From Rhodothermales bacterium (lineage in GTDB: Bacteria > Bacteroidota > Rhodothermia > Rhodothermales > VXPQ01): a DNA stretch of 64,000 nt. Below, piece after piece: positions 1 to 64,000 of this stretch; positions within the stretch are counted from its first letter, which is position 1; every line of letters begins with the position of its first letter. The notes below the pieces were generated by a model that made no database searches, was not told the DNA's origin, and worked only from the letters and a program-made list of their open reading frames with translations. Position numbers and translations under genes: made by a program. Location of the stretch: positions 1,720,731 to 1,784,730 of the forward strand of contig OX638293.1 in the NCBI GenBank assembly GCA_951812335.1. Direction: 5' to 3'.

Positions 1-117
1 ATGCGATCCGTTATCGACCAGCTCTTCGCATGCGACAAACCCTATGTATGTCCGAGGGGACGCGCCACAGTGGTTCGGATCCCCATTGACGAGTTGCAGA
101 AGCGCTTCGGTCACTGA
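1..117 (+). CDS. mutL: DNA mismatch repair protein MutL, C-terminal end (partial)
   Basis: Frame 1 is open from the window edge to a TGA at 115-117 and gives 38 residues. The tail contains CPRGRATVVRIPIDELQKRF, which matches the conserved C-terminus of MutL, normally CPHGRPT followed by a leucine-rich end and FGR. In the family this Cys-Pro-x-Gly-Arg motif belongs to the metal-binding endonuclease site of the dimerisation domain. MutL couples MutS mismatch recognition to downstream excision. The rest of the gene lies upstream of the window. tilS begins 13 bases after the stop, so the two may be co-transcribed. The ATG at base 1 is probably an internal methionine. Confidence 0.85.
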   Translation: MRSVIDQLFACDKPYVCPRGRATVVRIPIDELQKRFGH

Positions 118-130
118 CGGCGCTTTCGGC

Positions 131-1525
131 ATGAATTCCTTCGAGCGACGTATCGACGCTTTTCTTCGCCGGCATGCCCTGCTGGAAGCCGGCGAACCGG
201 TGGCGATCGGTCTGAGCGGCGGGGTGGATTCGATCGTGCTTGCCTCGGTGCTGGCTTCGCTGGACATGTCGGTGCGGGCGGTGCATGTCAATTACCGGCT
301 GCGCGGGGACGCATCGGATGAGGACGAGGCGTTCGTGCGGACCTGGTGCGGGGAGCGGGGTATCGATCTGATCGTGCGTTCATTCGATAGAAAATGGCCT
401 TCCAGCGCCTCGGTGCAGCAGGCCGCGCGCGATTTTCGCTATGCCGTTTTCGAGGAGGCGGCCCTGGCGATTCCCTGCGGTAAGGTGGCTGTTGGCCATC
501 ATCGTGACGATCAGGCGGAGACCGTACTTCTGAACCTGTTTCGGGGATCGGGTCCCGAAGGGTTGGCGGGAATGCCGGTCCGGCGGGAGATTTCTCCCGG
601 ATCGTCCGTGCAGGTAGTGCGCCCCCTGCTGGCTGAACGGCGGCGCGACATTGTAGCGTATGCTCGTACACAGGGTCTTACGTGGCGGGAGGATGCATCG
701 AATACCACCCCCAAATACCGGCGCGGCGCACTGCGGGAACACATTTTGCCCCTGATCGAACAGCATTTCGGGGAAGCCGTCATGGAGAATATCGCCCGGT
801 CGGGGTCGCTCGTCCGGGAATATGTGGACGAAGTGTTGCGCGACGAACTGGAAGCCTGTTTCGATGCGGCATTGGCAGGGGAAGGCACTGTGGACGAGGC
901 CGCGGTCCGTGCTTTGCCGCCGGTGTTACGCCGCCGCGTATTTATCGAGGCCCTGCGCCGCTGGGCTCCCGGATTCGAGGCGGATGCCCGTGCGGCGGCT
1001 CGCGTCGAACATTTTCTGGGTATGCAACCGGGCCGGCGGCTCGTATTCGGACATACCGCGGTGTGGCGGGAGCGGGACCGGATCGTTTTTGCGCCTTCCA
1101 ATTCCGGGTCTCCCGGCGAATCCGCTTCTGCATGCCGCCTCGATGCGGAAGGGGCCATAGAAATCCCCGGAGGATATCTGCATGTCGAGCGGCTGGGAGC
1201 GCCTCCCGGCGATGTTTCTGTCGGTGCGCCCGATGAGGTGTATCTTGATGCGCGGACGGCCCGGTTTCCCTTGCTGGTGCGCCCTTGGGCGGCGGGCGAC
1301 CGGTTCGTGCCGCTCGGCATGCGCCGGGGCAAGAAAATCAGCGACTTTCTGACGGACGAGCATGTGCCGCCGCACCGGAAACGCGCGGTCCATGTGGTCG
1401 AATCGGAGGGGCGGATCGTATGGGTGCTTCCGTTGCGGATTTCAGAGGAGGCACGCATTAGGGAAGATTCTTCGGAGGTAGTCCGGTTGCGGTTTGCAAG
1501 GAACCGGGAAGATTCAAATTTGTGA
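131..1525 (+). CDS. tilS: tRNA(Ile)-lysidine synthase
   Basis: This 464-residue protein is the ATP-dependent enzyme that converts C34 of the AUA-reading tRNA-Ile to lysidine. The N-terminal PP-loop motif GLSGGVDS lies at about residues 28-35, followed by the HHRDDQAETVLLNLFRGSG segment typical of TilS. The C-terminal region carries RPWAAGDRF-x-PLGMRRGKK, matching the TilS C-terminal substrate-binding domain. The frame is open from 44, but the start at 131 places the PP-loop at its usual distance from the N-terminus and does not overlap mutL. The hpt frame overlaps or closely follows its stop. A tilS-hpt pair is common in many bacteria. Confidence 0.93.
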   Translation: MNSFERRIDAFLRRHALLEAGEPVAIGLSGGVDSIVLASVLASLDMSVRAVHVNYRLRGDASDEDEAFVRTWCGERGIDLIVRSFDRKWPSSASVQQAARDFRYAVFEEAALAIPCGKVAVGHHRDDQAETVLLNLFRGSGPEGLAGMPVRREISPGSSVQVVRPLLAERRRDIVAYARTQGLTWREDASNTTPKYRRGALREHILPLIEQHFGEAVMENIARSGSLVREYVDEVLRDELEACFDAALAGEGTVDEAAVRALPPVLRRRVFIEALRRWAPGFEADARAAARVEHFLGMQPGRRLVFGHTAVWRERDRIVFAPSNSGSPGESASACRLDAEGAIEIPGGYLHVERLGAPPGDVSVGAPDEVYLDARTARFPLLVRPWAAGDRFVPLGMRRGKKISDFLTDEHVPPHRKRAVHVVESEGRIVWVLPLRISEEARIREDSSEVVRLRFARNREDSNL

Positions 1526-1569
1526 ACCTGCAAGCGCTCTGCGAGAATTCTGAAAAAGCACAGCCGGCC

Positions 1570-2148
1570 ATGTCCGATACTTCTAATTTTTCCAGATTTT
1601 CAGACACTTCCGTGTTGTGCCGGGGCGAGCGCTTCGAGGTGTACATCGACCGCGATGGAATCCGGCGACGCGTGGCTGAAATAGGGGGGGAGATTTCCTT
1701 GCACTACGCAGGAAAGAATCCGGTGCTCATAGGCGTGTTGCATGGCGCCTGCATGTTTCTCGCCGATTTGTTGCGTGTGCTCACGATAGATTGCGAAGTG
1801 GATTTTCGGAGACTGTCTTCGTACGAGGAAGGGAAGACTTCCAGTGGTCAGATCATTGAACGGGAAGGCGTGGCCCGCATTAATCTCCGCGGGCGCCATG
1901 TCATTGTGGTGGAAGACATTGTGGATACGGGACTTACTATGGCATATCTCATAGAACGCATCAAGAAGCAGGGGCCGGCCTCACTCCGTATCGCTACGCT
2001 CCTGCACAAGCCCGAAGCGGCCCGTGTGCATGTCCCCCTCGATTATGTAGGGTTCCGGGCGCCCAATCGCTTTCTGATCGGCTACGGAATGGATTACGAG
2101 CAAACCGGGCGTCACCTGCCGGAGATATATATTCAGGTGGAGGAGTAG
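1570..2148 (+). CDS. hpt: Hypoxanthine phosphoribosyltransferase
   Basis: This purine-salvage enzyme transfers the phosphoribosyl group from PRPP to hypoxanthine or guanine. The PRPP-binding loop VVEDIVDTGLTM and the upstream GVLHGACMFLADL segment are both diagnostic of HPRT, and the ~192-residue length is normal. The frame can also start at a GTG at 1522, overlapping the tilS stop by 4 bp. The ATG at 1570 is preferred because it gives the typical N-terminal length, but the GTG start would give translational coupling. It probably shares a transcript with tilS. ftsH, often found next to this pair, is absent. Confidence 0.92.
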   Translation: MSDTSNFSRFSDTSVLCRGERFEVYIDRDGIRRRVAEIGGEISLHYAGKNPVLIGVLHGACMFLADLLRVLTIDCEVDFRRLSSYEEGKTSSGQIIEREGVARINLRGRHVIVVEDIVDTGLTMAYLIERIKKQGPASLRIATLLHKPEAARVHVPLDYVGFRAPNRFLIGYGMDYEQTGRHLPEIYIQVEE

Positions 2149-2432
2149 GGGACAGGACGGAGACATCCGAAACCAGCACCGTCATGATATTTACTCATCC
2201 ATTGGATTCATTTGATGGAGGTTCTGCCATTTGGCGGTTCAGTTCATGCACCGATATGCCCAGCAATTCGGCAGTTCTGGATTCCGAAACCGCATTTATC
2301 GGACAAGGCGCGAAAGCACGAGCGCCTGGAGCGTTGCGGCTTTTCCCCTGGTAATCGGTGTTTGCTCCTCTGGCTTATGCCCGGGGCATAAGCCAATAAC
2401 CCGCAGCCTTGTTCCATACACGCCGCATTATT
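2149..2432. other. Convergent intergenic region, no gene recognised
   Basis: This region of 284 bases separates the ends of hpt and the HD-domain gene. A 95-codon open frame beginning at 2231 has no recognisable features and runs into the opposite-strand gene, so it is not called. The only structure seen is the palindrome at 2371-2395. Confidence 0.6.
2371..2395. terminator. 25-bp near-perfect palindrome between convergent genes
   Basis: TGGCTTATGCCC is followed after a single G by its exact reverse complement, GGGCATAAGCCA. It lies between two convergent genes, so it may act as a bidirectional transcription-stop or RNA 3'-end structure. A one-base loop cannot form as written in RNA, so the real loop would open a few pairs, and no T-run follows. 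A protein-binding site is equally possible. Confidence 0.35.
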
Positions 2433-3725
2433 TCACCCTCCCATCTCCAATCCTACTTCCTTCGGGTAGCACACGAACGGCTTCACCACCACCTCCCCAA
2501 GCGAAGAAACCGTCGTAGCCTCGGCCGTTTGGGAAAGCTCCCGGACGGTTCCGCTTCTATCGAGCACATGCACCGAATCCCGCACGTGTTCGTAGGCAAG
2601 ATGCCGCGTGTCGTCCCGGATCAGATAGCAATGGGCGTTTTCCCTTGCGCAAGCCGCATCGCTCAACCCCTTGCTTACAAGCCATGCTGCGATGCGGTCT
2701 GTCCATTCTTCTACCTGCTCCTTCGACGGGAGGTCGGACAGAAACGTAACGCGGAAGAAATCCCGTTCGATAAACCGGCGGCAGAGATCGGCCAGGATAC
2801 GGTCCGGGTGGCGCATACATGCTTTCATGCAATACATGACATCCACATCGTCGATTCGGCAAAAGTGCTTCCGGACATCTTCCCGGCGTATATCGTCGAG
2901 GGTCAGATGATTTGTCAGGAAAAAGAGCAGGGAAGGCGAGCAGCATCCGTCCAGGTTTTTCGAATCCCGCGCAAGGTGTCCGCGTATCCGCCCGAAAGCG
3001 GTGCGCAGGAGCCTGTCCCCCGCGACCACGGTTTTGTGCAGATAGACCTGCCAGTACATCAGCCGCCGGGAGATGATATAATTTTCGATAGCGTAGATGC
3101 CCTTGGCTTCGATGACGATACGGGAATCCGGGCCGCCCCCCTGGGGATGCGCCCGCATGGTTTTGATGATGCGCTCTACGCCCACATCTCCCTCTACGAC
3201 ACCGGTATAAAAGGAATCGCGCCGCAGGAAGTCCAGGCGGTCCATATCCAGTTGGCTGGAAACAAGCTGGTGAAAAAAAGGACGTTCGTACGTACCGTCG
3301 AATATCTTCAGCGCCAGGTCCAGGGCGCCATCGAAACGTTCGTTGAGCGAAACCATGAGCTCCCGGCTCATGTTTTCATGACGGTAACCCTCAATAAAGG
3401 TATGTTCCAGCACATGGGAGAACGGGCCGTGTCCGATGTCGTGCAACATAGCCGCTGCCTGCGCGGCAATGGATTCTTCGGAAGATACAGGCGTTCCCTT
3501 GTCGGCAAGATTCGAAAGAGCATCCTGCATCAGGGCCATGGCGCCGAGCGCATGGCCAAACCGCGTATGTTCGGCGCCGGGGAACACGAGATGCCCTATA
3601 CCCAGTTGGCGGATGCGCCGCAGACGTTGCATCTCCGGCGTTCCGATCAGCTCCATGAGGATATTTTTCGGAACGGAGATGAACCCGTGCACCGGATCGC
3701 AGAATATCTTGAATCGACTTACCAT
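2433..3725 (-). CDS. HD-domain phosphohydrolase, dGTPase/SAMHD1-like
   Basis: This 430-residue HD-superfamily hydrolase resembles the YdhJ/SAMHD1-like group that often acts on (deoxy)nucleoside triphosphates. Visible motifs are the N-terminal DPVHGFISVPKN, the metal-site segments HTRFGHALG and MLHDIGHGPFSH, and DMDRLDFLRRDSF. Together these supply the H...HD...D ligands. The frame extends upstream to an ATG at 3794. The start at 3725 is chosen because homologues begin only a few residues before the DPVHGF motif, and it leaves room for a promoter facing the divergent gene. The substrate cannot be read from sequence. Confidence 0.82.
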   Translation of the reverse strand: MVSRFKIFCDPVHGFISVPKNILMELIGTPEMQRLRRIRQLGIGHLVFPGAEHTRFGHALGAMALMQDALSNLADKGTPVSSEESIAAQAAAMLHDIGHGPFSHVLEHTFIEGYRHENMSRELMVSLNERFDGALDLALKIFDGTYERPFFHQLVSSQLDMDRLDFLRRDSFYTGVVEGDVGVERIIKTMRAHPQGGGPDSRIVIEAKGIYAIENYIISRRLMYWQVYLHKTVVAGDRLLRTAFGRIRGHLARDSKNLDGCCSPSLLFFLTNHLTLDDIRREDVRKHFCRIDDVDVMYCMKACMRHPDRILADLCRRFIERDFFRVTFLSDLPSKEQVEEWTDRIAAWLVSKGLSDAACARENAHCYLIRDDTRHLAYEHVRDSVHVLDRSGTVRELSQTAEATTVSSLGEVVVKPFVCYPKEVGLEMGG

Positions 3726-3811
3726 GGATTGCGTGACATGAAGCATTTGGATAGGAACGCGCGGTCGATCTTCCTGCTCCGAACTTCGAGGCAAGTTACA
3801 ACCTTGTTACA

Positions 3812-5275
3812 TTGTCATCCCTACAACCGGACGTGATCGTTTCACGCGGCGCCTATATCGCCTGTTGCGTCGACGTGGCGCCCGACTTTGCGTCCCGGGC
3901 AAAATACGCCCTGCGGATGCTGCTGACGCCGCTCGGACTGGAGCCGCGGTGGATCGAGCCCGACGCCCTCGCCGGCACGGCGCCAGCCGATGCTCCGGTG
4001 TTGTATTACGGACGGCATGAGACTATGCCGCCGGATCCGCGCATGATTCCGTTTACCCATGCACCGGGCGCCGTCGTTTTTCTTGCGGGAACGTCTCCTT
4101 TCGATCCCCGGCATGCTTCCACCTGCGAGATCGAGGGACAACCCGTCCCGGTTTGTTTTACCGATGAAAACGGACGCCCGGACATCGTTGCTTCCGCATT
4201 CCTGTGGCTGAGTGGTTGGCAGGAGCGGGCGGCAGTAAAACGGGATGCGCACGGGCGCGTTCTATTTGCGGACTCGCTGCCGGCGCAGTTTGACACGGCC
4301 TGCTTTCCTGTAGTGGATGCCTATCGCGTATGGCTGGCCGAACGGCTACGGACCGGGGGCGTACCGATCTGGCCTCGCCGGTGGGCAGGCAGCGATTGGG
4401 CGTTCTGTTCCACGCACGACGTGGATTACGGGAGTAAATGGCGCCCCGGTATTCTGTATCGCGAAGGAATAGAGTATTTCGTGCAGAATCGCCGAGGGGA
4501 ATCCTTCCGGGAGCGCTGCCGGCGTCTCGGGCGCGTAGGCCGCCAGATACTTGCAGGGGATCCGTTCCGACGTTCGATCCGGGAAATTCCTCACGAGGTT
4601 GTTTCGCAGGGCGGAACCGCTACGTTCTTCGTAAAAGCGGGCGCTGATCACTGGCGTGACACGAAATATCGGCTCGGTTCGCCTTTCCTGAGAAACTGGA
4701 TGGCCCGGATTTCGCAAGAAGATTTCGAGATCGGCTTGCATCCTTCGTACCGCGCTATCGACGAGCCGGATCGTTTCGGGCTCGAGAAAAAGCGGCTGGC
4801 CAAGGCATTGGAACAAGTGGGCGCCCCCCCTCCCATATCGGTGCGGCAGCATTATCTCCGGTTCGATCCGGTGACAACCCCCCGCCTTCAGGCGGCGCGC
4901 GGTTTCCGCATAGACAGCACGCTGGGATTTGCCGAACACGAAGGATTCCGGCGCGGCACTTGTTTGCCGTTCCGGTTATACGATCTCGAGGAAGATCGTT
5001 CGCTGGATGTGTGGGAGATGCCGCTCACCGCCATGGATTCCACACTGTTCGGGCATCGCGGACTCGATCCCGAAGAGGCCATTCGGACGACATCGGGCCT
5101 GATGGAGACATGCCGCCGGTACGGAGGGGCGTTCGTGGGGTTGTGGCATCCTGTGCTGGGGGATGAAATCGACTTTCCGGGATGGGAGAAACACTTCCTC
5201 GCAGTACTGGACGAAGCGAAGCGGGAAGGCGCCTGCATCATGGGGTTGGCGCAGGCGTTGGGGGCGTGGGAGTAA
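3812..5275 (+). CDS. Polysaccharide-deacetylase-like protein
   Basis: This protein of about 487 residues resembles NodB-fold (CE4-like) carbohydrate esterases. The segment FCSTHDVDYG (~residue 195) carries the catalytic/metal Asp-Asp pattern, and IGLHPSYRA and FVGLWHPVLGDE carry later histidines expected to complete the metal site. The ~170-residue N-terminal part resembles a domain often seen with these proteins in Bacteroidota. No signal peptide is visible, so it may act in the cytoplasm or its function may have diverged. The start is uncertain: TTG at 3812, or GTG at 3833. Its substrate is unknown, and there is no direct link to the neighbouring alginate genes beyond proximity. Confidence 0.7.
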   Translation: MSSLQPDVIVSRGAYIACCVDVAPDFASRAKYALRMLLTPLGLEPRWIEPDALAGTAPADAPVLYYGRHETMPPDPRMIPFTHAPGAVVFLAGTSPFDPRHASTCEIEGQPVPVCFTDENGRPDIVASAFLWLSGWQERAAVKRDAHGRVLFADSLPAQFDTACFPVVDAYRVWLAERLRTGGVPIWPRRWAGSDWAFCSTHDVDYGSKWRPGILYREGIEYFVQNRRGESFRERCRRLGRVGRQILAGDPFRRSIREIPHEVVSQGGTATFFVKAGADHWRDTKYRLGSPFLRNWMARISQEDFEIGLHPSYRAIDEPDRFGLEKKRLAKALEQVGAPPPISVRQHYLRFDPVTTPRLQAARGFRIDSTLGFAEHEGFRRGTCLPFRLYDLEEDRSLDVWEMPLTAMDSTLFGHRGLDPEEAIRTTSGLMETCRRYGGAFVGLWHPVLGDEIDFPGWEKHFLAVLDEAKREGACIMGLAQALGAWE

Positions 5276-5496
5276 TGCGTCAAGGCTCTGATCGACACCC
5301 ATACTTACCACTGCGGCCCCCATTTCTCATCGTTTCCCTATTGCTGATCTGCCCCGGCAGTCCGCGGATTTCCCACGCATTTTTTCCTTCCGTATGATTC
5401 CCCTTAAAGATTGGTTTTGTTAATATGTATGATGTATTATATCACTGCCTTTTCCCAATCAGGTTTTTTGCTGAGTAAGACCATTTTTCCCCCACC
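5276..5496. other. Leader region of the forward alginate operon
   Basis: This is 221 non-coding bases upstream of the PL17 lyase. Its 3' half is AT-rich and holds the segment TAATATGTATGATGTAT at 5421-5437, which matches 16 of 17 positions at 20459-20475 in front of the reverse-strand lyase genes. No hairpin terminator or RNA gene was seen. Confidence 0.5.
5429..5445. promoter_or_regulatory. Weak candidate FadR-type operator upstream of PL17 lyase
   Basis: ATGATGTATTATATCAC has only a degenerate dyad, but its left half and the preceding bases repeat the segment that contains the better operator candidate at 20467-20483. It lies about 52-68 bases before the PL17 start codon. The sequence shows the similarity; binding by the nearby FadR-type regulator is inference. 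Confidence 0.35.
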
Positions 5497-7704
5497 ATGC
5501 ATCGATTTTTTCTCGTTGGCCTGTCTCTGTTGTTTGTCGTCGAGCATGGCGCAGCGCAACATGCAGGTATTTTCATTACTCAGGAAGAAGCCGCCGAAAT
5601 ACGGGATGCACTGGGGAAGTACGAGTTGCTTGACAATGCCGTCGCCCTGGCCAAAGGGACGCTGGAAGAGGCTTTTTCGCAGCCCATAGAGGCGCCGCTA
5701 CCGGGCGAAGCGGGCGGCTATGAGCACGAGCGGCACAAGCAGAACTACCGGGAGATGCGATACGCCGGGCTGCTCTACAGCATTACCGGGGAAGAGAGGT
5801 ACGCAGCGTTCGTGCGGGATATGCTGGAGGAATACGCCGTTTTGTACCCCACCCTCGGTCCGCACCCGCTTGCGCGGAATCAAAAACCCGGCAAGATATT
5901 TCACCAGACGCTCAATGAAGAGGTCTGGCTGGTCCATACCAGCATCGCGTACGATTGCATCTACGAATGGCTTTCCGAAGAAGAACGCGCGCGCTTCGAG
6001 ACGCACATCTTTCGTCCGATGGCGGAATGGTTCTCCGTACGCAATAAAGAGGAATTCAACCGGATTCATAACCACGGTACCTGGGCCGTCGCCGCCGTCG
6101 GAATGATCGCTTACGTGATGGGCGACCGGACGCTCGTCGAGAAGGCTTTGCACGGCACGGAACTGGACGGGGAGGGGGGGTTTCTTGCGCAGCTCGACCT
6201 GCTTTTTTCGCCCGACGGCTATTACATGGAAGGGCCGTACTATATCCGCTATGCGCTCATGCCCTTCTTTTATTTTGCCGAGGCGGTACACCGCATGCAG
6301 CCTGAAGCGGGCATCTACGACTACCGTGACCGGATTCTTCGCAAAGCCCACTATTCGGCTGTGCAGACCGCTTTTCCCAATGGCATTTTCCCCCCTATCA
6401 ACGATGCTTCCCGCACGATGGATGTGGCGGCGCCGGAAGTGATTTTGGCGAATGCATTGACGTACGGTCAGTACGGCGCGGACGAGAGCTTGCTCGGCAT
6501 TGCCCGGATTCAAGATCGGGTGATTCTGAATGGTTCGGGGCTGGAGGTTGCCCGTGACTACGCCGCACTGGATGCGCCGCCCGATATGAACTGGCCATCG
6601 ATCGAATTCACGGATGGTCACGACGGCGAGCAGGGGGGACTTGGCATCCTGCGTATGGGCGGGGGCCAGGATGAATCCATGTTGCTGATGAAGTATGGCG
6701 TACATGGCGGCGGGCACGGTCACTTTGATAAATTGCACTTCATTTTCTTCGATCAGGGGCGTGAGGTTATAAACGATTATGGCTTTGGCCGATGGATCAA
6801 TGTCGAGCCCAAATTCGGTGGACGCTACCTGCCGGAGAACGACTCCTACGCGATGCAGACGATTGCGCATAACACGGTGGTGGTAGACGGTTTGACGCAG
6901 AACCTTGGGGATGGGAATGCGGCCGAGGAGACTTCCGGTCAGCGCCATTTCTTCGATAGCGAGGGGGCGCAGGTGAAAGTAATGAGCGCGCGAGCCGACA
7001 CGCATTATGAAGGGGTCGGGATGCAGCGGACGATGCTGCTGGTCAAGCAGGACAGGTTGCCGTACCCGGTCGTCATCGATCTTTTCCGACTGGAAAGCGA
7101 CGAGATCCGCCAGTACGATTATCCGTTTCATTACTCGGGTCAACTGGTCACGTCCAGTCTCGACTTCCAGACGCACACCGGGGCCCTCCAGCCTCTGGGC
7201 GAGGATTCGGGATATCAGCACATTTGGGAGACGGCTCGCGCCGCAACCGACGAGACCATCCGTTTTACCTGGCTGGACGGTCATCGGTACTATTCCATCA
7301 TCTCGGCGGGGATGCCCGACACGGAGGTGCTTTCAGGGCGTACAGGCGCCAACGACCCGAACTTCAACCTGCGGGCCGAACCTGTGCTGATCGTGCGGCA
7401 GCATGGCCAGGATCATCTGTTCGCCTCCGTCATCGAGCCGCACGGATATTTCAATGAGGCTCGGGAACGGTCTGTCCAGGCTCGTTCCCTGATCGAACAA
7501 GTGCGCGTGGCGGGACATGACGACAGGGCGAGCGTCATCGAGATTGAAGACGCGAATGGTCTTTTCTGGCGCGTGATGGTGAACAATGGACCGCCATCCG
7601 GGACCACAGAACACAATGTTTCTTTCGGCGGGAAGACGTACGTGTGGACGGGTAACTTCAAGGTCGAGTTCATCGATGAATCTGCCGAGCCATCGGATGA
7701 ATAA
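5497..7704 (+). CDS. PL17-type oligoalginate lyase (heparinase II/III fold)
   Basis: This 735-residue exported lyase begins with a signal peptide (Met-His-Arg-Phe followed by a hydrophobic stretch ending in HGAAQ). It has an alpha-toroid N-terminal half and a heparinase II/III-like beta half. Motifs typical of PL17 are NRIHNHGTW (~188-196), YYMEGPYYIRYA (~243), GGGHGHFDKLHF (~404), NDYGFGRW and AHNTVVVDG (~457). PL17 enzymes release unsaturated monouronates from alginate oligomers by beta-elimination. The neighbours encode the next steps: SDR reductase, KdgF-like cupin and TRAP transporter. No T9SS tail or lipobox is seen, so a periplasmic location is likely. PL15 is a less likely alternative. 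Confidence 0.85.
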   Translation: MHRFFLVGLSLLFVVEHGAAQHAGIFITQEEAAEIRDALGKYELLDNAVALAKGTLEEAFSQPIEAPLPGEAGGYEHERHKQNYREMRYAGLLYSITGEERYAAFVRDMLEEYAVLYPTLGPHPLARNQKPGKIFHQTLNEEVWLVHTSIAYDCIYEWLSEEERARFETHIFRPMAEWFSVRNKEEFNRIHNHGTWAVAAVGMIAYVMGDRTLVEKALHGTELDGEGGFLAQLDLLFSPDGYYMEGPYYIRYALMPFFYFAEAVHRMQPEAGIYDYRDRILRKAHYSAVQTAFPNGIFPPINDASRTMDVAAPEVILANALTYGQYGADESLLGIARIQDRVILNGSGLEVARDYAALDAPPDMNWPSIEFTDGHDGEQGGLGILRMGGGQDESMLLMKYGVHGGGHGHFDKLHFIFFDQGREVINDYGFGRWINVEPKFGGRYLPENDSYAMQTIAHNTVVVDGLTQNLGDGNAAEETSGQRHFFDSEGAQVKVMSARADTHYEGVGMQRTMLLVKQDRLPYPVVIDLFRLESDEIRQYDYPFHYSGQLVTSSLDFQTHTGALQPLGEDSGYQHIWETARAATDETIRFTWLDGHRYYSIISAGMPDTEVLSGRTGANDPNFNLRAEPVLIVRQHGQDHLFASVIEPHGYFNEARERSVQARSLIEQVRVAGHDDRASVIEIEDANGLFWRVMVNNGPPSGTTEHNVSFGGKTYVWTGNFKVEFIDESAEPSDE

Positions 7705-7765
7705 CGCATTGAAGCCCTCTGCTTCGTCCAGCCGTTTCCGTTGCAAACCACATCAGGAGGTAAGT

Positions 7766-7831
7766 ATGCCTACAAAAGACAGATACCATGATGTATTGGG
7801 GATAAGGAGGGGGGTGTTTCATGTACGGTGA
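7766..7831 (+). CDS. 21-codon leader ORF overlapping the SDR start
   Basis: A strong Shine-Dalgarno AGGAGG at 7755-7760 precedes ATG at 7766. The ORF reads 21 codons to TGA at 7829-7831, overlapping the first 11 bases of the SDR gene in another frame. Such an arrangement can couple translation of the downstream gene. The peptide (MPTKDRYHDVLGIRRG followed by five more residues) resembles nothing recognised. It could be chance, but few genes in this window have so good a ribosome-binding site. Confidence 0.35.
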   Translation: MPTKDRYHDVLGIRRGVFHVR

Positions 7832-8579
7832 CCTGAAGGACAAAGTAGCCCTTGTAACCGGCGGCGGACGCGATATCGGAAGGGCTATTGCATGCAAACT
7901 TGCCGAAAGCGGAGCTTCTGTTGCTGTCAATTACCGGTCCAGCAAAAAGGAAGCGGAGGCTACCGTTGCGACGATCGTGGAACGAGGAGGGCAGGCGGTA
8001 GCCATCCAGGCCGATGTTTCCCGGAGCGACGATGTTGAGCGCCTTGTTGCAGAGACCGCCAGCGCGTTGGGCAACCCCATTCACATTCTCGTGAACAATG
8101 CAGGTGGATTGATTGCCCGGAAGAAAGTACTCGAGATGGATGAAGCGTTCTGGGACGAGGTGATGGCTGTAAATCTGAAAAGTGTTTTTCTGGTGACGAA
8201 GGCGACGTTGCCCTATATGGCCGATGGAGGGGCTATTGTCAACCTGTCGTCACTGGCCGCCCGGGATGGCGGCGGTGGCGGGTCGATAGCCTATGCTGCG
8301 TCGAAAGGCGGTGTACTGACCATGACGCGGGGGCTGGCCAAGGAATTGAGTCCCCGCAGCATCAGGGTCAATAGTGTTTCGCCGGGTCTGATCAATACCA
8401 CGTTTCACGATACGTTTACGCCCGATGCGGTTCGTGAAACGGTGGCCGCGAAGACGGCAGTGGGACGTGAAGGCGAGGCGGCGGATGTGGCCAACGCGGT
8501 CGTCTTTCTGGCCTCCGAGGCGTCTGCATATATCAACGGCGAATCGGTGGAGATCAATGGCGGGTTGTATTTCATCTGA
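7821..8579 (+). CDS. SDR-family oxidoreductase, probable DEH reductase
   Basis: This 252-residue classical short-chain dehydrogenase has cofactor loop TGGGRDIG (~13-20), NNAGG (~91), catalytic Ser in NLSSLAA, and YAASK with the Tyr/Lys pair (~158-162). An Arg-Ser-Ser after the second strand (NYRSSKKEA) suggests NADPH preference, as in FabG-like enzymes. In alginate pathways an SDR reduces 4-deoxy-L-erythro-5-hexoseulose uronate (DEH) to 2-keto-3-deoxygluconate. The position between the PL17 lyase and the KdgF-like gene supports that role. Sequence alone cannot exclude another hexuronate or 3-oxoacyl substrate. The start ATG at 7821 follows an AAGGAGG stretch. Confidence 0.82.
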   Translation: MYGDLKDKVALVTGGGRDIGRAIACKLAESGASVAVNYRSSKKEAEATVATIVERGGQAVAIQADVSRSDDVERLVAETASALGNPIHILVNNAGGLIARKKVLEMDEAFWDEVMAVNLKSVFLVTKATLPYMADGGAIVNLSSLAARDGGGGGSIAYAASKGGVLTMTRGLAKELSPRSIRVNSVSPGLINTTFHDTFTPDAVRETVAAKTAVGREGEAADVANAVVFLASEASAYINGESVEINGGLYFI

Positions 8580-8645
8580 CCGGGCTTCTTTGGATTACGT
8601 TTGGGGAGTTTTATCCGCCTTGACGCCCACAAAAAACCTTTTTGC

Positions 8646-9005
8646 ATGATGGATTCGGATACCCCGGCAACCCGTCTTTTCATCAAAAGCGACGATGTTG
8701 CATGGAAATCCCCGGATAAAGGGATTACCCGGCAGATTCTGGGGTATGATGACAGCCTTATGCTTGTACGGGTGTGTTTCGAGCAGGGCGCCGTGGGGGT
8801 CATGCACAACCATCCGCATCGCCAGGTTACCTATGTGGAATCCGGCTCATTCGAGGTCAGCATCGACGGAAAAAAAGAAACGCTCAAAACGGGCGACTCC
8901 TTTTTTGTTCCACCCGAAGTTGCGCACGGGGCCCTTGCCCTCGAAGAGGGATGCCTGATCGATGTGTTCGCGCCTGCCCGCGAGAGTTTTCTTGAGGGGA
9001 AATAG
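8646..9005 (+). CDS. kdgF: KdgF-like cupin, unsaturated uronate linearisation
   Basis: This 119-residue single-domain cupin has metal ligands visible in HNHPHRQVTYV (~54-64) and in the PPEVAHGAL segment (~92-100). The family signature near the end, LIDVFAPARESFL, is the KdgF hallmark (usually DVFSPxREDFL). KdgF converts ring-form 4,5-unsaturated monouronates from pectin or alginate lyases to linear ketone products, speeding entry to KDG. Its place after the PL17 lyase and SDR fits this exactly. The ATG at 8646 is chosen over in-frame upstream sequence because it begins shortly before the conserved region. It is likely cytoplasmic, since no signal peptide is present. Confidence 0.85.
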   Translation: MMDSDTPATRLFIKSDDVAWKSPDKGITRQILGYDDSLMLVRVCFEQGAVGVMHNHPHRQVTYVESGSFEVSIDGKKETLKTGDSFFVPPEVAHGALALEEGCLIDVFAPARESFLEGK

Positions 9006-9085
9006 CTGCTTATAGCCCCAGGCCCTCTCTGATTCAACGTGTGTTACCCTTTGTACGAACGACACAAGGAGCGTTACTTCGCTAC

Positions 9086-10144
9086 ATGGTCCGCTGGCTG
9101 AAGATCACATATTTCCCAAACGTGGACTTCCTGAAAATGCTCGGGGTGGCGGGATTCTTTCTGCTGTCCGGGGCCGGTTGCCAGGAGCAGCAGAGCGTCA
9201 TTGAGTTACGTTTGGCGCATATCCTCGATGCGACGCATCCGGTGCATCAAGGGATGGCTTACATGGGAGACCGCCTGCAAGAACTTTCCGAGGGGACTAT
9301 ACAGGTGAAGATATATCCGAGCGGTCAGCTTGGTAACGAGCGCGAGTCGGTGGAACTGCTGCAACTCGGCACGCTCGATATGGCCAAAGTGGCCTCGAGC
9401 GTGATTGAGAATTTCGTGCCGGCGATGGGGGTCTACAGTTTGCCGTATCTGTTTCGGGATCAGGCGCATCTTTGGGAAACCCTCGAAGGCGATACCGGAC
9501 GGGATATCCTGTTGCAAGGCGAACCCTACAGAATTCGCGGGTTATGTTATTACGACGCCGGTTTTCGAAGTTTTTACATCCATGATCGACCTGTTGAAGC
9601 CCCCGAGGATCTGAGTGGACTGAAGATTCGCGTGATGCGCAGCAATCTCTCGATCCAGACCATCAATATGCTCGGAGCGAATGCCACGCCGATGGCCTAT
9701 GGGGAGCTTTACACGGCGCTTCAGCAGGGCGTGGTAGACGGCGCGGAGAACAATCCCCCCAACTTTTATGGCTCCAGGCATTACGAGCAAGCACGCTATT
9801 ATACTCTTGACGAGCATGCTGCGCCACCGGATGTCCTGCTCATCGGTACGCACACCTGGAACAAACTCACGGATCGGCAGCAGGCCTGGGTGGAGCAGGC
9901 CGTAGCGGAGTCTGTGGCGTATCAGCGGGAACTATGGCAGGAAGCTACCGAGGCGGCATTGCGTGCTGTCGAGGAAGCCGGAGTGACCGTGATTCGTCCG
10001 GATAAAACCCCTTTCCAGGAAGCGGTGCTTCCGCTGTACGAAGCGATCCGCGGAACGGAACTGGGCATATGGGCCGACCGGATCCATGCTCTGTCTCCTC
10101 CTGCCGTAGACAATTCCGTGGATGAAACGCACGTAATTCCTTAA
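9086..10144 (+). CDS. dctP: TRAP transporter substrate-binding protein DctP
   Basis: This ~352-residue extracytoplasmic binding protein belongs to the DctP/TeaA family. An N-terminal hydrophobic segment ends in FFLLSGAGCQ, which could be a signal peptide or a weak lipobox. The core carries the family's carboxylate-binding arginine in LKIRVMRSNL and the LYTALQQGVVDGAENN signature. TRAP proteins of this type commonly bind monocarboxylate sugars such as uronates. Its location downstream of alginate lyase genes suggests DEH, KDG or a related uronate as ligand. An upstream GTG at 9041 is a possible alternative start. The two membrane subunits follow directly. Confidence 0.87.
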   Translation: MVRWLKITYFPNVDFLKMLGVAGFFLLSGAGCQEQQSVIELRLAHILDATHPVHQGMAYMGDRLQELSEGTIQVKIYPSGQLGNERESVELLQLGTLDMAKVASSVIENFVPAMGVYSLPYLFRDQAHLWETLEGDTGRDILLQGEPYRIRGLCYYDAGFRSFYIHDRPVEAPEDLSGLKIRVMRSNLSIQTINMLGANATPMAYGELYTALQQGVVDGAENNPPNFYGSRHYEQARYYTLDEHAAPPDVLLIGTHTWNKLTDRQQAWVEQAVAESVAYQRELWQEATEAALRAVEEAGVTVIRPDKTPFQEAVLPLYEAIRGTELGIWADRIHALSPPAVDNSVDETHVIP

Positions 10145-10150
10145 GGGCGT

Positions 10151-10672
10151 ATGCAAAAATTGACCCGTATCATCGACAAAAGCCTGTCCTGGTTTCTCGT
10201 CGTCCTGATGATCGTCATGGTTGCGACCGTCTCATGGCAGGTGGCCACACGGTACATACTCAACAATCCCAGTTCATACACCGAAGAACTGGCCAGCTAC
10301 CTGCTTATCTGGATTAGTCTGCTGGGAGCGGCTTATGCGCTTCGGTTACGGGCCCACCTCGGTATTGACATCCTGGTGCGGCGCTTTAAAGGAAAGCAGC
10401 AGCGTTCCATCGAGGTGTTCGCCTACGGAACGATTATTGTTTTCTCGTTGGTTGCACTGATATTCGGCGGCGGATGGCTCGTCTACGTTACGCTCGATCT
10501 CAACCAGCTCTCGGCTGCCTTTCAGGTCCCCATCGGATACGTGTATACGGTTATCCCCTTGAGCGGCCTGATCACGATCTACTATGCCGCCGTCGCCATT
10601 CACGATCTCCGGCAGGCGAAAGATGTAGCGCAGAAGGACGACGAAGAGAATTATACCCGGGCCATTGCCTGA
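10151..10672 (+). CDS. dctQ: TRAP transporter small permease DctQ
   Basis: This 173-residue inner-membrane protein has four predicted membrane segments. The pattern SLSWFLVVLMIVMVATVSWQ at the N-terminus and ELASYLLIWISLLGAAYALR in the middle are typical of DctQ, the small subunit that scaffolds the large permease. It starts 6 bases after the dctP stop and is followed by dctM 63 bases later, so the three form one operon. The Na+ or H+ gradient drives transport in this family. The C-terminus is hydrophilic and charged (DDEENYTR). Confidence 0.88.
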   Translation: MQKLTRIIDKSLSWFLVVLMIVMVATVSWQVATRYILNNPSSYTEELASYLLIWISLLGAAYALRLRAHLGIDILVRRFKGKQQRSIEVFAYGTIIVFSLVALIFGGGWLVYVTLDLNQLSAAFQVPIGYVYTVIPLSGLITIYYAAVAIHDLRQAKDVAQKDDEENYTRAIA

Positions 10673-10735
10673 TCGCGGCGAGGATTTCGATATGACCTTC
10701 TCCATTCCGACCATGTGCATATACATCCTGAAGGC

Positions 10736-12028
10736 ATGAGTTTGGCTATCGTCATATTGGTCGTTTGTTTTCTTGTGTTGCTTCTCATGGATGTGCCTGT
10801 GGCCTATTCCATCGGGATGGCGACATTGCTGACTATGCTGGTGACCGTCGATTTTACGCCTGCGGCAAGTACAACGGCCCAGCGGATCGCCACGGGGCTC
10901 GACAGTTTTACATTGCTGGCGATCCCTTTCTTCATTCTGGCCGGCAACCTGATGGGCCGTGGAGGGATTGCCCGGCGTCTTATCGCTTTTGCGCGGGCTA
11001 TGGTTGGCGCGCTTCCAGGCGGGCTTGCGTTCGTAAACATTATTGCCTGTATGCTCTTCGGCGCTATTTCGGGTTCGGCCATAGCTGCCGCGGCGGCTAT
11101 CGGCTCGGTCATGCATCCGAAGATGGTCGAGAACGGGTATGCACCCAATTTCAGCACCGCCGTAAACGTTTCGTCGGCCACGACGGGTCTGATTATTCCG
11201 CCGAGTAATGTGCTGATCGTCTACTCGCTGGCCAGTGGCGGCGTTTCCGTAGCGGCTTTGTTCGTCGCCGGATACCTGCCCGGTCTGCTGCTTGGCGGGA
11301 TGCTCATGGCGGTGGCGGCCATCGTAGCCCATCGGAAAGGATTTGGCAAGGACGAACGTGTTCCTGTCCCGGAAGTGCTCAAGCGTTTTGTCGACGCCTT
11401 GCCCAGCCTGACCCTCATCGTTGTCGTCATTGGCGGGATTGTAGCAGGCATTTTCACGGCAACGGAGGCCGCCGCTATCGCAGTCCTGTATGCGCTGCTG
11501 CTTGTCTTGCTCTACCGTGAAGTGAATCCCCGCGAGTTGCCGGGCATCCTGCTCAACTCCGTAGTGACGACAGCCGTCGTGATGCTTCTTATAGGTACTT
11601 CGTTGGCGCTTTCCTGGGTGCTCTCGTTCGAAAATATTCCGCAAGACGCCGCCAACGCCCTTATCTCATTAAGCAACAACAAGATCGTCATCCTGCTTAT
11701 CATCAATGTGTTACTCCTTGTGGTAGGCACGTTCATGGATATGACTCCGGCGATCCTGATTTTCACCCCCATTTTTCTGCCGATCGTCGTTACCTTGGGA
11801 ATCGATCCCTTGCATTTTGGCATTCTGATGGTCTTTAACCTGTGCATCGGGCTTTGCACCCCACCGGTCGGCACCGTGCTCTTTGCCGGGGCCGGCATTT
11901 CCAGGGTTCCGGTGACGGACGTGGTCCGGCCCCTGCTGCCGCTTTATGCAGCCATGTTGCTTGGCCTGCTTTTAGTCACCTTTATTCCGGAAATTACCCT
12001 GGTCGTACCGAGATTATTCGGGCTTTAA
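10736..12028 (+). CDS. dctM: TRAP transporter large permease DctM
   Basis: This 430-residue integral membrane protein of the DctM family is the catalytic subunit of the TRAP transporter. It shows about twelve hydrophobic segments. Family signatures include the N-terminal LLMDVPVAYSIGMAT, the GRGGIARRLIAFARAMVG loop, GAISGSAIAAAAAIGSVM, and the C-terminal NLCIGLCTPPVGTVLFAG. The start at ATG 10736 gives a normal N-terminus; a GTG at 10715 in frame is an alternative. The stop codon TAA at 12026-12028 is formed by the TA flank plus the first base of a repeat element, so the insertion sits exactly at the end of the gene. Confidence 0.92.
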   Translation: MSLAIVILVVCFLVLLLMDVPVAYSIGMATLLTMLVTVDFTPAASTTAQRIATGLDSFTLLAIPFFILAGNLMGRGGIARRLIAFARAMVGALPGGLAFVNIIACMLFGAISGSAIAAAAAIGSVMHPKMVENGYAPNFSTAVNVSSATTGLIIPPSNVLIVYSLASGGVSVAALFVAGYLPGLLLGGMLMAVAAIVAHRKGFGKDERVPVPEVLKRFVDALPSLTLIVVVIGGIVAGIFTATEAAAIAVLYALLLVLLYREVNPRELPGILLNSVVTTAVVMLLIGTSLALSWVLSFENIPQDAANALISLSNNKIVILLIINVLLLVVGTFMDMTPAILIFTPIFLPIVVTLGIDPLHFGILMVFNLCIGLCTPPVGTVLFAGAGISRVPVTDVVRPLLPLYAAMLLGLLLVTFIPEITLVVPRLFGL

Positions 12029-12283
12029 GGATACTCTGATTAAATCCGCAAAGTTCAGAGGCTGAAAGGGGTGCGCTGGCAAGAAATGACGAAGCAATGT
12101 GGCAGGCCCCACATAATGAGGAATGACGCAGCCAGCGTGCCCCTCTCTACCTCCCGAAGGGCGCTTCACGCCCGAGATGCCTCGAATCTGCGGTGTTTTC
12201 CACTAATTTCAATGATGCAAATACAATATCTTTTACGCACGAGCGTGAAGCGCTGATCAAAGTGGATTTAGTCAGAGTATCCT
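12028..12283 (+). mobile_element. MITE-like structured repeat, copy A
   Basis: This 256-bp element has terminal inverted repeats reading AGGATACTCTGATTAAA at the left and TTTAGTCAGAGTATCCT at the right, with TA on both sides (12026-12027 and 12284-12285). Inside is a ~23-bp hairpin with arms at about 12059-12081 and 12126-12149, flanking a conserved core containing GTGGCAGGCCCCAC. A second inverted repeat, GCGCTTCACGC/GCGTGAAGCGC, links the middle to the right side. It contains no plausible gene. Five related copies occur in the window. TA flanks are what IS630/Tc1-type transposition would leave. Confidence 0.8.
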
Positions 12284-12472
12284 TAAGAACCATTACGGGG
12301 AACGGGGAGAAGACGCATAAGGACAGGGGGCGGTGTCATTAGACAAATTTTTCCAGTCGAGTCTTCGATGGCCCACGACTATTTTCGCCGGAAGAGCCGC
12401 AGAATCGCGCCCTGATGAAACAAGAGGGCACGTGAGGTGTCTAAAATAGTTTACTATAAGATTGCTCAATCG
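12284..12472 (+). other. Leader region of the FadR-type regulator gene
   Basis: This non-coding stretch lies between repeat copy A and the chosen regulator start. It includes an AT-rich segment near 12443-12470 that could be a promoter or, if the GTG at 12437 is used, coding sequence. No TGT-NNN-ACA dyad like those at 20467 and 31078 was seen here, so autoregulation is not supported by sequence. Confidence 0.4.
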
Positions 12473-13237
12473 ATGGCTAAACAATTCGAACCCGTTGGAA
12501 AAACACAGCTGCTCAGTCATGCTGTAGGGAGGGCCATTGAGGATTCTATCCGGTGTGGACAATTGGTTCCGGGCATGAGGATGCCCCCGGAAATCCAATT
12601 GTGCGAACAGTTCGGCGTCAGCAGAACCGTTCTTCGCGAAGCATTGCGCATGCTAAGCGGGAGGGGATTGCTTCGGATCGAGAAAGGCCGCGGGATTTTT
12701 GTGAATGAACTGACGACCGAAACCGTTACGATTCCTATGGAATTGTATCTCCACCAGAAATTCGGTTCGCTTCATTGGTTGGACGTAATCCGTGCGCGTC
12801 AGATCATCGAACCCGCTATTGCTGCCGAAGCCGCTCTGCATCGTACGAGTGAAGACATCGATCGGCTTGATCAGGATTTCCGGGAGTTAAAGGACTGCGA
12901 GAGCGGGAGTGGGAATCTTACCGCGCTGGACATGGCTTTTCACCTGCACATCGCCGAGGCGTCCGGCAACCCCGTGGTACCTCTTCTTGTTCAGCCCATT
13001 CATGCCCTGATGCCCCGGATTAAGTCGTCCGTTCACCAGGTGGTTATAGACGCCAGAGAATCGGCAATAGAATGGCATAGCAAGATTTTGCAAGCCATTG
13101 CAGCGGGTATGGCCGATGAAGCCCGCCTATGCATGGCGCAGCATCTGGACGTGTCCGAAGATCATGTACGGCAGGTTATGGAAGTCGAGGCTATCGAGAA
13201 CGGGCAACCGGAAGAGCTTGTAGCCAGTGCCTCGTAA
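12473..13237 (+). CDS. FadR-subfamily GntR transcriptional regulator
   Basis: This regulator of ~254 residues has an N-terminal winged helix-turn-helix (about 10-75). It contains AVGRAIEDSIRCGQLVPGMRMPPE and CEQFGVSRTVLREALRML-x-GRGLLRIEKGRGIFV, the GntR signature. The C-terminal FCD-type all-helical ligand domain includes LDMAFHLHIAEASGNPV and a later HSKILQAIAAGMADEA segment with likely metal-binding histidines. Members of this group usually sense carboxylated sugars or organic acids. Being inside the alginate cluster, it probably responds to DEH or KDG and binds TnGTnnnACnA-type sites, which are present upstream of two cluster operons. The start at ATG 12473 is preferred over GTG 12437. 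Confidence 0.87.
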   Translation: MAKQFEPVGKTQLLSHAVGRAIEDSIRCGQLVPGMRMPPEIQLCEQFGVSRTVLREALRMLSGRGLLRIEKGRGIFVNELTTETVTIPMELYLHQKFGSLHWLDVIRARQIIEPAIAAEAALHRTSEDIDRLDQDFRELKDCESGSGNLTALDMAFHLHIAEASGNPVVPLLVQPIHALMPRIKSSVHQVVIDARESAIEWHSKILQAIAAGMADEARLCMAQHLDVSEDHVRQVMEVEAIENGQPEELVASAS

Positions 13238-13291
13238 CCGGCTTGGTCGTGTCCTTCATCCGAAGGTCGCGTATCCACGCGAGCAGCAAAT

Positions 13292-16171
13292 TCATTGCTG
13301 TGATGAGGTGATTTCACCGAGCCGTCGGCGCAGTTGATATCGGTAGAGGGAGGGTACCGTAATACCGGGCCGGTTGACGCCCTCGATGTACGTATCGGAT
13401 CCGTACTCGAAGCGAACCGGCACATTGGCCTTCAGTCCGACGATCCGGACCGCCCGGCCTTCTTCCACGGCGCCGAGATAAGCGGGAAGACGGATCGCGC
13501 CGGGCTGCTCAAAGGAAATGCGGATATTCCAGAACGTATTACCTGCGCCGTACGTTGCTTCCGGGGACGGTTCCCCGCTGTACCTGAATAACGTACTGTG
13601 GTTGCGGTCCTCGACGAGCGTAAGGTCATCGAAAAGATTCTGATGATTGAAACCGCGATCCTGGTCGAGGCTCGGTCGCAAAATCCGGCCCTGGGTGAAT
13701 ACGCAGGCACGGCTGCCGGCGCCGAAACTGACGGAATGGATTGACGAATTTTGGGCGTCGAAGTCTTTAATCAGTACATGATGCGCATCGCCCATATGTA
13801 TGTTGTAGTGACTTGTCCGGCCCGTGAATGTCAGATTCCGGAGGGTCAGGTTGGAGGAGGAAGTACTGAGGATGCCGGCGTCCGCGTTACGGATGTGTAC
13901 GTTTCGTATCCAGCCGTGGCGAAGACCGGTGAGATAGAACGCATTGTAGCCGTCTTCCAGATGGTGACCGGCATACGGTACATCGGCAAATTCGATCCTC
14001 AGGCGCTCGATGCCGACTTCCTTCAGAAAGGCTGTCGTCGTCAGCTTCGCTTCCCATTCCGGGCCAAGGTCATAGAGTAGAGGCTCTTTGATCGAGACCG
14101 TGTTGTCCACAATGCCCGTGATGGTTACGTCCTGCGTGGTAAGTGGGCTGTCAGGGCTATTTTCCGGGTGGTCGTCGGATTTTTGCTCCGCTGCTTCGCC
14201 GGTGCAGGGCGGGGAGCAGACATCGTCCCGGGTAAACCATGCCACGCGCACTACCTGGCCGATTTGCAGCTCCGTTGCGTCAGCAACTTCCATCCGGTGC
14301 GCGCCACGCGCCCCGTCCACGATCGGCGTCAGCATTTCCGGTCGGGACAGAGTCGGCAAGCGTGTCCAGAACACACCGCCCATCCGGGAAAACGGGGAAG
14401 GGGGCAGTCCGTTTACCCGTTTATCCTTTTCGATGAGCGACTGCCGCATTTCCTGCAACACGGGGGGCATGTTCATTGCTCCCAGCGCTTTTTCAATAAC
14501 GATCACGGTCCCGTTCTCTCCGCTGCCTGCGCCTTGTACTACAAAGTCGCTCCGCTCGATGAACAGGATGTCCGAAATGTGATATCGACCCGACGGTATG
14601 TGGAGAACCACCGGGTCTTCCATCGATTGCACCGCCGAAAGGGCGCGTTTGAATGCGTTGGTGTCGTCGTTCATATCGTCGCCGGTGGCGCCGAAATCGG
14701 TTACGTCGATCGTCGGAGGAAGCTCGGGAGGCGAGCGCTCTCCCCAATGGTAGCCTGCATAGGAAAAATCCGGGGGATGATTTTCGTCTTCCGACAATAC
14801 GCGCGGGGTCCACGGCAGCGAGAACCATGCAGGCCCCACATCGTCCGGCGTCAGCGGTTGGCTTTCGGGTGTGGCGCCCTTGCCTGCCGCCGGACCCGCG
14901 GGATCGGGTCGCCAGAGGCCGTCTTCCCCAGGAAGGAGTTGCGGATTTTCCCATTGGATTCCTTCCGGCAGAGGTACGCCGAGGTCGGAACCATACATCA
15001 CATTGCCGCGCCATGCGATGTCCTGAGGCGGCGCCATGGCGAACACCACTGGCGCCGGGCTATCGGTGTACACGACATTGTCGACGAACGAGACCCCTTG
15101 CGGCGGCAGGGACTTTTCGCTGTCCATTCCCAGTCCGTACAACATCGTAACGCGGGTATCGACAAACGTGTTGTTGGCGATGTGTGCGTTTTTGACCTGG
15201 AAATACCGATTCAGGGGCGAATCGGGTATGCCGTTCATGATGGGGAGCGCGGCCCGCGAGGAATCTCCCTGCAAGTTTGCAAAATAATTATGCCGGACAA
15301 GGTGATCTTCCCCGATCACGCGTACCCCACCCGTGCCGGGGCGTCCGTTCCCGAGGAAAAAATTGTATTCCACCACGGCCCGGTTGCCATGACGCAGCGT
15401 GAGCGCCCCCTGGGATTCGAGGAAAGTGTTGTAGCGGTAGACGTTTTCTCCGGATTTGTTGGAAATGATTTCGTGTTCTCCGTCGGTTCGCTCGAACAGG
15501 TTGTATTCGACGACCGTACGCGAATCCTGCATCGAACGGTGGCTCGTGCCTATGCGGATGGTTTCTCCGCCGTTCTTTCCGAGAGGGGGGCGGGGACCGA
15601 AATGATTATGATCTACACGGTGGTAGTTCGGTTGGTGGTCCGGCGGGTCCTCAAGCCACACGACCAGTGTGGTTCCGTCGTGTGTTTTTCCGGCGAAATA
15701 ATTATGGTCCACACGGTTGTGTGCGCCATAGATCGAGACCCACTTGTAGCCGGTCAGCCAGTTGGGCGGATTGTATTCGGTGATGGCGCAGTTGGTAAGG
15801 CGGCTGTGATACGCTGCCCGGTTCCGGTTTATACGGAAGGCAATCACATGTCCCCCCTCGAGAGCGCCCCGGTGAAACCATAATCCCTCCACTTTCAGGT
15901 AGCTACCTCCGATGCGGAGCCTGGATGTTCCTGTCAGGATCACCTGTCCCGGAGTTTCCGCCCTGACGGTAATGGTGTCTCCCTCCATGCCGTCCGCATC
16001 GAAGTCGAGGTGGGCATCCCGCCAGACGCCATTGGCCAGAAGGATGGTATCGCCTGGCTGTGCCGTCTCCACGGCGCTGTGGAATGCATCCACCGACCGA
16101 ACAAGGGTATCGTCTCCCATGGCGGGCAGCGCAGCGAACCAGCAAAGCGCTATGAGGAACGATACCCTCAT
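13292..16171 (-). CDS. PL6 alginate lyase fused to a second pectate-lyase-3-like beta-helix
   Basis: This 959-residue exported protein has two beta-helix modules. After a signal peptide (ending near PAMGDD), residues ~22-450 are a PL6 (alginate lyase/chondroitinase B family) domain. It has Ca-site acids in GGETIRIG and GEHEIIS, the catalytic Lys239 in NKSGEN and Arg260 in LTLRHGN, spaced 21 apart as in characterised PL6 enzymes. From ~487 a second domain begins with IDVTDFGATGDDMNDDTNAF, the start typical of pectate-lyase-3/GH28-like helices. No T9SS tail is present. Its ATG overlaps the TGA of the upstream PL6 gene (ATGA), so the two are translationally coupled. Confidence 0.85.
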   Translation of the reverse strand: MRVSFLIALCWFAALPAMGDDTLVRSVDAFHSAVETAQPGDTILLANGVWRDAHLDFDADGMEGDTITVRAETPGQVILTGTSRLRIGGSYLKVEGLWFHRGALEGGHVIAFRINRNRAAYHSRLTNCAITEYNPPNWLTGYKWVSIYGAHNRVDHNYFAGKTHDGTTLVVWLEDPPDHQPNYHRVDHNHFGPRPPLGKNGGETIRIGTSHRSMQDSRTVVEYNLFERTDGEHEIISNKSGENVYRYNTFLESQGALTLRHGNRAVVEYNFFLGNGRPGTGGVRVIGEDHLVRHNYFANLQGDSSRAALPIMNGIPDSPLNRYFQVKNAHIANNTFVDTRVTMLYGLGMDSEKSLPPQGVSFVDNVVYTDSPAPVVFAMAPPQDIAWRGNVMYGSDLGVPLPEGIQWENPQLLPGEDGLWRPDPAGPAAGKGATPESQPLTPDDVGPAWFSLPWTPRVLSEDENHPPDFSYAGYHWGERSPPELPPTIDVTDFGATGDDMNDDTNAFKRALSAVQSMEDPVVLHIPSGRYHISDILFIERSDFVVQGAGSGENGTVIVIEKALGAMNMPPVLQEMRQSLIEKDKRVNGLPPSPFSRMGGVFWTRLPTLSRPEMLTPIVDGARGAHRMEVADATELQIGQVVRVAWFTRDDVCSPPCTGEAAEQKSDDHPENSPDSPLTTQDVTITGIVDNTVSIKEPLLYDLGPEWEAKLTTTAFLKEVGIERLRIEFADVPYAGHHLEDGYNAFYLTGLRHGWIRNVHIRNADAGILSTSSSNLTLRNLTFTGRTSHYNIHMGDAHHVLIKDFDAQNSSIHSVSFGAGSRACVFTQGRILRPSLDQDRGFNHQNLFDDLTLVEDRNHSTLFRYSGEPSPEATYGAGNTFWNIRISFEQPGAIRLPAYLGAVEEGRAVRIVGLKANVPVRFEYGSDTYIEGVNRPGITVPSLYRYQLRRRLGEITSSQQ

Positions 16172-17922
16172 TGCCGGATGAGCATGTGTGTCTGCTGCTG
16201 ATCGTTTACGTTCAGTCTGACCATGTACAGTCCGGCCGGAAGGCCCGAGGCTTCAAAAATCACGCGGTGCTCGCCCTGCGTTCGGAGCGCATCGAGCAAG
16301 CTGGTCACTTCCCGTCCCAGTATATCGTACACGACAAGTCGTACATGACCGGATTCCGCAAGCGTAAAGGATACATGGGTGCGGGCGTTAAACGGGTTCG
16401 GTGCGTTCGTGATCGTTACGCTGGTGGAAGGTAGTTCCTTCGGAGGGGATTCCACCGACAGGACGATACTGAGGAACGAGGGGCCTACGTCGGCTTCCGT
16501 CAACGGACGATTTGTTATGGGCGAGGCTGCCTGTTCATCGGCGCCGATATCGGGGGTGGCGTCCCGCGCCTGACCGTCCATGTCGGTGGTGGCGAAGGCG
16601 AGGGCTGCGGCGGCATTGAGGGCGGGGGAGGAGGCGGAAGGCCGCCACAATAACCCGCTTTGCGTCAACTGGGGGTCCACGGTGGAAATACCGTCGGGCT
16701 GCTCAATGCCCAGTGTGCTCCCATGCATGATATTCGTGGCGTAGGAGATGTTGACAGGGGTGTCTTCGTATTCGAGAATCGGCCCCATCGATGTCTCCAC
16801 AAGGTTGCTGGCAATGGTCAGGTTCTCCGGGGGTAGCGACTGTTCGTTGCTTTTTCCTGCCCCGATGACGAACGTTTCCTCCGTATTGACGAATGTATTG
16901 AAGGCGACGATTGCATCCTTGACCTGGAAATAGCGGTTGAGCGGCGAATTTTCCACCCCATTCACAACCGCCAGCGTGGCGCGGTAGCCCGTGCCGGTCA
17001 GATCCTGGAAATAGTTGTTGTATACTTCGTGCCGCTCTCCGATAATCCGAACCCCGCCCGTTTGGGATTTGCCCTCCCCAAAAAAGAAGTTACCGTATAC
17101 ATGGGCCTCGTTTCCGTGGCGTAGCGTCAACGTGCCTGCCGAGCGACGGAAGGTGTTGTAGCGAAACGTGTTTTGTCCGCTTTTGTTGGAGATGATTTCG
17201 ATCTCGCCATCGCACTCCTCGAAGAGGTTGCGTTCGACCGTTACAAAGGAATTTTGCATCGAGCGGCTGCTCGTTCCGATACGGAGGGTTTCTCCCCCGT
17301 TTTTGCCCAGATCCGGGCGATGGCCGAAGTGGTTTTGATCCACCCGGTGATATGAGGGCGTATCGTTTGGGGGGTCGCGCAGCCAGACGACGACCGTGGC
17401 CCCGTCATGGGTTTTTCCGGCGAAATAACAATGGTCCACCCTGTTGTGCGTGCCGTAGATGGAGACCCATTTGTACTCCGTCAGCCTGTTTGGCGGGTTA
17501 TAATCCGTGATGGCGCAATTGGTAAGCCGGCTATGGTTCGCGAGGCGTGAAGACGAACGCCTGAATTGGATAATGTGCCCGTCTGTGAGCGCTCCCCGGT
17601 CGAACCACAGTCCATCCACCTTCAGGTAGTCGCCGGCGATGCGCAAGGTGGACCGCCCGTTCAGGATGACCTTTCCCGGGGTTTCCGCCCGTAACGTGAT
17701 GGTGTCGCCTGGGGCGCCCTCGGCGTAGAATGCGATTTGCGTATCCGTCCACACCCCGTTCGCCATCACAATGGCGTCGCCCGGATCCGAGTTCGAGATG
17801 GCTTGAGCAAGCTCCGTCGGGGTGCGGACAAACCGTTCTTGCTGTGCGAACGCCGGGAGCGTCCACCACAGGACAGGAAGAATCGATGCGGTGGCCAGAC
17901 AGGCCAACCGGAAGATGGACAA
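16168..17922 (-). CDS. PL6 alginate lyase with T9SS-type C-terminal domain
   Basis: This 584-residue secreted lyase is homologous to the N-terminal half of the downstream PL6 protein. A signal peptide ends near PAFAQQ. The PL6 beta-helix carries GGETLRIG, Lys247 in NKSGQN and Arg268 in LTLRHGN, again 21 residues apart. The last ~85 residues form a FlgD-like/T9SS type A sorting domain (ITNAPNPFNARTHVSF ... YDILGREV ... LPAGLYMVRL), implying export across the outer membrane by T9SS or surface attachment. The start appears to be TTG at 17922, since no ATG lies upstream in frame before the hairpin at 17941-17987. Its end overlaps the next gene by 4 bp. Confidence 0.87.
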   Translation of the reverse strand: MSIFRLACLATASILPVLWWTLPAFAQQERFVRTPTELAQAISNSDPGDAIVMANGVWTDTQIAFYAEGAPGDTITLRAETPGKVILNGRSTLRIAGDYLKVDGLWFDRGALTDGHIIQFRRSSSRLANHSRLTNCAITDYNPPNRLTEYKWVSIYGTHNRVDHCYFAGKTHDGATVVVWLRDPPNDTPSYHRVDQNHFGHRPDLGKNGGETLRIGTSSRSMQNSFVTVERNLFEECDGEIEIISNKSGQNTFRYNTFRRSAGTLTLRHGNEAHVYGNFFFGEGKSQTGGVRIIGERHEVYNNYFQDLTGTGYRATLAVVNGVENSPLNRYFQVKDAIVAFNTFVNTEETFVIGAGKSNEQSLPPENLTIASNLVETSMGPILEYEDTPVNISYATNIMHGSTLGIEQPDGISTVDPQLTQSGLLWRPSASSPALNAAAALAFATTDMDGQARDATPDIGADEQAASPITNRPLTEADVGPSFLSIVLSVESPPKELPSTSVTITNAPNPFNARTHVSFTLAESGHVRLVVYDILGREVTSLLDALRTQGEHRVIFEASGLPAGLYMVRLNVNDQQQTHMLIRQ

Positions 17923-17940
17923 GCGTCTGAAGGGGGTTTG

Positions 17941-17987
17941 GGGCAGGAAACGAGGGGGAAGAGGAAACCATCCTCTCGCTTCCTGCC
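17941..17987 (-). terminator. Large intra-operon hairpin between lyase genes
   Basis: GGGCAGGAAACGAGGGG at 17941-17957 pairs with CCTCTCGCTTCCTGCCC at 17971-17987 (15 of 17 positions), leaving a 13-base loop. It lies between the stop of the tandem beta-helix gene and the TTG start of the PL6 gene on the same strand. No T-run follows in the transcribed direction, so it is more likely an RNA processing or stability element, or an attenuating structure, than a strong terminator. Confidence 0.5.
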
Positions 17988-17994
17988 CGTTGTC

Positions 17995-20361
17995 CTATTT
18001 CAGTAATGTGAGTGTGCGGTGTTGCACCTGATCGTCCACGCGAAGCCGGTACACATACAGACCTGCCGCGTAGCCTTCGAGCGAGAGGTCTACGATATAC
18101 TCGCCCGGCGCAGCGTGCGTGTTCGCAACGCTGGTTATCTGGCGTCCCAGCATATCGAAGACCTCCAGCGTAGCCATACCTGGCTCATCGATTTGATAGG
18201 GTATGGCGGTCTGCCCATAGAAAGGATTGGGATAGTTCTGTCCCAAAGTCATCTGCGTGGGCAAAACGATCTCGTCCTCGCTCGAAACGGGTCCCATGGT
18301 CCAACGCGGGTCGCCCCAGCCCGCTTCCTGCAGAATTCTGTGGCCGAGCGTAAAGTCCAGGTTGGCCGGGTCTGCGAACGTGGGATCCAGATTGAGGATA
18401 TTGTGCTGCGTGGCCCCGCTGGACAGTATGATGGGGGATACTTCGAACAGGTTCGAATGGGTAATGCTCGAATTGCCCTCGATCAGGACCGAGCCTTCCG
18501 TATCCACGTTGCTATGGGCGAGGATGCTGTTGGTGATCGTCGCATTGAGGATGTTGCGGGGAAAGATCGCGCGTCCGTTGCCGGAGCCGCAGTTGTAACA
18601 GGTCAGGCCGTCCACTTTGAATTCCGGCTCCGGCGTGCTCTCGTCTTCGTCGCCGCCATCCACGTAAATGCCGTCGGCTTTCGTGTTCGAAATAGTCGAA
18701 TTCGAGACCTCGAAATAATTGACGTTGTGAATTCCCAGCGCCTTGTTGTCGCTGGACTCGTCCTTGATCCGGAGACCTTCCTTGCCGCTGTTGTCCAGCA
18801 CCACGTTCCGGAAAATGACGGAATCGGCAAGCGTTCCTGCGTATTGACGGAGGAAGTTGCCGTCGCTGCCTGCCACCACGTCATGCAGGAAGCTGTCGTA
18901 CACCTTCAGGTTCATGCCATCCACGACATCATCGCCGTCGATACGCAGGAGGTATTTCGCATTGAAATCCGTCCCGGCCTGTCCGTCGATTTCTACGCCA
19001 TGAAGCGTGAAATCGTCGTAGATGCGAAAGACGACACGCGTACTCTCGTCCGGTTCATTGTTTTTGATGACCGGTTTATCGGCCAGACCGTAAGCAGCCC
19101 GGACCGTAAGGGGGACTTCGATGTTGATCTGGTCGTCATTGAGGTATTCCCCGCCGCTATCGGTGAGTTCGATGATGTCGCCTGCCGCAGCGGCCTCCAC
19201 GGCCTCCATCAGCGTATTCTGGCCGGCCGCCACCTGGTGTACGGCGCCGCCGCCACCGCCTCCGGAAGGCCACCAGCGCATGTCGCCCAGGTCCGAACCG
19301 TCTTCGCCCGCGCCGATGAGGGGCGAAGCGCTGGAGAGCGTGAAGTCTCCGTTGTCCGGATCGGCAAACATGGGATCGACCGCGTAGAGGGATTCAACCG
19401 TGGGGTTTCGCCGGTCTTCCGGGGAGCCCGAGGCGAATGTCCAGACGCCATCGTCGCTGACATTGAGCGTGTCGGTGTAGGCGATGCGCGCACCGGTCAC
19501 AAGCCAAGGCGCTCCAAACGACGATGCGCCGGTTGCATTGACGATATCGTAGTTTCCGACCAGAATAGAATTGGTCACCTGGGCGTCTTCCACATCTTTC
19601 AGGTTGATGACGTAATGTCCGGCGTTGTGGATTGTCACATGGTCAATGAGTACTTCCGGCCCGGGCGTATTCGGATCTTCGTCTCCGCCGTAGACGCTGA
19701 TGGCGTCGTTCTTGATATCCCAGAAGGTGGAGTGCGATACCTCGAAGTAATTCACGTTGAAGAAGCCGAAGCCGCGCCGGTCGCTGTCTTCGTCACGCAC
19801 CCGGACGCCTTCCTTCCCCATATTTTCGAACAGACTGTTGCGTACAATGATGGAATCGGCCATCGTACTCCCGTAGGCGCGGAAGGCGTTGCCGTCGGCG
19901 CCGCTGACGATATCGTGGAAATAGCAGTCTATGATTTTCAGCACGTAGCCTTGCTTCACGTTGGCGGCGTCCCCGCTCCCTGAGCCGGTGCGGATACCGT
20001 ATTTCGCTTCGTTGAGTCCGTCGAGTTCCAGCCCGATAAGGGTGAGGTCGCTGTACAGCCGGATAATGTCCTTCGTGCTGTCGCCGCCGGTGTTCTGCAG
20101 CACGGGACGATTCGTCAGGCCGTCCGCGGCCTTGATCGTCAGGGGAAAGTCCGGTTTGATTTCGTCGGGGTTTGTGTATAGCCCGCCGTCGGTAGTGAGC
20201 ACGAGTATGTCCCCGGGGTTCGCTTGGGAAACGGCCGCGAGAATAGTGCTGTCCCCCGCTGCAACCTCGATTTCGACCTGGGCCAGAGCGGGCGAAGAAG
20301 CCCATAGCGCAAGCGTGAAGATGGCTGCAAACGTCTGGAAATACGTAGCAAGTCGGTTCAT
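17995..20361 (-). CDS. Tandem right-handed beta-helix protein with T9SS-type tail
   Basis: This secreted protein of 788 residues has a signal peptide ending in SPALAQ. It contains two homologous modules of ~330 residues. Both carry the series 'AAGDSTILAAV' or 'AAGQNTLMEAV', 'GLTNRPVLQN' or 'GLADKPVIKN', 'GKEGVRVRDED' or 'GKEGLRIKDES', 'NVNYFEVS' and a DPxFADPxNxDFTL end, so the gene arose by internal duplication. A Gly-rich linker joins them. The C-terminus is a FlgD-like sorting domain (NYPNPFYGQT ... DMLGRQ ... AAGLYVYRL). No PL6 Lys/Arg pair is evident. It may be an alginate lyase of another beta-helix family or a binding protein. The ATG at 20361 is chosen over the open frame to 20505 because it begins the signal peptide. 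Confidence 0.75.
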   Translation of the reverse strand: MNRLATYFQTFAAIFTLALWASSPALAQVEIEVAAGDSTILAAVSQANPGDILVLTTDGGLYTNPDEIKPDFPLTIKAADGLTNRPVLQNTGGDSTKDIIRLYSDLTLIGLELDGLNEAKYGIRTGSGSGDAANVKQGYVLKIIDCYFHDIVSGADGNAFRAYGSTMADSIIVRNSLFENMGKEGVRVRDEDSDRRGFGFFNVNYFEVSHSTFWDIKNDAISVYGGDEDPNTPGPEVLIDHVTIHNAGHYVINLKDVEDAQVTNSILVGNYDIVNATGASSFGAPWLVTGARIAYTDTLNVSDDGVWTFASGSPEDRRNPTVESLYAVDPMFADPDNGDFTLSSASPLIGAGEDGSDLGDMRWWPSGGGGGGAVHQVAAGQNTLMEAVEAAAAGDIIELTDSGGEYLNDDQINIEVPLTVRAAYGLADKPVIKNNEPDESTRVVFRIYDDFTLHGVEIDGQAGTDFNAKYLLRIDGDDVVDGMNLKVYDSFLHDVVAGSDGNFLRQYAGTLADSVIFRNVVLDNSGKEGLRIKDESSDNKALGIHNVNYFEVSNSTISNTKADGIYVDGGDEDESTPEPEFKVDGLTCYNCGSGNGRAIFPRNILNATITNSILAHSNVDTEGSVLIEGNSSITHSNLFEVSPIILSSGATQHNILNLDPTFADPANLDFTLGHRILQEAGWGDPRWTMGPVSSEDEIVLPTQMTLGQNYPNPFYGQTAIPYQIDEPGMATLEVFDMLGRQITSVANTHAAPGEYIVDLSLEGYAAGLYVYRLRVDDQVQHRTLTLLK

Positions 20362-20545
20362 GGCGTTTTGTGCTGAGTGTTTTCGATAACGACGGGGATG
20401 CGCTCGTACCGGCGCCTGATATGCATATGCCCATGCGGACATATGAGACATATCATGATAATATGTATGTTGTATGACAAGTTGAAAGAGCAAACTAAAC
20501 CACAAGGGTTTTAATTACAAGACGCTATACGTTTTTATTACGCTT
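20362..20545. other. Promoter region of the beta-helix/PL6 operon
   Basis: This is 184 bases between the signal-peptide start at 20361 and the end of the next upstream gene at 20546. It is AT-rich around 20430-20515, holds the operator-like dyad at 20467-20483 and a perfect 10-bp palindrome TATCATGATA at about 20451-20460. A separate promoter for the 20361-13292 operon is therefore likely. Confidence 0.5.
20467..20483. promoter_or_regulatory. Candidate FadR-type operator, lyase operon
   Basis: ATGTTGTATGACAAGTT contains TTGT-ATG-ACAA, an exact match to the TnGTnnnACnA pattern known for the FadR subfamily. It lies ~106-122 bases upstream of the beta-helix start. It matches 14 of 17 positions with the reverse complement of the site at 31078-31094 before the SusC operon. 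Confidence 0.6.
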
Positions 20546-23125
20546 TTACTGCACGCGCACGACTTTTCGTACGACGATATGCTTTTCGGAATGGGTCAGT
20601 CGCACCAGGTATACGCCGGCCGGAACGTGCGCGCCATCCGAACCGCGACCGTCCCAATGCACTTGCTGCTTGCCCGGTGCACCGCTTCCTTCGGCAAGGG
20701 TAAGCACTTTCTGGCCCAGCAGATTGAACACGTCCATTCTGTATGTACCGGGTTTTTTTAGTTCTATGACGAACGATGTGGCGTCGCGGAACGGGTTAGG
20801 ATAGTTGTGTACCTCTAAACCGGGCGAAGCAGGCAGTTCGTTTTGCAATCCCAACACGTGCGTTCCGATCGTGAGCGAGATCCGGTCCTCGTTCCTGTCG
20901 AACGGGACAGTCGCCCCGCGCACCCTGACCTCGGTTACATTGGCGGCTTCCGGCCAGGAGACCTCCAGCCGAAACGCTTGCGTCGTTTGGCTCGGTTCGA
21001 TGACGAGCAAGCCCGGCGTCCCGATATCCAGCGCAAGCGTTGCAGGCTGTTCCGCCGTTAACGCTAATGCGCCGCTGCGGAACATGGTGGCGTCCCGGAA
21101 TGCAAAGTGCGAAAGATGGCCGTCGGTGGTGCGCAACCACGCAAAGGCGGCGTCTGTTGTAAAGGCGGCGAGCGTCTGTTCTGCCGGTTCATGCTGGAGC
21201 AGGAAAACATCGGCCGTGTTGTTTTTTTCGAGGGAGGCTGCAACGTATGCGTCCGTGCTCAGATCGATGGCCGCAGGTTCGGGCCCGTTCTGGGGGCCTG
21301 GTAACAAGAGTTGGAGGAATGCAGCGTTTTGTCCCGTTTGCGTGACCTCGACGTACTGTTCGAACCGTTCGTCCTTGAACAGGCTGATATATCCGGTGGT
21401 ATTGGTCACGGATGCGGTCGTTGGAAAGAAGAAGGCGTCCAGGCGGGCGTCTTCGCCGTATCGGTTGGCGAAGGGTTGCCATGAGGCATGATGCCCGCTG
21501 CGATCGAATCTGCCGCGTCCGTGCAGGTAGGAACGATACGTATGAGATTCATCGCCCGTCAGCAGATCCGCCACAACGAAATAGTCCTCTCCGACAAAAC
21601 CGACGATGCGAAAAAGATTGGCGTCGTTCGGACGGAGGTACCCGCTTTGTTTTTCTGCAAAGTCGAAAAAGGACGAATTGATATAGTGATGGGTGAGGGG
21701 AGTGACATTGTACACGTACGGCTGATAGAACAGACTGTCGGTAAACGGCGGAAACCCGTCCGCGGTGACGATATTGTGCGCCTTTGCGGTGGTGTACCAC
21801 GAACCGCGCCGGTTGTCCGAGAAACCGTTCGGGCCGTAGCCGGCGTCGGGGGCGAGGAGAGCGTCATTCCCGCCGAGAAAGAAGGAGAGTTGGTCGGGGT
21901 GATTATGGTTGTCTGCCTCGGCGACGCCGTGGAAGAGGAGATAGCGGTCGTTCGGGCTGCTTGTCCACTGGTTACGGAAAACGATCTGTCCGGTTTGGAG
22001 AAACTGCGTGGGCGAGACCGTAGGCGGGGCCGATGGAATACTGTCGTCAAAAAGGATGTATTCGTCGATTTCCCAGGTTACGTCTACGGTAGCCCCGGTG
22101 TAGTCCTCGTTGAAGATGTGGGTGTTTTCGTAATTCCACTGAGACAGGGCGGCGAAGTCGGCGTTGGGGTTAAGATCGGTTGGACTTCCATGGTACGCCG
22201 CCGCCACCATGTGCGTAGGCGCGGGCTTGATATAGGAATCTTCCATATTGGGAATCCATCCCCGCCCGGTGCGTATTTTGATGGGCCACTCGAACACCGG
22301 TTTGTAGTCCTCGAACAGGTTGACGCCGGAAACATTTTTGTAGTGCCACAGAAAGGGAATGAAATTCACGGCATTATACATCCAGTAGTGCCCTCCTTCC
22401 CGGTAGATGCCGTCGGCGCTGAACTGATAGCGGGTGACGGAGTTGGCGGCTTCGAGCGCGTACCGGAGCCAGTCTTCGGCGTGCGGGTGGTCGGTCAGGG
22501 CAAGCGCGGCGGTACCAATGGCCCAGGCGGGCTTGGAGCGATGGTTGTGCGGGCGCGGGGCCAGCCGGGCTCCTTCTGTCAGGTTGTCGCGCAGATACTG
22601 AACCTCTTCGGCAATGCGGCGGCGGATTTCGGTGTTTTGCTCCGCGTTCAGCCGGTCGAACACCCAGTCGTAGGCGGCGGCGTAGTTCTGCAACCAGGTT
22701 GCGCGGTAAATCTCGTCGTACGGTTTCTCTCCCGTCTGGGGAACGCCTTCGTAGGCCAACAGAAGCATCTCGATGGCCTTTTGAAGCGCCTGTTCGTCTT
22801 CTTCGATGAGCCACCAGAATGCAAGGGTTTTTGCGGCGCGCGGGCGGTCGTTCTCATCAAGGTCTCCGGCGTTTTTCGTAATGTACTTGAGCGCATCGGC
22901 CCTGAAGCGCACCCACAGCGTATAGTATCGGGACGAGGTTTCCGTTTTTCGCGCGCGGAGGACGGGAATGTCGCTCGCAGTGAAATACAGCGAAGGATGT
23001 ACTTCGCTTGCTGGAAGCACGGGGGTGGCGTCCACTGCGAAACCGTTGTACGTATCGTACTTCGGATGCTGCGCCCAAAGCAAGGCGGGGAAGAGGAAGG
23101 GCAAAAAGCATCCGAGGCGTTTCAT
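20546..23125 (-). CDS. Heparinase II/III-fold polysaccharide lyase with sorting domain
   Basis: This 859-residue exported protein has a signal peptide ending LLWAQ. An alpha/alpha-toroid region contains RATWLQNYAAAYDWVFDRL, NHRSKPAWAIGTAAL and YREGGHYWMYNAVNF. The heparinase II/III-like beta region contains ADNHNHPDQLSFFLGGN, DAGYG and TTAKAHNIVTADG, positions that in this fold supply the catalytic His/Tyr and metal ligands. It differs clearly from the PL17 gene at 5497 and may belong to PL39, PL15 or an unassigned family. The last ~85 residues are a FlgD-like T9SS sorting domain (HNYPNPFRDAT ... NLLGQKV ... VPAGVYLVRL). A repeat element lies 20 bases upstream of its ATG. Confidence 0.78.
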   Translation of the reverse strand: MKRLGCFLPFLFPALLWAQHPKYDTYNGFAVDATPVLPASEVHPSLYFTASDIPVLRARKTETSSRYYTLWVRFRADALKYITKNAGDLDENDRPRAAKTLAFWWLIEEDEQALQKAIEMLLLAYEGVPQTGEKPYDEIYRATWLQNYAAAYDWVFDRLNAEQNTEIRRRIAEEVQYLRDNLTEGARLAPRPHNHRSKPAWAIGTAALALTDHPHAEDWLRYALEAANSVTRYQFSADGIYREGGHYWMYNAVNFIPFLWHYKNVSGVNLFEDYKPVFEWPIKIRTGRGWIPNMEDSYIKPAPTHMVAAAYHGSPTDLNPNADFAALSQWNYENTHIFNEDYTGATVDVTWEIDEYILFDDSIPSAPPTVSPTQFLQTGQIVFRNQWTSSPNDRYLLFHGVAEADNHNHPDQLSFFLGGNDALLAPDAGYGPNGFSDNRRGSWYTTAKAHNIVTADGFPPFTDSLFYQPYVYNVTPLTHHYINSSFFDFAEKQSGYLRPNDANLFRIVGFVGEDYFVVADLLTGDESHTYRSYLHGRGRFDRSGHHASWQPFANRYGEDARLDAFFFPTTASVTNTTGYISLFKDERFEQYVEVTQTGQNAAFLQLLLPGPQNGPEPAAIDLSTDAYVAASLEKNNTADVFLLQHEPAEQTLAAFTTDAAFAWLRTTDGHLSHFAFRDATMFRSGALALTAEQPATLALDIGTPGLLVIEPSQTTQAFRLEVSWPEAANVTEVRVRGATVPFDRNEDRISLTIGTHVLGLQNELPASPGLEVHNYPNPFRDATSFVIELKKPGTYRMDVFNLLGQKVLTLAEGSGAPGKQQVHWDGRGSDGAHVPAGVYLVRLTHSEKHIVVRKVVRVQ

Positions 23126-23146
23126 GCAGGCGATGCGTCCGACGTA

Positions 23147-23418
23147 AGGATACTCTGATTAAGGATACTCTGATCAAAACCACTTCGTTCAGCGCTTCAC
23201 GTTCGCAACGCCCCGAATTCGCATAATTCCCGCTGATTCCGATGATAAAATCATGATATCCTGTAACTTGCGAACCTGAAGCGCCCTTCGGGAGGCAGAG
23301 AGGGGCACGCTGGCCGTGTCATTCCTCATTATGTGGGGCCTGCCACATTGCTTCGTCATTCCTTGCCAGCGCACCCCTTTCAGCCTCTGAATCTTTGCGG
23401 ATTTAATCAGGGTATCCT
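23147..23418 (-). mobile_element. MITE-like structured repeat, copy B
   Basis: This copy lies in reverse orientation relative to copy A. The element spans 272 bp because the left terminal repeat is tandemly duplicated with a 15-bp period (AAGGATACTCTGATT then AAGGATACTCTGATC); without this it is 257 bp. TA flanks occur at 23145-23146 and 23419-23420. Internal arms at about 23302-23325 and 23364-23386 pair and match copy A best. It fills most of the gap between the FadL-like gene end and the heparinase-like gene start. Confidence 0.8.
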
Positions 23419-23459
23419 TAAGTCCGCAATTTGCCGGCATCCCCCACGTACAGGCTTTT

Positions 23460-24911
23460 TCAAAACCGGTACGTTGCGCCGAAGAACAGGCTGTTCTTGC
23501 GAATGCGATTGTAGTCCACGTTGGATTCCCAGCGATCCTGATACAACAGACGTTGCACATCATACGTCAGGTCGAAGGTGACCGGGCCGATGGGCAACCC
23601 GAGGCCGGCGCTGAAAGCGTTTCCGCGCGCCGTTTGTCCCAGCAGGCCGAATCCTTCGATCAGGAAGGGCTGCGGATCCTGCCGGAATCCGGCCCGGATA
23701 AACCAGTGTTCCCGCAATTCCCACTCCAGGCCCAGCCGCACTCCCCGGATGGTTCCCCAATCGAGCCAGGCGTCCGCAAGACTTCCTGGATCCGTTAATG
23801 CTCCCTGACGAAATAGTCCATTTCCTGCAAGCGCCTGTACTTCAAGTTCTTCGTAATGGTGTATGAAATAATCCACCGTCAGCATGAGGTTTGCAGCTGG
23901 CCGGAACGCTGCTCCGGCAGTGAACCGGAACGGTAATGTGATTTCTTCCTCTTCCTCGACCGTGTGATTCGAGGAGCGCCCATCGAGGTCTACGTGGATT
24001 CCGTCATAACTAACGCTGCGTGTAAGCTGAATGGGCAGTTGGTACAGCACGCCGAGGCCCAGTACGTCCGTTTCCCAGTGTAAGCCCCCGGCCGCTGTCC
24101 AGCCGCTGTAATCCGAGGACCCGTTCCATCGGATGGAGCCGTCCAGCGTAGTGAACGAGTAATCGTGGGCATCCTCGCGGAGGAGGAATTGTCCCCGGCT
24201 GCTGTGGTGCTGGATATCGTCCGAACTACCTTTCCAGTAGGAAAAACGAAGCCCAAGATGAACACGCGGCAGGATTTGTAACGCCACAACAGGCGACAGA
24301 GCCCGGATCGCGCCTTCCCGTTGCCGTTCGAAAGACGACCAGACTACTTCTATCTCTTCGCCCGGATTAGGGCGGTCGACCGGGACCGGGCGAAATTGGC
24401 CAATGTAGGGATCGAGTACGTTGTCGTTCCTGTCGTAATCGCTCAGATCGGCAACGAGGCGCCAGGCTATACCAACAGTAACCGTGCGGTTGCCTATAGA
24501 GAACGGGAAAACGCCCCCTGCAAAGGCAGGGTAGAATGTGTCCTGGGCGTGAGACCAGTCGGGCACGGAAAGGGCGTCGGAGCGATACGTTTCGGGATCG
24601 GAAAAGTAAAGCGATATGCCGGCATAGTACCGATTGGGATTCCAGTGTTGCGTTTCCGCCCAATTACGGGACTGCCATGCCCCGGCGACAGAAAGGGCAG
24701 GACGCGATATACTGGTCAACCCTGCCGGATTCAGCAACATGGCTTCCGGGCTGCCGCCGCCGGAAGCCGCGAACGCCCCGCCCATGGCGCGCGCCCGTAC
24801 CGCCACAGGGTCCTGTTGCTGTATGCCTTGTATCGTGAGCGGCTGCATGACCCCCTGAGCCTGGACGGCCGGGATAAGCAGGAGATTCAGCAAAAGGAGC
24901 CGGATACGCAT
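23460..24911 (-). CDS. FadL/OmpP1-like outer-membrane beta-barrel protein
   Basis: This 483-residue protein has a signal peptide ending AVQAQ. The N-terminal DPVAVRARAMGGAFAASGGG-type segment followed by PEAMLLNPAGLTSI resembles the FadL/OmpP1 and PorV-like barrels, which share a 'MGGA ... NPAGL' start. The rest alternates polar and aromatic residues as expected for a transmembrane beta-barrel and ends with FFGATYRF, a C-terminal aromatic that suits BAM insertion. It is the last gene of a four-gene operon (10 bases after the previous stop). The role may be transport of hydrophobic or oligosaccharide ligands; specificity is unknown. Confidence 0.72.
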   Translation of the reverse strand: MRIRLLLLNLLLIPAVQAQGVMQPLTIQGIQQQDPVAVRARAMGGAFAASGGGSPEAMLLNPAGLTSISRPALSVAGAWQSRNWAETQHWNPNRYYAGISLYFSDPETYRSDALSVPDWSHAQDTFYPAFAGGVFPFSIGNRTVTVGIAWRLVADLSDYDRNDNVLDPYIGQFRPVPVDRPNPGEEIEVVWSSFERQREGAIRALSPVVALQILPRVHLGLRFSYWKGSSDDIQHHSSRGQFLLREDAHDYSFTTLDGSIRWNGSSDYSGWTAAGGLHWETDVLGLGVLYQLPIQLTRSVSYDGIHVDLDGRSSNHTVEEEEEITLPFRFTAGAAFRPAANLMLTVDYFIHHYEELEVQALAGNGLFRQGALTDPGSLADAWLDWGTIRGVRLGLEWELREHWFIRAGFRQDPQPFLIEGFGLLGQTARGNAFSAGLGLPIGPVTFDLTYDVQRLLYQDRWESNVDYNRIRKNSLFFGATYRF

Positions 24912-24920
24912 GACCCTGTA

Positions 24921-25922
24921 TTACTCGACGGAGAAAGAAAGGCCGAGGCGATGGACGCCTCCGAAAGCATCGCTCATGTCGCTGTAGGAATAATCAAGGC
25001 CTAACTCAAAGGATCCGATGGATTGTTGCAGTCCTCCTCCAAAACTTAGCGAGGCCGTGTCGAAATTGTGCTGGTAGCCCCCGCGGAGCATGAACCGCTC
25101 GAGAAACACATATTCAAGACCGGTCGCCCATTGCTGATCGTAGTCATTGGGCTGGATGAGGTCGAAGGTGGTGGTAAGACGACCAATTCCGGAACGGGCG
25201 AACAATCCGTTTGCGCCGATCATGTCCATGGCCGCGCCAATGCGGAACAGCAAAGGCGCAGGGTAATCCTCTTCTTCAAAAGAGACAGGCGATCCGAAGT
25301 TTATGACGGACGCCCCGACGCGCAGCGAGCGAAAGCCCGTTTCATAGTTCATTCCAAAGTCAAACAACAGCACCTGGCTTGAAGAGAGCCAGAGGTCTTC
25401 CCGCGCAAGTTTTGCGGTGAGGCCTGCCGAGAAGCGGTCGGTAAAGTTGCGGGCATACGTAAGACCGGATATCCAGCTTTTAGGGGAAAACGACTGCCCG
25501 GTAAGGCCGGGGTTATAGACCTGTGTTCCATTTCGATCCACGAAGCCGAGGTGATCCACCCGGGTTTCCTGGAAATCGCCCATGTCCGCGAAATAGAAGT
25601 GGAAGCCCAGGTGTCCGAATCGGCCCAGAGAACCGCCGTAAGCCACTGCGTAGTGGGCTGCATCGAGGAACCAGTCCACCCTGTCAAGGGAGAGGGTGTG
25701 CCCGGCTGCGCGAGCCAGGCCCGCCGGATTCCAGTAGAGCGCGTCCGCCCCGGCGCCCAAAGCCACATAGGCCGTACCGAGACCCGCCGCATGGGCGTTA
25801 GGGGCCACTTTCAAAAACTGCATGGAGGACGTACCTACCTTTTGGGCCCAGCCCGTCGTCGCCGGCAGCAAGAGCAGGAGCACGATGCTGCATCGAAAGA
25901 CTATTTTTGCGATGGCGCTCAT
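24921..25922 (-). CDS. PorV/PorQ-like outer-membrane protein
   Basis: This 333-residue protein has a signal peptide ending TTGWAQ. The start of the mature protein, KVGTSSMQFLKVAPNAHAAG followed by LGTAYVALGAGADALYWNPAGLA, is the hallmark of the PorV/PorQ (UPF0164-like) family linked to T9SS. The C-terminus (HRLGLSFSVE) is strand-like. In T9SS, PorV binds cargo C-terminal domains and shuttles them to attachment. Here it follows directly, with a 4-bp overlap, a gene whose product bears such a domain, so the pair may be cargo and shuttle. Homologues of this family next to TonB receptors are common in Rhodothermota-like genomes. Confidence 0.8.
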   Translation of the reverse strand: MSAIAKIVFRCSIVLLLLLPATTGWAQKVGTSSMQFLKVAPNAHAAGLGTAYVALGAGADALYWNPAGLARAAGHTLSLDRVDWFLDAAHYAVAYGGSLGRFGHLGFHFYFADMGDFQETRVDHLGFVDRNGTQVYNPGLTGQSFSPKSWISGLTYARNFTDRFSAGLTAKLAREDLWLSSSQVLLFDFGMNYETGFRSLRVGASVINFGSPVSFEEEDYPAPLLFRIGAAMDMIGANGLFARSGIGRLTTTFDLIQPNDYDQQWATGLEYVFLERFMLRGGYQHNFDTASLSFGGGLQQSIGSFELGLDYSYSDMSDAFGGVHRLGLSFSVE

Positions 25923-28204
25923 TTGATGACCACGAATTTGCCCCGGTATGTCTGTCCGTCCGATGCGTGTACGACGAAGAAATACACCCCGGAAGCGATC
26001 TCCTGATCGTTCCGAGTCACCTGAAACCAGGGGGTGGAATATTGCGCCGCATCATGTTCGATCGTTTGCACAAGCTGCCCGCTGTACGAATAGATCTCGA
26101 TGGTGGCTTGCTCTGGAAGTCCATAGAAGCCGATTTGCTGCCCTGGCGAGTTGTTTCCCGTTCCGCCGCCGGTAAAGCCGCTGTTCAGATAGAATGGGTT
26201 CGGCACCGCATGGACCTCGGTGAGTTCTACGGCAGGTCCGAGTCCGGCCGTGGATTGCGTGAGGTTTGTTCTTCCGCTGACGTTGCCTGCCGCATCCACC
26301 GATGTTACAGAATACCACTGCGATTCCCCGACAATCGTTTCGTCGTCTATGACCTCGTACATATCTCCATCCACGAGATACTGCGCACTGCCTACCGGCA
26401 CTTCGGCCAGAAGCGTCCACGGCCCGATAGCGGCACTCGATTTATATACATGGTACGTCGCCGGAGGACCCGTCAGGCGGGGATGCGTGAATTCCTCTTG
26501 CGCGCGTCCCCATCGAATCACCGAGTGCGCGAATTCGTTGTTGCTTATGACAGTGATGGGGGCGGGGGGCGGCGTGGGGATCTGGTACAGCCCGTCCGGA
26601 GCGTTGTCCTCGGGCCAGAGCGGAAGAACGGGAGGCTTGCCCGTATAGGCATTGTAGGCCATGTCCGCGACGTCCTTCACCGTTCGTACGTCGGAATTCA
26701 CATAGTCGGGATAGCCGTAGTCGCCGAGGTAATTTTGCGTAAGAACCTGTCCCGAGGCAGGATCTTTCACTACGTCGTTCCATCGCGGGACCAGATGCCA
26801 GGGCAGTTGCTCGTCGATCACCTCGCCCAGCCCGCCGCCTTCGTCCCAATCGTTGGGATCTTCCGTGGCGCCGTACCCGACCACTTCCGCGTAAGAGAAC
26901 TCGATTTTCTCTCCCTGTTCCAGGATGTAGGGACCGAAAACGATATGGTGACCGACCGCTTTATACGACTGGCGGAAATTGTATGCGCCCCGCCCGGTCC
27001 AGCGTAGTGAATCCGAGTCTTCCGTTCCGGGCGGAGGCGGAAAGACCGTTTCCCGGTATGGGGTGTAGGTGCCGCTCCAACGGGTATACGGCACCAGCTT
27101 GGGTATCATTTTGTCTTCCCGCGAATTCCCGCTCTCCACCTTGTTCATGAACGGTTGCTTGAGCGTACTGTCCGCGGTGATCATCCGATCGTTGGAAACA
27201 CGGGGATCGAGGGCGAACGTTTCGCCCCGTTTGGCGAGGTGGTTTCTGTCGTAGAACAACATCTGGATACCGGGAACCTGAGGCGACATCAGTCCTCCTC
27301 CTTGGTCGCCCGAACTGGCGAATGTCGAGAAATACTTCGGTTCCGGCTTGCCGCCATCGGAAAAATCGGTGTCCAGACCATTGCCGTTGTTGACGACATA
27401 GCGCAGCCAGCGATGGCGATCGAAATATCCGAACAGATCGTTTTTATACATGAAATCGTATTCCCACGTCCCGTACCATCGCTGGAAGCCTAACATCGAA
27501 GGGGCTACCCCGTAGTGAAAGCCGATAAGAACCTCATATAGCGTCTCGTCGGTATTCGCTACGCCGTCCCCGTCCGTGTCCCCCGTGTTTTCGAAAGTAT
27601 ATTCGAAAATGATCAGATCGTCGTAGTCCGGGTAGCTCCAGGCTCGCGTGGTGCGGGTCACGGTGATGCCGGTGTTTGTCGCCCATTGGGACACGATGAT
27701 CTCTTCCGCCTCATCCGGATCGTAGTTCGGGTTGAGCGTGCCGTCGTCGAGCAAGGGATAATTCTCGATCCGCTCGATGGAGATGGGAAACGAATAGACG
27801 CCTGCCACGGTGATCGGAATGTGTTGACCGGAAGACCCGCCAAACGAGTATAACCGCTCCGTAAGATCGAACGGATTGGCGTCTTTATAAGAGGCGGCGA
27901 TGGAAATACCCCCTCCTATGATGTTATGCTGTCCGCTGTACTGAAGTCCGTCGATGTTGGTGGCGGAGTTGCCGGGCCACTCCATCAGCGGTTCCAACGT
28001 GATATCGTGGTCGCGGTAGTGCCACCTTCGCCCGATTTCGCCGGTGTTATAGACGGTCTCATGCAGCATTCCGCGCTTGTGCACACGCGACTCACGGAGT
28101 TGTTGCCCCTCGACCGTGCCTGTACACAACAGGAACGGCAACGCAACAAGCGCGGTGGCGCGTACCGTCATGGCGGATATTTTTCTTCGTTCGATCTTTT
28201 TCAC
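25919..28204 (-). CDS. Large secreted protein with T9SS-type tail, partner of TonB receptor
   Basis: This 761-residue exported protein has no recognised enzymatic domain. A signal peptide ends near GTVEGQQ. The middle includes a Ca-binding-like TDGDGVANTDETL segment, a Fn3-like part (SRVIRWGRAQEEF-type region through TYHVYKSSAAIGPW) and a final FlgD-like sorting domain (AVPNPFYLNSG ... SYSGQLVQTI ... IASGVYFFVV). It starts with GTG at 28204, overlapping the TonB receptor stop by 4 bp; an ATG at 28171 is an alternative. The tight pairing suggests it works with the receptor, perhaps in place of SusD, though it shows no SusD features. Function unknown. Confidence 0.68.
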   Translation of the reverse strand: MKKIERRKISAMTVRATALVALPFLLCTGTVEGQQLRESRVHKRGMLHETVYNTGEIGRRWHYRDHDITLEPLMEWPGNSATNIDGLQYSGQHNIIGGGISIAASYKDANPFDLTERLYSFGGSSGQHIPITVAGVYSFPISIERIENYPLLDDGTLNPNYDPDEAEEIIVSQWATNTGITVTRTTRAWSYPDYDDLIIFEYTFENTGDTDGDGVANTDETLYEVLIGFHYGVAPSMLGFQRWYGTWEYDFMYKNDLFGYFDRHRWLRYVVNNGNGLDTDFSDGGKPEPKYFSTFASSGDQGGGLMSPQVPGIQMLFYDRNHLAKRGETFALDPRVSNDRMITADSTLKQPFMNKVESGNSREDKMIPKLVPYTRWSGTYTPYRETVFPPPPGTEDSDSLRWTGRGAYNFRQSYKAVGHHIVFGPYILEQGEKIEFSYAEVVGYGATEDPNDWDEGGGLGEVIDEQLPWHLVPRWNDVVKDPASGQVLTQNYLGDYGYPDYVNSDVRTVKDVADMAYNAYTGKPPVLPLWPEDNAPDGLYQIPTPPPAPITVISNNEFAHSVIRWGRAQEEFTHPRLTGPPATYHVYKSSAAIGPWTLLAEVPVGSAQYLVDGDMYEVIDDETIVGESQWYSVTSVDAAGNVSGRTNLTQSTAGLGPAVELTEVHAVPNPFYLNSGFTGGGTGNNSPGQQIGFYGLPEQATIEIYSYSGQLVQTIEHDAAQYSTPWFQVTRNDQEIASGVYFFVVHASDGQTYRGKFVVIK

Positions 28205-31032
28205 AGGTCCACGACCACCCCCAGGCGAATGGAACGGGGCGGGTTGCTGTAAATGCGGAAGGTCTGCAGGGCGGCAAGGTTGGGATTGTTGCTATCCGGC
28301 AGTGCGTATTCAATGTCGTCCCCGTCCTCGTACCGCCGTAGCGTCTCGGAGTCAAGAAAGACCCGATTGTAGTTATACACCCTTACGTTGAAGAGATTAA
28401 ACACCTCGGCGAAGACAGAAAGACGTGTTCCCTGTTGCGACACGCGGAGGGTCTTTGTGACCTTGAGATCGGTGTTGTGCTCTCCCGGGGTTCGTTCCGT
28501 ATTCAGCTTGGCGTAATTATCGCCGAGGAGTTCGCTGGGCGTGTAGGGGCGCCCGCTCCGGCTGTTATGGAGTATGTTGATTCGGATTCCCCCGAGCGGA
28601 TGTATTCTGCCGAAGCCTGGTCCCCATACATCGGGCGTGTTCAATCCGACGATGAGTATCAGGGCATGGCGGCGGTCGTAATTGAGTAAAATATCCCGCG
28701 TGGAAGGCGCTTGTGTCTGGTCGTTATTCTCGTCAATAATCGGGCTGCGCCCCGTTGGCGAGGAGTTTTTGCCCGTGGCGACGGAGAAGTGATAGCGTAC
28801 GGAACCCGACAGGAATCCTTGTCTTTTGTTCAATCGCAGGCTGAATCCCCGGACATCGGCGTAGTCCCGGTTTCCGGTGGTCTCGTACAGGTTATCGTTG
28901 GCGTCAATGTAAACGACCCGCTGAATAAGGTTCTTGACGTCTTTATAGTACCCGCTCAGGTCCAGCGTAAAACCCTTGGCCAGCCCGAATACGAGTCCCA
29001 CGTCGTAACTTTTTGTTTCCTCCGGTTCCAGACGGGGATTGCCCAACCGCCGGGGCTCAGCGGTTCCCAGATTTTCATTGAACAGGGTGGTGCGCTGGCC
29101 GATCAAATGCTGCAGGCCGGGCCGCTTGAGGTAGTTGCCGTAGTTCAGGTGAAAGACCGCCCGTTCATTGATTGGAAACGAAAAGCCCAATCTCGGTTGT
29201 AGCCGCGCGACCAGGGGGGTCTCTGCCTTTGCCGCCGATTCCTCGTTGATCAAAGCGGGGTTGTCCGCATCGCGAAACGGGGAGAACGTATCCTGATAGT
29301 ACTGTACGTTCTGATCGTAAAAGTCCAGGCGCAGCCCAAGGTTGGCGATCATCCCCTGGAATTCCATCTTGTCCTGCACGTATACCGCGCCTTCATAGGG
29401 TTTGGCGGCATAAAATTCGCGCACCGCACTGGAGCGGGAGGAATGGTTCAGGCGATTCTCTACGTTGATGTCGTACAGGTTGTTTTGTATGCCCGCCTTG
29501 ATCTGATGGTTGTTGGTGACCTGACTGGTGATGGATCCTGTCAGCGACCAGGTCCATGAGTTTTCATCGAAGAAGTCGTCGTCCATGACGCCGGTACGGA
29601 AACCGTCATCCCAGTACAGCCGCTCCCAGACGGCACGATCATAGATGTCGTCCCGAAAGCGATCCGGATCGATCACATCCACCCCTTCTTTCAGGCGGGT
29701 ATGCATTCCATTGAGGTTCACCTCATAGAATGTGCGGTCACTGACGATCTGAGAGAAATTCATTCCCAGACCTGCCGAACGATCGAGGACCTTATTCGCC
29801 CCTATCACCCGATCGTAGACCCACCTATAGAATCCTCCCGAGGAATAACTGAGTTCCTGCTGGTAGGCATTGCCATACAGCCCGTTGATCTTGAACTTGA
29901 TTCCCGGGGTCGGTTTGTACACGTAGTTGCCCATGACCTGATACTGCCGGTTCGGCTCCGGGGCGGGCAGCATGGGCCAGACACGGTGGATTTGCGTTGC
30001 AATGAACATCCTGCTTTTGCTCGAAAGCGGGCCGCCGGTAGTGAAATCCACAAGGGCGTCCCACTGGTTGTCATATTCGTACCCGATGTCGCGGTGCGTC
30101 TGCCGCCATAGATCGTAAGCCAGCTGTGCTCCCGCATCAGGGTCTACCCTGGATCCGAAACCACGTCCGACCGCACCCTGCCATCGGGGGCGATCGTCGT
30201 TCTCCGGGTCCGGGGTTTTCCACCACTCCAGATTGTTCAGTAGGCGGATATAGGGATTCGTCGCCGGGTCGTATACGCTGCCGCCAAAATGCTTGTAGTT
30301 GGGGACGCGAGTGCGAAATTCGCTGCGGCTTCTCCATACGGATCCGCCCTCCTTGGTAGAGATGTTGATGACGCCGCTCATGGCGTTGCCGTACTCGGCA
30401 GAAAACCCGCTTGTGATGACTTCGATCTCCTCGATCGCGCTCATCATGGGAGTGAAGGAGCGGGAAGAGTGAAGCGGGTTGACGATACCCATCCCGGCCA
30501 GCACATACAGTTCCTCGTTTGATCGTCCTCCTCGGAAGTGGCCGTCATTCACCTCGGCCTGTAGACCCAATACGTCCCCCAGATCTGTTACGCCTGCAAT
30601 TTGCTCCACATCTTCGGGTCGGACAATCTCCAGCGTTGCCGTCTGATCCATTTCCACGTCGGGACGCTCGGCGATGATTATCACCTCATCTCCCTCGATG
30701 GTGGTTGCCTCAAGCGCGAAATTCACGGTCGTCGTGCGGTTGATATTGACGACGACCCCTGTTTGCGTTACTGCCTGAAAGCCAATGAAGGACGTAACGA
30801 GATTATAGGTGCCTGGCTCGATATTGAGGATAAAGTAACGTCCATCTCCGTCGGTGGAGGCGCCGCGCGTGGTTCCGTCGATAACCACATTTACGTTGGG
30901 CATCGGCGCGCCCGTATCCGCTTCCGTAACGACGCCTGTAATTTTTCCGGTCTGAGCGGCAACCGGGAGGGCTACCGCAAGACCCAGAATACCGGCGAAC
31001 AGAAGTTTCCAGAGGCTATGAAGAGATGACAT
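28201..31032 (-). CDS. SusC/CirA-like TonB-dependent receptor with carboxypeptidase-regulatory domain
   Basis: This 943-residue outer-membrane receptor has a signal peptide ending PVAAQ. Residues ~30-115 form a carboxypeptidase-regulatory-like domain (GKITGVVTEADTGAPMPNVN ... ALEAT). A plug follows (EDVEQIAGVTDLGDVLGLQA ... SAIEEIEVITSGFSAEYGN ... GVINISTKEGG) and then a ~22-strand barrel. It is the first gene of a four-gene operon and lies beside alginate lyases, so oligoalginate uptake is a reasonable guess. However, no SusD follows, unlike classical Bacteroidota PULs. An operator-like dyad lies 46-62 bases upstream of its start. Confidence 0.88.
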   Translation of the reverse strand: MSSLHSLWKLLFAGILGLAVALPVAAQTGKITGVVTEADTGAPMPNVNVVIDGTTRGASTDGDGRYFILNIEPGTYNLVTSFIGFQAVTQTGVVVNINRTTTVNFALEATTIEGDEVIIIAERPDVEMDQTATLEIVRPEDVEQIAGVTDLGDVLGLQAEVNDGHFRGGRSNEELYVLAGMGIVNPLHSSRSFTPMMSAIEEIEVITSGFSAEYGNAMSGVINISTKEGGSVWRSRSEFRTRVPNYKHFGGSVYDPATNPYIRLLNNLEWWKTPDPENDDRPRWQGAVGRGFGSRVDPDAGAQLAYDLWRQTHRDIGYEYDNQWDALVDFTTGGPLSSKSRMFIATQIHRVWPMLPAPEPNRQYQVMGNYVYKPTPGIKFKINGLYGNAYQQELSYSSGGFYRWVYDRVIGANKVLDRSAGLGMNFSQIVSDRTFYEVNLNGMHTRLKEGVDVIDPDRFRDDIYDRAVWERLYWDDGFRTGVMDDDFFDENSWTWSLTGSITSQVTNNHQIKAGIQNNLYDINVENRLNHSSRSSAVREFYAAKPYEGAVYVQDKMEFQGMIANLGLRLDFYDQNVQYYQDTFSPFRDADNPALINEESAAKAETPLVARLQPRLGFSFPINERAVFHLNYGNYLKRPGLQHLIGQRTTLFNENLGTAEPRRLGNPRLEPEETKSYDVGLVFGLAKGFTLDLSGYYKDVKNLIQRVVYIDANDNLYETTGNRDYADVRGFSLRLNKRQGFLSGSVRYHFSVATGKNSSPTGRSPIIDENNDQTQAPSTRDILLNYDRRHALILIVGLNTPDVWGPGFGRIHPLGGIRINILHNSRSGRPYTPSELLGDNYAKLNTERTPGEHNTDLKVTKTLRVSQQGTRLSVFAEVFNLFNVRVYNYNRVFLDSETLRRYEDGDDIEYALPDSNNPNLAALQTFRIYSNPPRSIRLGVVVDL

Positions 31033-31234
31033 CGGGTTACGCCGGCGGTATGTGTTCTTAAGGCATCCCTGATTTATAACATGTCATACAAGTTAACGGT
31101 TCATAAAGGTATTGGCAAGAGTATTTTCCCGTTCTCCGTAAAATATTTTCCCGGCTTTTCCCGGTCATCCGCTATGGGCAGCGCGCTTGCTTATGGCGCA
31201 AGTCATCGGACTTTTGCTCATTCGCAGGATACCT
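31033..31234. other. Promoter region of the SusC operon
   Basis: This is about 200 non-coding bases upstream of the receptor and downstream of the kinase-like gene. It contains the operator candidate and the AT-rich segment ATAAATC just downstream of it on the transcribed strand. No terminator hairpin or RNA gene was seen. Confidence 0.45.
31078..31094. promoter_or_regulatory. Candidate FadR-type operator, SusC operon
   Basis: AACATGTCATACAAGTT is a 17-bp dyad with arms matching at 6 of 7 positions around a 3-base centre (TGT-CAT-ACA). It corresponds to the FadR-subfamily pattern and to the site at 20467-20483. It lies 46-62 bases before the receptor start, where it could overlap a promoter. 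Confidence 0.55.
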
Positions 31235-31843
31235 TTATCCCAACGCCGCCCACAACACCACCGTCATCGCAAACGGCACTCGGATATTATCGTTTACGGG
31301 CAGCTTCGGCGCTTCGACGATAGCGCCTGCAAGGGCAGCCAGCGCAGCTGTTCCTGCAGGGATATGTCCGAACGGCAAGAGGACGGCCCATGCTATGACT
31401 ACGAAGGCGATCGATCCTTCCAGCGTGCGATGCGTTCCCGGCCATGGCGTGCGTCCGTACCGTATTCCCGTGATGGCGGCGGCGGCGTCCGCAACCATGA
31501 AGGAAGCAAATCCCGGGACCACCACATCGACAGGGAAGAGGAGGGTAAGTAAGGTGGCGGAGACGACCACCCATGTGGCGCCGTTTATGACAACGTGTTC
31601 GCCTATAGCCGGTACTTCGGCGGGGCGCATCATATATCCGAAGAAACGGGCAATGAAGCGCGCAAACTTTTCCGACCTCGTGCGCAACGCATCGGCGCCT
31701 ATGGCGACAAGCGACAGGGGCAGCAGTACAAAAAGCGCAAGCGGCTTATCGAGAATATAAATACCCGCCGGGATGACCAGCGCCAGCAGATGAAGGCCTT
31801 TGCGCAGCGGTTCGTTGCGGGACAGGCGACGCAGGGGGGGCAT
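31235..31843 (-). CDS. Diacylglycerol/polyprenol kinase family membrane protein
   Basis: This protein of ~202 residues has several membrane segments and resembles the SEC59/VTE5-like CTP-dependent lipid-kinase family (dolichol, phytol and related kinases), which is related to phosphatidate cytidylyltransferases. Visible signatures are LRKGLHLLALVIPAG at the N-terminus, ASFMVADAAAAITGIRYGR in the middle and TLEGSIAFVVI after it. It probably phosphorylates an isoprenoid alcohol or diacylglycerol in the inner membrane. The ATG at 31843 gives the standard N-terminus; the frame opens further to 31891. It is divergent from hemE with ~140 bases between starts. Confidence 0.72.
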   Translation of the reverse strand: MPPLRRLSRNEPLRKGLHLLALVIPAGIYILDKPLALFVLLPLSLVAIGADALRTRSEKFARFIARFFGYMMRPAEVPAIGEHVVINGATWVVVSATLLTLLFPVDVVVPGFASFMVADAAAAITGIRYGRTPWPGTHRTLEGSIAFVVIAWAVLLPFGHIPAGTAALAALAGAIVEAPKLPVNDNIRVPFAMTVVLWAALG

Positions 31844-31986
31844 TGAGAACTGCGGACAGAAGTTGGGGTCTTCACTACCCGATGCGGGCACGTCAGCGAA
31901 CGGAGCCGATTTGAAAATGTTCGGAAATATATGTCGGAGCCGCTTGCATACGGAACATCCGGGGCCCGGACACTTTCTTTCGAACC

Positions 31987-33051
31987 ATGTACGATTTCCC
32001 CCCTCTGCAAAACGATCTTCTTCTGCGCGCTGCCCGCGGGGAAGACACGCCGCGCACCCCCGTATGGATGATGCGCCAGGCCGGGCGCTATCTTCCCGAA
32101 TACCGCGCGTTGCGCGCCGGAGAGTCGTTTTTCAAGGTGTGCCGCACTCCTGCCCTGGCCGCCGAGGTCACATTGCAGCCGATCGAACGGTTCGATCTGG
32201 ACGCGGCGATCATTTTCTCCGACATTCTCGTGGTGCCCCAGGCCATGGGTATGGAGGTTCGTATGGAGAAGGGGGAGGGGCCCGTGTTTCCCGAACCGCT
32301 GCGCCAGCCGGACGACCTGGATCGCCTGCTGACGCCCGACGTATCGACTGAACTGGGCTACGTGTTCGATGCGTTGACCGCAGTGCGGCGCGCCCTTGCC
32401 GGCCGTGTCCCGCTCATCGGTTTCTGCGGCGGCCCGTGGACGCTTATGGCCTACATGGTCGAAGGGGCAGGAAGCAAACAATTCGCCCAGGCGCGTTCCT
32501 GGCTGCACAGATATCCCCTGGCGGCGCATGAACTCTTGCGTTGCCTGACCGATATTCTTGCGGACTATCTGATCCGGCAGGTTGAGGCAGGGGCGCAGGT
32601 TGTGCAGGTGTTCGATTCGTGGGCAGGTCTTCTTGGTCCCAGAGAATTCGCCACGTTTTCGCTTCCTTATTTGCGCGATCTGGCGCATCGTTTCAAACAG
32701 GCGCATCCCGAGGCGCCGTGTATCGTATTTGCCCGCGGCGCGCACCATGCCCTGAAGGCCCTGGCCGATACGGAGTACGATGTGATCGGGCTGGACTGGA
32801 CGATGGATCCTGTAGCGGCCCGAAAAAAGACCGGCCATAAAACATTGCAGGGCAATCTCGATCCTGCCGTCCTTTTCGCGAAACCCAGTACGATTCGCGC
32901 CGAAGTACGTCGCATGCTGGAGGCATTCGGTCCCCGGCGCCATATCGCGAACCTGGGCCATGGCATGCACCCCAACCACGACCCGGCGCATGCCCGCATT
33001 TTCGTGGACGCCGTGCATGAATTTTCCGAAACGATGCGCGCCCCGGAATGA
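31987..33051 (+). CDS. hemE: Uroporphyrinogen decarboxylase
   Basis: This 354-residue enzyme decarboxylates the four acetate groups of uroporphyrinogen III to coproporphyrinogen III. The N-terminal signature PVWMMRQAGRYLPEYRALR and the substrate-pocket segment IIFSDILVVPQAMG are unmistakable, as is the later GFCGGPWTLMAYM. The full length agrees with the family. It is the first gene of a haem cluster on this strand, and its TGA overlaps the ATG of the next gene by 4 bp. Confidence 0.96.
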   Translation: MYDFPPLQNDLLLRAARGEDTPRTPVWMMRQAGRYLPEYRALRAGESFFKVCRTPALAAEVTLQPIERFDLDAAIIFSDILVVPQAMGMEVRMEKGEGPVFPEPLRQPDDLDRLLTPDVSTELGYVFDALTAVRRALAGRVPLIGFCGGPWTLMAYMVEGAGSKQFAQARSWLHRYPLAAHELLRCLTDILADYLIRQVEAGAQVVQVFDSWAGLLGPREFATFSLPYLRDLAHRFKQAHPEAPCIVFARGAHHALKALADTEYDVIGLDWTMDPVAARKKTGHKTLQGNLDPAVLFAKPSTIRAEVRRMLEAFGPRRHIANLGHGMHPNHDPAHARIFVDAVHEFSETMRAPE

Positions 33052-33821
33052 ACGCATCCGATGCGAATATATGCGGTCCGGACCTGGTCGACCCAAACCG
33101 GCCGGATCTCCACATCCTGTACATGGACAACCACCTTCTGGTGGTAAACAAGCCGCCCGGAATGCTTGTGCAGCAGGACGAAACGAACGATCCGGACCTT
33201 CTCCGCCTCGGAAAGCGGTATCTCAAGGAAACTTTTAAGAAGAAAGGGCAGGCCTTTCTCGGCCTCGTACATCGTCTTGATCGCCCCGCCTCGGGGGTTG
33301 TCGTATTGGCCCGTACCTCGAAAGCGGCGGCTCGTCTTTCGGATCAGTTCCGGAAGCGGATCCCCGAAAAGGAGTATCTCGCGTTGGTGGAAGGCGCTTG
33401 CACCGGGGGCGGTACGCTCCGGCATACCCTTGCAGCCAGTGCGCGGAGCGGCGTGCGCATTGTGCCCGCCGGAGATGTTTCAGGCAAGGAAGCCCGGCTC
33501 CGGTGGCGGTCGCTCGGCGTGCGGGACGATCTGAGCCTCCTGTCGGTACGGCTGGAAACAGGCCGAAAACACCAGATTCGCGTACAATTTTCGGCGGAGG
33601 GGCATCCGATCCTGGGGGATTTTCGGTATGGCGCCGTGCGGGAACTGGACGGGCGCAACCTTGCGTTGCATGCCTGCCGGCTCACGGTGGCGCATCCGAT
33701 TACGCACGAGCGCATGACGTTTTGCACGCCGCCTCCTCCGGCCTGGAGAACGTTGTTCGCTCGGGAAATCGCACAGATGCTTGCGTCATCCGATACCCCG
33801 GCGTATCCGGCAGAACCCTGA
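33048..33821 (+). CDS. RluA-family RNA pseudouridine synthase
   Basis: This 257-residue member of the RluA/RsuA-type pseudouridine synthases has no S4 domain. The catalytic motif VHRLDRPASGVVVLARTS contains the essential Asp in HRLD. Other family pieces are ILYMDNHLLVVNKPPGMLVQ near the N-terminus and the RKHQIRVQFSAEGHPILGD substrate loop. It probably modifies rRNA or tRNA uridine, but the exact target cannot be told. It is co-transcribed within the haem cluster (4-bp overlap with hemE, 26 bases to hemF), which does not by itself suggest a haem-related role. Confidence 0.9.
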   Translation: MNASDANICGPDLVDPNRPDLHILYMDNHLLVVNKPPGMLVQQDETNDPDLLRLGKRYLKETFKKKGQAFLGLVHRLDRPASGVVVLARTSKAAARLSDQFRKRIPEKEYLALVEGACTGGGTLRHTLAASARSGVRIVPAGDVSGKEARLRWRSLGVRDDLSLLSVRLETGRKHQIRVQFSAEGHPILGDFRYGAVRELDGRNLALHACRLTVAHPITHERMTFCTPPPPAWRTLFAREIAQMLASSDTPAYPAEP

Positions 33822-33847
33822 CGGAAGACCACGGCTATCTTTTTTTC

Positions 33848-34810
33848 ATGTCGATGTCGCCCATTCATAACCCGGAAACCGTCGGCGGACGCATGCAAGC
33901 CTTCGTACAAGAGCTTCAGCGTACGATCCGCGACGCGATCGAGGAAATGGACGGGCAAGCCGTTTTCCGGGAAGATGCGTGGTTGCGGCCTGGTGGCGGG
34001 GGCGGTTTGTCGGCTGTGCTTTCCGAGGGCGCCGTGTTCGAAAAGGCAGGCGTCAATACGTCCGTTGTGCATGGAGAACTGCCCGAACAGGTGCTTGCAG
34101 ATCTCTTGGGGAATGTCTCGGGGGGGGGTACGCGCCATTTTTTTGCTACGGGTATTTCTCTGGTTTTCCATCCGAGGAATCCTCATGTTCCTTCGGTCCA
34201 CGCCAATTTTCGGTATTTCGCGCTGGGCGATGACCTTGCCCGCCCGGTGGATCAATGGTTCGGGGGAGGCGCCGACCTGACGCCGTACTATCCTGTTCCG
34301 GAGGATGTACGGCATTTCCACCGGACCTGGAAAGATGTGTGCGATGCGCACGATGTGGCCGATTACGAGGCGTTCAGGAAACGGTGCGATACGTATTTCT
34401 ATTTGCCGCATAGGGGAGAAGCGCGTGGTGTCGGCGGCGTCTTCTTCGACGGTTTGCGGGAGGCGCCGGAAGAAACGTTCGCGTTTGTGCAGGAAGCCGG
34501 CAAGGCCTTTCTGCATGCATACGTCCCCATTGTGGCGCGTCAACAGCAGGAACCCTATGGCGAACGCGAACGGACATTTCAGGCGTTTCGGCGTGCGCGA
34601 TATGTCGAATTCAATCTGCTCTACGATCGCGGTACGAAATTTGGCGTAGATACCGGCGGGCGGACGGAAAGCATTCTGATGAGCATGCCGCCAGTAGCAC
34701 GGTGGGAGTACGACTGGACGCCCGATCCCGGTACGCCCGAGGCTCGCCTTCAGTGGTTTTTGCAACCCAGGGACTGGCTTTCCCTGCCGCCCGGAAGCGA
34801 TGCGCCGTGA
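33848..34810 (+). CDS. hemF: Oxygen-dependent coproporphyrinogen III oxidase
   Basis: This 320-residue cytoplasmic enzyme oxidatively decarboxylates coproporphyrinogen III to protoporphyrinogen IX using O2. Signatures are FFATGISLVFHPRNPHVPSV, NFRYF, WFGGGADLTPYYP and the later FNLLYDRGTKFGV. HemF implies that haem can be made under oxic conditions. The open frame begins at 33398 inside the rluA-like gene in another phase. The ATG at 33848 is used because it lies just after that gene's stop and gives the standard length. Confidence 0.95.
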   Translation: MSMSPIHNPETVGGRMQAFVQELQRTIRDAIEEMDGQAVFREDAWLRPGGGGGLSAVLSEGAVFEKAGVNTSVVHGELPEQVLADLLGNVSGGGTRHFFATGISLVFHPRNPHVPSVHANFRYFALGDDLARPVDQWFGGGADLTPYYPVPEDVRHFHRTWKDVCDAHDVADYEAFRKRCDTYFYLPHRGEARGVGGVFFDGLREAPEETFAFVQEAGKAFLHAYVPIVARQQQEPYGERERTFQAFRRARYVEFNLLYDRGTKFGVDTGGRTESILMSMPPVARWEYDWTPDPGTPEARLQWFLQPRDWLSLPPGSDAP

Positions 34811-34914
34811 AGTGACCCCTTCGGAGTTAGTGGAAACTTCAACGTCCGGGCGAAACCGCGAGGGTATTTTATCCGAATAAATGGCGCCCCTTTTTCCGTA
34901 CCGTATCTTTCTCC

Positions 34915-36225
34915 ATGACGCCTCTAGAATTTCTGAAGGGATATTCCTACGACCGCCGTCTTGTGACAAGTGCGTTCTTTTCTTCCGATTCGCTCAGGAT
35001 CGAGCGGGGCGATACGGTGGGCGTCGTACTCTTTAACCTGGGCGGTCCGGAGAAAGGGGAGGACATTGCCCCGTTTTTGTACAACCTCTTCATGGATCCT
35101 GCCATTATCGATATCCCTGTCGGCGGGCGTCTGCGGCACTGGCTGTGCCGTCTCATCTCCCGACGGCGTTCGAAGATTGTAGGCAAGGATTACGACGCGA
35201 TCGGAGGGGGATCTCCCATTAACCGTCTGACTCGCGAGCAGGCGCGCGCGCTCGAAGAACGCCTGATGCGGGATTATGGCCGGGCGGAAGGCGTTGTGTT
35301 CAGAACGTATCCCGCCATGCGTTACTGGCATCCCTTAAGTGAGGAAGCCGCTATGAAGATGCAACGCGACGGGGTTACCAAGGTAGTGCTTTTGCCACTG
35401 TACCCGCAGTACTCCAAGACGACCACGGGCGCCTCGCTTGTGTACTGGCATGCGCTTAAGGAAGCGGGGGAGATTCCGGACTGGGAGACCACCTCGGTGT
35501 TCGAATATGCGGCGCACCCCAGGTATATACAGGCCGTCTCCGAGCGTATAGACGAGGCGCTCCAGCGTTTTCACAGATCCGCGCGCACGGGCACCCGTTT
35601 ACTTTTTAGTGCGCATGGTACGCCGTTGCGGGAAATGAAGGAACGGCGGGACCCCTATTGCTGCCTGATCCATTCGACGGTGGATCGGGTCATGGCCCAC
35701 CGCAAATACGACCACCCGTACCATGTTTCCTTCCAAAGCAAAGTGGGGCCTATGGAATGGTTGACGCCGAGCACGATCGATAAAGTCGAGGAGCTCGGCG
35801 CCGAAGGCGTCGCTTCGCTTGTCGTGGTGCCCATTGCCTTCGTGACCGATCATATAGAAACGGCCTTCGAACTGGATGTGGATCTGCGCGAACGGGCCGA
35901 AAATGCAGGCATACATCAGTTCGAGGTCATGTCGGGCCTGAATTGCCATCCTCTTTTTGTGGAGGCCCTTGCAGAAGCCGTGGTCTCGCAGCTCACCTTT
36001 CCGGAAGCTTTGAAGAAGCCACCTCGTACCGATGCTCCCGATCTGCTTTCCGGGATCGATGAAGTTTCGCGTAAGGCCCATGCGCTATGCCCTGTCCGGG
36101 CATCCTCTCGACCGTCGGAGCGGCGTACGCGATGCAGGCAATGCGAACTGATTGCCGAAGCGCAGAGATGGGTGGCGCCTGGGTCTGCTTCGCCGACACC
36201 TTTGGTTTCGGAAACGCCCACGTAA
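34915..36225 (+). CDS. hemH: Ferrochelatase with C-terminal cysteine-bearing extension
   Basis: This protein of 436 residues inserts Fe(II) into protoporphyrin IX or, depending on the branch, a related porphyrin. Conserved parts are VVLFNLGGPEKGEDIAPFL near residue 36, LLPLYPQYSKTTTGAS, the active-site FSAHGTPL, and PIAFVTDHIETAFELD with the catalytic His/Glu. The family is usually 320-370 residues. This one has a ~32-residue N-terminal and a ~70-residue C-terminal extension, the latter with three Cys (CPVR ... CRQC). Such C-terminal cysteines hold a 2Fe-2S cluster in some ferrochelatases, but this pattern is not a clear match. Confidence 0.92.
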   Translation: MTPLEFLKGYSYDRRLVTSAFFSSDSLRIERGDTVGVVLFNLGGPEKGEDIAPFLYNLFMDPAIIDIPVGGRLRHWLCRLISRRRSKIVGKDYDAIGGGSPINRLTREQARALEERLMRDYGRAEGVVFRTYPAMRYWHPLSEEAAMKMQRDGVTKVVLLPLYPQYSKTTTGASLVYWHALKEAGEIPDWETTSVFEYAAHPRYIQAVSERIDEALQRFHRSARTGTRLLFSAHGTPLREMKERRDPYCCLIHSTVDRVMAHRKYDHPYHVSFQSKVGPMEWLTPSTIDKVEELGAEGVASLVVVPIAFVTDHIETAFELDVDLRERAENAGIHQFEVMSGLNCHPLFVEALAEAVVSQLTFPEALKKPPRTDAPDLLSGIDEVSRKAHALCPVRASSRPSERRTRCRQCELIAEAQRWVAPGSASPTPLVSETPT

Positions 36226-36237
36226 GCAAGGGCGTTT
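36212..36237 (+). terminator. Intrinsic-terminator-like hairpin at hemH end
   Basis: AAACGCCC at 36212-36219 pairs with GGGCGTTT at 36230-36237 around a 10-base loop, followed by TTC. The hemH stop codon lies within the loop. It could partly terminate transcription before hemL, which begins at 36287. The T-run is short, so read-through is likely. Confidence 0.5.
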
Positions 36238-36286
36238 TTCTGTCCATTGCATCCTCTTTTTTGAAGAGACAGTCTCGCAGGTTCCG

Positions 36287-37576
36287 ATGTTCAAGACCAG
36301 TGCGGCGTTATACGAAAGGGCGCGGAGCGTTATTCCGGGCGGCGTAAATTCTCCGGTCCGGGCTTTTGGGGCCGTCGGTGGGACTCCTGTCTTTTTGCGA
36401 AGCGCCTCGGGGGCCTGGGTCGAGGATGAGGACGGGCGCCGCTATATCGATTATGTGGGATCATGGGGCCCCATGCTTTTCGGTCACGCGGAGCCGGCGA
36501 TCGTGGAAGCCGTGGCGGAAGCAGCGAAATCTTCCACGTCTTTCGGCGCCCCCACTCGCCTCGAGGTCGAGATGGCCGAGATCGTTTCGGAGATCGTGCC
36601 TTCGATAGAGATGGTCCGCATGGTGAATTCCGGAACCGAGGCGACCATGAGTGCAGTGCGCCTTGCTCGCGGATTTACCGGGCGCGACAAGATTGTCAAG
36701 TTCGAGGGGAATTATCATGGCCATGCCGATTTCTTTCTTGCCGCAGCGGGCAGCGGCGCTACCACATTCGGGTATCCCGATTCGCCCGGGGCGCCGTTTT
36801 CGGCAATCCGGGATACGATGCTGGCAAAGTACAATGACCTGCAAAGCGTAGTCCGGCTTTCCGACGCACACGGGGACGACATTGCCTGTGTCGTCGTGGA
36901 GCCCGTAGCGGGAAACATGGGCTGTGTCCCGCCCGAGCCGGGTTTTCTCGAAGGGCTCCGGGATATATGTACGGACCGGGGCATACTGCTTGTTTTCGAT
37001 GAGGTGATGACCGGGTTCCGTGTGGCGCGGGGAGGCGCTCAGGAGCGCTATGGAGTGGTTCCCGATTTGACCACGCTCGGGAAAGTGCTGGGCGGTGGCT
37101 TACCTGCGGGTGCGTATGGCGGACGGCGCGACATTATGGAGCATCTTGTCCCATCCGGCCCCGTATACCAGGCGGGAACACTTTCCGGCAATCCTCTTGC
37201 TATGGCGGCGGGCCGGTCGGCATTGACGCGTATTCTGAACGACCCGACTCTCTATGACCGACTTGAAGCGTCGGGCCGTGCGCTGGAAGAGGGGACGCGA
37301 AAGAATCTCCATGATCTGGGTCTTGACTATTGCTGCACGCGAGTAGGCTCTATGGGGTCGCTTTTTTTTACCAGCCGTCGCGTGAAGGATTACAAAGGGG
37401 CCCGGTCCTGCGATACAAAGCGCTATGCGCGTTATTTTCACGCAATGCTGAGACGAGGAGTTTATCTTGCTCCTTCGCAGTTCGAAGCATTTTTCGTATC
37501 GACGGCGCACGGCGACGATGAAATCGAGCAAACGCTTGCGCTGCAACGTGAAGCGCTTGCAGAAATTCATGCATAG
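36287..37576 (+). CDS. hemL: Glutamate-1-semialdehyde 2,1-aminomutase
   Basis: This 429-residue PLP enzyme converts glutamate-1-semialdehyde to 5-aminolevulinate in the C5 route to haem. The N-terminal RSVIPGGVNSPVRAFGAVGG, the VRMVNSGTEATMSAVRLARG region and the PLP-lysine segment TTLGKVLGGGLPAGAYGG are diagnostic. The ATG at 36287 is chosen although the frame is open from 36152, because conserved sequence starts right after it. The stop codon TAG (37574-37576) is built from the TA flank and first base of repeat copy C. Confidence 0.95.
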   Translation: MFKTSAALYERARSVIPGGVNSPVRAFGAVGGTPVFLRSASGAWVEDEDGRRYIDYVGSWGPMLFGHAEPAIVEAVAEAAKSSTSFGAPTRLEVEMAEIVSEIVPSIEMVRMVNSGTEATMSAVRLARGFTGRDKIVKFEGNYHGHADFFLAAAGSGATTFGYPDSPGAPFSAIRDTMLAKYNDLQSVVRLSDAHGDDIACVVVEPVAGNMGCVPPEPGFLEGLRDICTDRGILLVFDEVMTGFRVARGGAQERYGVVPDLTTLGKVLGGGLPAGAYGGRRDIMEHLVPSGPVYQAGTLSGNPLAMAAGRSALTRILNDPTLYDRLEASGRALEEGTRKNLHDLGLDYCCTRVGSMGSLFFTSRRVKDYKGARSCDTKRYARYFHAMLRRGVYLAPSQFEAFFVSTAHGDDEIEQTLALQREALAEIHA

Positions 37577-37828
37577 GATACTCTGATTAAATCCGCAAAG
37601 TTTAGAGGCTGCGACAAGTGCGTTGGCAAGGAATGACGAAGCAGTGTGGCAGGCCCCACATAATGAAGAATGACGCGGCCAGCGTGCTTGTCGCAGCCTC
37701 CCGAAGGGCGCTCCGCGCCTGCGACATCCGAAACCTCAGTGTTTTTCGCAGATTTCAGCGAGGGAATCATGATGTCGTTTACGCGCGAAAGTAAAGTGCC
37801 GGGCGAAGCGGTTTTGATCGGAGTATCC
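37576..37828 (+). mobile_element. MITE-like structured repeat, copy C
   Basis: This 253-bp copy, in the same orientation as copy A, is flanked by TA at 37574-37575 and 37829-37830. The hairpin arms at about 37605-37627 and 37679-37702 read GAGGCTGCGACAAGTGCG and, as reverse complement, GAGGCTGCGACAAGCACG. They agree with each other but differ from the arms of copies A and E. The first base inside the TA is lost on both sides relative to other copies. It sits between hemL and nagB and supplies the hemL stop. Confidence 0.8.
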
Positions 37829-37850
37829 TAATAAATCATCCAGCGAGGCT

Positions 37851-39773
37851 ATGCGACAGAAAATCGGTGCTTCTTGGAAAGCGCTTTCCGGTTCGGGCAT
37901 GTATCCCGAGCGTGTTCCTGTCGAAATTTTCGACAATCCTGTGTCGCTGGCGTGCAAGGCCGCCGGGCGTATTGCCGGTTTAATCGGGGAACACCAGGCT
38001 GCCGGTAAAAAATTTGTGCTTGGTCTTCCCAGCGGCTCCACCCCTATCGGCGTATATCAGGAGTTGATTCGGATGCACCGCGAGGAAGGCCTTGATTTTT
38101 CCGAAGTGGTTACATTCAGCCTCGACGAATACTATCCCATTTCGCCAGATAGCCTTCAGAGTTATCACCGGTTCATGCGAGAGAATTTTTTTGACCATGT
38201 GAACATTCCCGACGAGCACATTCATGCGCCGGATGGAGCGCTTCCCGAAGAGGATGTCGCCGCATTTTGCAAACGATACGAACAGGCTATCGAAGAAGCG
38301 GGCGGCTTTGATCTGCTTCTTCTCGGCATTGGCCGCAGCGGGCACATCGGATTTAACGAGCCGGGTTCCGGTCCCCGAACCGTCACCCGCCTTATCGTTA
38401 TCGACGAAATTACGCGGAAGGACGCCGCCTCCGATTTTTTCGGGGAAGAGAACGTACCCCGGCAGGGCATTACCATAGGCGTTCGCTCTTTATTGGCCGC
38501 ACGAGAAATCATTCTTCTTGCGACGGGGGAGCATAAGGGACCCATTGTCCGGCGGGCCGTAGAGGAGGATCCCAATCTGCAGGTTACCGCCAGCTACTTG
38601 CAGGAGCACCCGAACGCCGTCTTTTATCTGGACCGCGCGGCCGCCGGTGCGCTTGTCCGCGAGAAAACCCCTTGGCTGGCCGGCTCCGTGGACTGGGACC
38701 GGGCTATGGCAAAGCGGGCGGTTATCTGGTTGAGCGAGAAACTCGAGAAAGCTGTTCTTACCCTTGACGAATCGGATTTCTACCGGCATAATCTGCACGA
38801 CCTGGTCTATGCGTACGGCAACATCGACAACCTGTGCCGCACGGTGTTCGAAGATCTCCGTAAGCGCATCACTTACGCGGACGACCTCATATCGGGTCAG
38901 TCGGTGATCGTGTTCAGCCCGCATCCGGACGACGATGTGATTTCGATGGGGGGCATGCTCGACAAGCTTGTGGCCAAAGGCAACAACGTGCTTGTGGCGT
39001 ATATGACGAATGGTTCCGTGGCCGTTTTTGACGCTGACGTGCGACGCCATCTTCAGTTTCTCGAGTTCAGCCGGGATACGTTGGGACTGGATGACGGGGA
39101 CTGCCCGGATTTCGAGAAACGATGCGAAGAAATGCTCCGATTTCTCGAAGACAAGGCGCCGGGCGAGGTGGATACGGAGGAGATACGCGCCATCAAGGCG
39201 AACATTCGCTATGCAGAAGCCATTGAGGCGATCGAGGTGATGGGGCTCGGCAAAGAGAATGCACGATTCCTCGATATGCCATTTTACAAGACCGGACGGG
39301 TACGCAAGGATCCTGTCGGGCCGGCGGACGAGCAGGTCGTAATGGACTTGCTTGAGGAAATCCGCCCGGATCATGTGTTTGTGGCGGGGGACCTGTCGGA
39401 TCCGCACGGGACCCATCGCATGTGCTATGAAGCGATTGACGAAGCCTTCCGGGCATATACGGCTCGGCATGAGACCGAGACCGGTTTTCGCAGGCCGCTC
39501 ATCTGGTTATACCGTGGCGCCTGGCAGGAGTGGGATATCCACATGGCAGACGTTTTTCTGCCTCTCTCCAAGGCCGATCTGGATCGCAAGGTCGAAGCCA
39601 TTTACAAGCACGAGAGCCAGAAAGACCGTGCGATGTTTCCAGGGGCATACGATGAGCGTGAATTCTGGCAGCGGGCCCGGGACCGGAATACGAACACGGC
39701 CCGCGCATTGAACAAGCTTGGCTTGCCGGAATTTTATGCCGCCGAGGCGTATGTAACCACGTCCAGTCTGTAG
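37851..39773 (+). CDS. nagB: Glucosamine-6-phosphate deaminase fused to PIG-L/LmbE-like domain
   Basis: This 640-residue two-domain protein starts with a NagB domain (about 1-290) with LGLPSGSTPIGVYQEL, FSLDEYYPIS and LGIGRSGHIGFNEPGS. It ends with a PIG-L/LmbE deacetylase-like domain (about 345-610) with FSPHPDDDVISMGG and DLSDPHGTH carrying the Zn-site His/Asp residues. NagB converts glucosamine-6-phosphate to fructose-6-phosphate. In the usual active-site motif an Asp stands where this protein has Ser (GRSGH), as in other fused proteins of this type. The fusion is known in Bacteroidota. The second domain may deacetylate an amino-sugar derivative. Activity of either half is inferred. Confidence 0.85.
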   Translation: MRQKIGASWKALSGSGMYPERVPVEIFDNPVSLACKAAGRIAGLIGEHQAAGKKFVLGLPSGSTPIGVYQELIRMHREEGLDFSEVVTFSLDEYYPISPDSLQSYHRFMRENFFDHVNIPDEHIHAPDGALPEEDVAAFCKRYEQAIEEAGGFDLLLLGIGRSGHIGFNEPGSGPRTVTRLIVIDEITRKDAASDFFGEENVPRQGITIGVRSLLAAREIILLATGEHKGPIVRRAVEEDPNLQVTASYLQEHPNAVFYLDRAAAGALVREKTPWLAGSVDWDRAMAKRAVIWLSEKLEKAVLTLDESDFYRHNLHDLVYAYGNIDNLCRTVFEDLRKRITYADDLISGQSVIVFSPHPDDDVISMGGMLDKLVAKGNNVLVAYMTNGSVAVFDADVRRHLQFLEFSRDTLGLDDGDCPDFEKRCEEMLRFLEDKAPGEVDTEEIRAIKANIRYAEAIEAIEVMGLGKENARFLDMPFYKTGRVRKDPVGPADEQVVMDLLEEIRPDHVFVAGDLSDPHGTHRMCYEAIDEAFRAYTARHETETGFRRPLIWLYRGAWQEWDIHMADVFLPLSKADLDRKVEAIYKHESQKDRAMFPGAYDEREFWQRARDRNTNTARALNKLGLPEFYAAEAYVTTSSL

Positions 39774-39794
39774 AGGAACGGCATGCTTTGAGCG

Positions 39795-42700
39795 TCATTC
39801 GCCGGTGGCGGTCTCGGCTGCGATGTCTTCGGGCGTTTCGTTGTCGTCTTTTATGGCGGCTCCCGGTCCGAACAGACGGCTGAACAGGCGTCCCCAGGTA
39901 GAGAAGCCAGTTTCGTACGAAAAGCCTGCCCCGGTCGTATTGACGCCGTTGATCGATTCCGTACTGAGTAGAATACCGTCTTCCCGACGGTGGAACACAT
40001 CCATGGATACGTGCGGGCCCAGACGCACCTCCACGACGAATTCGTCGAGTCCGTTTTGCTGCTGTCTCGTTTCGTCGTTGTGATAGATGATGCCATGTCC
40101 CCGGATAATGAGGCGCTCGTCGAGCAACTGCAGGGCCACGCCGACGGCGACACCGAGATCCTGAGCATTTTCTCCATGTACATTGACGTTGAATTCTACG
40201 CCCGGCAATGCATCGTTGATGTACCGGTTGAGTTGGCCGGTAACCAGTTGGGAGAGGCTGTGAAATACCAGGCCGCTACTTTGCGCCAGAGGCTGTTGCT
40301 CGGCAAGCAGAAACGAGTTCGTAAGCAGCACGCTGGTGGCGTACTGGGCAGCTCTTTCGGGCTGGTTGAGTAGTGTTTCCAGCCCTTCGTAATCGCCGAT
40401 ATAGCCGCGTTTTTCCCGGTCCACGGAGAGCTTTAGATCGACGATGGGCGTTGCAACGCGCCCACTCACGCCCAACTCGATGACGAGGGGAATAAGTTGG
40501 CGCTGTTGAGTGCCGAGGCCAAGGCCTTCCAGGGACGCACGGGTCCGGTAAGAGGCCACGATGTCCATCTTGGCGTTTAGCGGATCGCCGTCCCAGGATA
40601 TCGTACCGCTGTCGATGAGAAATCTTCGGGAGAATATCTCGGTTGCCGTAAACAGATAATCCCCGGAACTAACTGTGAAGGCTCCGAATGTGAAGAATTC
40701 GCCTTCGTTTCGTCCGAGTTGCACACGTCCGTTCCCCCGGGCGTTGATGACGTCGCCAAGAAGCGGATCAATCACAAGATGCACCGTGGCGCCTTCCGGA
40801 CTCAGAATGTTGATGTCCATATTGAGACCGTCCACGAATGGCCGTTCGCCGGCAGGGCGTTCCGTCAGTAGATTGCGCCGCCGGGTAATCCGGACGGAAT
40901 CGGATGGGGTATATCCTGTCGAGTCCGCGAATACGATGAATCCGGTATCCGTATTTTCGGCTGTTTCAGCGACCGGGATGTAGATCTCGCTGCCCGCAGT
41001 GGTCCTCAATTCGCTCGATTCCAGGAGCGCATTGGAAATCGGTCCCCTGAGTAGTACGTCACCGGAAGCCCAGATGCGTCCGTAGAAGGGCAATTCTCTC
41101 GAATTGCGCACATTCATCACATTGAGTCTGTCGAGCGCGCCCTCGAGCCTGAAAGAGAAAAAGCGATAGTCGTTGAACATGATCGATCCCCCCACGACAG
41201 CTGTTCCGTTTCGGGTATCGGACAGGTGCAAGTTCGCGAGGTGAATACCCTGTTTGTCAACGACAAGGGGGCCGGTTGCCTCGTATGCAAGTTGGAATTC
41301 GGGGATGTGAAATCGCACGCCGTGCAAAGCGAGGTCGGCGTTGAAAACAGGTTTTGAAAAATCTCCCCCGATGTGTCCGCTTCCCTCGACATATCCCGTT
41401 ACATCGGCAACGGTCTCGCTGAACAGGTGCTCAAAAAAGAAAGCATCCGCTCGTTCGATCCGTACGTTCAGGTCCAGAGCCCCGGGATCCCGCGTTGCGG
41501 AAGCGTTTTGTGGGCCGGGGAGTCGGAAAGCGCCGTTCACGGCCAGATCGTTACGATTAGACAACAGGTCTGCATCGCCGGAGATTGAAGGAGTGAGGCG
41601 GGCCTGCAGGGCTATGTCCGGAGAACCGGGAATATAGCGACTATCGAGTGCAAGATGTCCCAACGGGCGATCTTTGAATGTCAGGGAGTCCACGAAAATA
41701 CGCCCGGTGAGTTCGGGCCGCCGCCCCCATCCCGTAAAAGCCAGTTTTCCTCCAAGTTGTCCATCGATCAGATTGCGCAGGCCCACCAGTTCTCCCGCAT
41801 GCTGCATGCGAATATCTTCTGCACGGATAAATAGCGTGTCTTGCAGCGAAGCGGAAAGTGCACCGGTAATATGCAGGTATCCCTGTACGCCTGGAACGAG
41901 GTTGTCTTGCCGGGTAATTCGGATATCGGGAATATGAACAGCGTCTTTATAGAAATCGACGATCCGGTTATCGGTCGCGGTCCATATCTGGTCTTTGGCG
42001 GCTATCCGAAGGTCTTCGATGAACAATCGGTTTCGGTCGTTAAGGATATCCATGCGGGCGCGTAGCCGTAATGGCGTCACCGCCCCGGGTGTGTTTGCCT
42101 CTGCCGTGAAATCCAGGGCCCGGTTTCGGAAATCGCTCTCCAGCGAGGCCTGTTCGAGGCGCCTTCCCTTGACGCTCATTTCCGAAATCGTTGCCGACAG
42201 GGTGGATCTCAATGTGCGCGCGATAGCGCCTGCATCGTCGCTTGAGGCGGTCAGATTTCCTGCGACGTTGTAGGCCCATAACTCGCCGGTATGCAGCGAA
42301 TCAGCCTCGACATCCATGTCGAGATCGAAGCGATCGGGCGCCAACCGGAGACGGCCTTCTGCCCGGAGGTCGGTATATGCTGCAGGCAGGCCGGGAAGCA
42401 GGGCAGTAAGGATGTCCGAACGAAGCATTTGCAGCTTTACGTCGAGTTGCCTTGCTTGCAGACCGGTTACCGTGCGGCTCCCGGCGCCTCGTCCCGGGCC
42501 TACGAGTTCTATCTTTGCGCCCGCCGTACGGTACGGCTTCGATGTTTCGTATGCTGCCGACCGGGCGATAGACCCTCCCCAGTATCTTGCCAGTCGGATC
42601 ACCGGTTCCAGCGCTACATCGCCTGTTATTTCCAACGCTGCCATGTCTCCGTCCAGCACAACCTGCGGCCCTTCCAGGCGCCCCGTATGGTCCTGACGGA

Positions 42701-44528
42701 TCGACAGCGAGGAGCGGTGGGCCGGGATAGTGCGCCGGGTCGTTCCCGTGGACATGAAAGATGGCTCGAACGCTACCTCCATATCCCCTTCGAAACTCGA
42801 CCACGATACGCCGCTTCCTTTCAACTCGAATTGGGTATTGAGCGACGAAGAAAGGGAGTCGTTTCGGAAAACATTTCCTATGTCCAGCCCGGTTGTGGCG
42901 CCTTCCATGCGGTACTGGAGAGCGGTTGCAGTCAGGTCGGCCTGGAACGAAGCATTTAGGGATCCGCCGCGTTCTGCCACATGCAGGGTTCCCTCGAAGG
43001 CATGCCGTGTGCCTGCTACGACCACACGGAGCGTATCAAGTCGCCGGTTGGCGGCATGCGAGCGGGTCAGCGCCAGTTCGGCTTCCCCGGTCATCTCGGC
43101 AAAAGAGGAGCCGTCTCCGTGCAACGCGATATGCCCCGTGAGATCGCCCGCAAGGTTCGGTTTCCTGAATATGCGGCCGGCGTCTACGCCAGTCAGGTCC
43201 ATAGCGCCGTCTACAGAGAACGTTCCCCCGTTGAGCGTAATCCGGGCGTCTCCCTTGATGGCGCCGGCATCGCTTTCGATCGCAAATTCGTGTCCGCCTT
43301 GCCACCGGGGAGCGGCTTTTCCCCTGCGAAAATGCGCTGTACCTCTCGCATAGCCCGTGAATGCGATGCGGCCCAGGTGTTCGAACGACGGGATGGCCAT
43401 GGTGTGCTGGATCGGACGTATATCCTGCCAGTGTATTCGCCCTTCCCGTACCGCCAGATCGTAATCCAGCGAGTCCGGTAAGCCCAGGATCGTTCCTTCG
43501 ATTTCCAGGGCGGAAGTGTTTCTTTCGAGCGTGATATGGTCAATCACGAGCGCCTCGACAGGGCCTCGCACTCTTGCAGCAGCCGTAACGGTTTCCATGG
43601 AGGGCAGGACCGGGAATACCCTGCCCAATTCTTCGGAGTGGATAGTACTGCGATCGAGGTGGAGGTCCAGTAAAGGAGAGGAAACATGACCGGAAAGCGT
43701 ATCGGGGGCGGATATCGAACCGTTCAAATACAGGTTGCTCGCCAGCGTACGCAGGTTAACTTCGTGGAGCGCGATGTCGCTTCCCTCTGCCGTCAATTGT
43801 CCGCGCAGGAGGGCGATTTCCATGTCCGGATCGATAAGCCGGGCCTTGAAATCGAGCGCCTCGACGGTTTTTATTTCCGGCGTCATGTCGATCGTCAGCC
43901 GGGCGTCGATATCCTCCATCGAGGCATTGCCCCAATCGAACAAAACCTCCGAGGAGGAGGAAAATGCCGATCGGGTCCGAATGCTTCCCCCTGCGATATC
44001 TACGAGACCGGACCGGAAAGACCAGGAGTTGGGGTTCGATCGGGCGGTATCGGTCACAGACCGGAAAAGCTCGGCGATATTCCAGACGCCCGACTCATTT
44101 CTTTGTAATGTGAGGCGCGGGCGAACGAGCGTAACATGTCCCGTCGAGATAGTGCGGCTTATCAGCGAACGCCATGTGGGGTGCAGAATTACCGAATCGA
44201 TGTGGGCGATCGTTTTCCCGTCGGGGTCTCGCACAACGACTTGCTGCGCGGTGAGCCGTCCGGGTACGCTGCCCGACAGGCTGCCGATATCCAGGCGCCC
44301 TGCCAGCGAATGGTTTATCAGGCGCTGGGTCCCCGTGCGCAGTGTTTCTCTGCCTTGCTCTGTGCGCGCCAGAGCGAAGAATGCCAACACTCCGAAGAGC
44401 GCCGCGTACAAGGCGAACCGCAGGAGCCGGCCGGAGAAGCGTATGACTCGGCGAGAAGACAAGGCACGAAAAAAGTTTGATATAATGAATACGCAGGCGT
44501 TCCGAAATAGTGCCTGTGTTCGGAACAC
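39795..44528 (-). CDS. tamB: TamB-like translocation/assembly module protein
   Basis: This very large protein (1577 residues) has an N-terminal membrane anchor (ALYAALFGVLAFFALA around residue 37). A long beta-rich middle of repeated strands follows, with a C-terminal TamB/DUF490 domain. Its last part includes GEFFTFGAFTVSSGDYLFT, FLIDSGTISWDGDPLNA and the barrel-like end. TamB proteins bridge the two membranes and are linked to phospholipid transport and outer-membrane assembly. It follows aroB on the same strand after 28 bases and probably shares its transcript. The start is uncertain by a few codons. Confidence 0.85.
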   Translation of the reverse strand: MFRTQALFRNACVFIISNFFRALSSRRVIRFSGRLLRFALYAALFGVLAFFALARTEQGRETLRTGTQRLINHSLAGRLDIGSLSGSVPGRLTAQQVVVRDPDGKTIAHIDSVILHPTWRSLISRTISTGHVTLVRPRLTLQRNESGVWNIAELFRSVTDTARSNPNSWSFRSGLVDIAGGSIRTRSAFSSSSEVLFDWGNASMEDIDARLTIDMTPEIKTVEALDFKARLIDPDMEIALLRGQLTAEGSDIALHEVNLRTLASNLYLNGSISAPDTLSGHVSSPLLDLHLDRSTIHSEELGRVFPVLPSMETVTAAARVRGPVEALVIDHITLERNTSALEIEGTILGLPDSLDYDLAVREGRIHWQDIRPIQHTMAIPSFEHLGRIAFTGYARGTAHFRRGKAAPRWQGGHEFAIESDAGAIKGDARITLNGGTFSVDGAMDLTGVDAGRIFRKPNLAGDLTGHIALHGDGSSFAEMTGEAELALTRSHAANRRLDTLRVVVAGTRHAFEGTLHVAERGGSLNASFQADLTATALQYRMEGATTGLDIGNVFRNDSLSSSLNTQFELKGSGVSWSSFEGDMEVAFEPSFMSTGTTRRTIPAHRSSLSIRQDHTGRLEGPQVVLDGDMAALEITGDVALEPVIRLARYWGGSIARSAAYETSKPYRTAGAKIELVGPGRGAGSRTVTGLQARQLDVKLQMLRSDILTALLPGLPAAYTDLRAEGRLRLAPDRFDLDMDVEADSLHTGELWAYNVAGNLTASSDDAGAIARTLRSTLSATISEMSVKGRRLEQASLESDFRNRALDFTAEANTPGAVTPLRLRARMDILNDRNRLFIEDLRIAAKDQIWTATDNRIVDFYKDAVHIPDIRITRQDNLVPGVQGYLHITGALSASLQDTLFIRAEDIRMQHAGELVGLRNLIDGQLGGKLAFTGWGRRPELTGRIFVDSLTFKDRPLGHLALDSRYIPGSPDIALQARLTPSISGDADLLSNRNDLAVNGAFRLPGPQNASATRDPGALDLNVRIERADAFFFEHLFSETVADVTGYVEGSGHIGGDFSKPVFNADLALHGVRFHIPEFQLAYEATGPLVVDKQGIHLANLHLSDTRNGTAVVGGSIMFNDYRFFSFRLEGALDRLNVMNVRNSRELPFYGRIWASGDVLLRGPISNALLESSELRTTAGSEIYIPVAETAENTDTGFIVFADSTGYTPSDSVRITRRRNLLTERPAGERPFVDGLNMDINILSPEGATVHLVIDPLLGDVINARGNGRVQLGRNEGEFFTFGAFTVSSGDYLFTATEIFSRRFLIDSGTISWDGDPLNAKMDIVASYRTRASLEGLGLGTQQRQLIPLVIELGVSGRVATPIVDLKLSVDREKRGYIGDYEGLETLLNQPERAAQYATSVLLTNSFLLAEQQPLAQSSGLVFHSLSQLVTGQLNRYINDALPGVEFNVNVHGENAQDLGVAVGVALQLLDERLIIRGHGIIYHNDETRQQQNGLDEFVVEVRLGPHVSMDVFHRREDGILLSTESINGVNTTGAGFSYETGFSTWGRLFSRLFGPGAAIKDDNETPEDIAAETATGE

Positions 44529-44556
44529 GTTGTACGCTTGTCCAAATTTCCTCTGC

Positions 44557-45627
44557 TCAGCCGATAGCTTCCTGAGCGAACGCCCAGGTTTTTTCTATTA
44601 GGGTAGAAGGTATGTCTCCGGCTACGAAAGCATGACCAATTCGGTCGATTAGCACAAGCCTTATGTTGCCCCTGCTCACCTTTTTGTCGAGCTTCATGGC
44701 GTCCATGAGGTCCGCTATCGAAAGAGAAGCGAGTCCGGGAGGCACTGGAATGCGACGGACGATACGATCGGCTCGCTCGGCGTCGAAGCCTGCCGTTTTA
44801 TACTCGGAAAGGTGCAAGGCGGCCCGCATGCCCGCTGCCACGGCTTCCCCATGCGTGTATGCTCCGTATCCGGCTACTTTCTCGATGGCGTGCGCGAACG
44901 TATGGCCGAAATTCAGAATGGCGCGTAGCCCGGTTTCGAATTCGTCTTCGCACACGATCCGCACTTTCACGCCTGCTGCATGAGGAACAATGCGTTCTAC
45001 GACGGACTCGTTTCGATCAAACAACGCCTCCATATGCGTTTCCAGCTCTGTAAAGAGCGCGTCGTCGGCAATGAGACCGTGTTTGATCACTTCCGCAAGG
45101 CCACTGGTCCATTCGCGTGTTGGGAGGGATTTCAGTAAAGCCGGATCTGTCAGGATACCGATAGGGCGATAGAAGGCGCCGATCAGGTTCTTTCCGGCTT
45201 CATGATTGATGCCGGTTTTGCCCCCTATAGAGCTGTCCACCTGCGCGACCAATGTGGTAGGAACCTGAAAGAGCGGAATGCCGCGAAGTAGTGTAGCGGC
45301 TGCAAAACCGGCGAGGTCGCCTACGACACCCCCCCCGAGGGCCACGAGGGGTGTACCCCGTTCGATGCCCCATGCAAGCGCCCGGTCGCAGATTTCGGCA
45401 AGCCGGTCTTGCGATTTGGTTGCTTCACCGGGCGGCAAGACGATGAGGTGCGGTTCGAGTCCTTTCGGTACAAGGCTGTTGCATACGGCGTCGCCATAGA
45501 GCGCTGCCACGTGCTCGTCCGTTACCACGAGACATCGGTCGGCCTCGACGCCGCCGGAGCGTATTACCGCAGGCAATGTGTCGAGAGGGGCGAAAGAGAT
45601 GGGGATGGACATGGTCGTCGTATGCAT
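44557..45627 (-). CDS. aroB: 3-dehydroquinate synthase
   Basis: This 356-residue enzyme makes 3-dehydroquinate from DAHP in the shikimate pathway. Visible are the NAD-binding ALGGGVVGDLAGFAAATLLRG, DSSIGGKTGINH, and the zinc ligands in LAEVIKHG, FGHTFAHAIE and THGEAVAAGM. Length and motif order are standard. ATG 45627 is used; an ATG five codons further in, just before the Ile-Pro-Ile segment, could also serve. It is divergent from the lipoprotein gene at 45762 and lies immediately before tamB. Confidence 0.95.
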   Translation of the reverse strand: MHTTTMSIPISFAPLDTLPAVIRSGGVEADRCLVVTDEHVAALYGDAVCNSLVPKGLEPHLIVLPPGEATKSQDRLAEICDRALAWGIERGTPLVALGGGVVGDLAGFAAATLLRGIPLFQVPTTLVAQVDSSIGGKTGINHEAGKNLIGAFYRPIGILTDPALLKSLPTREWTSGLAEVIKHGLIADDALFTELETHMEALFDRNESVVERIVPHAAGVKVRIVCEDEFETGLRAILNFGHTFAHAIEKVAGYGAYTHGEAVAAGMRAALHLSEYKTAGFDAERADRIVRRIPVPPGLASLSIADLMDAMKLDKKVSRGNIRLVLIDRIGHAFVAGDIPSTLIEKTWAFAQEAIG

Positions 45628-45761
45628 GGAACGGTACGGACGAGTCCGTTGAGAGGCGCAATATAGCGTTTAGGAACATAAAGGGCGTAAGGGGAACCGC
45701 GTGCAGCCGATACGATAATAAATACAGGCGTTGCGTACTTTATGGAACAGGGAGGTGTGGC

Positions 45762-46202
45762 TTGATCATCGCAAGACTTGTTGTAACGCTGGCCGTTTCG
45801 GTTCCACTTCTTGCAGGTTGTAGTGCGCCGAAAGACATGGTGCAGGGGGACGAAGCGGTAGCAGACTCGCTTCTCTACGGGAAGGCTGTCTACGTACTTA
45901 TCGACGGCAGGGACGCGGGTCCCGTTCCCAGGACCATTCGAGTTTACCGTAGTTATGGCACGCGGGAGGTATCTCTTTTTCAGCAGGGCAAGGAGATTCG
46001 CAAGTACGAAATAGGCATTTCCGCCACCGGGGTCGGCGAGCAGGCTCGCATGGGATTCTGGAGCAGCCGTTCTGCTGACGGGGAGACCTACGATGTGCGT
46101 ACGTTACCGCACAAGGACGAGGTGTACCTGATCCCCTTTTCCGAGAGCCCCATGCGGATCGAAGATCGCCAGTACGGGCTTACCATGCTGATTCGGGAGT
46201 AG
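45762..46202 (+). CDS. Small lipoprotein of unknown function (TTG start)
   Basis: This 146-residue protein begins with a lipoprotein signal (LIIARLVVTLAVSVPLLAGC) whose LAGC lipobox is ideal. The start is TTG at 45762, preceded by GGGAGGT, one of the better ribosome-binding sites in the window. The mature part has an exposed-strand look (RTIRVYRSYGTREVSLF, EIRKYEIGISA) and ends with a hydrophobic strand. No family was recognised. Its location between aroB and degP gives no functional clue. The frame is open upstream to 45576, but that part lacks coding character. Confidence 0.7.
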   Translation: MIIARLVVTLAVSVPLLAGCSAPKDMVQGDEAVADSLLYGKAVYVLIDGRDAGPVPRTIRVYRSYGTREVSLFQQGKEIRKYEIGISATGVGEQARMGFWSSRSADGETYDVRTLPHKDEVYLIPFSESPMRIEDRQYGLTMLIRE

Positions 46203-46233
46203 CCGGGGCCGGATCGCTTCGCATGCGCATTGC

Positions 46234-47835
46234 TTATTCCTCTTGTGCCTGGGGTTTTCTCAGCGCGGTTATTCCGGCGCCTCCGTTCGGTGTGCGTAGC
46301 CGGACAATAAAGGCCTTTCCTTCTTCTATATTTTCGTAGACCGTCTCGAATTCCTTAAGGTTGCGGATTTTCTTCCGATCGATCTCCGAGATGATGGCGC
46401 CGCGGCGCAGGTTTGCTTCGCGGGCCGCGTAACTCGTCGGGTCTATATCCGTAACGATCACGCCTTCGACCGTTTCCTCTTCGAAACCTTCTTCGCGGGC
46501 CATATCCGGGGTAACGTTACTCAGGGCGATGCCCAGTTCGCCCATCAGGCGGTCACCGATTGCATCCGGCGCGTTCTCGTTTTCGGCGAGGGGCGATCCG
46601 TTGTTTTCCCAGCCCCCGAGTTTGATTCGGAAGGTTTTCCGATCGCCTTCGCGGTTCACCTCGACATCCGCATAGTCTCCCGGCTTCATGGCGCCGATCC
46701 ACAACGAAAGCTGCTGGTGATCGCTCAGTTGCTTCCCGTTCAGGCTGACGATGACATCTCCCGGACGGATGCCTGCATTCTCCGCCGCAGAGCCGGTTAC
46801 TACGGACCCGACAACTGCAGCGCCCTGAGGCAGGTTCAGCGCCTCGACAAGGGCTTCGCTCGCGGGGCCATAACTTACGCCAAGCTTCCCGCGCTCGACG
46901 CGTCCGGTGGATATCAACTGATCGGCCACGTTGCGCACGGTATTGACGGGGATGGCGAAGCCGATCCCCTGATATCCGCCTGTGCGGGTGATGATAGCCG
47001 TGTTGATACCGACCAGTTCACCGCGCAGATTCACCAACGGCCCTCCGGAATTTCCCGGATTGATGGCTGCGTCCGTCTGAATGAAGTTATACGTGGGCGC
47101 CGGTCCGCTTGCAGTTTCGTCATTCGATATGCCGTTTCCTACTCGAATCCGGCCTGTTGCACTGATAATACCTGCTGTAACGGTATTACTGAGCGATGCT
47201 TCGATAGGCGATCCGAAAGCCATGACCCACTGTCCGACCTTGATATGATCGGAGTCGCCCATGCCGACAAAGGGCAATGCTTCTGCATCGATCTTGATCA
47301 CGGCGACATCGCTCACCGGGTCCGCCCCGATGACTCGCGCATCGTATTCCGTGCCGTCCATAGCGATGACGGTCAACTCGTTCATATTTTCGATCACATG
47401 ATTGTTGGTCAGGATGTGCCCGTCCGGCCGGATGAGTACGCCCGACCCGAGTCCCCTTCGGGGAATTTGCGGAACATTGAAGTCGAAATCTCTGAAGAAA
47501 TTTCCGAACGGGGTGTTCTCGAAAGGATTTGTCCGCGGCTCATCCGGGTTCCAGTCGGTCGGGACGTTTTCCGCCTGGATCTGTACGACGGCCGGATTGA
47601 CGCGCTCGACTACCTGCGTAAAGGAGTCTTCCAGGGTGGTTGCTTCAGGGAGCACATCGACAACCGGAACACTTTCGGCGGCCCGGGACTCGACGCCGGT
47701 TTTGTTCCCTATACCGAATACGTTGGCCCCCATCATTGCGAACAGGCCGCCGGACAGGAAAACGGCAACGATCACGGCCAGCGAAACGGGATAATTTCTT
47801 TTTGTGCGCATGTTCGGATGTGGATTGGATTGCAA
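46234..47835 (-). CDS. degP: Periplasmic serine protease Do (DegP/HtrA family)
   Basis: This 533-residue HtrA-family protease has an N-terminal membrane-spanning or signal segment (SLAVIVAVFLSGGLFAMMG). The trypsin-like domain shows His in ILTNNHVIEN, Asp in VAVIKIDAEA and the nucleophile in NPGNSGGPLVN. Two PDZ domains follow (ENAGIRPGDVIVSLNGK and the later AREANLRRGAIISEIDRKK). It degrades or refolds damaged envelope proteins. The signal segment is not followed by a clear cleavage site, so it could be membrane-anchored. It converges with the lipoprotein gene and lies 48 bases from repeat copy D. Confidence 0.94.
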   Translation of the reverse strand: MQSNPHPNMRTKRNYPVSLAVIVAVFLSGGLFAMMGANVFGIGNKTGVESRAAESVPVVDVLPEATTLEDSFTQVVERVNPAVVQIQAENVPTDWNPDEPRTNPFENTPFGNFFRDFDFNVPQIPRRGLGSGVLIRPDGHILTNNHVIENMNELTVIAMDGTEYDARVIGADPVSDVAVIKIDAEALPFVGMGDSDHIKVGQWVMAFGSPIEASLSNTVTAGIISATGRIRVGNGISNDETASGPAPTYNFIQTDAAINPGNSGGPLVNLRGELVGINTAIITRTGGYQGIGFAIPVNTVRNVADQLISTGRVERGKLGVSYGPASEALVEALNLPQGAAVVGSVVTGSAAENAGIRPGDVIVSLNGKQLSDHQQLSLWIGAMKPGDYADVEVNREGDRKTFRIKLGGWENNGSPLAENENAPDAIGDRLMGELGIALSNVTPDMAREEGFEEETVEGVIVTDIDPTSYAAREANLRRGAIISEIDRKKIRNLKEFETVYENIEEGKAFIVRLRTPNGGAGITALRKPQAQEE

Positions 47836-47883
47836 CTATGTATGAGATACGCCGCCGCCGCACAATGCCATGCAGCGACTTTA

Positions 47884-48147
47884 AGGATACTCTGATTAAG
47901 TTCGCAAAGCCCAGACGCCGAGAGGGGTGCGCCGGCAAGGAATGACGAAGCAGTGCGGCAGGTCCCACATCATGAGGAATGAGGAATGACGCGGCCAGTG
48001 TGCTCCTCGCAGCCTCCCGAAGGGCGCGTCACGTCCGCGATGCATCGAATCCGCAGCGTTTTCCGCTGATTTCAAAGATGGAATCATGACGTTAATTTAC
48101 GCGCGCAAGTAAAATGCCGGGCGAAGTGGTCTTGATCAGAGTATCCT
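47884..48147 (+). mobile_element. MITE-like structured repeat, copy D
   Basis: This copy is in the same orientation as copy A. It is 264 bp long owing to a 7-bp internal tandem duplication (GAGGAATGAGGAATGACG); without it the length is 257. TA flanks occur at 47882-47883 and 48148-48149. The internal arms are less well matched than in the other copies (GACGCCGAGAGGGGTGCG against GAGGCTGCGAGGAGCACA), suggesting drift. It lies upstream of degP and downstream of fumC, i.e. between two same-strand genes. Confidence 0.78.
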
Positions 48148-48245
48148 TAACTCTTTGGCAGACAAAAACGTGCCAAATCCCAAATTATTGCGGGGAGGGC
48201 GCATCCAGGCATTCGTTTGGCTCATGTAGTGCATTCCGCGCATGG
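48148..48245. other. Short intergenic stretch next to repeat copy D
   Basis: These are ninety-eight bases between repeat D and the fumC stop. A 7-bp inverted repeat TTTGGCA/TGCCAAA with a 10-base loop (48154-48177) is the only structure seen. It is too weak and lacks a T-run on the fumC transcript, so termination is only possible. Confidence 0.35.
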
Positions 48246-49646
48246 TTATGTACCCGGGATTCCCGGTTCCGTCATGGGGCGTACATCGAGAATAGCGTCG
48301 ATGTCCGCCTCCGGGAGCAGATTCATTTCCCGGAGGACATCCCGCACCGAGCGCCGTCCCAGGGCCGCCTTTTTGGCAACCTCTGACGCTTTGTCATACC
48401 CGATAGCAGCATTGAGCGCCGTTGCGATCGACGGATTCAACTCCAGCAATTCGCGGCAGCGTGCGCGATCCGCCTCAATACCTTCTATGCATCGAATGCG
48501 GAACGCATCGCATGCCCCGGCCAGGATCGAGACGCTTTCCAGCATGCAGTGCGCCATAACAGGCATCATCACATTCAGTTCGAGGTTGCCATGCTGTCCG
48601 CCGATCGTGATGGTCGTATGGTTACCCATCACGCGGGCGCAGGTCATCATCATAGCCTCGCTGAGCACTGGATTGACCTTGCCTGGCATGATGGATGATC
48701 CGGGCTGTACGGCGGGAAGCCGGATTTCGGCCGCTCCACTGGTGGGGCCTGCTCCGAGATAGCGCAGATCGTTCGCTATTTTCATCAACGAGACAGCCAG
48801 CGTATTGAGTGCTCCGGACGCACTGACGTACGCATCTCTGGCCGACTGTGCCTCGAAGTGATTTTCCGCTTCGCGGAATGTCAACCCGGATAACCCGGAG
48901 AGGTTTGCAATGGCTTTTTCGGGAAATTTCTTGTGCCGGTTGATCCCTGTTCCTGTGGCCGTACCTCCGAGAGCCAGTTCTTCCAGTTCGCCGGAAGCAT
49001 CCTGCAGGCGGCGTATGCCCTGCGCTATCTGCGATGCGTATCCACCAAACTCCTGTCCGAGTCGCACGGGTGTAGCATCCATCAGGTGGGTGCGTCCGCT
49101 TTTTACAATGTCGTCGAATGCGACGGACTTGTCCGTAAGAGCCTCCCGGAGCCGATCCAGTGCGGGGAGTAACGTACGCTCGATGGCAATGCGTGCGGCG
49201 ATATGCATGGTCGTCGGAATAACATCGTTCGACGACTGCGACATGTTGACATCATCGTTCGGATGGATAGGCCTGCTATACCGCTTTCCGCAGAACGCCT
49301 TGTTTGCAAGCGTTGCGATTACCTCATTGGCATTCATGTTCGTAGAGGTGCCGCTGCCTGTCTGAAAAATATCCAGAACGAATTGGTCGTCGTATTTTCC
49401 GTCGATGATTTGTTGCGCGGCGGTAGCGATGGCCTCTGCCTTGTCTTCCGCCAGCATGCCCAGCGAACAGTTTGCGCGAGCGGCGGCATGCTTTACCATG
49501 CCGAGGGCCTGGATGAATGTCCGCGGAAAGCGAAGACCGCTAATGGGAAAATTCTCGGCGGCTCGTTGGGTCTGTGCGCCGAAGAGCGCGTCGGTCGGCA
49601 CGCGAACCTCGCCGAGCGAATCGGTTTCAATACGAAACTCAGGCAT
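48246..49646 (-). CDS. fumC: Fumarate hydratase class II
   Basis: This 466-residue TCA-cycle enzyme interconverts fumarate and malate and needs no iron-sulfur cluster. Diagnostic segments are GSGTSTNMNANEVIA, SQSSNDVIPTTMHIAA, the SGRTHLMDATPV active-site region, and the fumarase/aspartase signature GSSIMPGKVNP. The C-terminus and length are normal. Its ATG at 49646 lies only 10 bases from the TA flank of repeat copy E, so the promoter must lie in or beyond that element. Confidence 0.95.
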   Translation of the reverse strand: MPEFRIETDSLGEVRVPTDALFGAQTQRAAENFPISGLRFPRTFIQALGMVKHAAARANCSLGMLAEDKAEAIATAAQQIIDGKYDDQFVLDIFQTGSGTSTNMNANEVIATLANKAFCGKRYSRPIHPNDDVNMSQSSNDVIPTTMHIAARIAIERTLLPALDRLREALTDKSVAFDDIVKSGRTHLMDATPVRLGQEFGGYASQIAQGIRRLQDASGELEELALGGTATGTGINRHKKFPEKAIANLSGLSGLTFREAENHFEAQSARDAYVSASGALNTLAVSLMKIANDLRYLGAGPTSGAAEIRLPAVQPGSSIMPGKVNPVLSEAMMMTCARVMGNHTTITIGGQHGNLELNVMMPVMAHCMLESVSILAGACDAFRIRCIEGIEADRARCRELLELNPSIATALNAAIGYDKASEVAKKAALGRRSVRDVLREMNLLPEADIDAILDVRPMTEPGIPGT

Positions 49647-49658
49647 GGGATTACAATA

Positions 49659-49914
49659 TGGATACTCTGATTAATTCTACTTCGATCAGCGCTTCATGTT
49701 CGTGCGCACAGGACATCATGACGATGTCGTTGAAATCAGCGGAAAACGCTGCGATTCGGTGCATGGCGTACATGAAGCGCCCTTTGGTAGGCTTCGAGAA
49801 GCGCGCTGGCTGTGTCATTCCTTCATTATGTGGGGCCTGCCACATTGCTTCGTCATTCCTTGCCAGCGCGCTTCTCGAAGCCTCTGAACTTTGCAGAATT
49901 AATCAGAGTATCCA
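49659..49914 (-). mobile_element. MITE-like structured repeat, copy E
   Basis: This 256-bp copy is in reverse orientation. The ends are complementary for 18 bp or more (ATATGGATACTCTGATTAAT on the left against its exact complement on the right), counting the TA flanks at 49657-49658 and 49915-49916. The internal hairpin is perfect over 22 bp: AGGCTTCGAGAAGCGCGC at about 49787-49808 and its complement at about 49863-49884. The outermost base pair is T-A, where other copies have A-T. It lies between fumC and panC, directly upstream of both. Confidence 0.85.
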
Positions 49915-49956
49915 TATGATGATGGCAGGAGTACGGAGCATTATACGCTGCACACC

Positions 49957-50844
49957 ATGAAAATAATCACTTCCGTCCGGAAGATGCAGGCATGGGCCGA
50001 TCGGCGCCGCAGCGAAGGGCGCTGTATTGCGCTTGTACCCACCATGGGGGCTTTGCATGCAGGGCATGACGCGCTCGTTCGGGCGGCGCTTGCTTCGGCG
50101 GACGATGTAGTGGTGTCCATTTTCGTAAATCCGACGCAGTTCGGCCCCCGGGAGGATTTTAATGCCTATCCGCGTCACTTTGATGAGGATGTGGAAATTC
50201 TTGGAAAGTTGTCTTCCGGGCTCGCCGTGTTTGCCCCTGGAGTAGAGGAGATGTATCCGGGGGGTGTACAGGCGGATCGGATATCCGTCGATGTTGGATA
50301 TCTGAGCCGGTATTTGTGCGGAGCATTCAGGCAGGGGCACTTCGAGGGAGTGGCTACTGCCGTGTTAAAGCTGTTCCATGCGTGTCGTCCGCATGTGGCT
50401 CTTTTCGGACTGAAGGATGCACAGCAATTTGTCATTTTGAGCAGGTTGGTTCGGGATATGTTGCTGGACATCGGGATGGTCGGTGTGCCGACGGTCCGCG
50501 CCGCGGATGGATTAGCGTTTTCGTCCCGCAACGCCTACCTGTCTCCTGGGCAGCGCAAGGCGGCGGTCGTCGTTTCGCAAGCAGTGCATGGCGCTGAGGA
50601 GGCTATCGGGAAGGGGGAACAGCGCCGGGCGGCACTGGTTGAAATCATGTACTCGATACTGCGCCGGGAGGACGATGCGCGTGTGCAATACGCGGATGTG
50701 GTGGATGCGGATACATTACAACCGATCGAAGAAATATCGCCCGGTCAGCACGTACTTGCTGCGGTAGCCGTTTATTTCGGGAGTACACGGCTCATCGACA
50801 GTGTTTTTGCGCAAGCTCCGGGGGCAGCGTGTAGAAAAATATGA
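49957..50844 (+). CDS. panC: Pantothenate synthetase
   Basis: This 295-residue enzyme ligates pantoate and beta-alanine using ATP. The N-terminal LVPTMGALHAGHDALVRAA with its HxGH-type motif, VSIFVNPTQFGPREDF, and the later GLKDAQQFVILSRLVRDM and SSRNAYLSPGQRKAA motifs are all in place. The family HIGH-type second His is present. It begins 41 bases after repeat copy E, so its promoter must lie in or beyond that element. It is followed after 67 bases by panD, giving two adjacent steps of pantothenate synthesis. Confidence 0.95.
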   Translation: MKIITSVRKMQAWADRRRSEGRCIALVPTMGALHAGHDALVRAALASADDVVVSIFVNPTQFGPREDFNAYPRHFDEDVEILGKLSSGLAVFAPGVEEMYPGGVQADRISVDVGYLSRYLCGAFRQGHFEGVATAVLKLFHACRPHVALFGLKDAQQFVILSRLVRDMLLDIGMVGVPTVRAADGLAFSSRNAYLSPGQRKAAVVVSQAVHGAEEAIGKGEQRRAALVEIMYSILRREDDARVQYADVVDADTLQPIEEISPGQHVLAAVAVYFGSTRLIDSVFAQAPGAACRKI

Positions 50845-50911
50845 CGAAGAAAGTTAGATTCCCTGTAATACGTACACCCGATTATGTAAAACACCGGACA
50901 GGCGGATTGTT

Positions 50912-51307
50912 ATGACCGTTACGATGTTCAAGGCGAAGTTGCAGCGGCTTCGGGTTACCGAAGCCGATCTCTACTACGAAGGCTCCATTACCCTGGACGA
51001 AACGTTGCTTGAAGCAGGAGGGATCCTTCCCTACGAAAAGGTGCAGGTGGTCAATGTAAACAACGGTTTGCGCCTTGAGACATACGCTATCCCGGGCCTG
51101 GCAGGCAGTGGTATCGTCAAGTTGAATGGTCCGGCCGCTCGCTCGGCCGCCCGGGGGGACGAAGTGATTGTCATCGCGTATGCCCACATGACACCCGAGG
51201 AAGGTCGCCATCATCGTCCTCGCGTGGTTCTGGTGGACGAAGAAAACACCCCGGTGGATATAAAGGATCTCCCGGCGATAGAGTCAGCAGGCATGCTGGC
51301 GTTCTGA
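50912..51307 (+). CDS. panD: Aspartate 1-decarboxylase
   Basis: This 131-residue pyruvoyl enzyme produces beta-alanine for PanC. The N-terminus (TMFKAKLQRLRVTEADL) is followed by YYEGSITLDETLLEAG, where self-cleavage between Gly and Ser (residues ~26-27) would create the pyruvoyl group. NNGLRLETYAI and NGPAARSAARGDEVIVIAYA complete the family pattern. Length is normal. It is likely co-transcribed with panC upstream and the dehydrogenase downstream (33 bases). Confidence 0.95.
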   Translation: MTVTMFKAKLQRLRVTEADLYYEGSITLDETLLEAGGILPYEKVQVVNVNNGLRLETYAIPGLAGSGIVKLNGPAARSAARGDEVIVIAYAHMTPEEGRHHRPRVVLVDEENTPVDIKDLPAIESAGMLAF

Positions 51308-51340
51308 TCTTCTCCTTACGGATATTCCGATTCAAGTCGC

Positions 51341-52228
51341 ATGAGCCGGTGCAGGACATCCGTAGTAGGGGCCGGCGCCATGGGAAGCGGCATTGCCCAT
51401 GTCTTTGCTCTGCATGGGTATCCGGTGCATCTCGTCGACGTGTCCCCGGTTGCTCTCGAACGGGCCCTTCTTTCGATCCGGAGAAATCTGGACCGGCAGA
51501 GCGTGGCGTATCCCGAAGAGGTCTTGCATCGTATTGTTTCCTTTTCCGATCTACATGAGGCGGTGGCGCACGCCGATCTGGTTATAGAGGTCGTACCGGA
51601 GGACCTGGCGCGCAAACAAACCGTGTTCGCAAGGCTGGATGCTGTTGCACCGGCTCATGCCATATTGGCGAGCAACACCTCTTCCATATCCATTGCCTCG
51701 CTAGCCTCGGCTACCGCCCGTCCCGAACAGGTCATCGGTATGCACTTCTTCAATCCGGTTCCGGTTATGAAGCTGGTTGAAGTCGTACGCGGCCCGGCGA
51801 CGAGCGAGGCGACATTCGAGCGGGTGTTCCGCCTCGCGCGCGACCTGGGCAAAGAGCCGGTCGAGGTGAGGGACGCCCCGGGATTCGTTTCGAACCGGGT
51901 CCTGATGCCGATGATCAACGAGGCCTGCCGCTGCGTCATGGAAGGCGTAGCATCGCCGGAGAGTGTCGATAAAGTGATGACCCTTGGAATGCGTCATCCG
52001 ATGGGACCGCTTGCCCTTGCGGATTTCATCGGGCTGGATGTGTGTTTGTCCATTATGGAAGTGCTCTACGAGGGACTGGCCCACGAGCAATACCGGCCCT
52101 GTGCTCTCCTCAGGGAGATGGTGGATACGGGTCGGCTGGGCCGCAAATCCGGACGCGGGTTTTACAATTACGAAGCGGCTTCCCGATCGGGTGTACCATC
52201 TTTGACATCCGGGCCGCCGCGTTCGTAG
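51341..52228 (+). CDS. 3-hydroxyacyl-CoA (3-hydroxybutyryl-CoA) dehydrogenase
   Basis: This 295-residue NAD-dependent dehydrogenase has a Rossmann start (VVGAGAMGSGIAHVFALHGY), the LVIEVVPEDLARKQ segment, catalytic His in GMHFFNPVPVMKLVEVV, and DAPGFVSNRVLMPMINEA. It acts in fatty-acid or butyrate-type metabolism, oxidising or forming 3-hydroxyacyl-CoA. The last ~60 bases overlap the 3' end of the convergent phoH-like gene. Its exact chain-length preference is not visible. Confidence 0.9.
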   Translation: MSRCRTSVVGAGAMGSGIAHVFALHGYPVHLVDVSPVALERALLSIRRNLDRQSVAYPEEVLHRIVSFSDLHEAVAHADLVIEVVPEDLARKQTVFARLDAVAPAHAILASNTSSISIASLASATARPEQVIGMHFFNPVPVMKLVEVVRGPATSEATFERVFRLARDLGKEPVEVRDAPGFVSNRVLMPMINEACRCVMEGVASPESVDKVMTLGMRHPMGPLALADFIGLDVCLSIMEVLYEGLAHEQYRPCALLREMVDTGRLGRKSGRGFYNYEAASRSGVPSLTSGPPRS

Positions 52229-53160
52229 GCATCGATAATATTTTGCACGAGGCGATGACGCATAACGTCATGGCGGTCAAAGTAAACGAATCGGATGCCT
52301 TCTATGTCTGCCAGTACGTTCCGGACCTCCACGAGGCCGCTTCGCTCGCGGGCCGGCAGGTCCGTTTGGGTAATGTCCCCGGTGACGATCGCCTGACTGT
52401 TTACTCCGAGGCGGGTCAGAAACATCTTCATTTGCAACGAGGTGGCATTCTGGGCCTCGTCCAGAATGACGAACGCATTGTTCAGCGTACGCCCGCGCAT
52501 GTAGGCCAGCGGCACAATCTCCACCACTTTCTTTTCCATGAGTCCCCGTAATTTTTCGCCGGAGAGCATGTCTTCAAGGGCATCGTAGAGCGGGCGCAGG
52601 TAGGGATCGACCTTTTCCCGGAAATCCCCCGGCAGAAAGCCAAGCCGTTCGCCGGCCTCTACCGCCGGCCGGGACAGTACAATCCGTTTCACCTTGCGTG
52701 ATTTGAGCGCAGATACCGCCAGGGCAACCGCGGAGTAGGTTTTCCCCGTGCCCGCCGGGCCAATAGCGAAAACGATGTCGTTCGACCTGGCGGCCTCCAC
52801 CAGGCTTATCTGGCCGCGCATCGTGGCCCGAATGGCTTTGCCTGAGGGTGTGAACAGGATGACATGGTGGGCGCCCAGGGAGCGGGAACCCGCGCCGTCG
52901 CCAGCGGTGAAGAGAGCCAGTACGGTGTCTACATCGTTTTCGGTCAGGCTACCGTTACGAGTAATGACGTCAACGAGTTCTTCGACGATTCGCTCAATAT
53001 CTTCCACGGCGTTTTTTTTACCGTTGAGCATAAGCGCATCGCCACGCGCCGTTACGTGCGTTTCGGGAAAGGCCTGTTCGATCTTGCGTAGATATGCGTC
53101 GTTGAAGCCGTATAGGAGGAGTGGTTCGACGCCTTCGATCGTTAGTGTCTTTTCCGCCAA
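52168..53160 (-). CDS. phoH: PhoH-like ATPase (TTG start)
   Basis: This 330-residue PhoH-family P-loop ATPase is thought to act in RNA metabolism. Walker A is GPAGTGKTYSAVALA (~residue 135) and Walker B is FVILDEAQNAT. The N-terminal KH-like segment (LTIEGVEPLLLYGFNDAYLRK) is present. The open frame runs to 53643 inside dapF on the other strand, but conserved sequence starts with TTG at 53160, which has AAGGTG five bases upstream. That leaves only 18 bases to the divergent dapF ATG. Its 3' end overlaps the dehydrogenase by 61 bp. Confidence 0.87.
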   Translation of the reverse strand: MAEKTLTIEGVEPLLLYGFNDAYLRKIEQAFPETHVTARGDALMLNGKKNAVEDIERIVEELVDVITRNGSLTENDVDTVLALFTAGDGAGSRSLGAHHVILFTPSGKAIRATMRGQISLVEAARSNDIVFAIGPAGTGKTYSAVALAVSALKSRKVKRIVLSRPAVEAGERLGFLPGDFREKVDPYLRPLYDALEDMLSGEKLRGLMEKKVVEIVPLAYMRGRTLNNAFVILDEAQNATSLQMKMFLTRLGVNSQAIVTGDITQTDLPARERSGLVEVRNVLADIEGIRFVYFDRHDVMRHRLVQNIIDAYERGGPDVKDGTPDREAAS

Positions 53161-53178
53161 GAGGTCACCTTGCTTGCT

Positions 53179-54009
53179 ATGCGAATCATTGTGGAATTTA
53201 CGAAAATGAATGGGGCCGGAAACGATTTTATCGTGATTGACAATCGTTTCTATCGTTTTTCCGATGAAGAGTTGAGCAGGTTCGCCCAGCGCCTGTGTCC
53301 CCGGCGCAAAGGGATTGGTGCGGATGGCTTGCTGGCGTTCAATTCCCCGGACGATCCCGGGCATGACTTTCGGATGCGTTACGTCAACGCGGACGGTACG
53401 ATCGGCACGATGTGCGGAAACGGCGCCCGTTGCCTGGTCCTTTTTGCCCGGCGAGCCGGTATGGATAAGCCGGAAATGCGGGTCGCGACAGATGCGGGTG
53501 TTTTCCGGGCGGAAATAACGGAAAACGGGTCCGTGCGTGTCTATCAGCATGCACTGGCCGGCTATACGCCGCACCGGGTACTCCGCAGCATGGCGGAAAC
53601 GGGTGTTGCCGATGCCCATTATATTTGGCCCGGTACGGAACACCTGGTGTGTTTCGTGGATCGTGTGGCGGACATTCCCGTGGGGGCATGGGGGCCGGCT
53701 ATCCGGCAGGACGAAGCGTTGGCTCCGGCCGGGGCCAATATCGACTTTGTCGAAGTCGTAGACGATGATCGCTTATTTGTTCGTACTTACGAGAAAGGCG
53801 TTGAGTCAGAAACACTGGCATGCGGCACGGGAGCCGTAGCGTCCGCTGTAGTGGCTCGTATGCTGGAGCGCACGGAGTCCGACCGAATCTATGTGGATAT
53901 GCCCGGCGGGCGTCTGACGGTGGGGTTCCGACTGGAAGAAGGGGGCGTACAAGACCTTTACCTCGAAGGTCCCGCAGAGGTGGTATATCGGGGAACCTTT
54001 GAGGCCTGA
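53179..54009 (+). CDS. dapF: Diaminopimelate epimerase
   Basis: This 276-residue enzyme converts LL- to meso-diaminopimelate for lysine and peptidoglycan. The two catalytic cysteines are seen in GTMCGNGARCLVLFAR (~residue 76) and SETLACGTGAVASAVV (~residue 220), with FTKMNGAGNDFIVIDN at the N-terminus. The ATG at 53179 is chosen over an upstream TTG. It is divergent from phoH and convergent with the PpiD-like gene. Confidence 0.95.
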   Translation: MRIIVEFTKMNGAGNDFIVIDNRFYRFSDEELSRFAQRLCPRRKGIGADGLLAFNSPDDPGHDFRMRYVNADGTIGTMCGNGARCLVLFARRAGMDKPEMRVATDAGVFRAEITENGSVRVYQHALAGYTPHRVLRSMAETGVADAHYIWPGTEHLVCFVDRVADIPVGAWGPAIRQDEALAPAGANIDFVEVVDDDRLFVRTYEKGVESETLACGTGAVASAVVARMLERTESDRIYVDMPGGRLTVGFRLEEGGVQDLYLEGPAEVVYRGTFEA

Positions 54010-54022
54010 AGCCGACTGCCCG

Positions 54023-56107
54023 CTATTGCTGCTGACGGAAACGACTGCGGAAATCCTCGATATCCGCGTGTTCGCGCAGGGATGCAATCCATTGTGTGCG
54101 CACGGCGTTTTGTCGCTGCTGCAATAGTTGCAGCCGGATGTTCTCCTGTTCGTTTTCCGTGATAGGCGCCGGCTCGTTGATCTGGGTCACTCGCAGTGCG
54201 AAGACGGTATTGTCTCCAGCGACGATCCCTGAGGAAGCTCCCGCTTCGAGAGCGAAAGCAGTGCCTACGAACAGAGGTTCTGCACCGAGTCCGGGCACCA
54301 CATTCGATTCGAAGGTTACGAAGGCATTCTGCGTCCGGATGCCGGGGATGCTCGAAAGATTGTCGAAGCCTTCGGTCTCGTAGGCGCGTTCCAAGCGCTC
54401 CACAAGCACCTCTTTTTTCTTTTCGATATAAGCCCGGGGTTCTATCTCCGCTTGCACTTCCTCGAAAGGCTGGTAGCCCTCCGTTATAATCTCGTCGACA
54501 TGAACGGTGATAAATGCTTCGTCCAGTTCGATGATGTCGCTTATATCGCCTTGCTCTGCCGTTTCGAGAAAGTCGAGCACGGCATACCCGCTCCCGATAC
54601 CCGGAATGCTTACCTGTTCCTCTTCAACCCGGGCTCGCTGAATGCTCATACCCATACGTTGCGCTTCCTGGTCGAAATCTCCCGTTTCTTCCGCAAAGTA
54701 CCGCAGGTCTTCCAGTTGTTCCTGAATCCGGTTGAGCGTGGCGACGTTCGCGTCGATTTCCAGGGCGAAATCCGCGATGCTAACCTCGTTCTCCGCACGT
54801 GCGACGACAAGAATCAGGTGATACCCGTATTGTGTTTCGATCGGACCGACAACCTGGTTTAAACGAGCCCCGAAAGCCGCTTCTTCGAAAGAGGCTACCA
54901 TAAGGCCGGGACCGAACCAGCCCAGGTCACCGTCCTGCGCAGCCGAGGCGTCTTCGGAATATTGCCGGGCCATTTCTGCGAAATCGGCTTCCCCCGACTG
55001 GATGAGGTCTCGTATTTCCACCAATTGACTGCGTATGTTCTCATCCTCTTCCGGGGCGCGCAGCAATATATGCGATGCACGTACGGTAACGTCCTCCGCC
55101 GGTCGTATGTCCCTGACCTTGATAAGGTGCGCTTCGCCGCCGACAGCGACCGGGCCCAGCACCGCGCCCTTTTCCGGGTTTGGGAAAAGCACTGACGCAA
55201 TCTCCGTATCGAGGTCGCTGGCGCCAAACCAGGCATCGGAGAAGGGGCGCCGGGATATATTACGAAGGAGAAACAACGAATCGTCTTCCGCTGCCGCAAA
55301 ATTGCCCTTCATTCGGTCCAGTTCTGCATACACGGCAGCAGTATCTTCCGCGACGGGCAGCTTGGACTGCGAAACGTACGCTATGTCGTATGCGCGATTG
55401 CGGGCATACTCGTCCCGGTGGTCGTCGTAAAATCTCCTCAGGTCACGCTCCGAAACCGCCACGGAGTCATTTGGAATGGATGCGTAAGGCAATCCTGCCC
55501 ATTCTACATTCACGCTCAGGTTCCGGCGCCGGTATTCTTCCTCTACGTTGCGATCGGTGATGTGCACCGTGGCCGATATAAGGTTGTCCATCTTCTGACG
55601 CCGGCGCTCCGAACGGAGATAGTCTTCGATCTGAATCCAGTCTTCGCTGGCATCCGGATTTTCAATGAAATTTTGAAGAAGGGCTCGATCTACATTGCCC
55701 TGTTCGTCGCTGAAATACGAGCGAATGATCGCATGCGGATTATCGCCTGTCACCATTTCGTAGATTTCCTCGCCGGTAACCGATATGCCCAGACGATTCA
55801 TCTCATGTTCGCGCAACTTGTTTTCGATCAGAGACTGAAAGATGAACTCTCGCTGTTGCTCCAGCATTTGCGGGGGCATCGATTCGCCCGCCTGCTGCTG
55901 ATATTGCTGTGCCTGTTGCTGTACTGTCTGGACATATGTCTGATAGGGAACGGGATCTCCATCCACCACCGCAATGTCTACGCCAGTGCCGATGCCGACG
56001 GCGTCCAGACCGCCGGAATCCTGAAGCACCCAGATTACTCCGAACGCGAACACCAGAATCCACAGGACGATGCCTGTATTCTCGCGCATCTTGTTCATCG
56101 TGCCCAT
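54023..56107 (-). CDS. ppiD: PpiD/SurA-type peptidyl-prolyl isomerase
   Basis: This 694-residue periplasmic chaperone has an N-terminal anchor (TGIVLWILVFAFGVIWVLQD), a SurA_N/PpiD-like helical part with EHEMNRLGISVTGEEIYEM, and a parvulin-type PPIase domain (VTVRASHILLRAPEEDENIR ... DGDLGWFGPGLMVASFEEAAF ... IETQYGYHLILV). The later region is a second, more degenerate part. It helps outer-membrane proteins fold after export. It converges with dapF (13 bases). Start codons at 56107, 56098 and 56089 are all possible. Confidence 0.88.
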   Translation of the reverse strand: MGTMNKMRENTGIVLWILVFAFGVIWVLQDSGGLDAVGIGTGVDIAVVDGDPVPYQTYVQTVQQQAQQYQQQAGESMPPQMLEQQREFIFQSLIENKLREHEMNRLGISVTGEEIYEMVTGDNPHAIIRSYFSDEQGNVDRALLQNFIENPDASEDWIQIEDYLRSERRRQKMDNLISATVHITDRNVEEEYRRRNLSVNVEWAGLPYASIPNDSVAVSERDLRRFYDDHRDEYARNRAYDIAYVSQSKLPVAEDTAAVYAELDRMKGNFAAAEDDSLFLLRNISRRPFSDAWFGASDLDTEIASVLFPNPEKGAVLGPVAVGGEAHLIKVRDIRPAEDVTVRASHILLRAPEEDENIRSQLVEIRDLIQSGEADFAEMARQYSEDASAAQDGDLGWFGPGLMVASFEEAAFGARLNQVVGPIETQYGYHLILVVARAENEVSIADFALEIDANVATLNRIQEQLEDLRYFAEETGDFDQEAQRMGMSIQRARVEEEQVSIPGIGSGYAVLDFLETAEQGDISDIIELDEAFITVHVDEIITEGYQPFEEVQAEIEPRAYIEKKKEVLVERLERAYETEGFDNLSSIPGIRTQNAFVTFESNVVPGLGAEPLFVGTAFALEAGASSGIVAGDNTVFALRVTQINEPAPITENEQENIRLQLLQQRQNAVRTQWIASLREHADIEDFRSRFRQQQ

Positions 56108-56220
56108 CGGATCACCTCGTTGAAGATACTATCCATGCGTATGTTTGCCGGATCGGCATTACCAACCGCATTACACTACTCGGCAGCCGTTTTGTTCGGA
56201 AAAACCATAGAATCGTGCAA

Positions 56221-57075
56221 GTGGTGAATCGAAAAACTGTGGCGTTTTCGCTGATGCTGGCGGTGTTGACAGGTGCTGGCGCAGGCATCGCGACCGAGCC
56301 GTCCACCTCGGTGGGATGGGTGTTCGGCACCGCAACGTTTATCCTTGTGGCAGGTTGGGGAGCCCGGTATCCATTGCGCCGCTTCCTGGCCGTACGCAAG
56401 CCGTTGTCTCCGGCTGTGGCCGAGTGGTTAAGCGCGGATTTTCCCTTCTATCGTTATGTCGAACGGGAGCGATTCGAGAGCGATATGAAAATCATCCTTT
56501 CCGAATGGATGTTCGAAGGCGTAGCAGGAGTGAAAGTGACCGATGATCTTAGGGCGGCGGTAGCAGCCGGCGCCGCACTTCTTCTGCATGGCAGGCCGGA
56601 TCGGGAATGGCCTTCGCGCTACACGATACTATTGTATCCGCACCGTTTCGACGATGAGTATACAGCCGGAGAGGAAGGGGAATTCGAAGGAATGGCGCAT
56701 TCGCAGGGACCGGTGATTCTTTCCGTGGAATCCGTTCGTCAGGGGTGGGAAAATCCGGGGGACGGCCATAATGTGGTGCTTCACGAAATGGCCCACCTGC
56801 TCGATTACGAAAGCAACTTTGCGAACGGGGCGCCGTCTCTCATTGCTTCGGGATCTGCGGCGGCCTGGCGGGAACTGGTGCGCAAGGAGATACGGCGCGT
56901 ACGTATAGGGCGATCCATGCTACGGCGTTATGCGGCCCGGAATCCGGCGGAATTATTCGCCGTAGCCGTGGAGAATTTTTTCGAACGCCCCGAGCTCATG
57001 GCGAGGAGACATCCGGAATTGTTTGCAGCGCTCAGGAATATTTTTCGAATCGATCCGCTGACATGGGATTCGTGA
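56221..57075 (+). CDS. MtfA-like zinc metallopeptidase (M90 family)
   Basis: This protein of ~284 residues has the metal-binding motif HEMAHLLDYE and surrounding segments (SQGPVILSVESVRQGW; LRRYAARNPAELFAVAVENFFERP) typical of MtfA/YeeI peptidases. In E. coli, MtfA binds Mlc and affects PTS control; no such partner is visible here. The N-terminus (VVNRKTVAFSLMLAVLTGAG) could be a signal or membrane segment, unlike E. coli MtfA, and starts with GTG at 56221 or 56224. The frame is open upstream into ppiD but lacks conservation. Confidence 0.78.
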   Translation: MVNRKTVAFSLMLAVLTGAGAGIATEPSTSVGWVFGTATFILVAGWGARYPLRRFLAVRKPLSPAVAEWLSADFPFYRYVERERFESDMKIILSEWMFEGVAGVKVTDDLRAAVAAGAALLLHGRPDREWPSRYTILLYPHRFDDEYTAGEEGEFEGMAHSQGPVILSVESVRQGWENPGDGHNVVLHEMAHLLDYESNFANGAPSLIASGSAAAWRELVRKEIRRVRIGRSMLRRYAARNPAELFAVAVENFFERPELMARRHPELFAALRNIFRIDPLTWDS

Positions 57076-57117
57076 ACGGTGCGTGTCGATGCGCCCGCCA
57101 TGCGTACGGCGCAATCA

Positions 57118-57375
57118 TTATTTATCGAGATCGACATGCACGAACCGGCGTCCGGCACGACCGCGCGAGAAGCGCACGGTTCCGCTCGACTTGGCGAACA
57201 ATGTGTCGTCGCCGCCGTGACCGACATTGCGACCAGGGTGAAACCGGGTTCCGCGCTGACGCACGATAATGCCGCCAGACTGGATGGATTGGCCGGCGTA
57301 GACTTTCACCCCGAGCATTTTGGGGTTCGAATCGCGGCCATTTTTTGTGGAACCTACGCCTTTTTTATGCGCCAT
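57118..57375 (-). CDS. rpmA: Ribosomal protein bL27
   Basis: This 85-residue protein of the large subunit has a tail that reaches the peptidyl-transferase centre. [34 protein letters not shown] and [17 protein letters not shown] are almost invariant in the family. It follows rplU on the same strand after ~48 bases, the classic rplU-rpmA order. Confidence 0.96.
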
Positions 57376-57423
57376 GACGGCTTTTTCGATTTAGTGGTAA
57401 AAACGCTCTGTCAAAGTGAAATT

Positions 57424-58125
57424 TCAGGAAGCGGCTTCGTTTTCGGGATGGATGATTCCTCCGGCGGGCTTAGAGGCAGGCTTCTTTCTGGCGGTTTTCG
57501 CGGCGGCGGCGGCGGCTTCTTTTGCCTTGCCCGTCGTCTTCTTTACGGCGGCGGCTTCTTTTGCCTTGCCCGTCGTCTTCTTTACGGCGGCGGCTTCTTT
57601 TACCTCGCCTGTCGTCTTCTTTACGGCAGTACTGGCTTCTTTTGCCTCGCCTGCCGTCTTCTTTACGGCGGCGGCTTCTTCTTTTGCCTTGTCTGTCGTC
57701 TTCTTTACGGCGGCGGCTTCTTTTACCTCGCCTGTCGTCTTCTTTACGGCAGTACCGGCTTCTTTTACCTCGCCTGCCGTCTTCTTTACGACGGTTTTCT
57801 TTTCCTTTTCGCCGCCGGGCGACAGGCTCCCGATTTCAATGCGCGTATAGGGCTGGCGGTGCCCACGCTTTACCTTGAATCGCTTGCGTCTTTTCTTGCG
57901 AAAGACAACTATTTTGTCGCCCCTGACATGCTCCAGGATAGTCGCGTTGACCGAGGCGTCAGGTACCACCGGCGTTCCGATTCGTACCCCATCGCTCCCC
58001 GCTATCAGCAGTACGCGGTCGAATGTAACGGAGTCGTTCGAATTTCCTTCCAGATGTGGGACAATCAGCCGATCTTTTTCGCGAACCGAAAATTGCTTGC
58101 CGGCAATTTCTACGATGGCATACAT
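57424..58125 (-). CDS. rplU: Ribosomal protein bL21 with long Lys/Ala-rich repeat tail
   Basis: Residues 1-102 are a normal bL21 (MYAIVEIAGKQFSVREKD, KIVVFRKKRRKRFKVKRGHR, QPYTRIEI). Residues ~103-233 are an extra tail of seven VKKTxGx-type units (VKKTAGEVKEAG, VKKTTGEVKEAAA and similar), ending KKPASKPAGGIIHPENEAAS. Average bL21 is ~100-110 residues. The tail resembles histone H1/AlgP-type lysine-alanine repeats and other basic tails found on ribosomal proteins of Bacteroidota relatives. The start is ATG 58125, although the frame runs to 58287. The tail is encoded by a DNA tandem repeat (57510-57792). Its role is unknown: rRNA or nucleoid contact are options. Confidence 0.93.
   Translation of the reverse strand: MYAIVEIAGKQFSVREKDRLIVPHLEGNSNDSVTFDRVLLIAGSDGVRIGTPVVPDASVNATILEHVRGDKIVVFRKKRRKRFKVKRGHRQPYTRIEIGSLSPGGEKEKKTVVKKTAGEVKEAGTAVKKTTGEVKEAAAVKKTTDKAKEEAAAVKKTAGEAKEASTAVKKTTGEVKEAAAVKKTTGKAKEAAAVKKTTGKAKEAAAAAAKTARKKPASKPAGGIIHPENEAAS
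57510..57792 (-). repeat. Tandem repeat coding for the bL21 tail
   Basis: Seven imperfect units of ~39-45 bases each encode VKKT-type motifs. The underlying DNA is itself repetitive, including recurring CTTCTTTACGGCGGCGGCTT on the plus strand. Such arrays can gain or lose units by slippage, so tail length may vary among strains. A sequencing or assembly collapse here is also possible. Confidence 0.85.
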
Positions 58126-58184
58126 ATTCTTGTCTCTTCTTTTGGGCGCCGGATTGGGTACCGGCGCGAGAGTGTGTTTTTCTA

Positions 58185-58441
58185 AGGATACTCTGATTAA
58201 GTCCGCAAATCTCAGAGGCTTGCGAGGAGTGCGCCGGGAAGGAATGACGAAGCAGCGTGGCAGGCCCCACGTAATGAGGAATGACACAGCCAGCGTGCTC
58301 CTCGCAACCTCCCGAAGGGCGCGTCACGGTCGCCATGCCCAAAATTCGTAGTGTTTCCCGTTGATTTCAACGATGGCGTCATGATGTCCTGTATGCAAGA
58401 AAGTGACGCGCTGAGCGAAGCGGTTTTGGTCAGAGTATCCT
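58185..58441 (+). mobile_element. MITE-like structured repeat, copy F
   Basis: This 257-bp copy, in the same orientation as copy A, is flanked by TA at 58183-58184 and 58442-58443. Internal arms read GAGGCTTGCGAGGAGTGCG and, as reverse complement, GAGGTTGCGAGGAGCACG. A second inverted repeat, GCGCGTCAC/GTGACGCGC, links mid and right parts. It lies upstream of rplU and of the FAH-family gene, between divergent promoters. Confidence 0.8.
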
Positions 58442-58622
58442 TAAGACAACGGATTCATGCTTGCGGCGTTGAAGGTGCTTTCGGAGCCTGCCTTAGCGGG
58501 GCTTGTCTTCCACCTTCCAGGTGCCGCATTGAATGTGCAGCACAGTTTAACAAAGTAAAAAATGTCGTGTTCCGTATAGAATATCCTGATCCTGTGCAGA
58601 AAAGCCTCTTGGTAAGAATGTC
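58442..58622. other. Intergenic region before the FAH-family gene
   Basis: This is 181 bases with no gene. A GC-rich portion near 58470-58520 (AAGGTGC ... CACCTT) can form a long imperfect hairpin. It is followed by AT-rich sequence near 58547-58590, which may hold the promoter of the next gene. No further repeat copy is present. Confidence 0.4.
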
Positions 58623-59282
58623 ATGAACATACGTCTGCCCATGTCCGGTTTGAAGATCCGGCCGGGAAAAGTACTGTGTATCGGACGCAATTATGCTGCG
58701 CACGCTGCCGAAATGCGGAGCAATATACCTGTGGTCCCGGTGATTTTTCTAAAGCCTCCGACCGCTTTGGTTGGGCATTGCGGAGAGGTGCTGCTGCCAC
58801 CCGCCTCGAAGGATGTGCATCATGAGGTGGAGCTGGTTGTCGTCATTGGGAAAAAGGGGAAGAACATTCCCGTATCCGATGCACTGAATCATGTGGAGGG
58901 CTACGCCCTTGGAATCGATATGACGGCTCGGGACCTGCAGGCCGAAGCAAAGCGATGCGGTCTTCCCTGGTCGGTTGCAAAGGGCTTCGATACCTTCGCC
59001 CCATTGGGCGCTTTCACACCCGCTCGCGATATCTCCGATCCTCGGCGCCTCCGTATTTCCCTGCATGTGAACGATATGCTGCGGCAGCAGGGGAGCATTT
59101 CTCACATGTTGTTTGGCGTGGACGAACTCGTTGCGTATGCCTCGTCTATCTTTACGTTAATGCCTGGCGATCTTATGTATACGGGTACGCCTGAGGGCGT
59201 TGCGGCCGTGGAAGACGGTGACCGGCTTGTGGCGACGGGAACGGGTTTGCAGGATCTGGCGGTGGATGTGCGGCGCATATAA
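58623..59282 (+). CDS. Fumarylacetoacetate hydrolase family protein
   Basis: This 219-residue single-domain FAH-fold protein resembles FAHD1/acylpyruvase and HpaG-type isomerase/hydrolases. KVLCIGRNYAAHAAEM at the start, FLKPPTALVG, and HHEVELVVVIGKKGKNI with metal-binding acids are typical, as is DLMYTGTPEGVAAVEDGD near the end. It might hydrolyse acylpyruvates or decarboxylate oxaloacetate. The natural substrate cannot be inferred from its neighbours. It converges with greA. Confidence 0.87.
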   Translation: MNIRLPMSGLKIRPGKVLCIGRNYAAHAAEMRSNIPVVPVIFLKPPTALVGHCGEVLLPPASKDVHHEVELVVVIGKKGKNIPVSDALNHVEGYALGIDMTARDLQAEAKRCGLPWSVAKGFDTFAPLGAFTPARDISDPRRLRISLHVNDMLRQQGSISHMLFGVDELVAYASSIFTLMPGDLMYTGTPEGVAAVEDGDRLVATGTGLQDLAVDVRRI

Positions 59283-59302
59283 GCCGGGAAGCGGGCCGCG
59301 CA

Positions 59303-59788
59303 TTACCGGCTTATTTCCAGGACTTCCATTTTCACTTTGCCTGCCGGGACGTCAACCTCTATGATGTCGCCGGGCGCTTTTCCAAGAAGGGCTTTCCCGA
59401 TGGGGCTCCTGACGGAGATTTTTCCCGTTCGGATGTCCGCCTCCGCCGCCGAAACCAACCGGAAGGTGTGCCTGGAACCCGTTCCATGATTTTTTACACG
59501 AACGTTCGATAGAATATATGCCTTGTTGGGATCTACCTGTTTCTCGTCCACAAGGCGAGCTTGCGAGACCGTCTTTTCCATTTTGGCAATCCGTGCTTCG
59601 AGAAGCCCCTGTGCTTCCTTTGCGGCATCATACTCTGCATTCTCGGACAGGTCGCCCTTTTCCCGTGCGTCCTGAATAGATTTGGAAATACGAATACGCT
59701 CTTTTGTCTTCAGGAAACGCAACTCTTCCTTGAGTTTGTCGAGTCCCCCCTGGGTCAGGTATACGATATGTGAGCTCTGCGTGGAGAT
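59303..59788 (-). CDS. greA: Transcription elongation factor GreA (start codon unclear)
   Basis: This GreA-family coiled-coil protein rescues backtracked RNA polymerase by stimulating transcript cleavage. The N-terminal hairpin (IVYLTQGGLDKLKEEL ... ISKSIQDAREKGDLSENAEYDAAKEAQG) with the Asp-Leu-Ser-Glu-Asn tip is diagnostic. The C-terminal half has VSAAEADIRTGKISVRSPIG. Homologues begin ~6 residues before the YLT. Here that codon is ATC at 59788-59786, followed by a normal Ser-Thr-Gln-Ser-Ser. No ATG, GTG or TTG lies nearby in frame: GTG at 59854 and TTG at 59839 would add ~17-22 residues. Either a rare near-cognate start, a longer N-terminus, or an error in the base is possible. Confidence 0.85.
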   Translation of the reverse strand: MSTQSSHIVYLTQGGLDKLKEELRFLKTKERIRISKSIQDAREKGDLSENAEYDAAKEAQGLLEARIAKMEKTVSQARLVDEKQVDPNKAYILSNVRVKNHGTGSRHTFRLVSAAEADIRTGKISVRSPIGKALLGKAPGDIIEVDVPAGKVKMEVLEISR

Positions 59789-59941
59789 ACGCGTTCCGAA
59801 TGACGGACATCGAATGGTGGACGAAAAGATGGATGACAATGCGGGTAACGGCACAACAGGTACGAAGGTCGCGGAAAAGCTCAAAAAAATAAGGACCCCT
59901 GGCAAGCTGATAAACGTATATCCGGTATTATTTGTTCCGAA

Positions 59942-60496
59942 TCACCAGCCCGGTCTTTTTACAGGCGGCCGTTCGGGTTCGATCCGGTTCTTATCCCGCG
60001 CCTTCCGAGTGAGATTGCTCCGGTTGTCGAGCAGGCGGCGAGAGGTCCAATATGCGGATTGCCAGTATGCCTCATCCATAGAAGACAGGGTAACGCCTTG
60101 CGATGTGGAAGCGTGCGTGAACGTCCCGTTTCCCAAGTAGATACCCACGTGTCGCGAGGCGCCTGGCGGTCGGAAAAATACAAGATCTCCGGCTCTCAGT
60201 TGCGCCGGTTGTACCCGGCGCCCTTCCCGGACCTGATCTGCGGTAGAGCGCGGAATATCGATCCCGAAAGCATCGGCATATACGTGCTGCACGAACGCCG
60301 AACAATCGATTCCCCTGGCCGTCGTGCCGCCCAGCAGATATGGGGTTCCTCGCCAGCGGGCGTACTGGGCGCGAATGCGAGTTTCAACCGTCCCTGACTT
60401 GCTTGCTGCACCGGACGATGCGCATCCGGAAACAAGCAGGAAAAGCGCCAATCCTGTCAGGAGACAGAATCTACGGTTCTTCGGGGGATTCCTCAT
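59942..60496 (-). CDS. NlpC/P60 family lipoprotein peptidase
   Basis: This 184-residue cell-wall hydrolase has a lipoprotein signal with lipobox LLVSGC. The NlpC/P60 domain carries the catalytic Cys in RGIDCSAFVQHVY, His in SRHVGIYLGNG, and a third polar residue after FTHASTSQGV. GDLVFFRPP is also typical. It likely cuts peptide cross-links in peptidoglycan, as Spr/MepS-type endopeptidases do. It is upstream of greA on the same strand. Confidence 0.92.
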   Translation of the reverse strand: MRNPPKNRRFCLLTGLALFLLVSGCASSGAASKSGTVETRIRAQYARWRGTPYLLGGTTARGIDCSAFVQHVYADAFGIDIPRSTADQVREGRRVQPAQLRAGDLVFFRPPGASRHVGIYLGNGTFTHASTSQGVTLSSMDEAYWQSAYWTSRRLLDNRSNLTRKARDKNRIEPERPPVKRPGW

Positions 60497-60726
60497 GACG
60501 GCATTTCCGGCGCGTGCGGGGTACGATCGAAAGGGAGAACCGACTGCGAAAACACTTTCTGCGTTTCTATGCCGTTTTCGTGCGGTGGCGGGATCAAAGG
60601 AGAGGCATTGCAGGTACTTGCATGCAAAGATACGGCATATGTACTATGCGATGCATACGCAAGCAGTTTGTTGCGTCAGTATGCCGTACCCGAACGTTTT
60701 ATCGAACCATCCGACCTTGTGGTATC
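60497..60726. other. Divergent promoter region
   Basis: This is 230 bases between the NlpC/P60 and bacilliredoxin starts. An open frame through it in the bacilliredoxin phase lacks conserved features. Promoters for both genes are presumably here, but no clear consensus was recognised. Confidence 0.4.
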
Positions 60727-61248
60727 ATGCCTTATCCCGAAGCCCTTGTAACGCCTATGCGGCAAGAACTCGTGCAACTGGGCGTCGAGGAATTGCTCGA
60801 TGCGGAGGCGGTCGAGAGATCTCTTGAGGAAAGCAAGCAGGGCGCTACGCTTGTCGTCGTCAACACGGTATGCGGCTGCGCTGCTTCGAGTGCTCGTCCG
60901 GCGATAGCCATGGCGCTCCGTCATCGCGTGCAACCTGATCGGAAAGTAACCGTGTTTGCCGGTCAGGACCTTGAAGCCACTGCTCGCCTGCGCGAGTATC
61001 TCGTGGGCATTCCGCCCTCGTCGCCGTTCTTTGTACTACTGAAGGAAGGCGAGCCGGTGTATGTCATGGAGCGGCGCCATATCGAGGGGCGTAGCGCCAG
61101 TGCGATAGCCAGCGATCTTGTACATGCATTCGACACGTATTGCGCCGATGCCGGGTCTAATGATGCGCAGCCTCGCATCGCCGAGGATTCGGAACCGGTC
61201 AACGTGGAGGGGAACGGATTGCCGCCAACGTTTCGCTCTATCTTGTAA
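60727..61248 (+). CDS. BrxA/BrxB-family bacilliredoxin
   Basis: This 173-residue thioredoxin-fold protein belongs to the YphP/YqiW (bacilliredoxin) family, which in Firmicutes removes bacillithiol from proteins. The active-site CGC is in VVNTVCGCAASSARP (~residue 50). The following ALRHRVQPDRKVTVFAGQDLEATAR and PPSSPFFVLLKEGEPVYV are typical. It implies use of bacillithiol or a similar low-molecular thiol, as in other Bacteroidota-related bacteria. The ATG at 60727 starts the conserved MPYPEALVTPMR sequence. The C-terminal ~25 residues are an extension. Confidence 0.9.
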   Translation: MPYPEALVTPMRQELVQLGVEELLDAEAVERSLEESKQGATLVVVNTVCGCAASSARPAIAMALRHRVQPDRKVTVFAGQDLEATARLREYLVGIPPSSPFFVLLKEGEPVYVMERRHIEGRSASAIASDLVHAFDTYCADAGSNDAQPRIAEDSEPVNVEGNGLPPTFRSIL

Positions 61249-61270
61249 CGGACAGGTTCTGCACTTCTGA

Positions 61271-62773
61271 TTATTTCTCGTTTTCGTCGCTCTGGCTCGT
61301 TCCCGGGGTCCCTTTTACCCCCGGCCACATTCTTTCCCGCCATACGACGAAGCCGAAATAGGCTACGCCTGCCATGATTGCTGTCAGGGCAACTGCCCAC
61401 GCAGGAAATATGCCCCGGATGAGCCAGACACATGCCACGGGGGGTAGTGCGATAAGCGCATAGCGAATATAGGCGCTTCCGGCGCGTCGCAAGGATACTT
61501 TCGCAAACTTCAGCATTACTGCGATCTGGAAGATGCGCGCGAATGCCCCGGCGCAGGCCATCAGGCCCATCGTAAGCAGGACGTTTCCTGTGGTCCCTCC
61601 CCAGGCCAGGGCCGCCGCAAGAAGAAGGAACGATCCAATACTGATTCCCAATTCCGGACGTTGCAGTTCGAGAATGTCGAAGAGCCGCGTGAGCGGGGAA
61701 GCTACGGCGCTCAAAAAGAACCAGCAGGCAAGGTACTGTTCGTAGACGCCGGCTGCACGCCAGTTGGCTCCGAAGAAGAAAGCAAACAATTCCGGCCCGG
61801 CAGCCACAAGAAGCATGCAAGGAAACATACCGATCATGACCAGGCGCGCATGCACGTTTTCCGTAAAACCGGCCAGTCGGTTTTCCCGGTGGGCCATTGT
61901 GCCGTCCACGAAAAAAACCTGCGCTACCGCCGTTCCGATGAGACTCAACGGGATTGCCAGCGCGGCGAAGGCGCGTCCGTACAGGCCTGTTACGTCCCAT
62001 CCTAAATAGACCGGGAGCAGGAGCACCGGCAGGCGGCCCAATACGGTATTCAGCAAAGCGGAGGGCGCAGCGTACAGGGGAAACCGCCGGTAGCGCCGGG
62101 CCACGGATCGAAGTTCGCCCATCGAAGGGCGCCGGACGCCAGGCGTTCTGGTGCGGCGCAGAAGCGCTGCCGCGAAATACGCCGCTCCCAACGCCTGTCC
62201 GGCTATGAACCCCCCGATTAGTCCGCCTGCGCCGAAGGCCGTTCCTGCGCCAAAGCCGATGCGGCTGGAAATTACGGCTATCTTGTTGGTTGCTTCCGCA
62301 CCGGTAATCGTACGAAACGCCCGTTTACGCGTGAGCCATGCTTCGGCGAGCTTGCCGAACCGTATCAGCAGCAATACGGGCGCAACCAGCCACAACCAGG
62401 GGGCTATCTCTTCAGGGGCGCGGAGCAGGGAGGAAATTTCCCGGCTCCATATCGATGCCACGGCTACAATGACTGTGACGCCAATCGTGAGGATTCCCAC
62501 CAACCACAGGACGGTGCGTGCCCTCTTGTCGCTTTCGGGCAGCATGACGGCGTCGTCGTAGCGTAAGGCAGCAAGCCCCGTGAGGATACTCACGATCGTT
62601 ACGAAATAATCGGAGATCCCGAAGGCCTGGGTTGTGAATAAGCGGGTGATTACCGGAAGGGCCAAGTACGAGATGACGAACGTGACCGCCGTACCGGAAA
62701 GAAGGGTCATTACCGGCCCGCGGAATCCCTCCCGCGCATAAAGCTGTCCGATCCAGGCCCGTAGGTTCTTCAT
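61271..62773 (-). CDS. Polysaccharide flippase (oligosaccharide flippase family)
   Basis: This 500-residue multi-pass membrane protein has ~12 hydrophobic segments and resembles Wzx/RfbX-type MATE-like lipid-linked sugar flippases. The start GPVMTLLSGTAVTFVISYLALPVITRLFT and ALRYDDAVMLPESDKRA are highly typical. It would move undecaprenol-linked glycans across the inner membrane for surface polysaccharide. It overlaps the upstream gene by 4 bp, so the two are co-transcribed. Confidence 0.88.
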   Translation of the reverse strand: MKNLRAWIGQLYAREGFRGPVMTLLSGTAVTFVISYLALPVITRLFTTQAFGISDYFVTIVSILTGLAALRYDDAVMLPESDKRARTVLWLVGILTIGVTVIVAVASIWSREISSLLRAPEEIAPWLWLVAPVLLLIRFGKLAEAWLTRKRAFRTITGAEATNKIAVISSRIGFGAGTAFGAGGLIGGFIAGQALGAAYFAAALLRRTRTPGVRRPSMGELRSVARRYRRFPLYAAPSALLNTVLGRLPVLLLPVYLGWDVTGLYGRAFAALAIPLSLIGTAVAQVFFVDGTMAHRENRLAGFTENVHARLVMIGMFPCMLLVAAGPELFAFFFGANWRAAGVYEQYLACWFFLSAVASPLTRLFDILELQRPELGISIGSFLLLAAALAWGGTTGNVLLTMGLMACAGAFARIFQIAVMLKFAKVSLRRAGSAYIRYALIALPPVACVWLIRGIFPAWAVALTAIMAGVAYFGFVVWRERMWPGVKGTPGTSQSDENEK

Positions 62774-64000
62774 ATCGTTGCATTCGAATCTGTGGGGGAC
62801 GGAGAGCGTACTCCGCGGGATTTCCCGGAACGGCCTGATTCGTCCGGATGGTCGGGCTGTTTGGACGTATCCGGCTTGTTGCTTTCTCTGTGGTCCAAAC
62901 GCTCATATACAAACAGATTTTCCGCGGTAAATACCTGCCGGAATGCATAGAGCGGCTCGGGTATCGGTGTGCTCCGGAGCACATGGCCAAATCCGTACTG
63001 TTGCCCGAGTTCGACAAGCTGGCGCTCGGTTAGCGACTCGAAGGCGGTATCCATTTTGTAGAGCAAGTCTGGCGCACCGCGTTTCGGCTGGCCGACCGGC
63101 GCCAGATCAGTCAGGCGTTCGAACCATGTAATCATGTGCCGGTCCGTGAACGGGATCGCCTTGTGGTTCACCACGATGGCTCGCTGAGCCTCCGGCCGGA
63201 AGCTGGACAAGGAGGGAGGTGTTGCAAATATGGCGTCGTGCGGTGTGTGCGTCCGTGCCCATTTCTGCACGGCGCCTATTGGGGCCGAGGCCCTCTGCCA
63301 GGGGCCTATGTGGTTGTGCAAGTATCCGTTTTCGGGCAGGGTGAGCGCCATGGCAACAACCCAGGCTGTGGCGACTGTGATTGCTCCAATGCGTCCGTGA
63401 GGCAAAAACCCCTGCAGCATCCGACGGATTCCATGGGGTAGCAAGGCGCTTACTGCGCTTCCTGCAGCAACGATCAGCAACACCTTTGCCAGCACGGTAG
63501 CCTTGAACAGTTGCAATTTCGTAATCGCCAGCACGGGAATGATTTCCGTGAAAACCCATCCCGTTATGCAGAATCCGGCTATTGCAACGAGAATGCGCAG
63601 AAGAAATTTCGTGTGATGAAGCTGTTGCCGGACCGGTTGCCATGCAAGGGCCGCGAGGCCGGCGCCGGCGATCAAGGCAAATCTCAACATTCTTATGGGA
63701 TGAAACGATCCGGGCAGATAGTGATGCGGATTCCGGAATTCCGCCATAATGTAGAATAGCGAGGGGTCTGTTTCCTGCGGCGTTGTGGCAAGAACCTGCT
63801 GATGGAAAATCGGCCCCAGTGTCGGCAGGGCGCAAACCGCAAAGACGAGGGAAAATGCGGCAAGGCTTCGCAAAAGGCGTTTTCGCTCCCCCAACCGGGT
63901 GATGCACAGGAGGACGGCAAGCTGAAGTCCTACAAGGGCGTGCATCCAGCAGGCAACACCGAGTAGTGCCGCCGCTGCAAGCGGGCGGGATTTCAGAAAA
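62770..64000 (-). CDS. Large multi-pass membrane protein, 5' end outside window
   Basis: The frame is open from 62770 to the window edge with no stop and, reading 3' to 5', no clear true start, so the gene begins beyond 64000. At least ~410 residues are visible. There are several membrane segments in the N-terminal visible part, followed by a soluble C-terminal region (AIFATPPSLSSFRPEAQRAI, FVYERLDH) and a polar, low-complexity end (ESNKPDTSKQPDHPDESGRS). The overall shape resembles GT-C-like or DUF6798-type membrane proteins next to a flippase, but no specific family is claimed. Confidence 0.65.
   Translation of the reverse strand, partial: FLKSRPLAAAALLGVACWMHALVGLQLAVLLCITRLGERKRLLRSLAAFSLVFAVCALPTLGPIFHQQVLATTPQETDPSLFYIMAEFRNPHHYLPGSFHPIRMLRFALIAGAGLAALAWQPVRQQLHHTKFLLRILVAIAGFCITGWVFTEIIPVLAITKLQLFKATVLAKVLLIVAAGSAVSALLPHGIRRMLQGFLPHGRIGAITVATAWVVAMALTLPENGYLHNHIGPWQRASAPIGAVQKWARTHTPHDAIFATPPSLSSFRPEAQRAIVVNHKAIPFTDRHMITWFERLTDLAPVGQPKRGAPDLLYKMDTAFESLTERQLVELGQQYGFGHVLRSTPIPEPLYAFRQVFTAENLFVYERLDHRESNKPDTSKQPDHPDESGRSGKSRGVRSPSPTDSNATI

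Follow-up and report, generated by a model that had tools for sequence, protein, structure and literature searches.

About half of the PL6 enzymes carry a second β-helix behind the catalytic domain; what this C-terminal domain (CTD) does is described as unknown, and a part in substrate access has been proposed (PMC11381880). In AlyGC the CTD is a dimerisation domain that lies partly over the active site (PMC6879350), and elsewhere the PL6 CTD has been called predicted inactive (PMC13377030). The excerpts available of the literature found on PL6 and its CTD describe no free-standing or duplicated form of the domain.

Related proteins are known from other polysaccharide loci. BT4112 of Bacteroides thetaiotaomicron has been named a surface glycan-binding protein for homogalacturonan (PMC8002723), and a table row for BT4109-BT4114 names a DUF5123 protein (PMC10434189), presumably BT4112; in the portions of the literature searched, DUF5123 and DUF4957 receive one mention each. 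A further point of comparison is the alginate lyase PsAly (6kfn), a β-helix whose active site, Tyr184/Lys221, is unlike that of PL6 (PMC6796002).

The gene considered here lies in a window of 64,000 nucleotides – the whole stretch of Rhodothermales DNA that was analysed – and encodes a free-standing double copy of the CTD of two-domain PL6 enzymes, a module of the DUF5123 kind. Whereas two-domain PL6 enzymes have a single CTD after the catalytic domain, this tandem protein has two copies alone, together with export signals. With the DUF4957/DUF5123 PUL proteins of B. thetaiotaomicron (BT4112, BT1026) it has DUF5123 (twice) and a polysaccharide locus in common; unlike them it is duplicated, is exported by the type IX secretion system (T9SS), belongs to a cassette in which no SusD was found and stands in an alginate rather than a pectin context. 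PsAly shares with it the β-helix and alginate, but sequence searches at E up to 10 do not find it and its structural score is lower than those of the PL6 CTDs. With the PL6 catalytic domain (Chondroitinas_B) it shares the fold class, but no domain-level match.

Architecture of the tandem protein and identity of its modules

The open frame occupies exactly 17995-20361 on the minus strand, starts with ATG and encodes 788 aa; a longer frame, started by TTG, extends to 20505. The two modules are identical in 137 of 340 columns (40%; 214 bits, E 2e-71), far beyond chance, and every landmark quoted in a preliminary description of this DNA is found in the translation, so that its internal duplication, Gly-rich linker and sorting domain all stand (Table 1). 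The sorting-domain model (type A) scores well above its cut-off of 23 bits, the Pfam model Por_Secre_tail slightly below its own (25.2 bits against 27), and the genome holds a PorU sortase (962 bits). A sorting domain above cut-off and a sortase in the genome together mark the tandem protein as T9SS cargo. The 43 further matches to it in the genome all lie around the C-terminal tail stretch.

Table 1. Features of the tandem gene and its neighbourhood, in window coordinates
Feature	Position	Strand	Basis
Signal peptide	20281..20361	-	residues 1-27, end ...SPALA, then Q; translation, cleavage site by eye
Module 1, PL6 CTD-like β-helix	19264..20283	-	residues 27-366; phmmer BcAlyPL6 and VIA-align 7dmk_C
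Gly-rich linker GGGGGGA	19243..19263	-	translation; Gly run is residues 367-372
Module 2, same domain as module 1	18250..19257	-	residues 369-704; 40% to module 1
T9SS C-terminal sorting domain and stop	17995..18249	-	TIGR04183 38.2 bits
TonB-dependent receptor, carboxypeptidase-regulatory-like domain	28201..31032	-	Pfam, NCBIfam
Large secreted cassette protein, only T9SS tail recognised	25919..28204	-	domain searches and locus comparison
PorV/PorQ-family cassette protein	24921..25922	-	NF033709 183.6 bits
Outer-membrane β-barrel protein, conserved cassette	23460..24911	-	domain searches and locus comparison
Heparinase II/III-type alginate lyase with T9SS tail	20546..23125	-	like 6jph, E 1.3e-164
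PL6 catalytic domain with T9SS tail, no CTD	16168..17922	-	domain searches; NKSG, RHG segments
PL6 catalytic domain fused to pectate-lyase/RHGA-type β-helix, no CTD	13292..16171	-	domain searches
Oligoalginate lyase (PL17 type)	5497..7704	+	domain searches
SDR dehydrogenase, TRAP transporter (DctP, DctQ, DctM), GntR regulator	7821..13237	+	domain searches

A central question is what the modules are. Evidence that both are homologous to the CTD of two-domain PL6 enzymes – and are not of an unrecognisable kind – came from searches of solved structures. Module 1 matches BcAlyPL6 (7dmk) over residues 425-744 (phmmer, E 2.7e-24) and also Patl3640 (7o77), AlyGC (5gkd, residues 441-649) and 8bwk; module 2 finds the same CTDs (best E 1e-11). 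A profile of 25 modules reaches 7dmk at E 3.7e-38 and, at E up to 10, seven distinct sequences: two-domain PL6 enzymes and one weak match to another β-helix. All PL6 matches fall in the second, C-terminal β-helix domain, and profile-profile comparison with 15 fused CTDs spans 302 columns (prob 100), giving homology along the module. The modules nonetheless differ from the fused CTDs in being more acidic and in a GKEGxR signature that is without counterpart in most classic CTDs.

Domain models extend the picture. DUF5123 (PF17161) is recognised in two stretches of the tandem protein (80.7 bits against a curated cut-off of 35.1; E 2.2e-22), the best being residues 583-687 in module 2, and DUF4957 (PF16318) is absent from its Pfam matches at E up to 1. 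With the threshold set at E 0.001, both fused PL6 CTDs tested are assigned DUF4957 by Pfam, and all five of the free module proteins tested are assigned DUF5123, alone or together with DUF4957; some of the scores lie below the curated cut-off. Matches common to fused CTDs and free modules indicate that, judged by sequence, the PL6 CTD and the free module proteins of polysaccharide loci form one domain family.

The predicted fold leads to the same place. The model of module 1, built from 10 sequences, has a mean pLDDT of 68.7 and is mostly well predicted over residues 1-243 and poor over 244-342. Its top 12 Foldseek matches in the PDB are all two-domain PL6 chains, and in VIA-align the six listed two-domain PL6 entries take ranks 1-6 in their CTD ranges (Z 28.3-32.0), 7dmk_C 426-736 giving Z 32.0 (2.3 Å, 282 residues) and 5gkd_A Z 28.5. 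The next fold is 6kfn (Z 24.0, 3.1 Å, 252 residues), which we take to be of family PL31, and many unrelated β-helices score Z 20-23. The comparison with PL31 and PL6 structures proposed in the preliminary description has thus borne out the β-helix that it named, and the characterised family found is one of alginate lyases rather than one with another substrate, though it is matched in the domain whose role is called unknown. For the full-length tandem protein the structure model has a mean pLDDT of 62 and a pTM of 0.43, and we therefore make no claim on the packing of the modules.

The PL6 catalytic domain is missing. Pfam at E up to 1 does not list Chondroitinas_B (PF14592) for the tandem protein, and the PL6 catalytic profile, run with all filters off, yields 5.8 bits and no domain. 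The catalytic Lys/Arg pair (K220/R241 of AlyGC) is absent, as had been noted, because the whole domain is absent: the pair is not mutated, its domain is simply not there. Profile-profile comparison of the module with the PL6 catalytic domain gives a weak similarity that is confined to the N-terminal 122 columns (prob 95.8), and we therefore claim no catalytic equivalents; an equivalence drawn by eye between DGNxxRxY of the module and GGETLRIGTS of the PL6 catalytic domain was dropped, the profile-profile alignment having put that segment elsewhere. In both neighbouring PL6 genes the NKSG and RHG segments, where the AlyGC pair lies, are retained, and both genes are without a CTD.

The alginate locus and the distribution of free modules

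The PL6, 6jph-like and PL17-type lyases make this an alginate locus, as the preliminary description had it. The tandem gene is not the first gene of a PL6 operon, the position once assigned to it; it is the sixth of eight same-strand genes running from 31032 down to 13292 (minus strand), with the cassette and an alginate lyase upstream. The tandem gene is 184 bp from its upstream neighbour, and the fourth and fifth genes are 334 bp apart, so that a separate promoter within the run is possible; a promoter scan of the region returned 7 matches against a mean of 9.2 in shuffles, which is no excess.

Several of the neighbours deserve comment. The 6jph-like lyase, which we take to be PL39, escapes the oligoalginate-lyase family model, scoring 15 bits where the cut-off is 1400. 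The second half of the product of 13292-16171 matches PF12708 and resembles the BT3328 hyaluronan lyase family (E 8e-23); in other genomes a relative of this half is a separate gene near PL6 (L109:10171-12072; L137:4466-6211). From their context, the dehydrogenase, TRAP transporter and GntR genes on the plus strand would serve an alginate-monomer route, and a 475-residue frame at 2409-3836 (plus strand) is matched by neither Pfam nor NCBIfam at the cut-offs applied. No SusD was found in the TonB/PorV cassette. This set of receptor, secreted protein, PorV and β-barrel genes (23460-31032, minus strand) is conserved in distant genomes, also at a sulfatase locus (L111), and may be a non-Sus uptake system.

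Within the order Rhodothermales, 14 of 114 genomes have a match to the tandem protein or its modules: 13, all in families f1 and f3, have orthologous tandems, of which one is truncated at a contig end, and G055 has a two-module protein that has diverged. PL6 was detected in 23 of the 114 (four records, L009-L012, apparently equal to G113, G112, G111 and G013, were counted once). In f1 and f3 tandem and PL6 go together: among their 22 genomes, 13 have both, nine have neither and none has one alone. PL6 lies directly downstream of the tandem gene in 12 of 13 cases, and the remaining locus is truncated where its contig ends. Not one of the 24 PL6 genes of tandem loci (the window's two and 22 others; two cut by contig ends) carries a module. 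Two-domain PL6 enzymes occur in other genomes of the order (G019, G031, G047, G048, G050), all of them outside the 14. G037, G038 and G051 have CTD-less PL6 but no free tandem, the absence of the CTD having been checked with a broad model for L048 (G051) and L049 (G037).

In a phylum sample of 394 genomes, which takes in some Rhodothermales, the module profile matches 51 and PF14592 49; the module matches include weak ones, some of them read through stop codons. Free modules here vary in number and company. The cassette genes recur in G421, G158 and G172, where they lead into a protein with one module, a protein with three and a PL6 that has one module fused to it; G168 has a three-module protein of 1091 residues, G285 a one-module protein ahead of a PL6, and G316 both the cassette and a one-module protein, with three sulfatases alongside. 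One- or two-module proteins also lie near GH43 (G285) or GH2 (G185, G055), and no PL6 was detected in G316, G185 or G055 although module proteins are present. Among the f26 cassettes read, five contain the OMP gene (G421, G158, G172, G285, G316), and in each of them the module protein comes directly after it. Three-module proteins of 1418-1426 residues are encoded at L104:5861-10138, L105:8545-12819 and L108:8953-13206; that of L104, the one examined with Pfam, has four divergent InlB B-repeat (Flg_new_2) stretches as well.

Constraint, descent and probable role

Both modules are under constraint: in comparisons with four relatives, dN/dS is 0.11-0.57 for the seven computable of eight module comparisons. 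Six charged residues – R135, K157, E158, R161, D164 and E165 in module-1 numbering – are invariant in 25 of 25 Rhodothermales modules; R135, K157 and R161 correspond to R161, K183 and R187 when the whole protein is numbered. In 11 classic fused CTDs, other residues are commonest at K157 and R161, position 135 is Lys in six, and E165 is kept in all. The loss of several of these residues from the classic fused CTDs suggests that the free form of the module is under a constraint of its own. The modules are also strikingly acidic, with pI 4.2 and 4.3 and net charges of -30 and -33, against a median pI of 5.4 for fused CTDs (n=15) and 5.8 for the window's PL6 catalytic domains.

Trees were built from 48 of 63 rows, after removal of near-duplicate Rhodothermales loci, the cut module of G004 and one short fragment, and again from 45 rows, G055 and G185 being left out as well; the conservation table uses the same 45. 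On the first tree the fused CTDs take two changes, and on the second they all lie to one side of a branch that lacks support (74/11). The window's two modules form sister clades on the 45-row tree (93/86 and 92/89, not starred), where placing module 1 together with the fused CTDs could not be rejected (p 0.12). Both trees are unrooted, and we therefore claim neither fission of a PL6 nor fusion to one.

What, then, does the tandem protein do? Our data lead us to think that it is probably a non-catalytic, T9SS-exported surface glycan-binding protein of the alginate locus. Exported by the type IX system, it would be anchored or displayed on the cell surface, taking the place that SusE/SGBP proteins have in Sus-type loci; its two successive modules would present two chain-binding faces, and alginate would be held close to the TonB receptor and to the PL6 and PL39-like lyases that the T9SS exports, possibly through Ca2+ bridged by conserved acidic loops and conserved Arg and Lys. 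The export signal, the position in the cassette and the occurrence at several polysaccharide loci fit surface glycan binding better than a role as part of PL6 alone. The missing catalytic domain, the linkage to PL6 in f1 and f3 and the modules at sulfatase, GH43 and GH2 loci, three of them in genomes with no detected PL6, also speak for this reading, and BT4112, presumably a DUF5123 protein, is a precedent. Some observations pull the other way. One would expect a protein that binds a polyanion to be less acidic than this unless a metal forms the bridge; the strong acidity of the modules counts against plain charge attraction to alginate and would call for metal bridging. The invariant charged residues are a further point against, since they would suit an active site as well as a binding site, and so is the lack of a DUF4957 match in the tandem protein itself.

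An alternative that we consider unlikely is a split enzyme, in which the tandem CTD docks in trans on the two CTD-less PL6 proteins, giving shape to their active sites or covering them, in the way of the AlyGC domain. The distribution described above – tandem beside PL6 genes that never carry a module, two-domain PL6 only in genomes with no tandem match – speaks for it, and the dimerising, partly site-covering CTD of AlyGC (PMC6879350) offers a model for it. Against this stand the three genomes with CTD-less PL6 and no free tandem, the free triple-module proteins of G421, G158 and G172 that adjoin a PL6 already bearing its own module, the three genomes with module proteins in which PL6 was not detected, and single-domain PL6 enzymes, such as BcelPL6, that are active alone (PMC6879350).

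Slightly harder to credit is the proposal that each module is itself an alginate lyase or epimerase, working not with the PL6 pair but with the conserved ladder of Arg, Lys, Glu and Asp. Charged residues invariant in 25 modules, several of them not kept in the 11 classic fused CTDs, speak for it, and the next fold after the PL6 CTDs is an alginate lyase, 6kfn, with a site unlike that of PL6. Yet sequence searches miss 6kfn at E up to 10, structural scores of Z 20-23 go to many unrelated β-helices as well, fused CTDs have been called role-unknown (PMC11381880) or predicted inactive (PMC13377030), and the locus already has four recognisable alginate lyases. Bolder, and a shade more doubtful again, is the idea that the PL6 CTD is a general polyuronate-handling module that also occurs as an independent protein, and that its doubled form, with a new active site, would represent a new family of alginate-modifying β-helix enzymes. 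Least probable of all is a structural spacer or scaffold that just holds partner proteins at the surface and binds no glycan: acidic modules, a copy number of one to three and a position within the PorV/TonB cassette would suit it, but a charged patch conserved in both modules is more than a spacer needs, and the modules are found at specific polysaccharide loci.

Taken as a whole, the interpretation given in the preliminary description is partly supported. A natural CTD-only protein, doubled and beside CTD-less PL6 enzymes, opens the domain to study without its catalytic part. If the reading as a surface glycan-binding protein holds, the tandem protein would be a candidate alginate-binding protein for the TonB/PorV cassette, where no SusD was found.

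Follow-up and report, generated by a model that had tools for sequence, protein, structure and literature searches.

Positions 49789-49883 of the window (the whole stretch of 64,000 nucleotides analysed here) hold an inverted repeat whose two arms match each other within a copy and differ from copy to copy. The question that this locus raises is whether such paired change reflects a selected RNA or single-stranded DNA structure, the conversion of one arm by its partner, or nothing beyond the decay of an ordinary MITE. Covariation in palindromic repeats is, on its own, no proof of a selected RNA. The matter touches an old question: are the MITEs of bacteria parasites in decay, or do they supply raw material from which regulatory RNA is made? 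The family described below offers several hundred copies and a sister genome in which some of the sites are empty and others filled, and it lets mutation bias (arm copying) be separated from selection (a G.A module and near-frozen shared copies). The best explanation overall, to which we give a probability of about one half, is that the repeat is the hairpin of an IS5-type MITE, subject to arm copying and to selection for a fold of one strand, with a minority of copies kept in place.

The element and its family

Of the two hairpins inside a 254-bp element, the inverted repeat, HP1, is the larger; the element is a single unit (49660-49913, minus strand; copy E of the preliminary description), recognized as a whole MITE copy by nhmmer and BLAST family membership and by terminal inverted repeats at both ends. 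The model strand of the family is the minus strand of the window. The left terminal repeat (49660-49688, plus strand, GGATACTCTGATTAATTCTACTTCGATCA) and the right one (49885-49913, minus strand) are imperfect and start with GGATACTCTGATTAA, and GGATACTCTGATYAA is present at both ends; the exact terminal 15-mer occurs 216 times in the genome of origin, against 0 for a reversed-pattern control. The arms of HP1, AGGCTTCGAGAAGCGCGCTGGC at 49789-49810 and GCCAGCGCGCTTCTCGAAGCCT at 49862-49883 (both on the plus strand), form a perfect inverted repeat of 22 bp, which is helix 3 of the covariation analysis. Within HP1 lie the two halves of a conserved inner module, read on the minus strand as GAAGGAATGAC (49814-49824; family consensus GAGGAATGAC; 99% conserved) and GGAATGACGAAGC (49847-49859; 98.8% conserved), between which tandem G.A pairs are possible, and a tip stem, ATGTGG/CCACAT, with its loop (49828-49845). 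The second hairpin, HP2 (49688-49780), is recognized by conservation, covariation and fold, and has a base stem, AGCGCTTCATGT / ACATGAAGCGC, and a variable distal part. Folded as RNA, the full element reaches -133.6 kcal/mol (z = -13.1 against dinucleotide shuffles), and the opposite strand gives an overall fold that is about equally good. No transposase is encoded in the element, the open reading frames all being too short for one; no promoter-like site was found near the copy at 49660-49913; and Rfam gave no match in the window and chance-level matches only for the element.

The element is almost certainly a MITE of IS5 type, and is filed as such because of its ends, its 4-bp target duplications, its empty sites and the IS5 remnants that have the same ends. 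An exact 4-bp target duplication flanks 43 of 114 copies (10.5% expected), TTAA being the commonest, and a 5-bp duplication flanks none of the 114. TTAA and CTAA fit the YTAR target that is duplicated by IS5 proper (PMC10359306); TAAA, TATA, CATG and ATAT are also found. At the copy 49660-49913 the duplication is ATAT (49656-49659 on the left and 49914-49917 on the right), and the sister species (G004) has a clean uninserted site with a single ATAT in TACAATATGATGATGG; this sequence comparison shows that copy to be a recent lineage-specific insertion, later than the split from the sister species. About 40 other sites are empty in G004, a few of those so classed lying in repeats. The same genome holds three degenerate transposase remnants, named IS5 by NCBIfam, that share the right end of the element; two of them (L218 and L220) have that end, and in the third (L219:1288-1953) both element ends surround degenerate transposase pieces.

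The MITE family is new and non-autonomous, with no detectable partner transposase in the present genome (G000), in which no transposase of the DUF772 type was found. For present mobility a MITE needs a partner transposase in its own genome; its derivation from IS5 requires none. The one DDE_Tnp_1 gene of this genome (in the insertion sequence at 636,280) was considered as a partner and rejected, since the ends of that insertion sequence, TAGGGCGTGTTAACAC, are unrelated. This separate, transposase-bearing insertion sequence (G000:C1:636280-636654) is also present in G002 (L225), and a transposase related to its own was found in G001 (L223).

The genome of origin (2.69 Mb, one contig) gave 254 first-look candidates, and when the best 40 of 254 were scored, all 40 matched. 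The core is matched 113 times, against 2 for a control, and we estimate the copy number at roughly 100-200. Copies diverge from one another by about 18%, and distinct subfamilies are seen among them. The family was found in six of six genomes of the genus and in none of 15 genomes from other genera of the order (15 genera, one genome each). The named matches are Rhodothermales MAGs (for example, OX638295.1), and a 30-base pattern from the core matched nothing among viral contigs; that the host is sponge-associated or otherwise marine is our guess. All 70 copies placed in G000 are intergenic, several with the target duplication on a stop codon. One subfamily of 187-188 bp (L116, L177, L050, L179, L195 and L216), seemingly with the same shortening of HP2, occurs in G000 and G004, and the spacings of ends in G003 suggest its presence there too. 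Many MAG contigs of G001 and G002 begin about 120-140 bases ahead of a terminal repeat of the element, and the copy numbers for these two genomes are probably too low, since short-read assemblies seem to be interrupted by the repeat. A contig labelled Pseudomonadales (L098, JAPYNO010000087.1), hence binned in another order, has an element core at its end; possibly the contig is mis-binned or the element was transferred.

The window itself carries six copies: that at 49660-49913 and those at 12025-12287 (plus), 23158-23421 (minus), 37573-37833 (plus), 47881-48152 (plus; a family match) and 58182-58445 (plus). At three of the six insertions (12025, 37573 and 58182) the target duplication coincides with the stop codon that ends the gene upstream, and the stop is regenerated; at 12025 it is a TTAA overlapping the stop of a gene that ends at 12028, and at 58182 it overlaps the stop of a gene that ends at 58185. 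The latter predicted gene (57079-58185) contains six copies of a 39/42-bp repeat at 57492-57818. The site of 37573-37833, occupied by a full element in G000, is empty in G004, and in G003 the same site (L173:1501-1537) is a 37-bp stub of the terminal repeat only. The copy at 23158-23421 entered a TTAA belonging to the remnant of an older terminal repeat, as did the element at the corresponding G004 locus (L239:9923-10185); the flanks are 99.6% identical, but the G004 element is another copy and is oppositely oriented, with 81% identity once reverse-complemented. On these alignments the site is one of recurrent insertion, or of replacement. A block at about 13241-31950 (18-19 kb) shares 97-98% identity with G004, as against 88-94% for most of its surroundings, and looks like recent recombination between the species.

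Covariation of the arms and probable arm copying

The preliminary description held that the arms of HP1 match within a copy and differ between copies, and this is borne out: the GAAAGGGG, GCGACAAG, TCGAGAAG and GCGAGGAG types are all present and mostly matched, and the arms of the copy under study pair, as described, perfectly over 22 bp. The copies at 12025 and 23158 retain mismatches at stem positions, so matching is imperfect there. The loop, said to be nearly invariant, is 98.8-99% conserved as against 79-93% elsewhere.

Covariation was tested with 46 diverse copies drawn from the six genomes, and jointly the signal is above chance. In this set, standard pairs account for 94.7% of stem cells and 21 of 73 stem pairs have changed on both sides; double-changed cells number 88, against a shuffled mean of 29.4 (a level reached by 0 of 500 shuffles), and slid partners give no more than 21. 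Because relatedness inflates such counts, 92 non-overlapping closest pairs of copies were taken as independent comparisons. Among these there are 85 both-sided stem changes (40.4 for slid partners), and double changes from one Watson-Crick pair to another number 61 (6.3 for slid partners, maximum 10). Against a tree-simulated null no single pair reaches E<0.05, the best value (0.35) belonging to pair 75-90 in the tip stem of HP1, where the outer two pairs covary (helix 7). Structural pairs make up 8 of the best 14 column pairs, 0.04 being expected from their share of 95 in 33,411. The covariation extends over HP1, over the stem of the terminal repeats and over the HP2 base; distal HP2 takes no part. 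That the covariation of the arms is real can hardly be doubted.

Arm-to-arm conversion had been put forward as one cause of the matching, and this much of the proposal is supported, the process working besides probable selection. Transversions make up 16 of 61 compensated changes (26%) and 148 of 573 single changes in the 92 closest pairs; transversions should be under-represented if selection worked step by step by way of G.U, but not if an arm is copied, so that an equal share argues for arm copying. There is also a 181-bp copy in G004 (L094:4036-4216) with a perfect 36-bp palindrome whose arms are reverse complements, in which the arm extends 17 bp past the usual stem base and HP2 is replaced; this palindrome looks to have been made by copying one arm. 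The copy is nested in an older one, and it is because the counterpart in the genome of origin (L037) has no insertion that we take this form to have itself transposed. Template switching in quasipalindromes is an established process (PMC7202029, PMC3820800). Arm copying, then, quite probably contributes to the matching.

It could be argued that arm copying acts alone, with template switching perfecting the palindromes and the covariation arising as a mutational by-product, no structure being selected. The equal transversion shares, the copied and extended arm of L094 and the established template switching all fit such a scheme, as does the strand symmetry of rare changes described below. However, it leaves unexplained the non-Watson-Crick module of one strand, which is about 99% conserved, the G.T-rich common states of the stems and the conservation in place of loops and stems, and we regard it as unlikely, though deserving of serious attention. 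In the preferred explanation, which combines arm copying with selection, the arms would be kept matched jointly by templated copying during DNA synthesis and by selection among source copies for the fold.

A probable fold of one strand

Conservation is highest in the inner 'loop' (about 99%), the arms of HP1 standing at 90-91% and distal HP2 at 79%; the conservation of the module also holds in 49 copies from loci fetched by no pattern search. On the model strand, where GGAATGACGAAG faces AATGAGGAATGAC, an unbroken run of 12 steps is possible, all of them Watson-Crick or G.A and three tandem G.A among them, as against a run of 2 on the other strand, and 15 of 20,000 shuffles are as good. The segment GGAATGAC of the model strand would belong to a putative tandem-G.A helix, in which the G.A pairs would be sheared; nearest-neighbour energies do not favour it. 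The arms of HP1 are more stable on the model strand in 174 of 189 copies.

Changes within the stems bear on the same point. Amongst stem states present in at least 10 copies, G.T outnumbers A.C by 16 to 6 (p=0.05), whereas states present in one or two copies are symmetric (24 and 28, respectively). A raw G.T:A.C ratio of 266:149 was rejected as a sign of strong RNA selection, because it falls to 88:80 once founder G.T and variable columns are removed, the latter figures counting changes in pairs that are at least 90% Watson-Crick. Five founder pairs account for most of the G.T excess. Transitions at unpaired sites (147:139) show no strand bias. Because the common states are G.T-rich and the rare ones symmetric, the strand preference, if real, acted in source lineages and not in ordinary copies after insertion. 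The suggestion of a selected RNA or single-stranded DNA structure is therefore upheld in part, the 12-step run on one strand and the common G.T states speaking for it and the symmetry of rare stem changes against selection on ordinary copies in place; on balance, a one-strand fold is probably under selection at the level of the family. The feature kept would be a fold of the minus strand of the window in which a terminal-repeat stem closes on two hairpins. HP1 may form a double helix of about 22 bp, capped by the conserved tandem-G.A segment and a small stem-loop.

Shared copies, their possible use and related systems

Full copies occupy the same site in G000 and G004 in 13 cases, 2 of which lie within nearly identical DNA. 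The remaining 11 differ at 21 of 2871 positions (0.7%), with flanks that differ by 3.3-11.7%, and the background between the two genomes is 12.2% in intergenic DNA and 17.1% at third codon positions. Over the pairs compared at their edges, the boundary is sharp: divergence is 5.5% within the first 20 bp outside the elements, as high as further away, and several shared copies have mismatches within 10 bp on both sides. One copy (L051) is identical over 259 bp between the genomes, its closest paralogue being 85% identical, and the shared copies are unique in both genomes. Less conserved are L037, which is disrupted by nesting (4.3%), and two stubs of 32-36 bp (11-15%). A divergence of 5% for element positions in aligned blocks was put down to fragments and to a different copy at one shared site, the intact shared copies together giving 0.7%. 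Orthologous sites in more distant genomes provided one spanning full-length case, which was unusable. Unpaired stem positions are fewer in shared copies than in lineage-specific ones (3.2 and 5.1, respectively; p=0.0035). The few changes in shared copies are scattered over stems and loops alike, and the conservation in place need not concern the fold because it is not confined to stems. The shared copies lie mostly in short spacers, and we take the genes beside several of them, by eye, to resemble lexA, recF, pyrG, hisS, asnS and a sigma factor gene.

Purifying selection on the retained copies would be the simplest reading of these alignments, with exchange between the lineages as its rival. 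According to the latter, the shared copies are nearly identical because the two lineages recently exchanged elements, and not because of selection; stretches of 97-100% identity show that DNA does pass between the lineages, and the shared copies look young. The divergence already present in the 20 bp beside the elements, with mismatches close by on both sides in several cases, speaks against this, and the uniqueness of the copies in both genomes makes the independent insertion of one source unlikely, so that we consider exchange quite improbable. The earlier remark that the structure exceeds the needs of a decaying MITE is borne out by the shared copies (0.7% as against 12%), but the copy at 49660-49913 is not one of them, being a lineage-specific insertion. 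The near-frozen shared copies hint at use by the host, and it is rather likely that the retained copies function in place; that they do so via RNA can be suggested only tentatively. Where the neighbouring genes lie in tandem, the model strand is their antisense strand more often than their sense strand (25:14 in G000 and 13:8 in G004), which does not favour a role inside the mRNA of the neighbours. The more specific proposal of a MITE with a strand-specific structured RNA (three-way junction, 22-bp arm and tandem-G.A cap), adopted by the host at several loci beside housekeeping genes, is doubtful in that form; there, single copies would be held under strong purifying selection as the others turn over, and arm copying would let the sequence of the helix drift while the fold stays intact.

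Two further readings fare worse. An ordinary MITE, with a palindromic founder, subfamilies and neutral decay, would show covariation as a matter of subfamily membership, in keeping with the clear subfamilies, with the symmetry of recent changes and with the failure of any single pair to reach significance against the tree-simulated null; yet the closest pairs show both-sided changes at twice, and compensated changes at ten times, the level of the slid control, and the shared copies are not decaying, which makes this very unlikely. Least likely of all is a fold of the model strand as single-stranded DNA, and not as RNA, serving transposition (for instance, by being recognized while in the template of the lagging strand): the terminal repeats have the same one-strand preference, DNA energies too make HP1 more stable on the model strand and DNA also tolerates G.T and tandem G.A, but IS5-type transposases act on duplex ends, the copies are not biased in orientation with respect to replication (about 47 versus 53), derivatives without HP1 or with a short HP2 exist (most of those without HP1 looking like independent deletions) and conservation after insertion would go unexplained. 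In the reading that we prefer, with arm copying, one-strand selection and retention of a minority, most copies would drift neutrally, and a minority in short spacers by housekeeping genes would be kept by purifying selection. Most plausibly, retention would have followed where the structured stretch joined neighbouring transcripts as a processing or stability element, as with NEMIS and ERIC.

Amongst known systems, MITEs of the IS5 group have in common with the present element the terminal inverted repeats, a 4-bp target duplication (here in part of the YTAR type), the lack of a transposase gene, a high copy number, the intergenic location and ends shared with IS5-family transposase remnants. 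They differ in that the interior here is unrelated to the transposase remnants seen, and contains two covarying hairpins and a one-strand G.A module. The comparison with ERIC, NEMIS and CIR draws on their published descriptions (PMC2229807). The NEMIS or Correia elements of Neisseria are likewise MITEs present in more than 100 copies (PMC10969869), and the stem-loops in their transcripts have been proposed to be RNase III substrates (PMC2229807); the bacteria, ends and sequence are different, however, and the stem that stands out here is formed by the internal 22-bp hairpin and not by the terminal repeats. ERIC (IRU, RU-1) of enterobacteria is also a palindromic MITE of intergenic DNA; an RNA fold is predicted for it, and it has an orientation-dependent effect on neighbouring mRNA (PMC2229807); it is 127 bp long, with other ends and other hosts, whereas the present element has HP1, HP2 and the conserved inner module. 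The CIR repeats of Caulobacter and Brucella similarly have two inverted-repeat arms and not one hairpin (PMC2229807), but their arms are joined by a linker without pairing of the 5' and 3' ends, whereas here the terminal repeats would close a three-way junction. Finally, the template-switch mutation of quasipalindromes in E. coli and yeast resembles what is seen here in that one arm is copied onto the other, perfecting the palindrome (PMC7202029, PMC3820800); there it is a mutation process at a single site, and here it is inferred across a repeat family.
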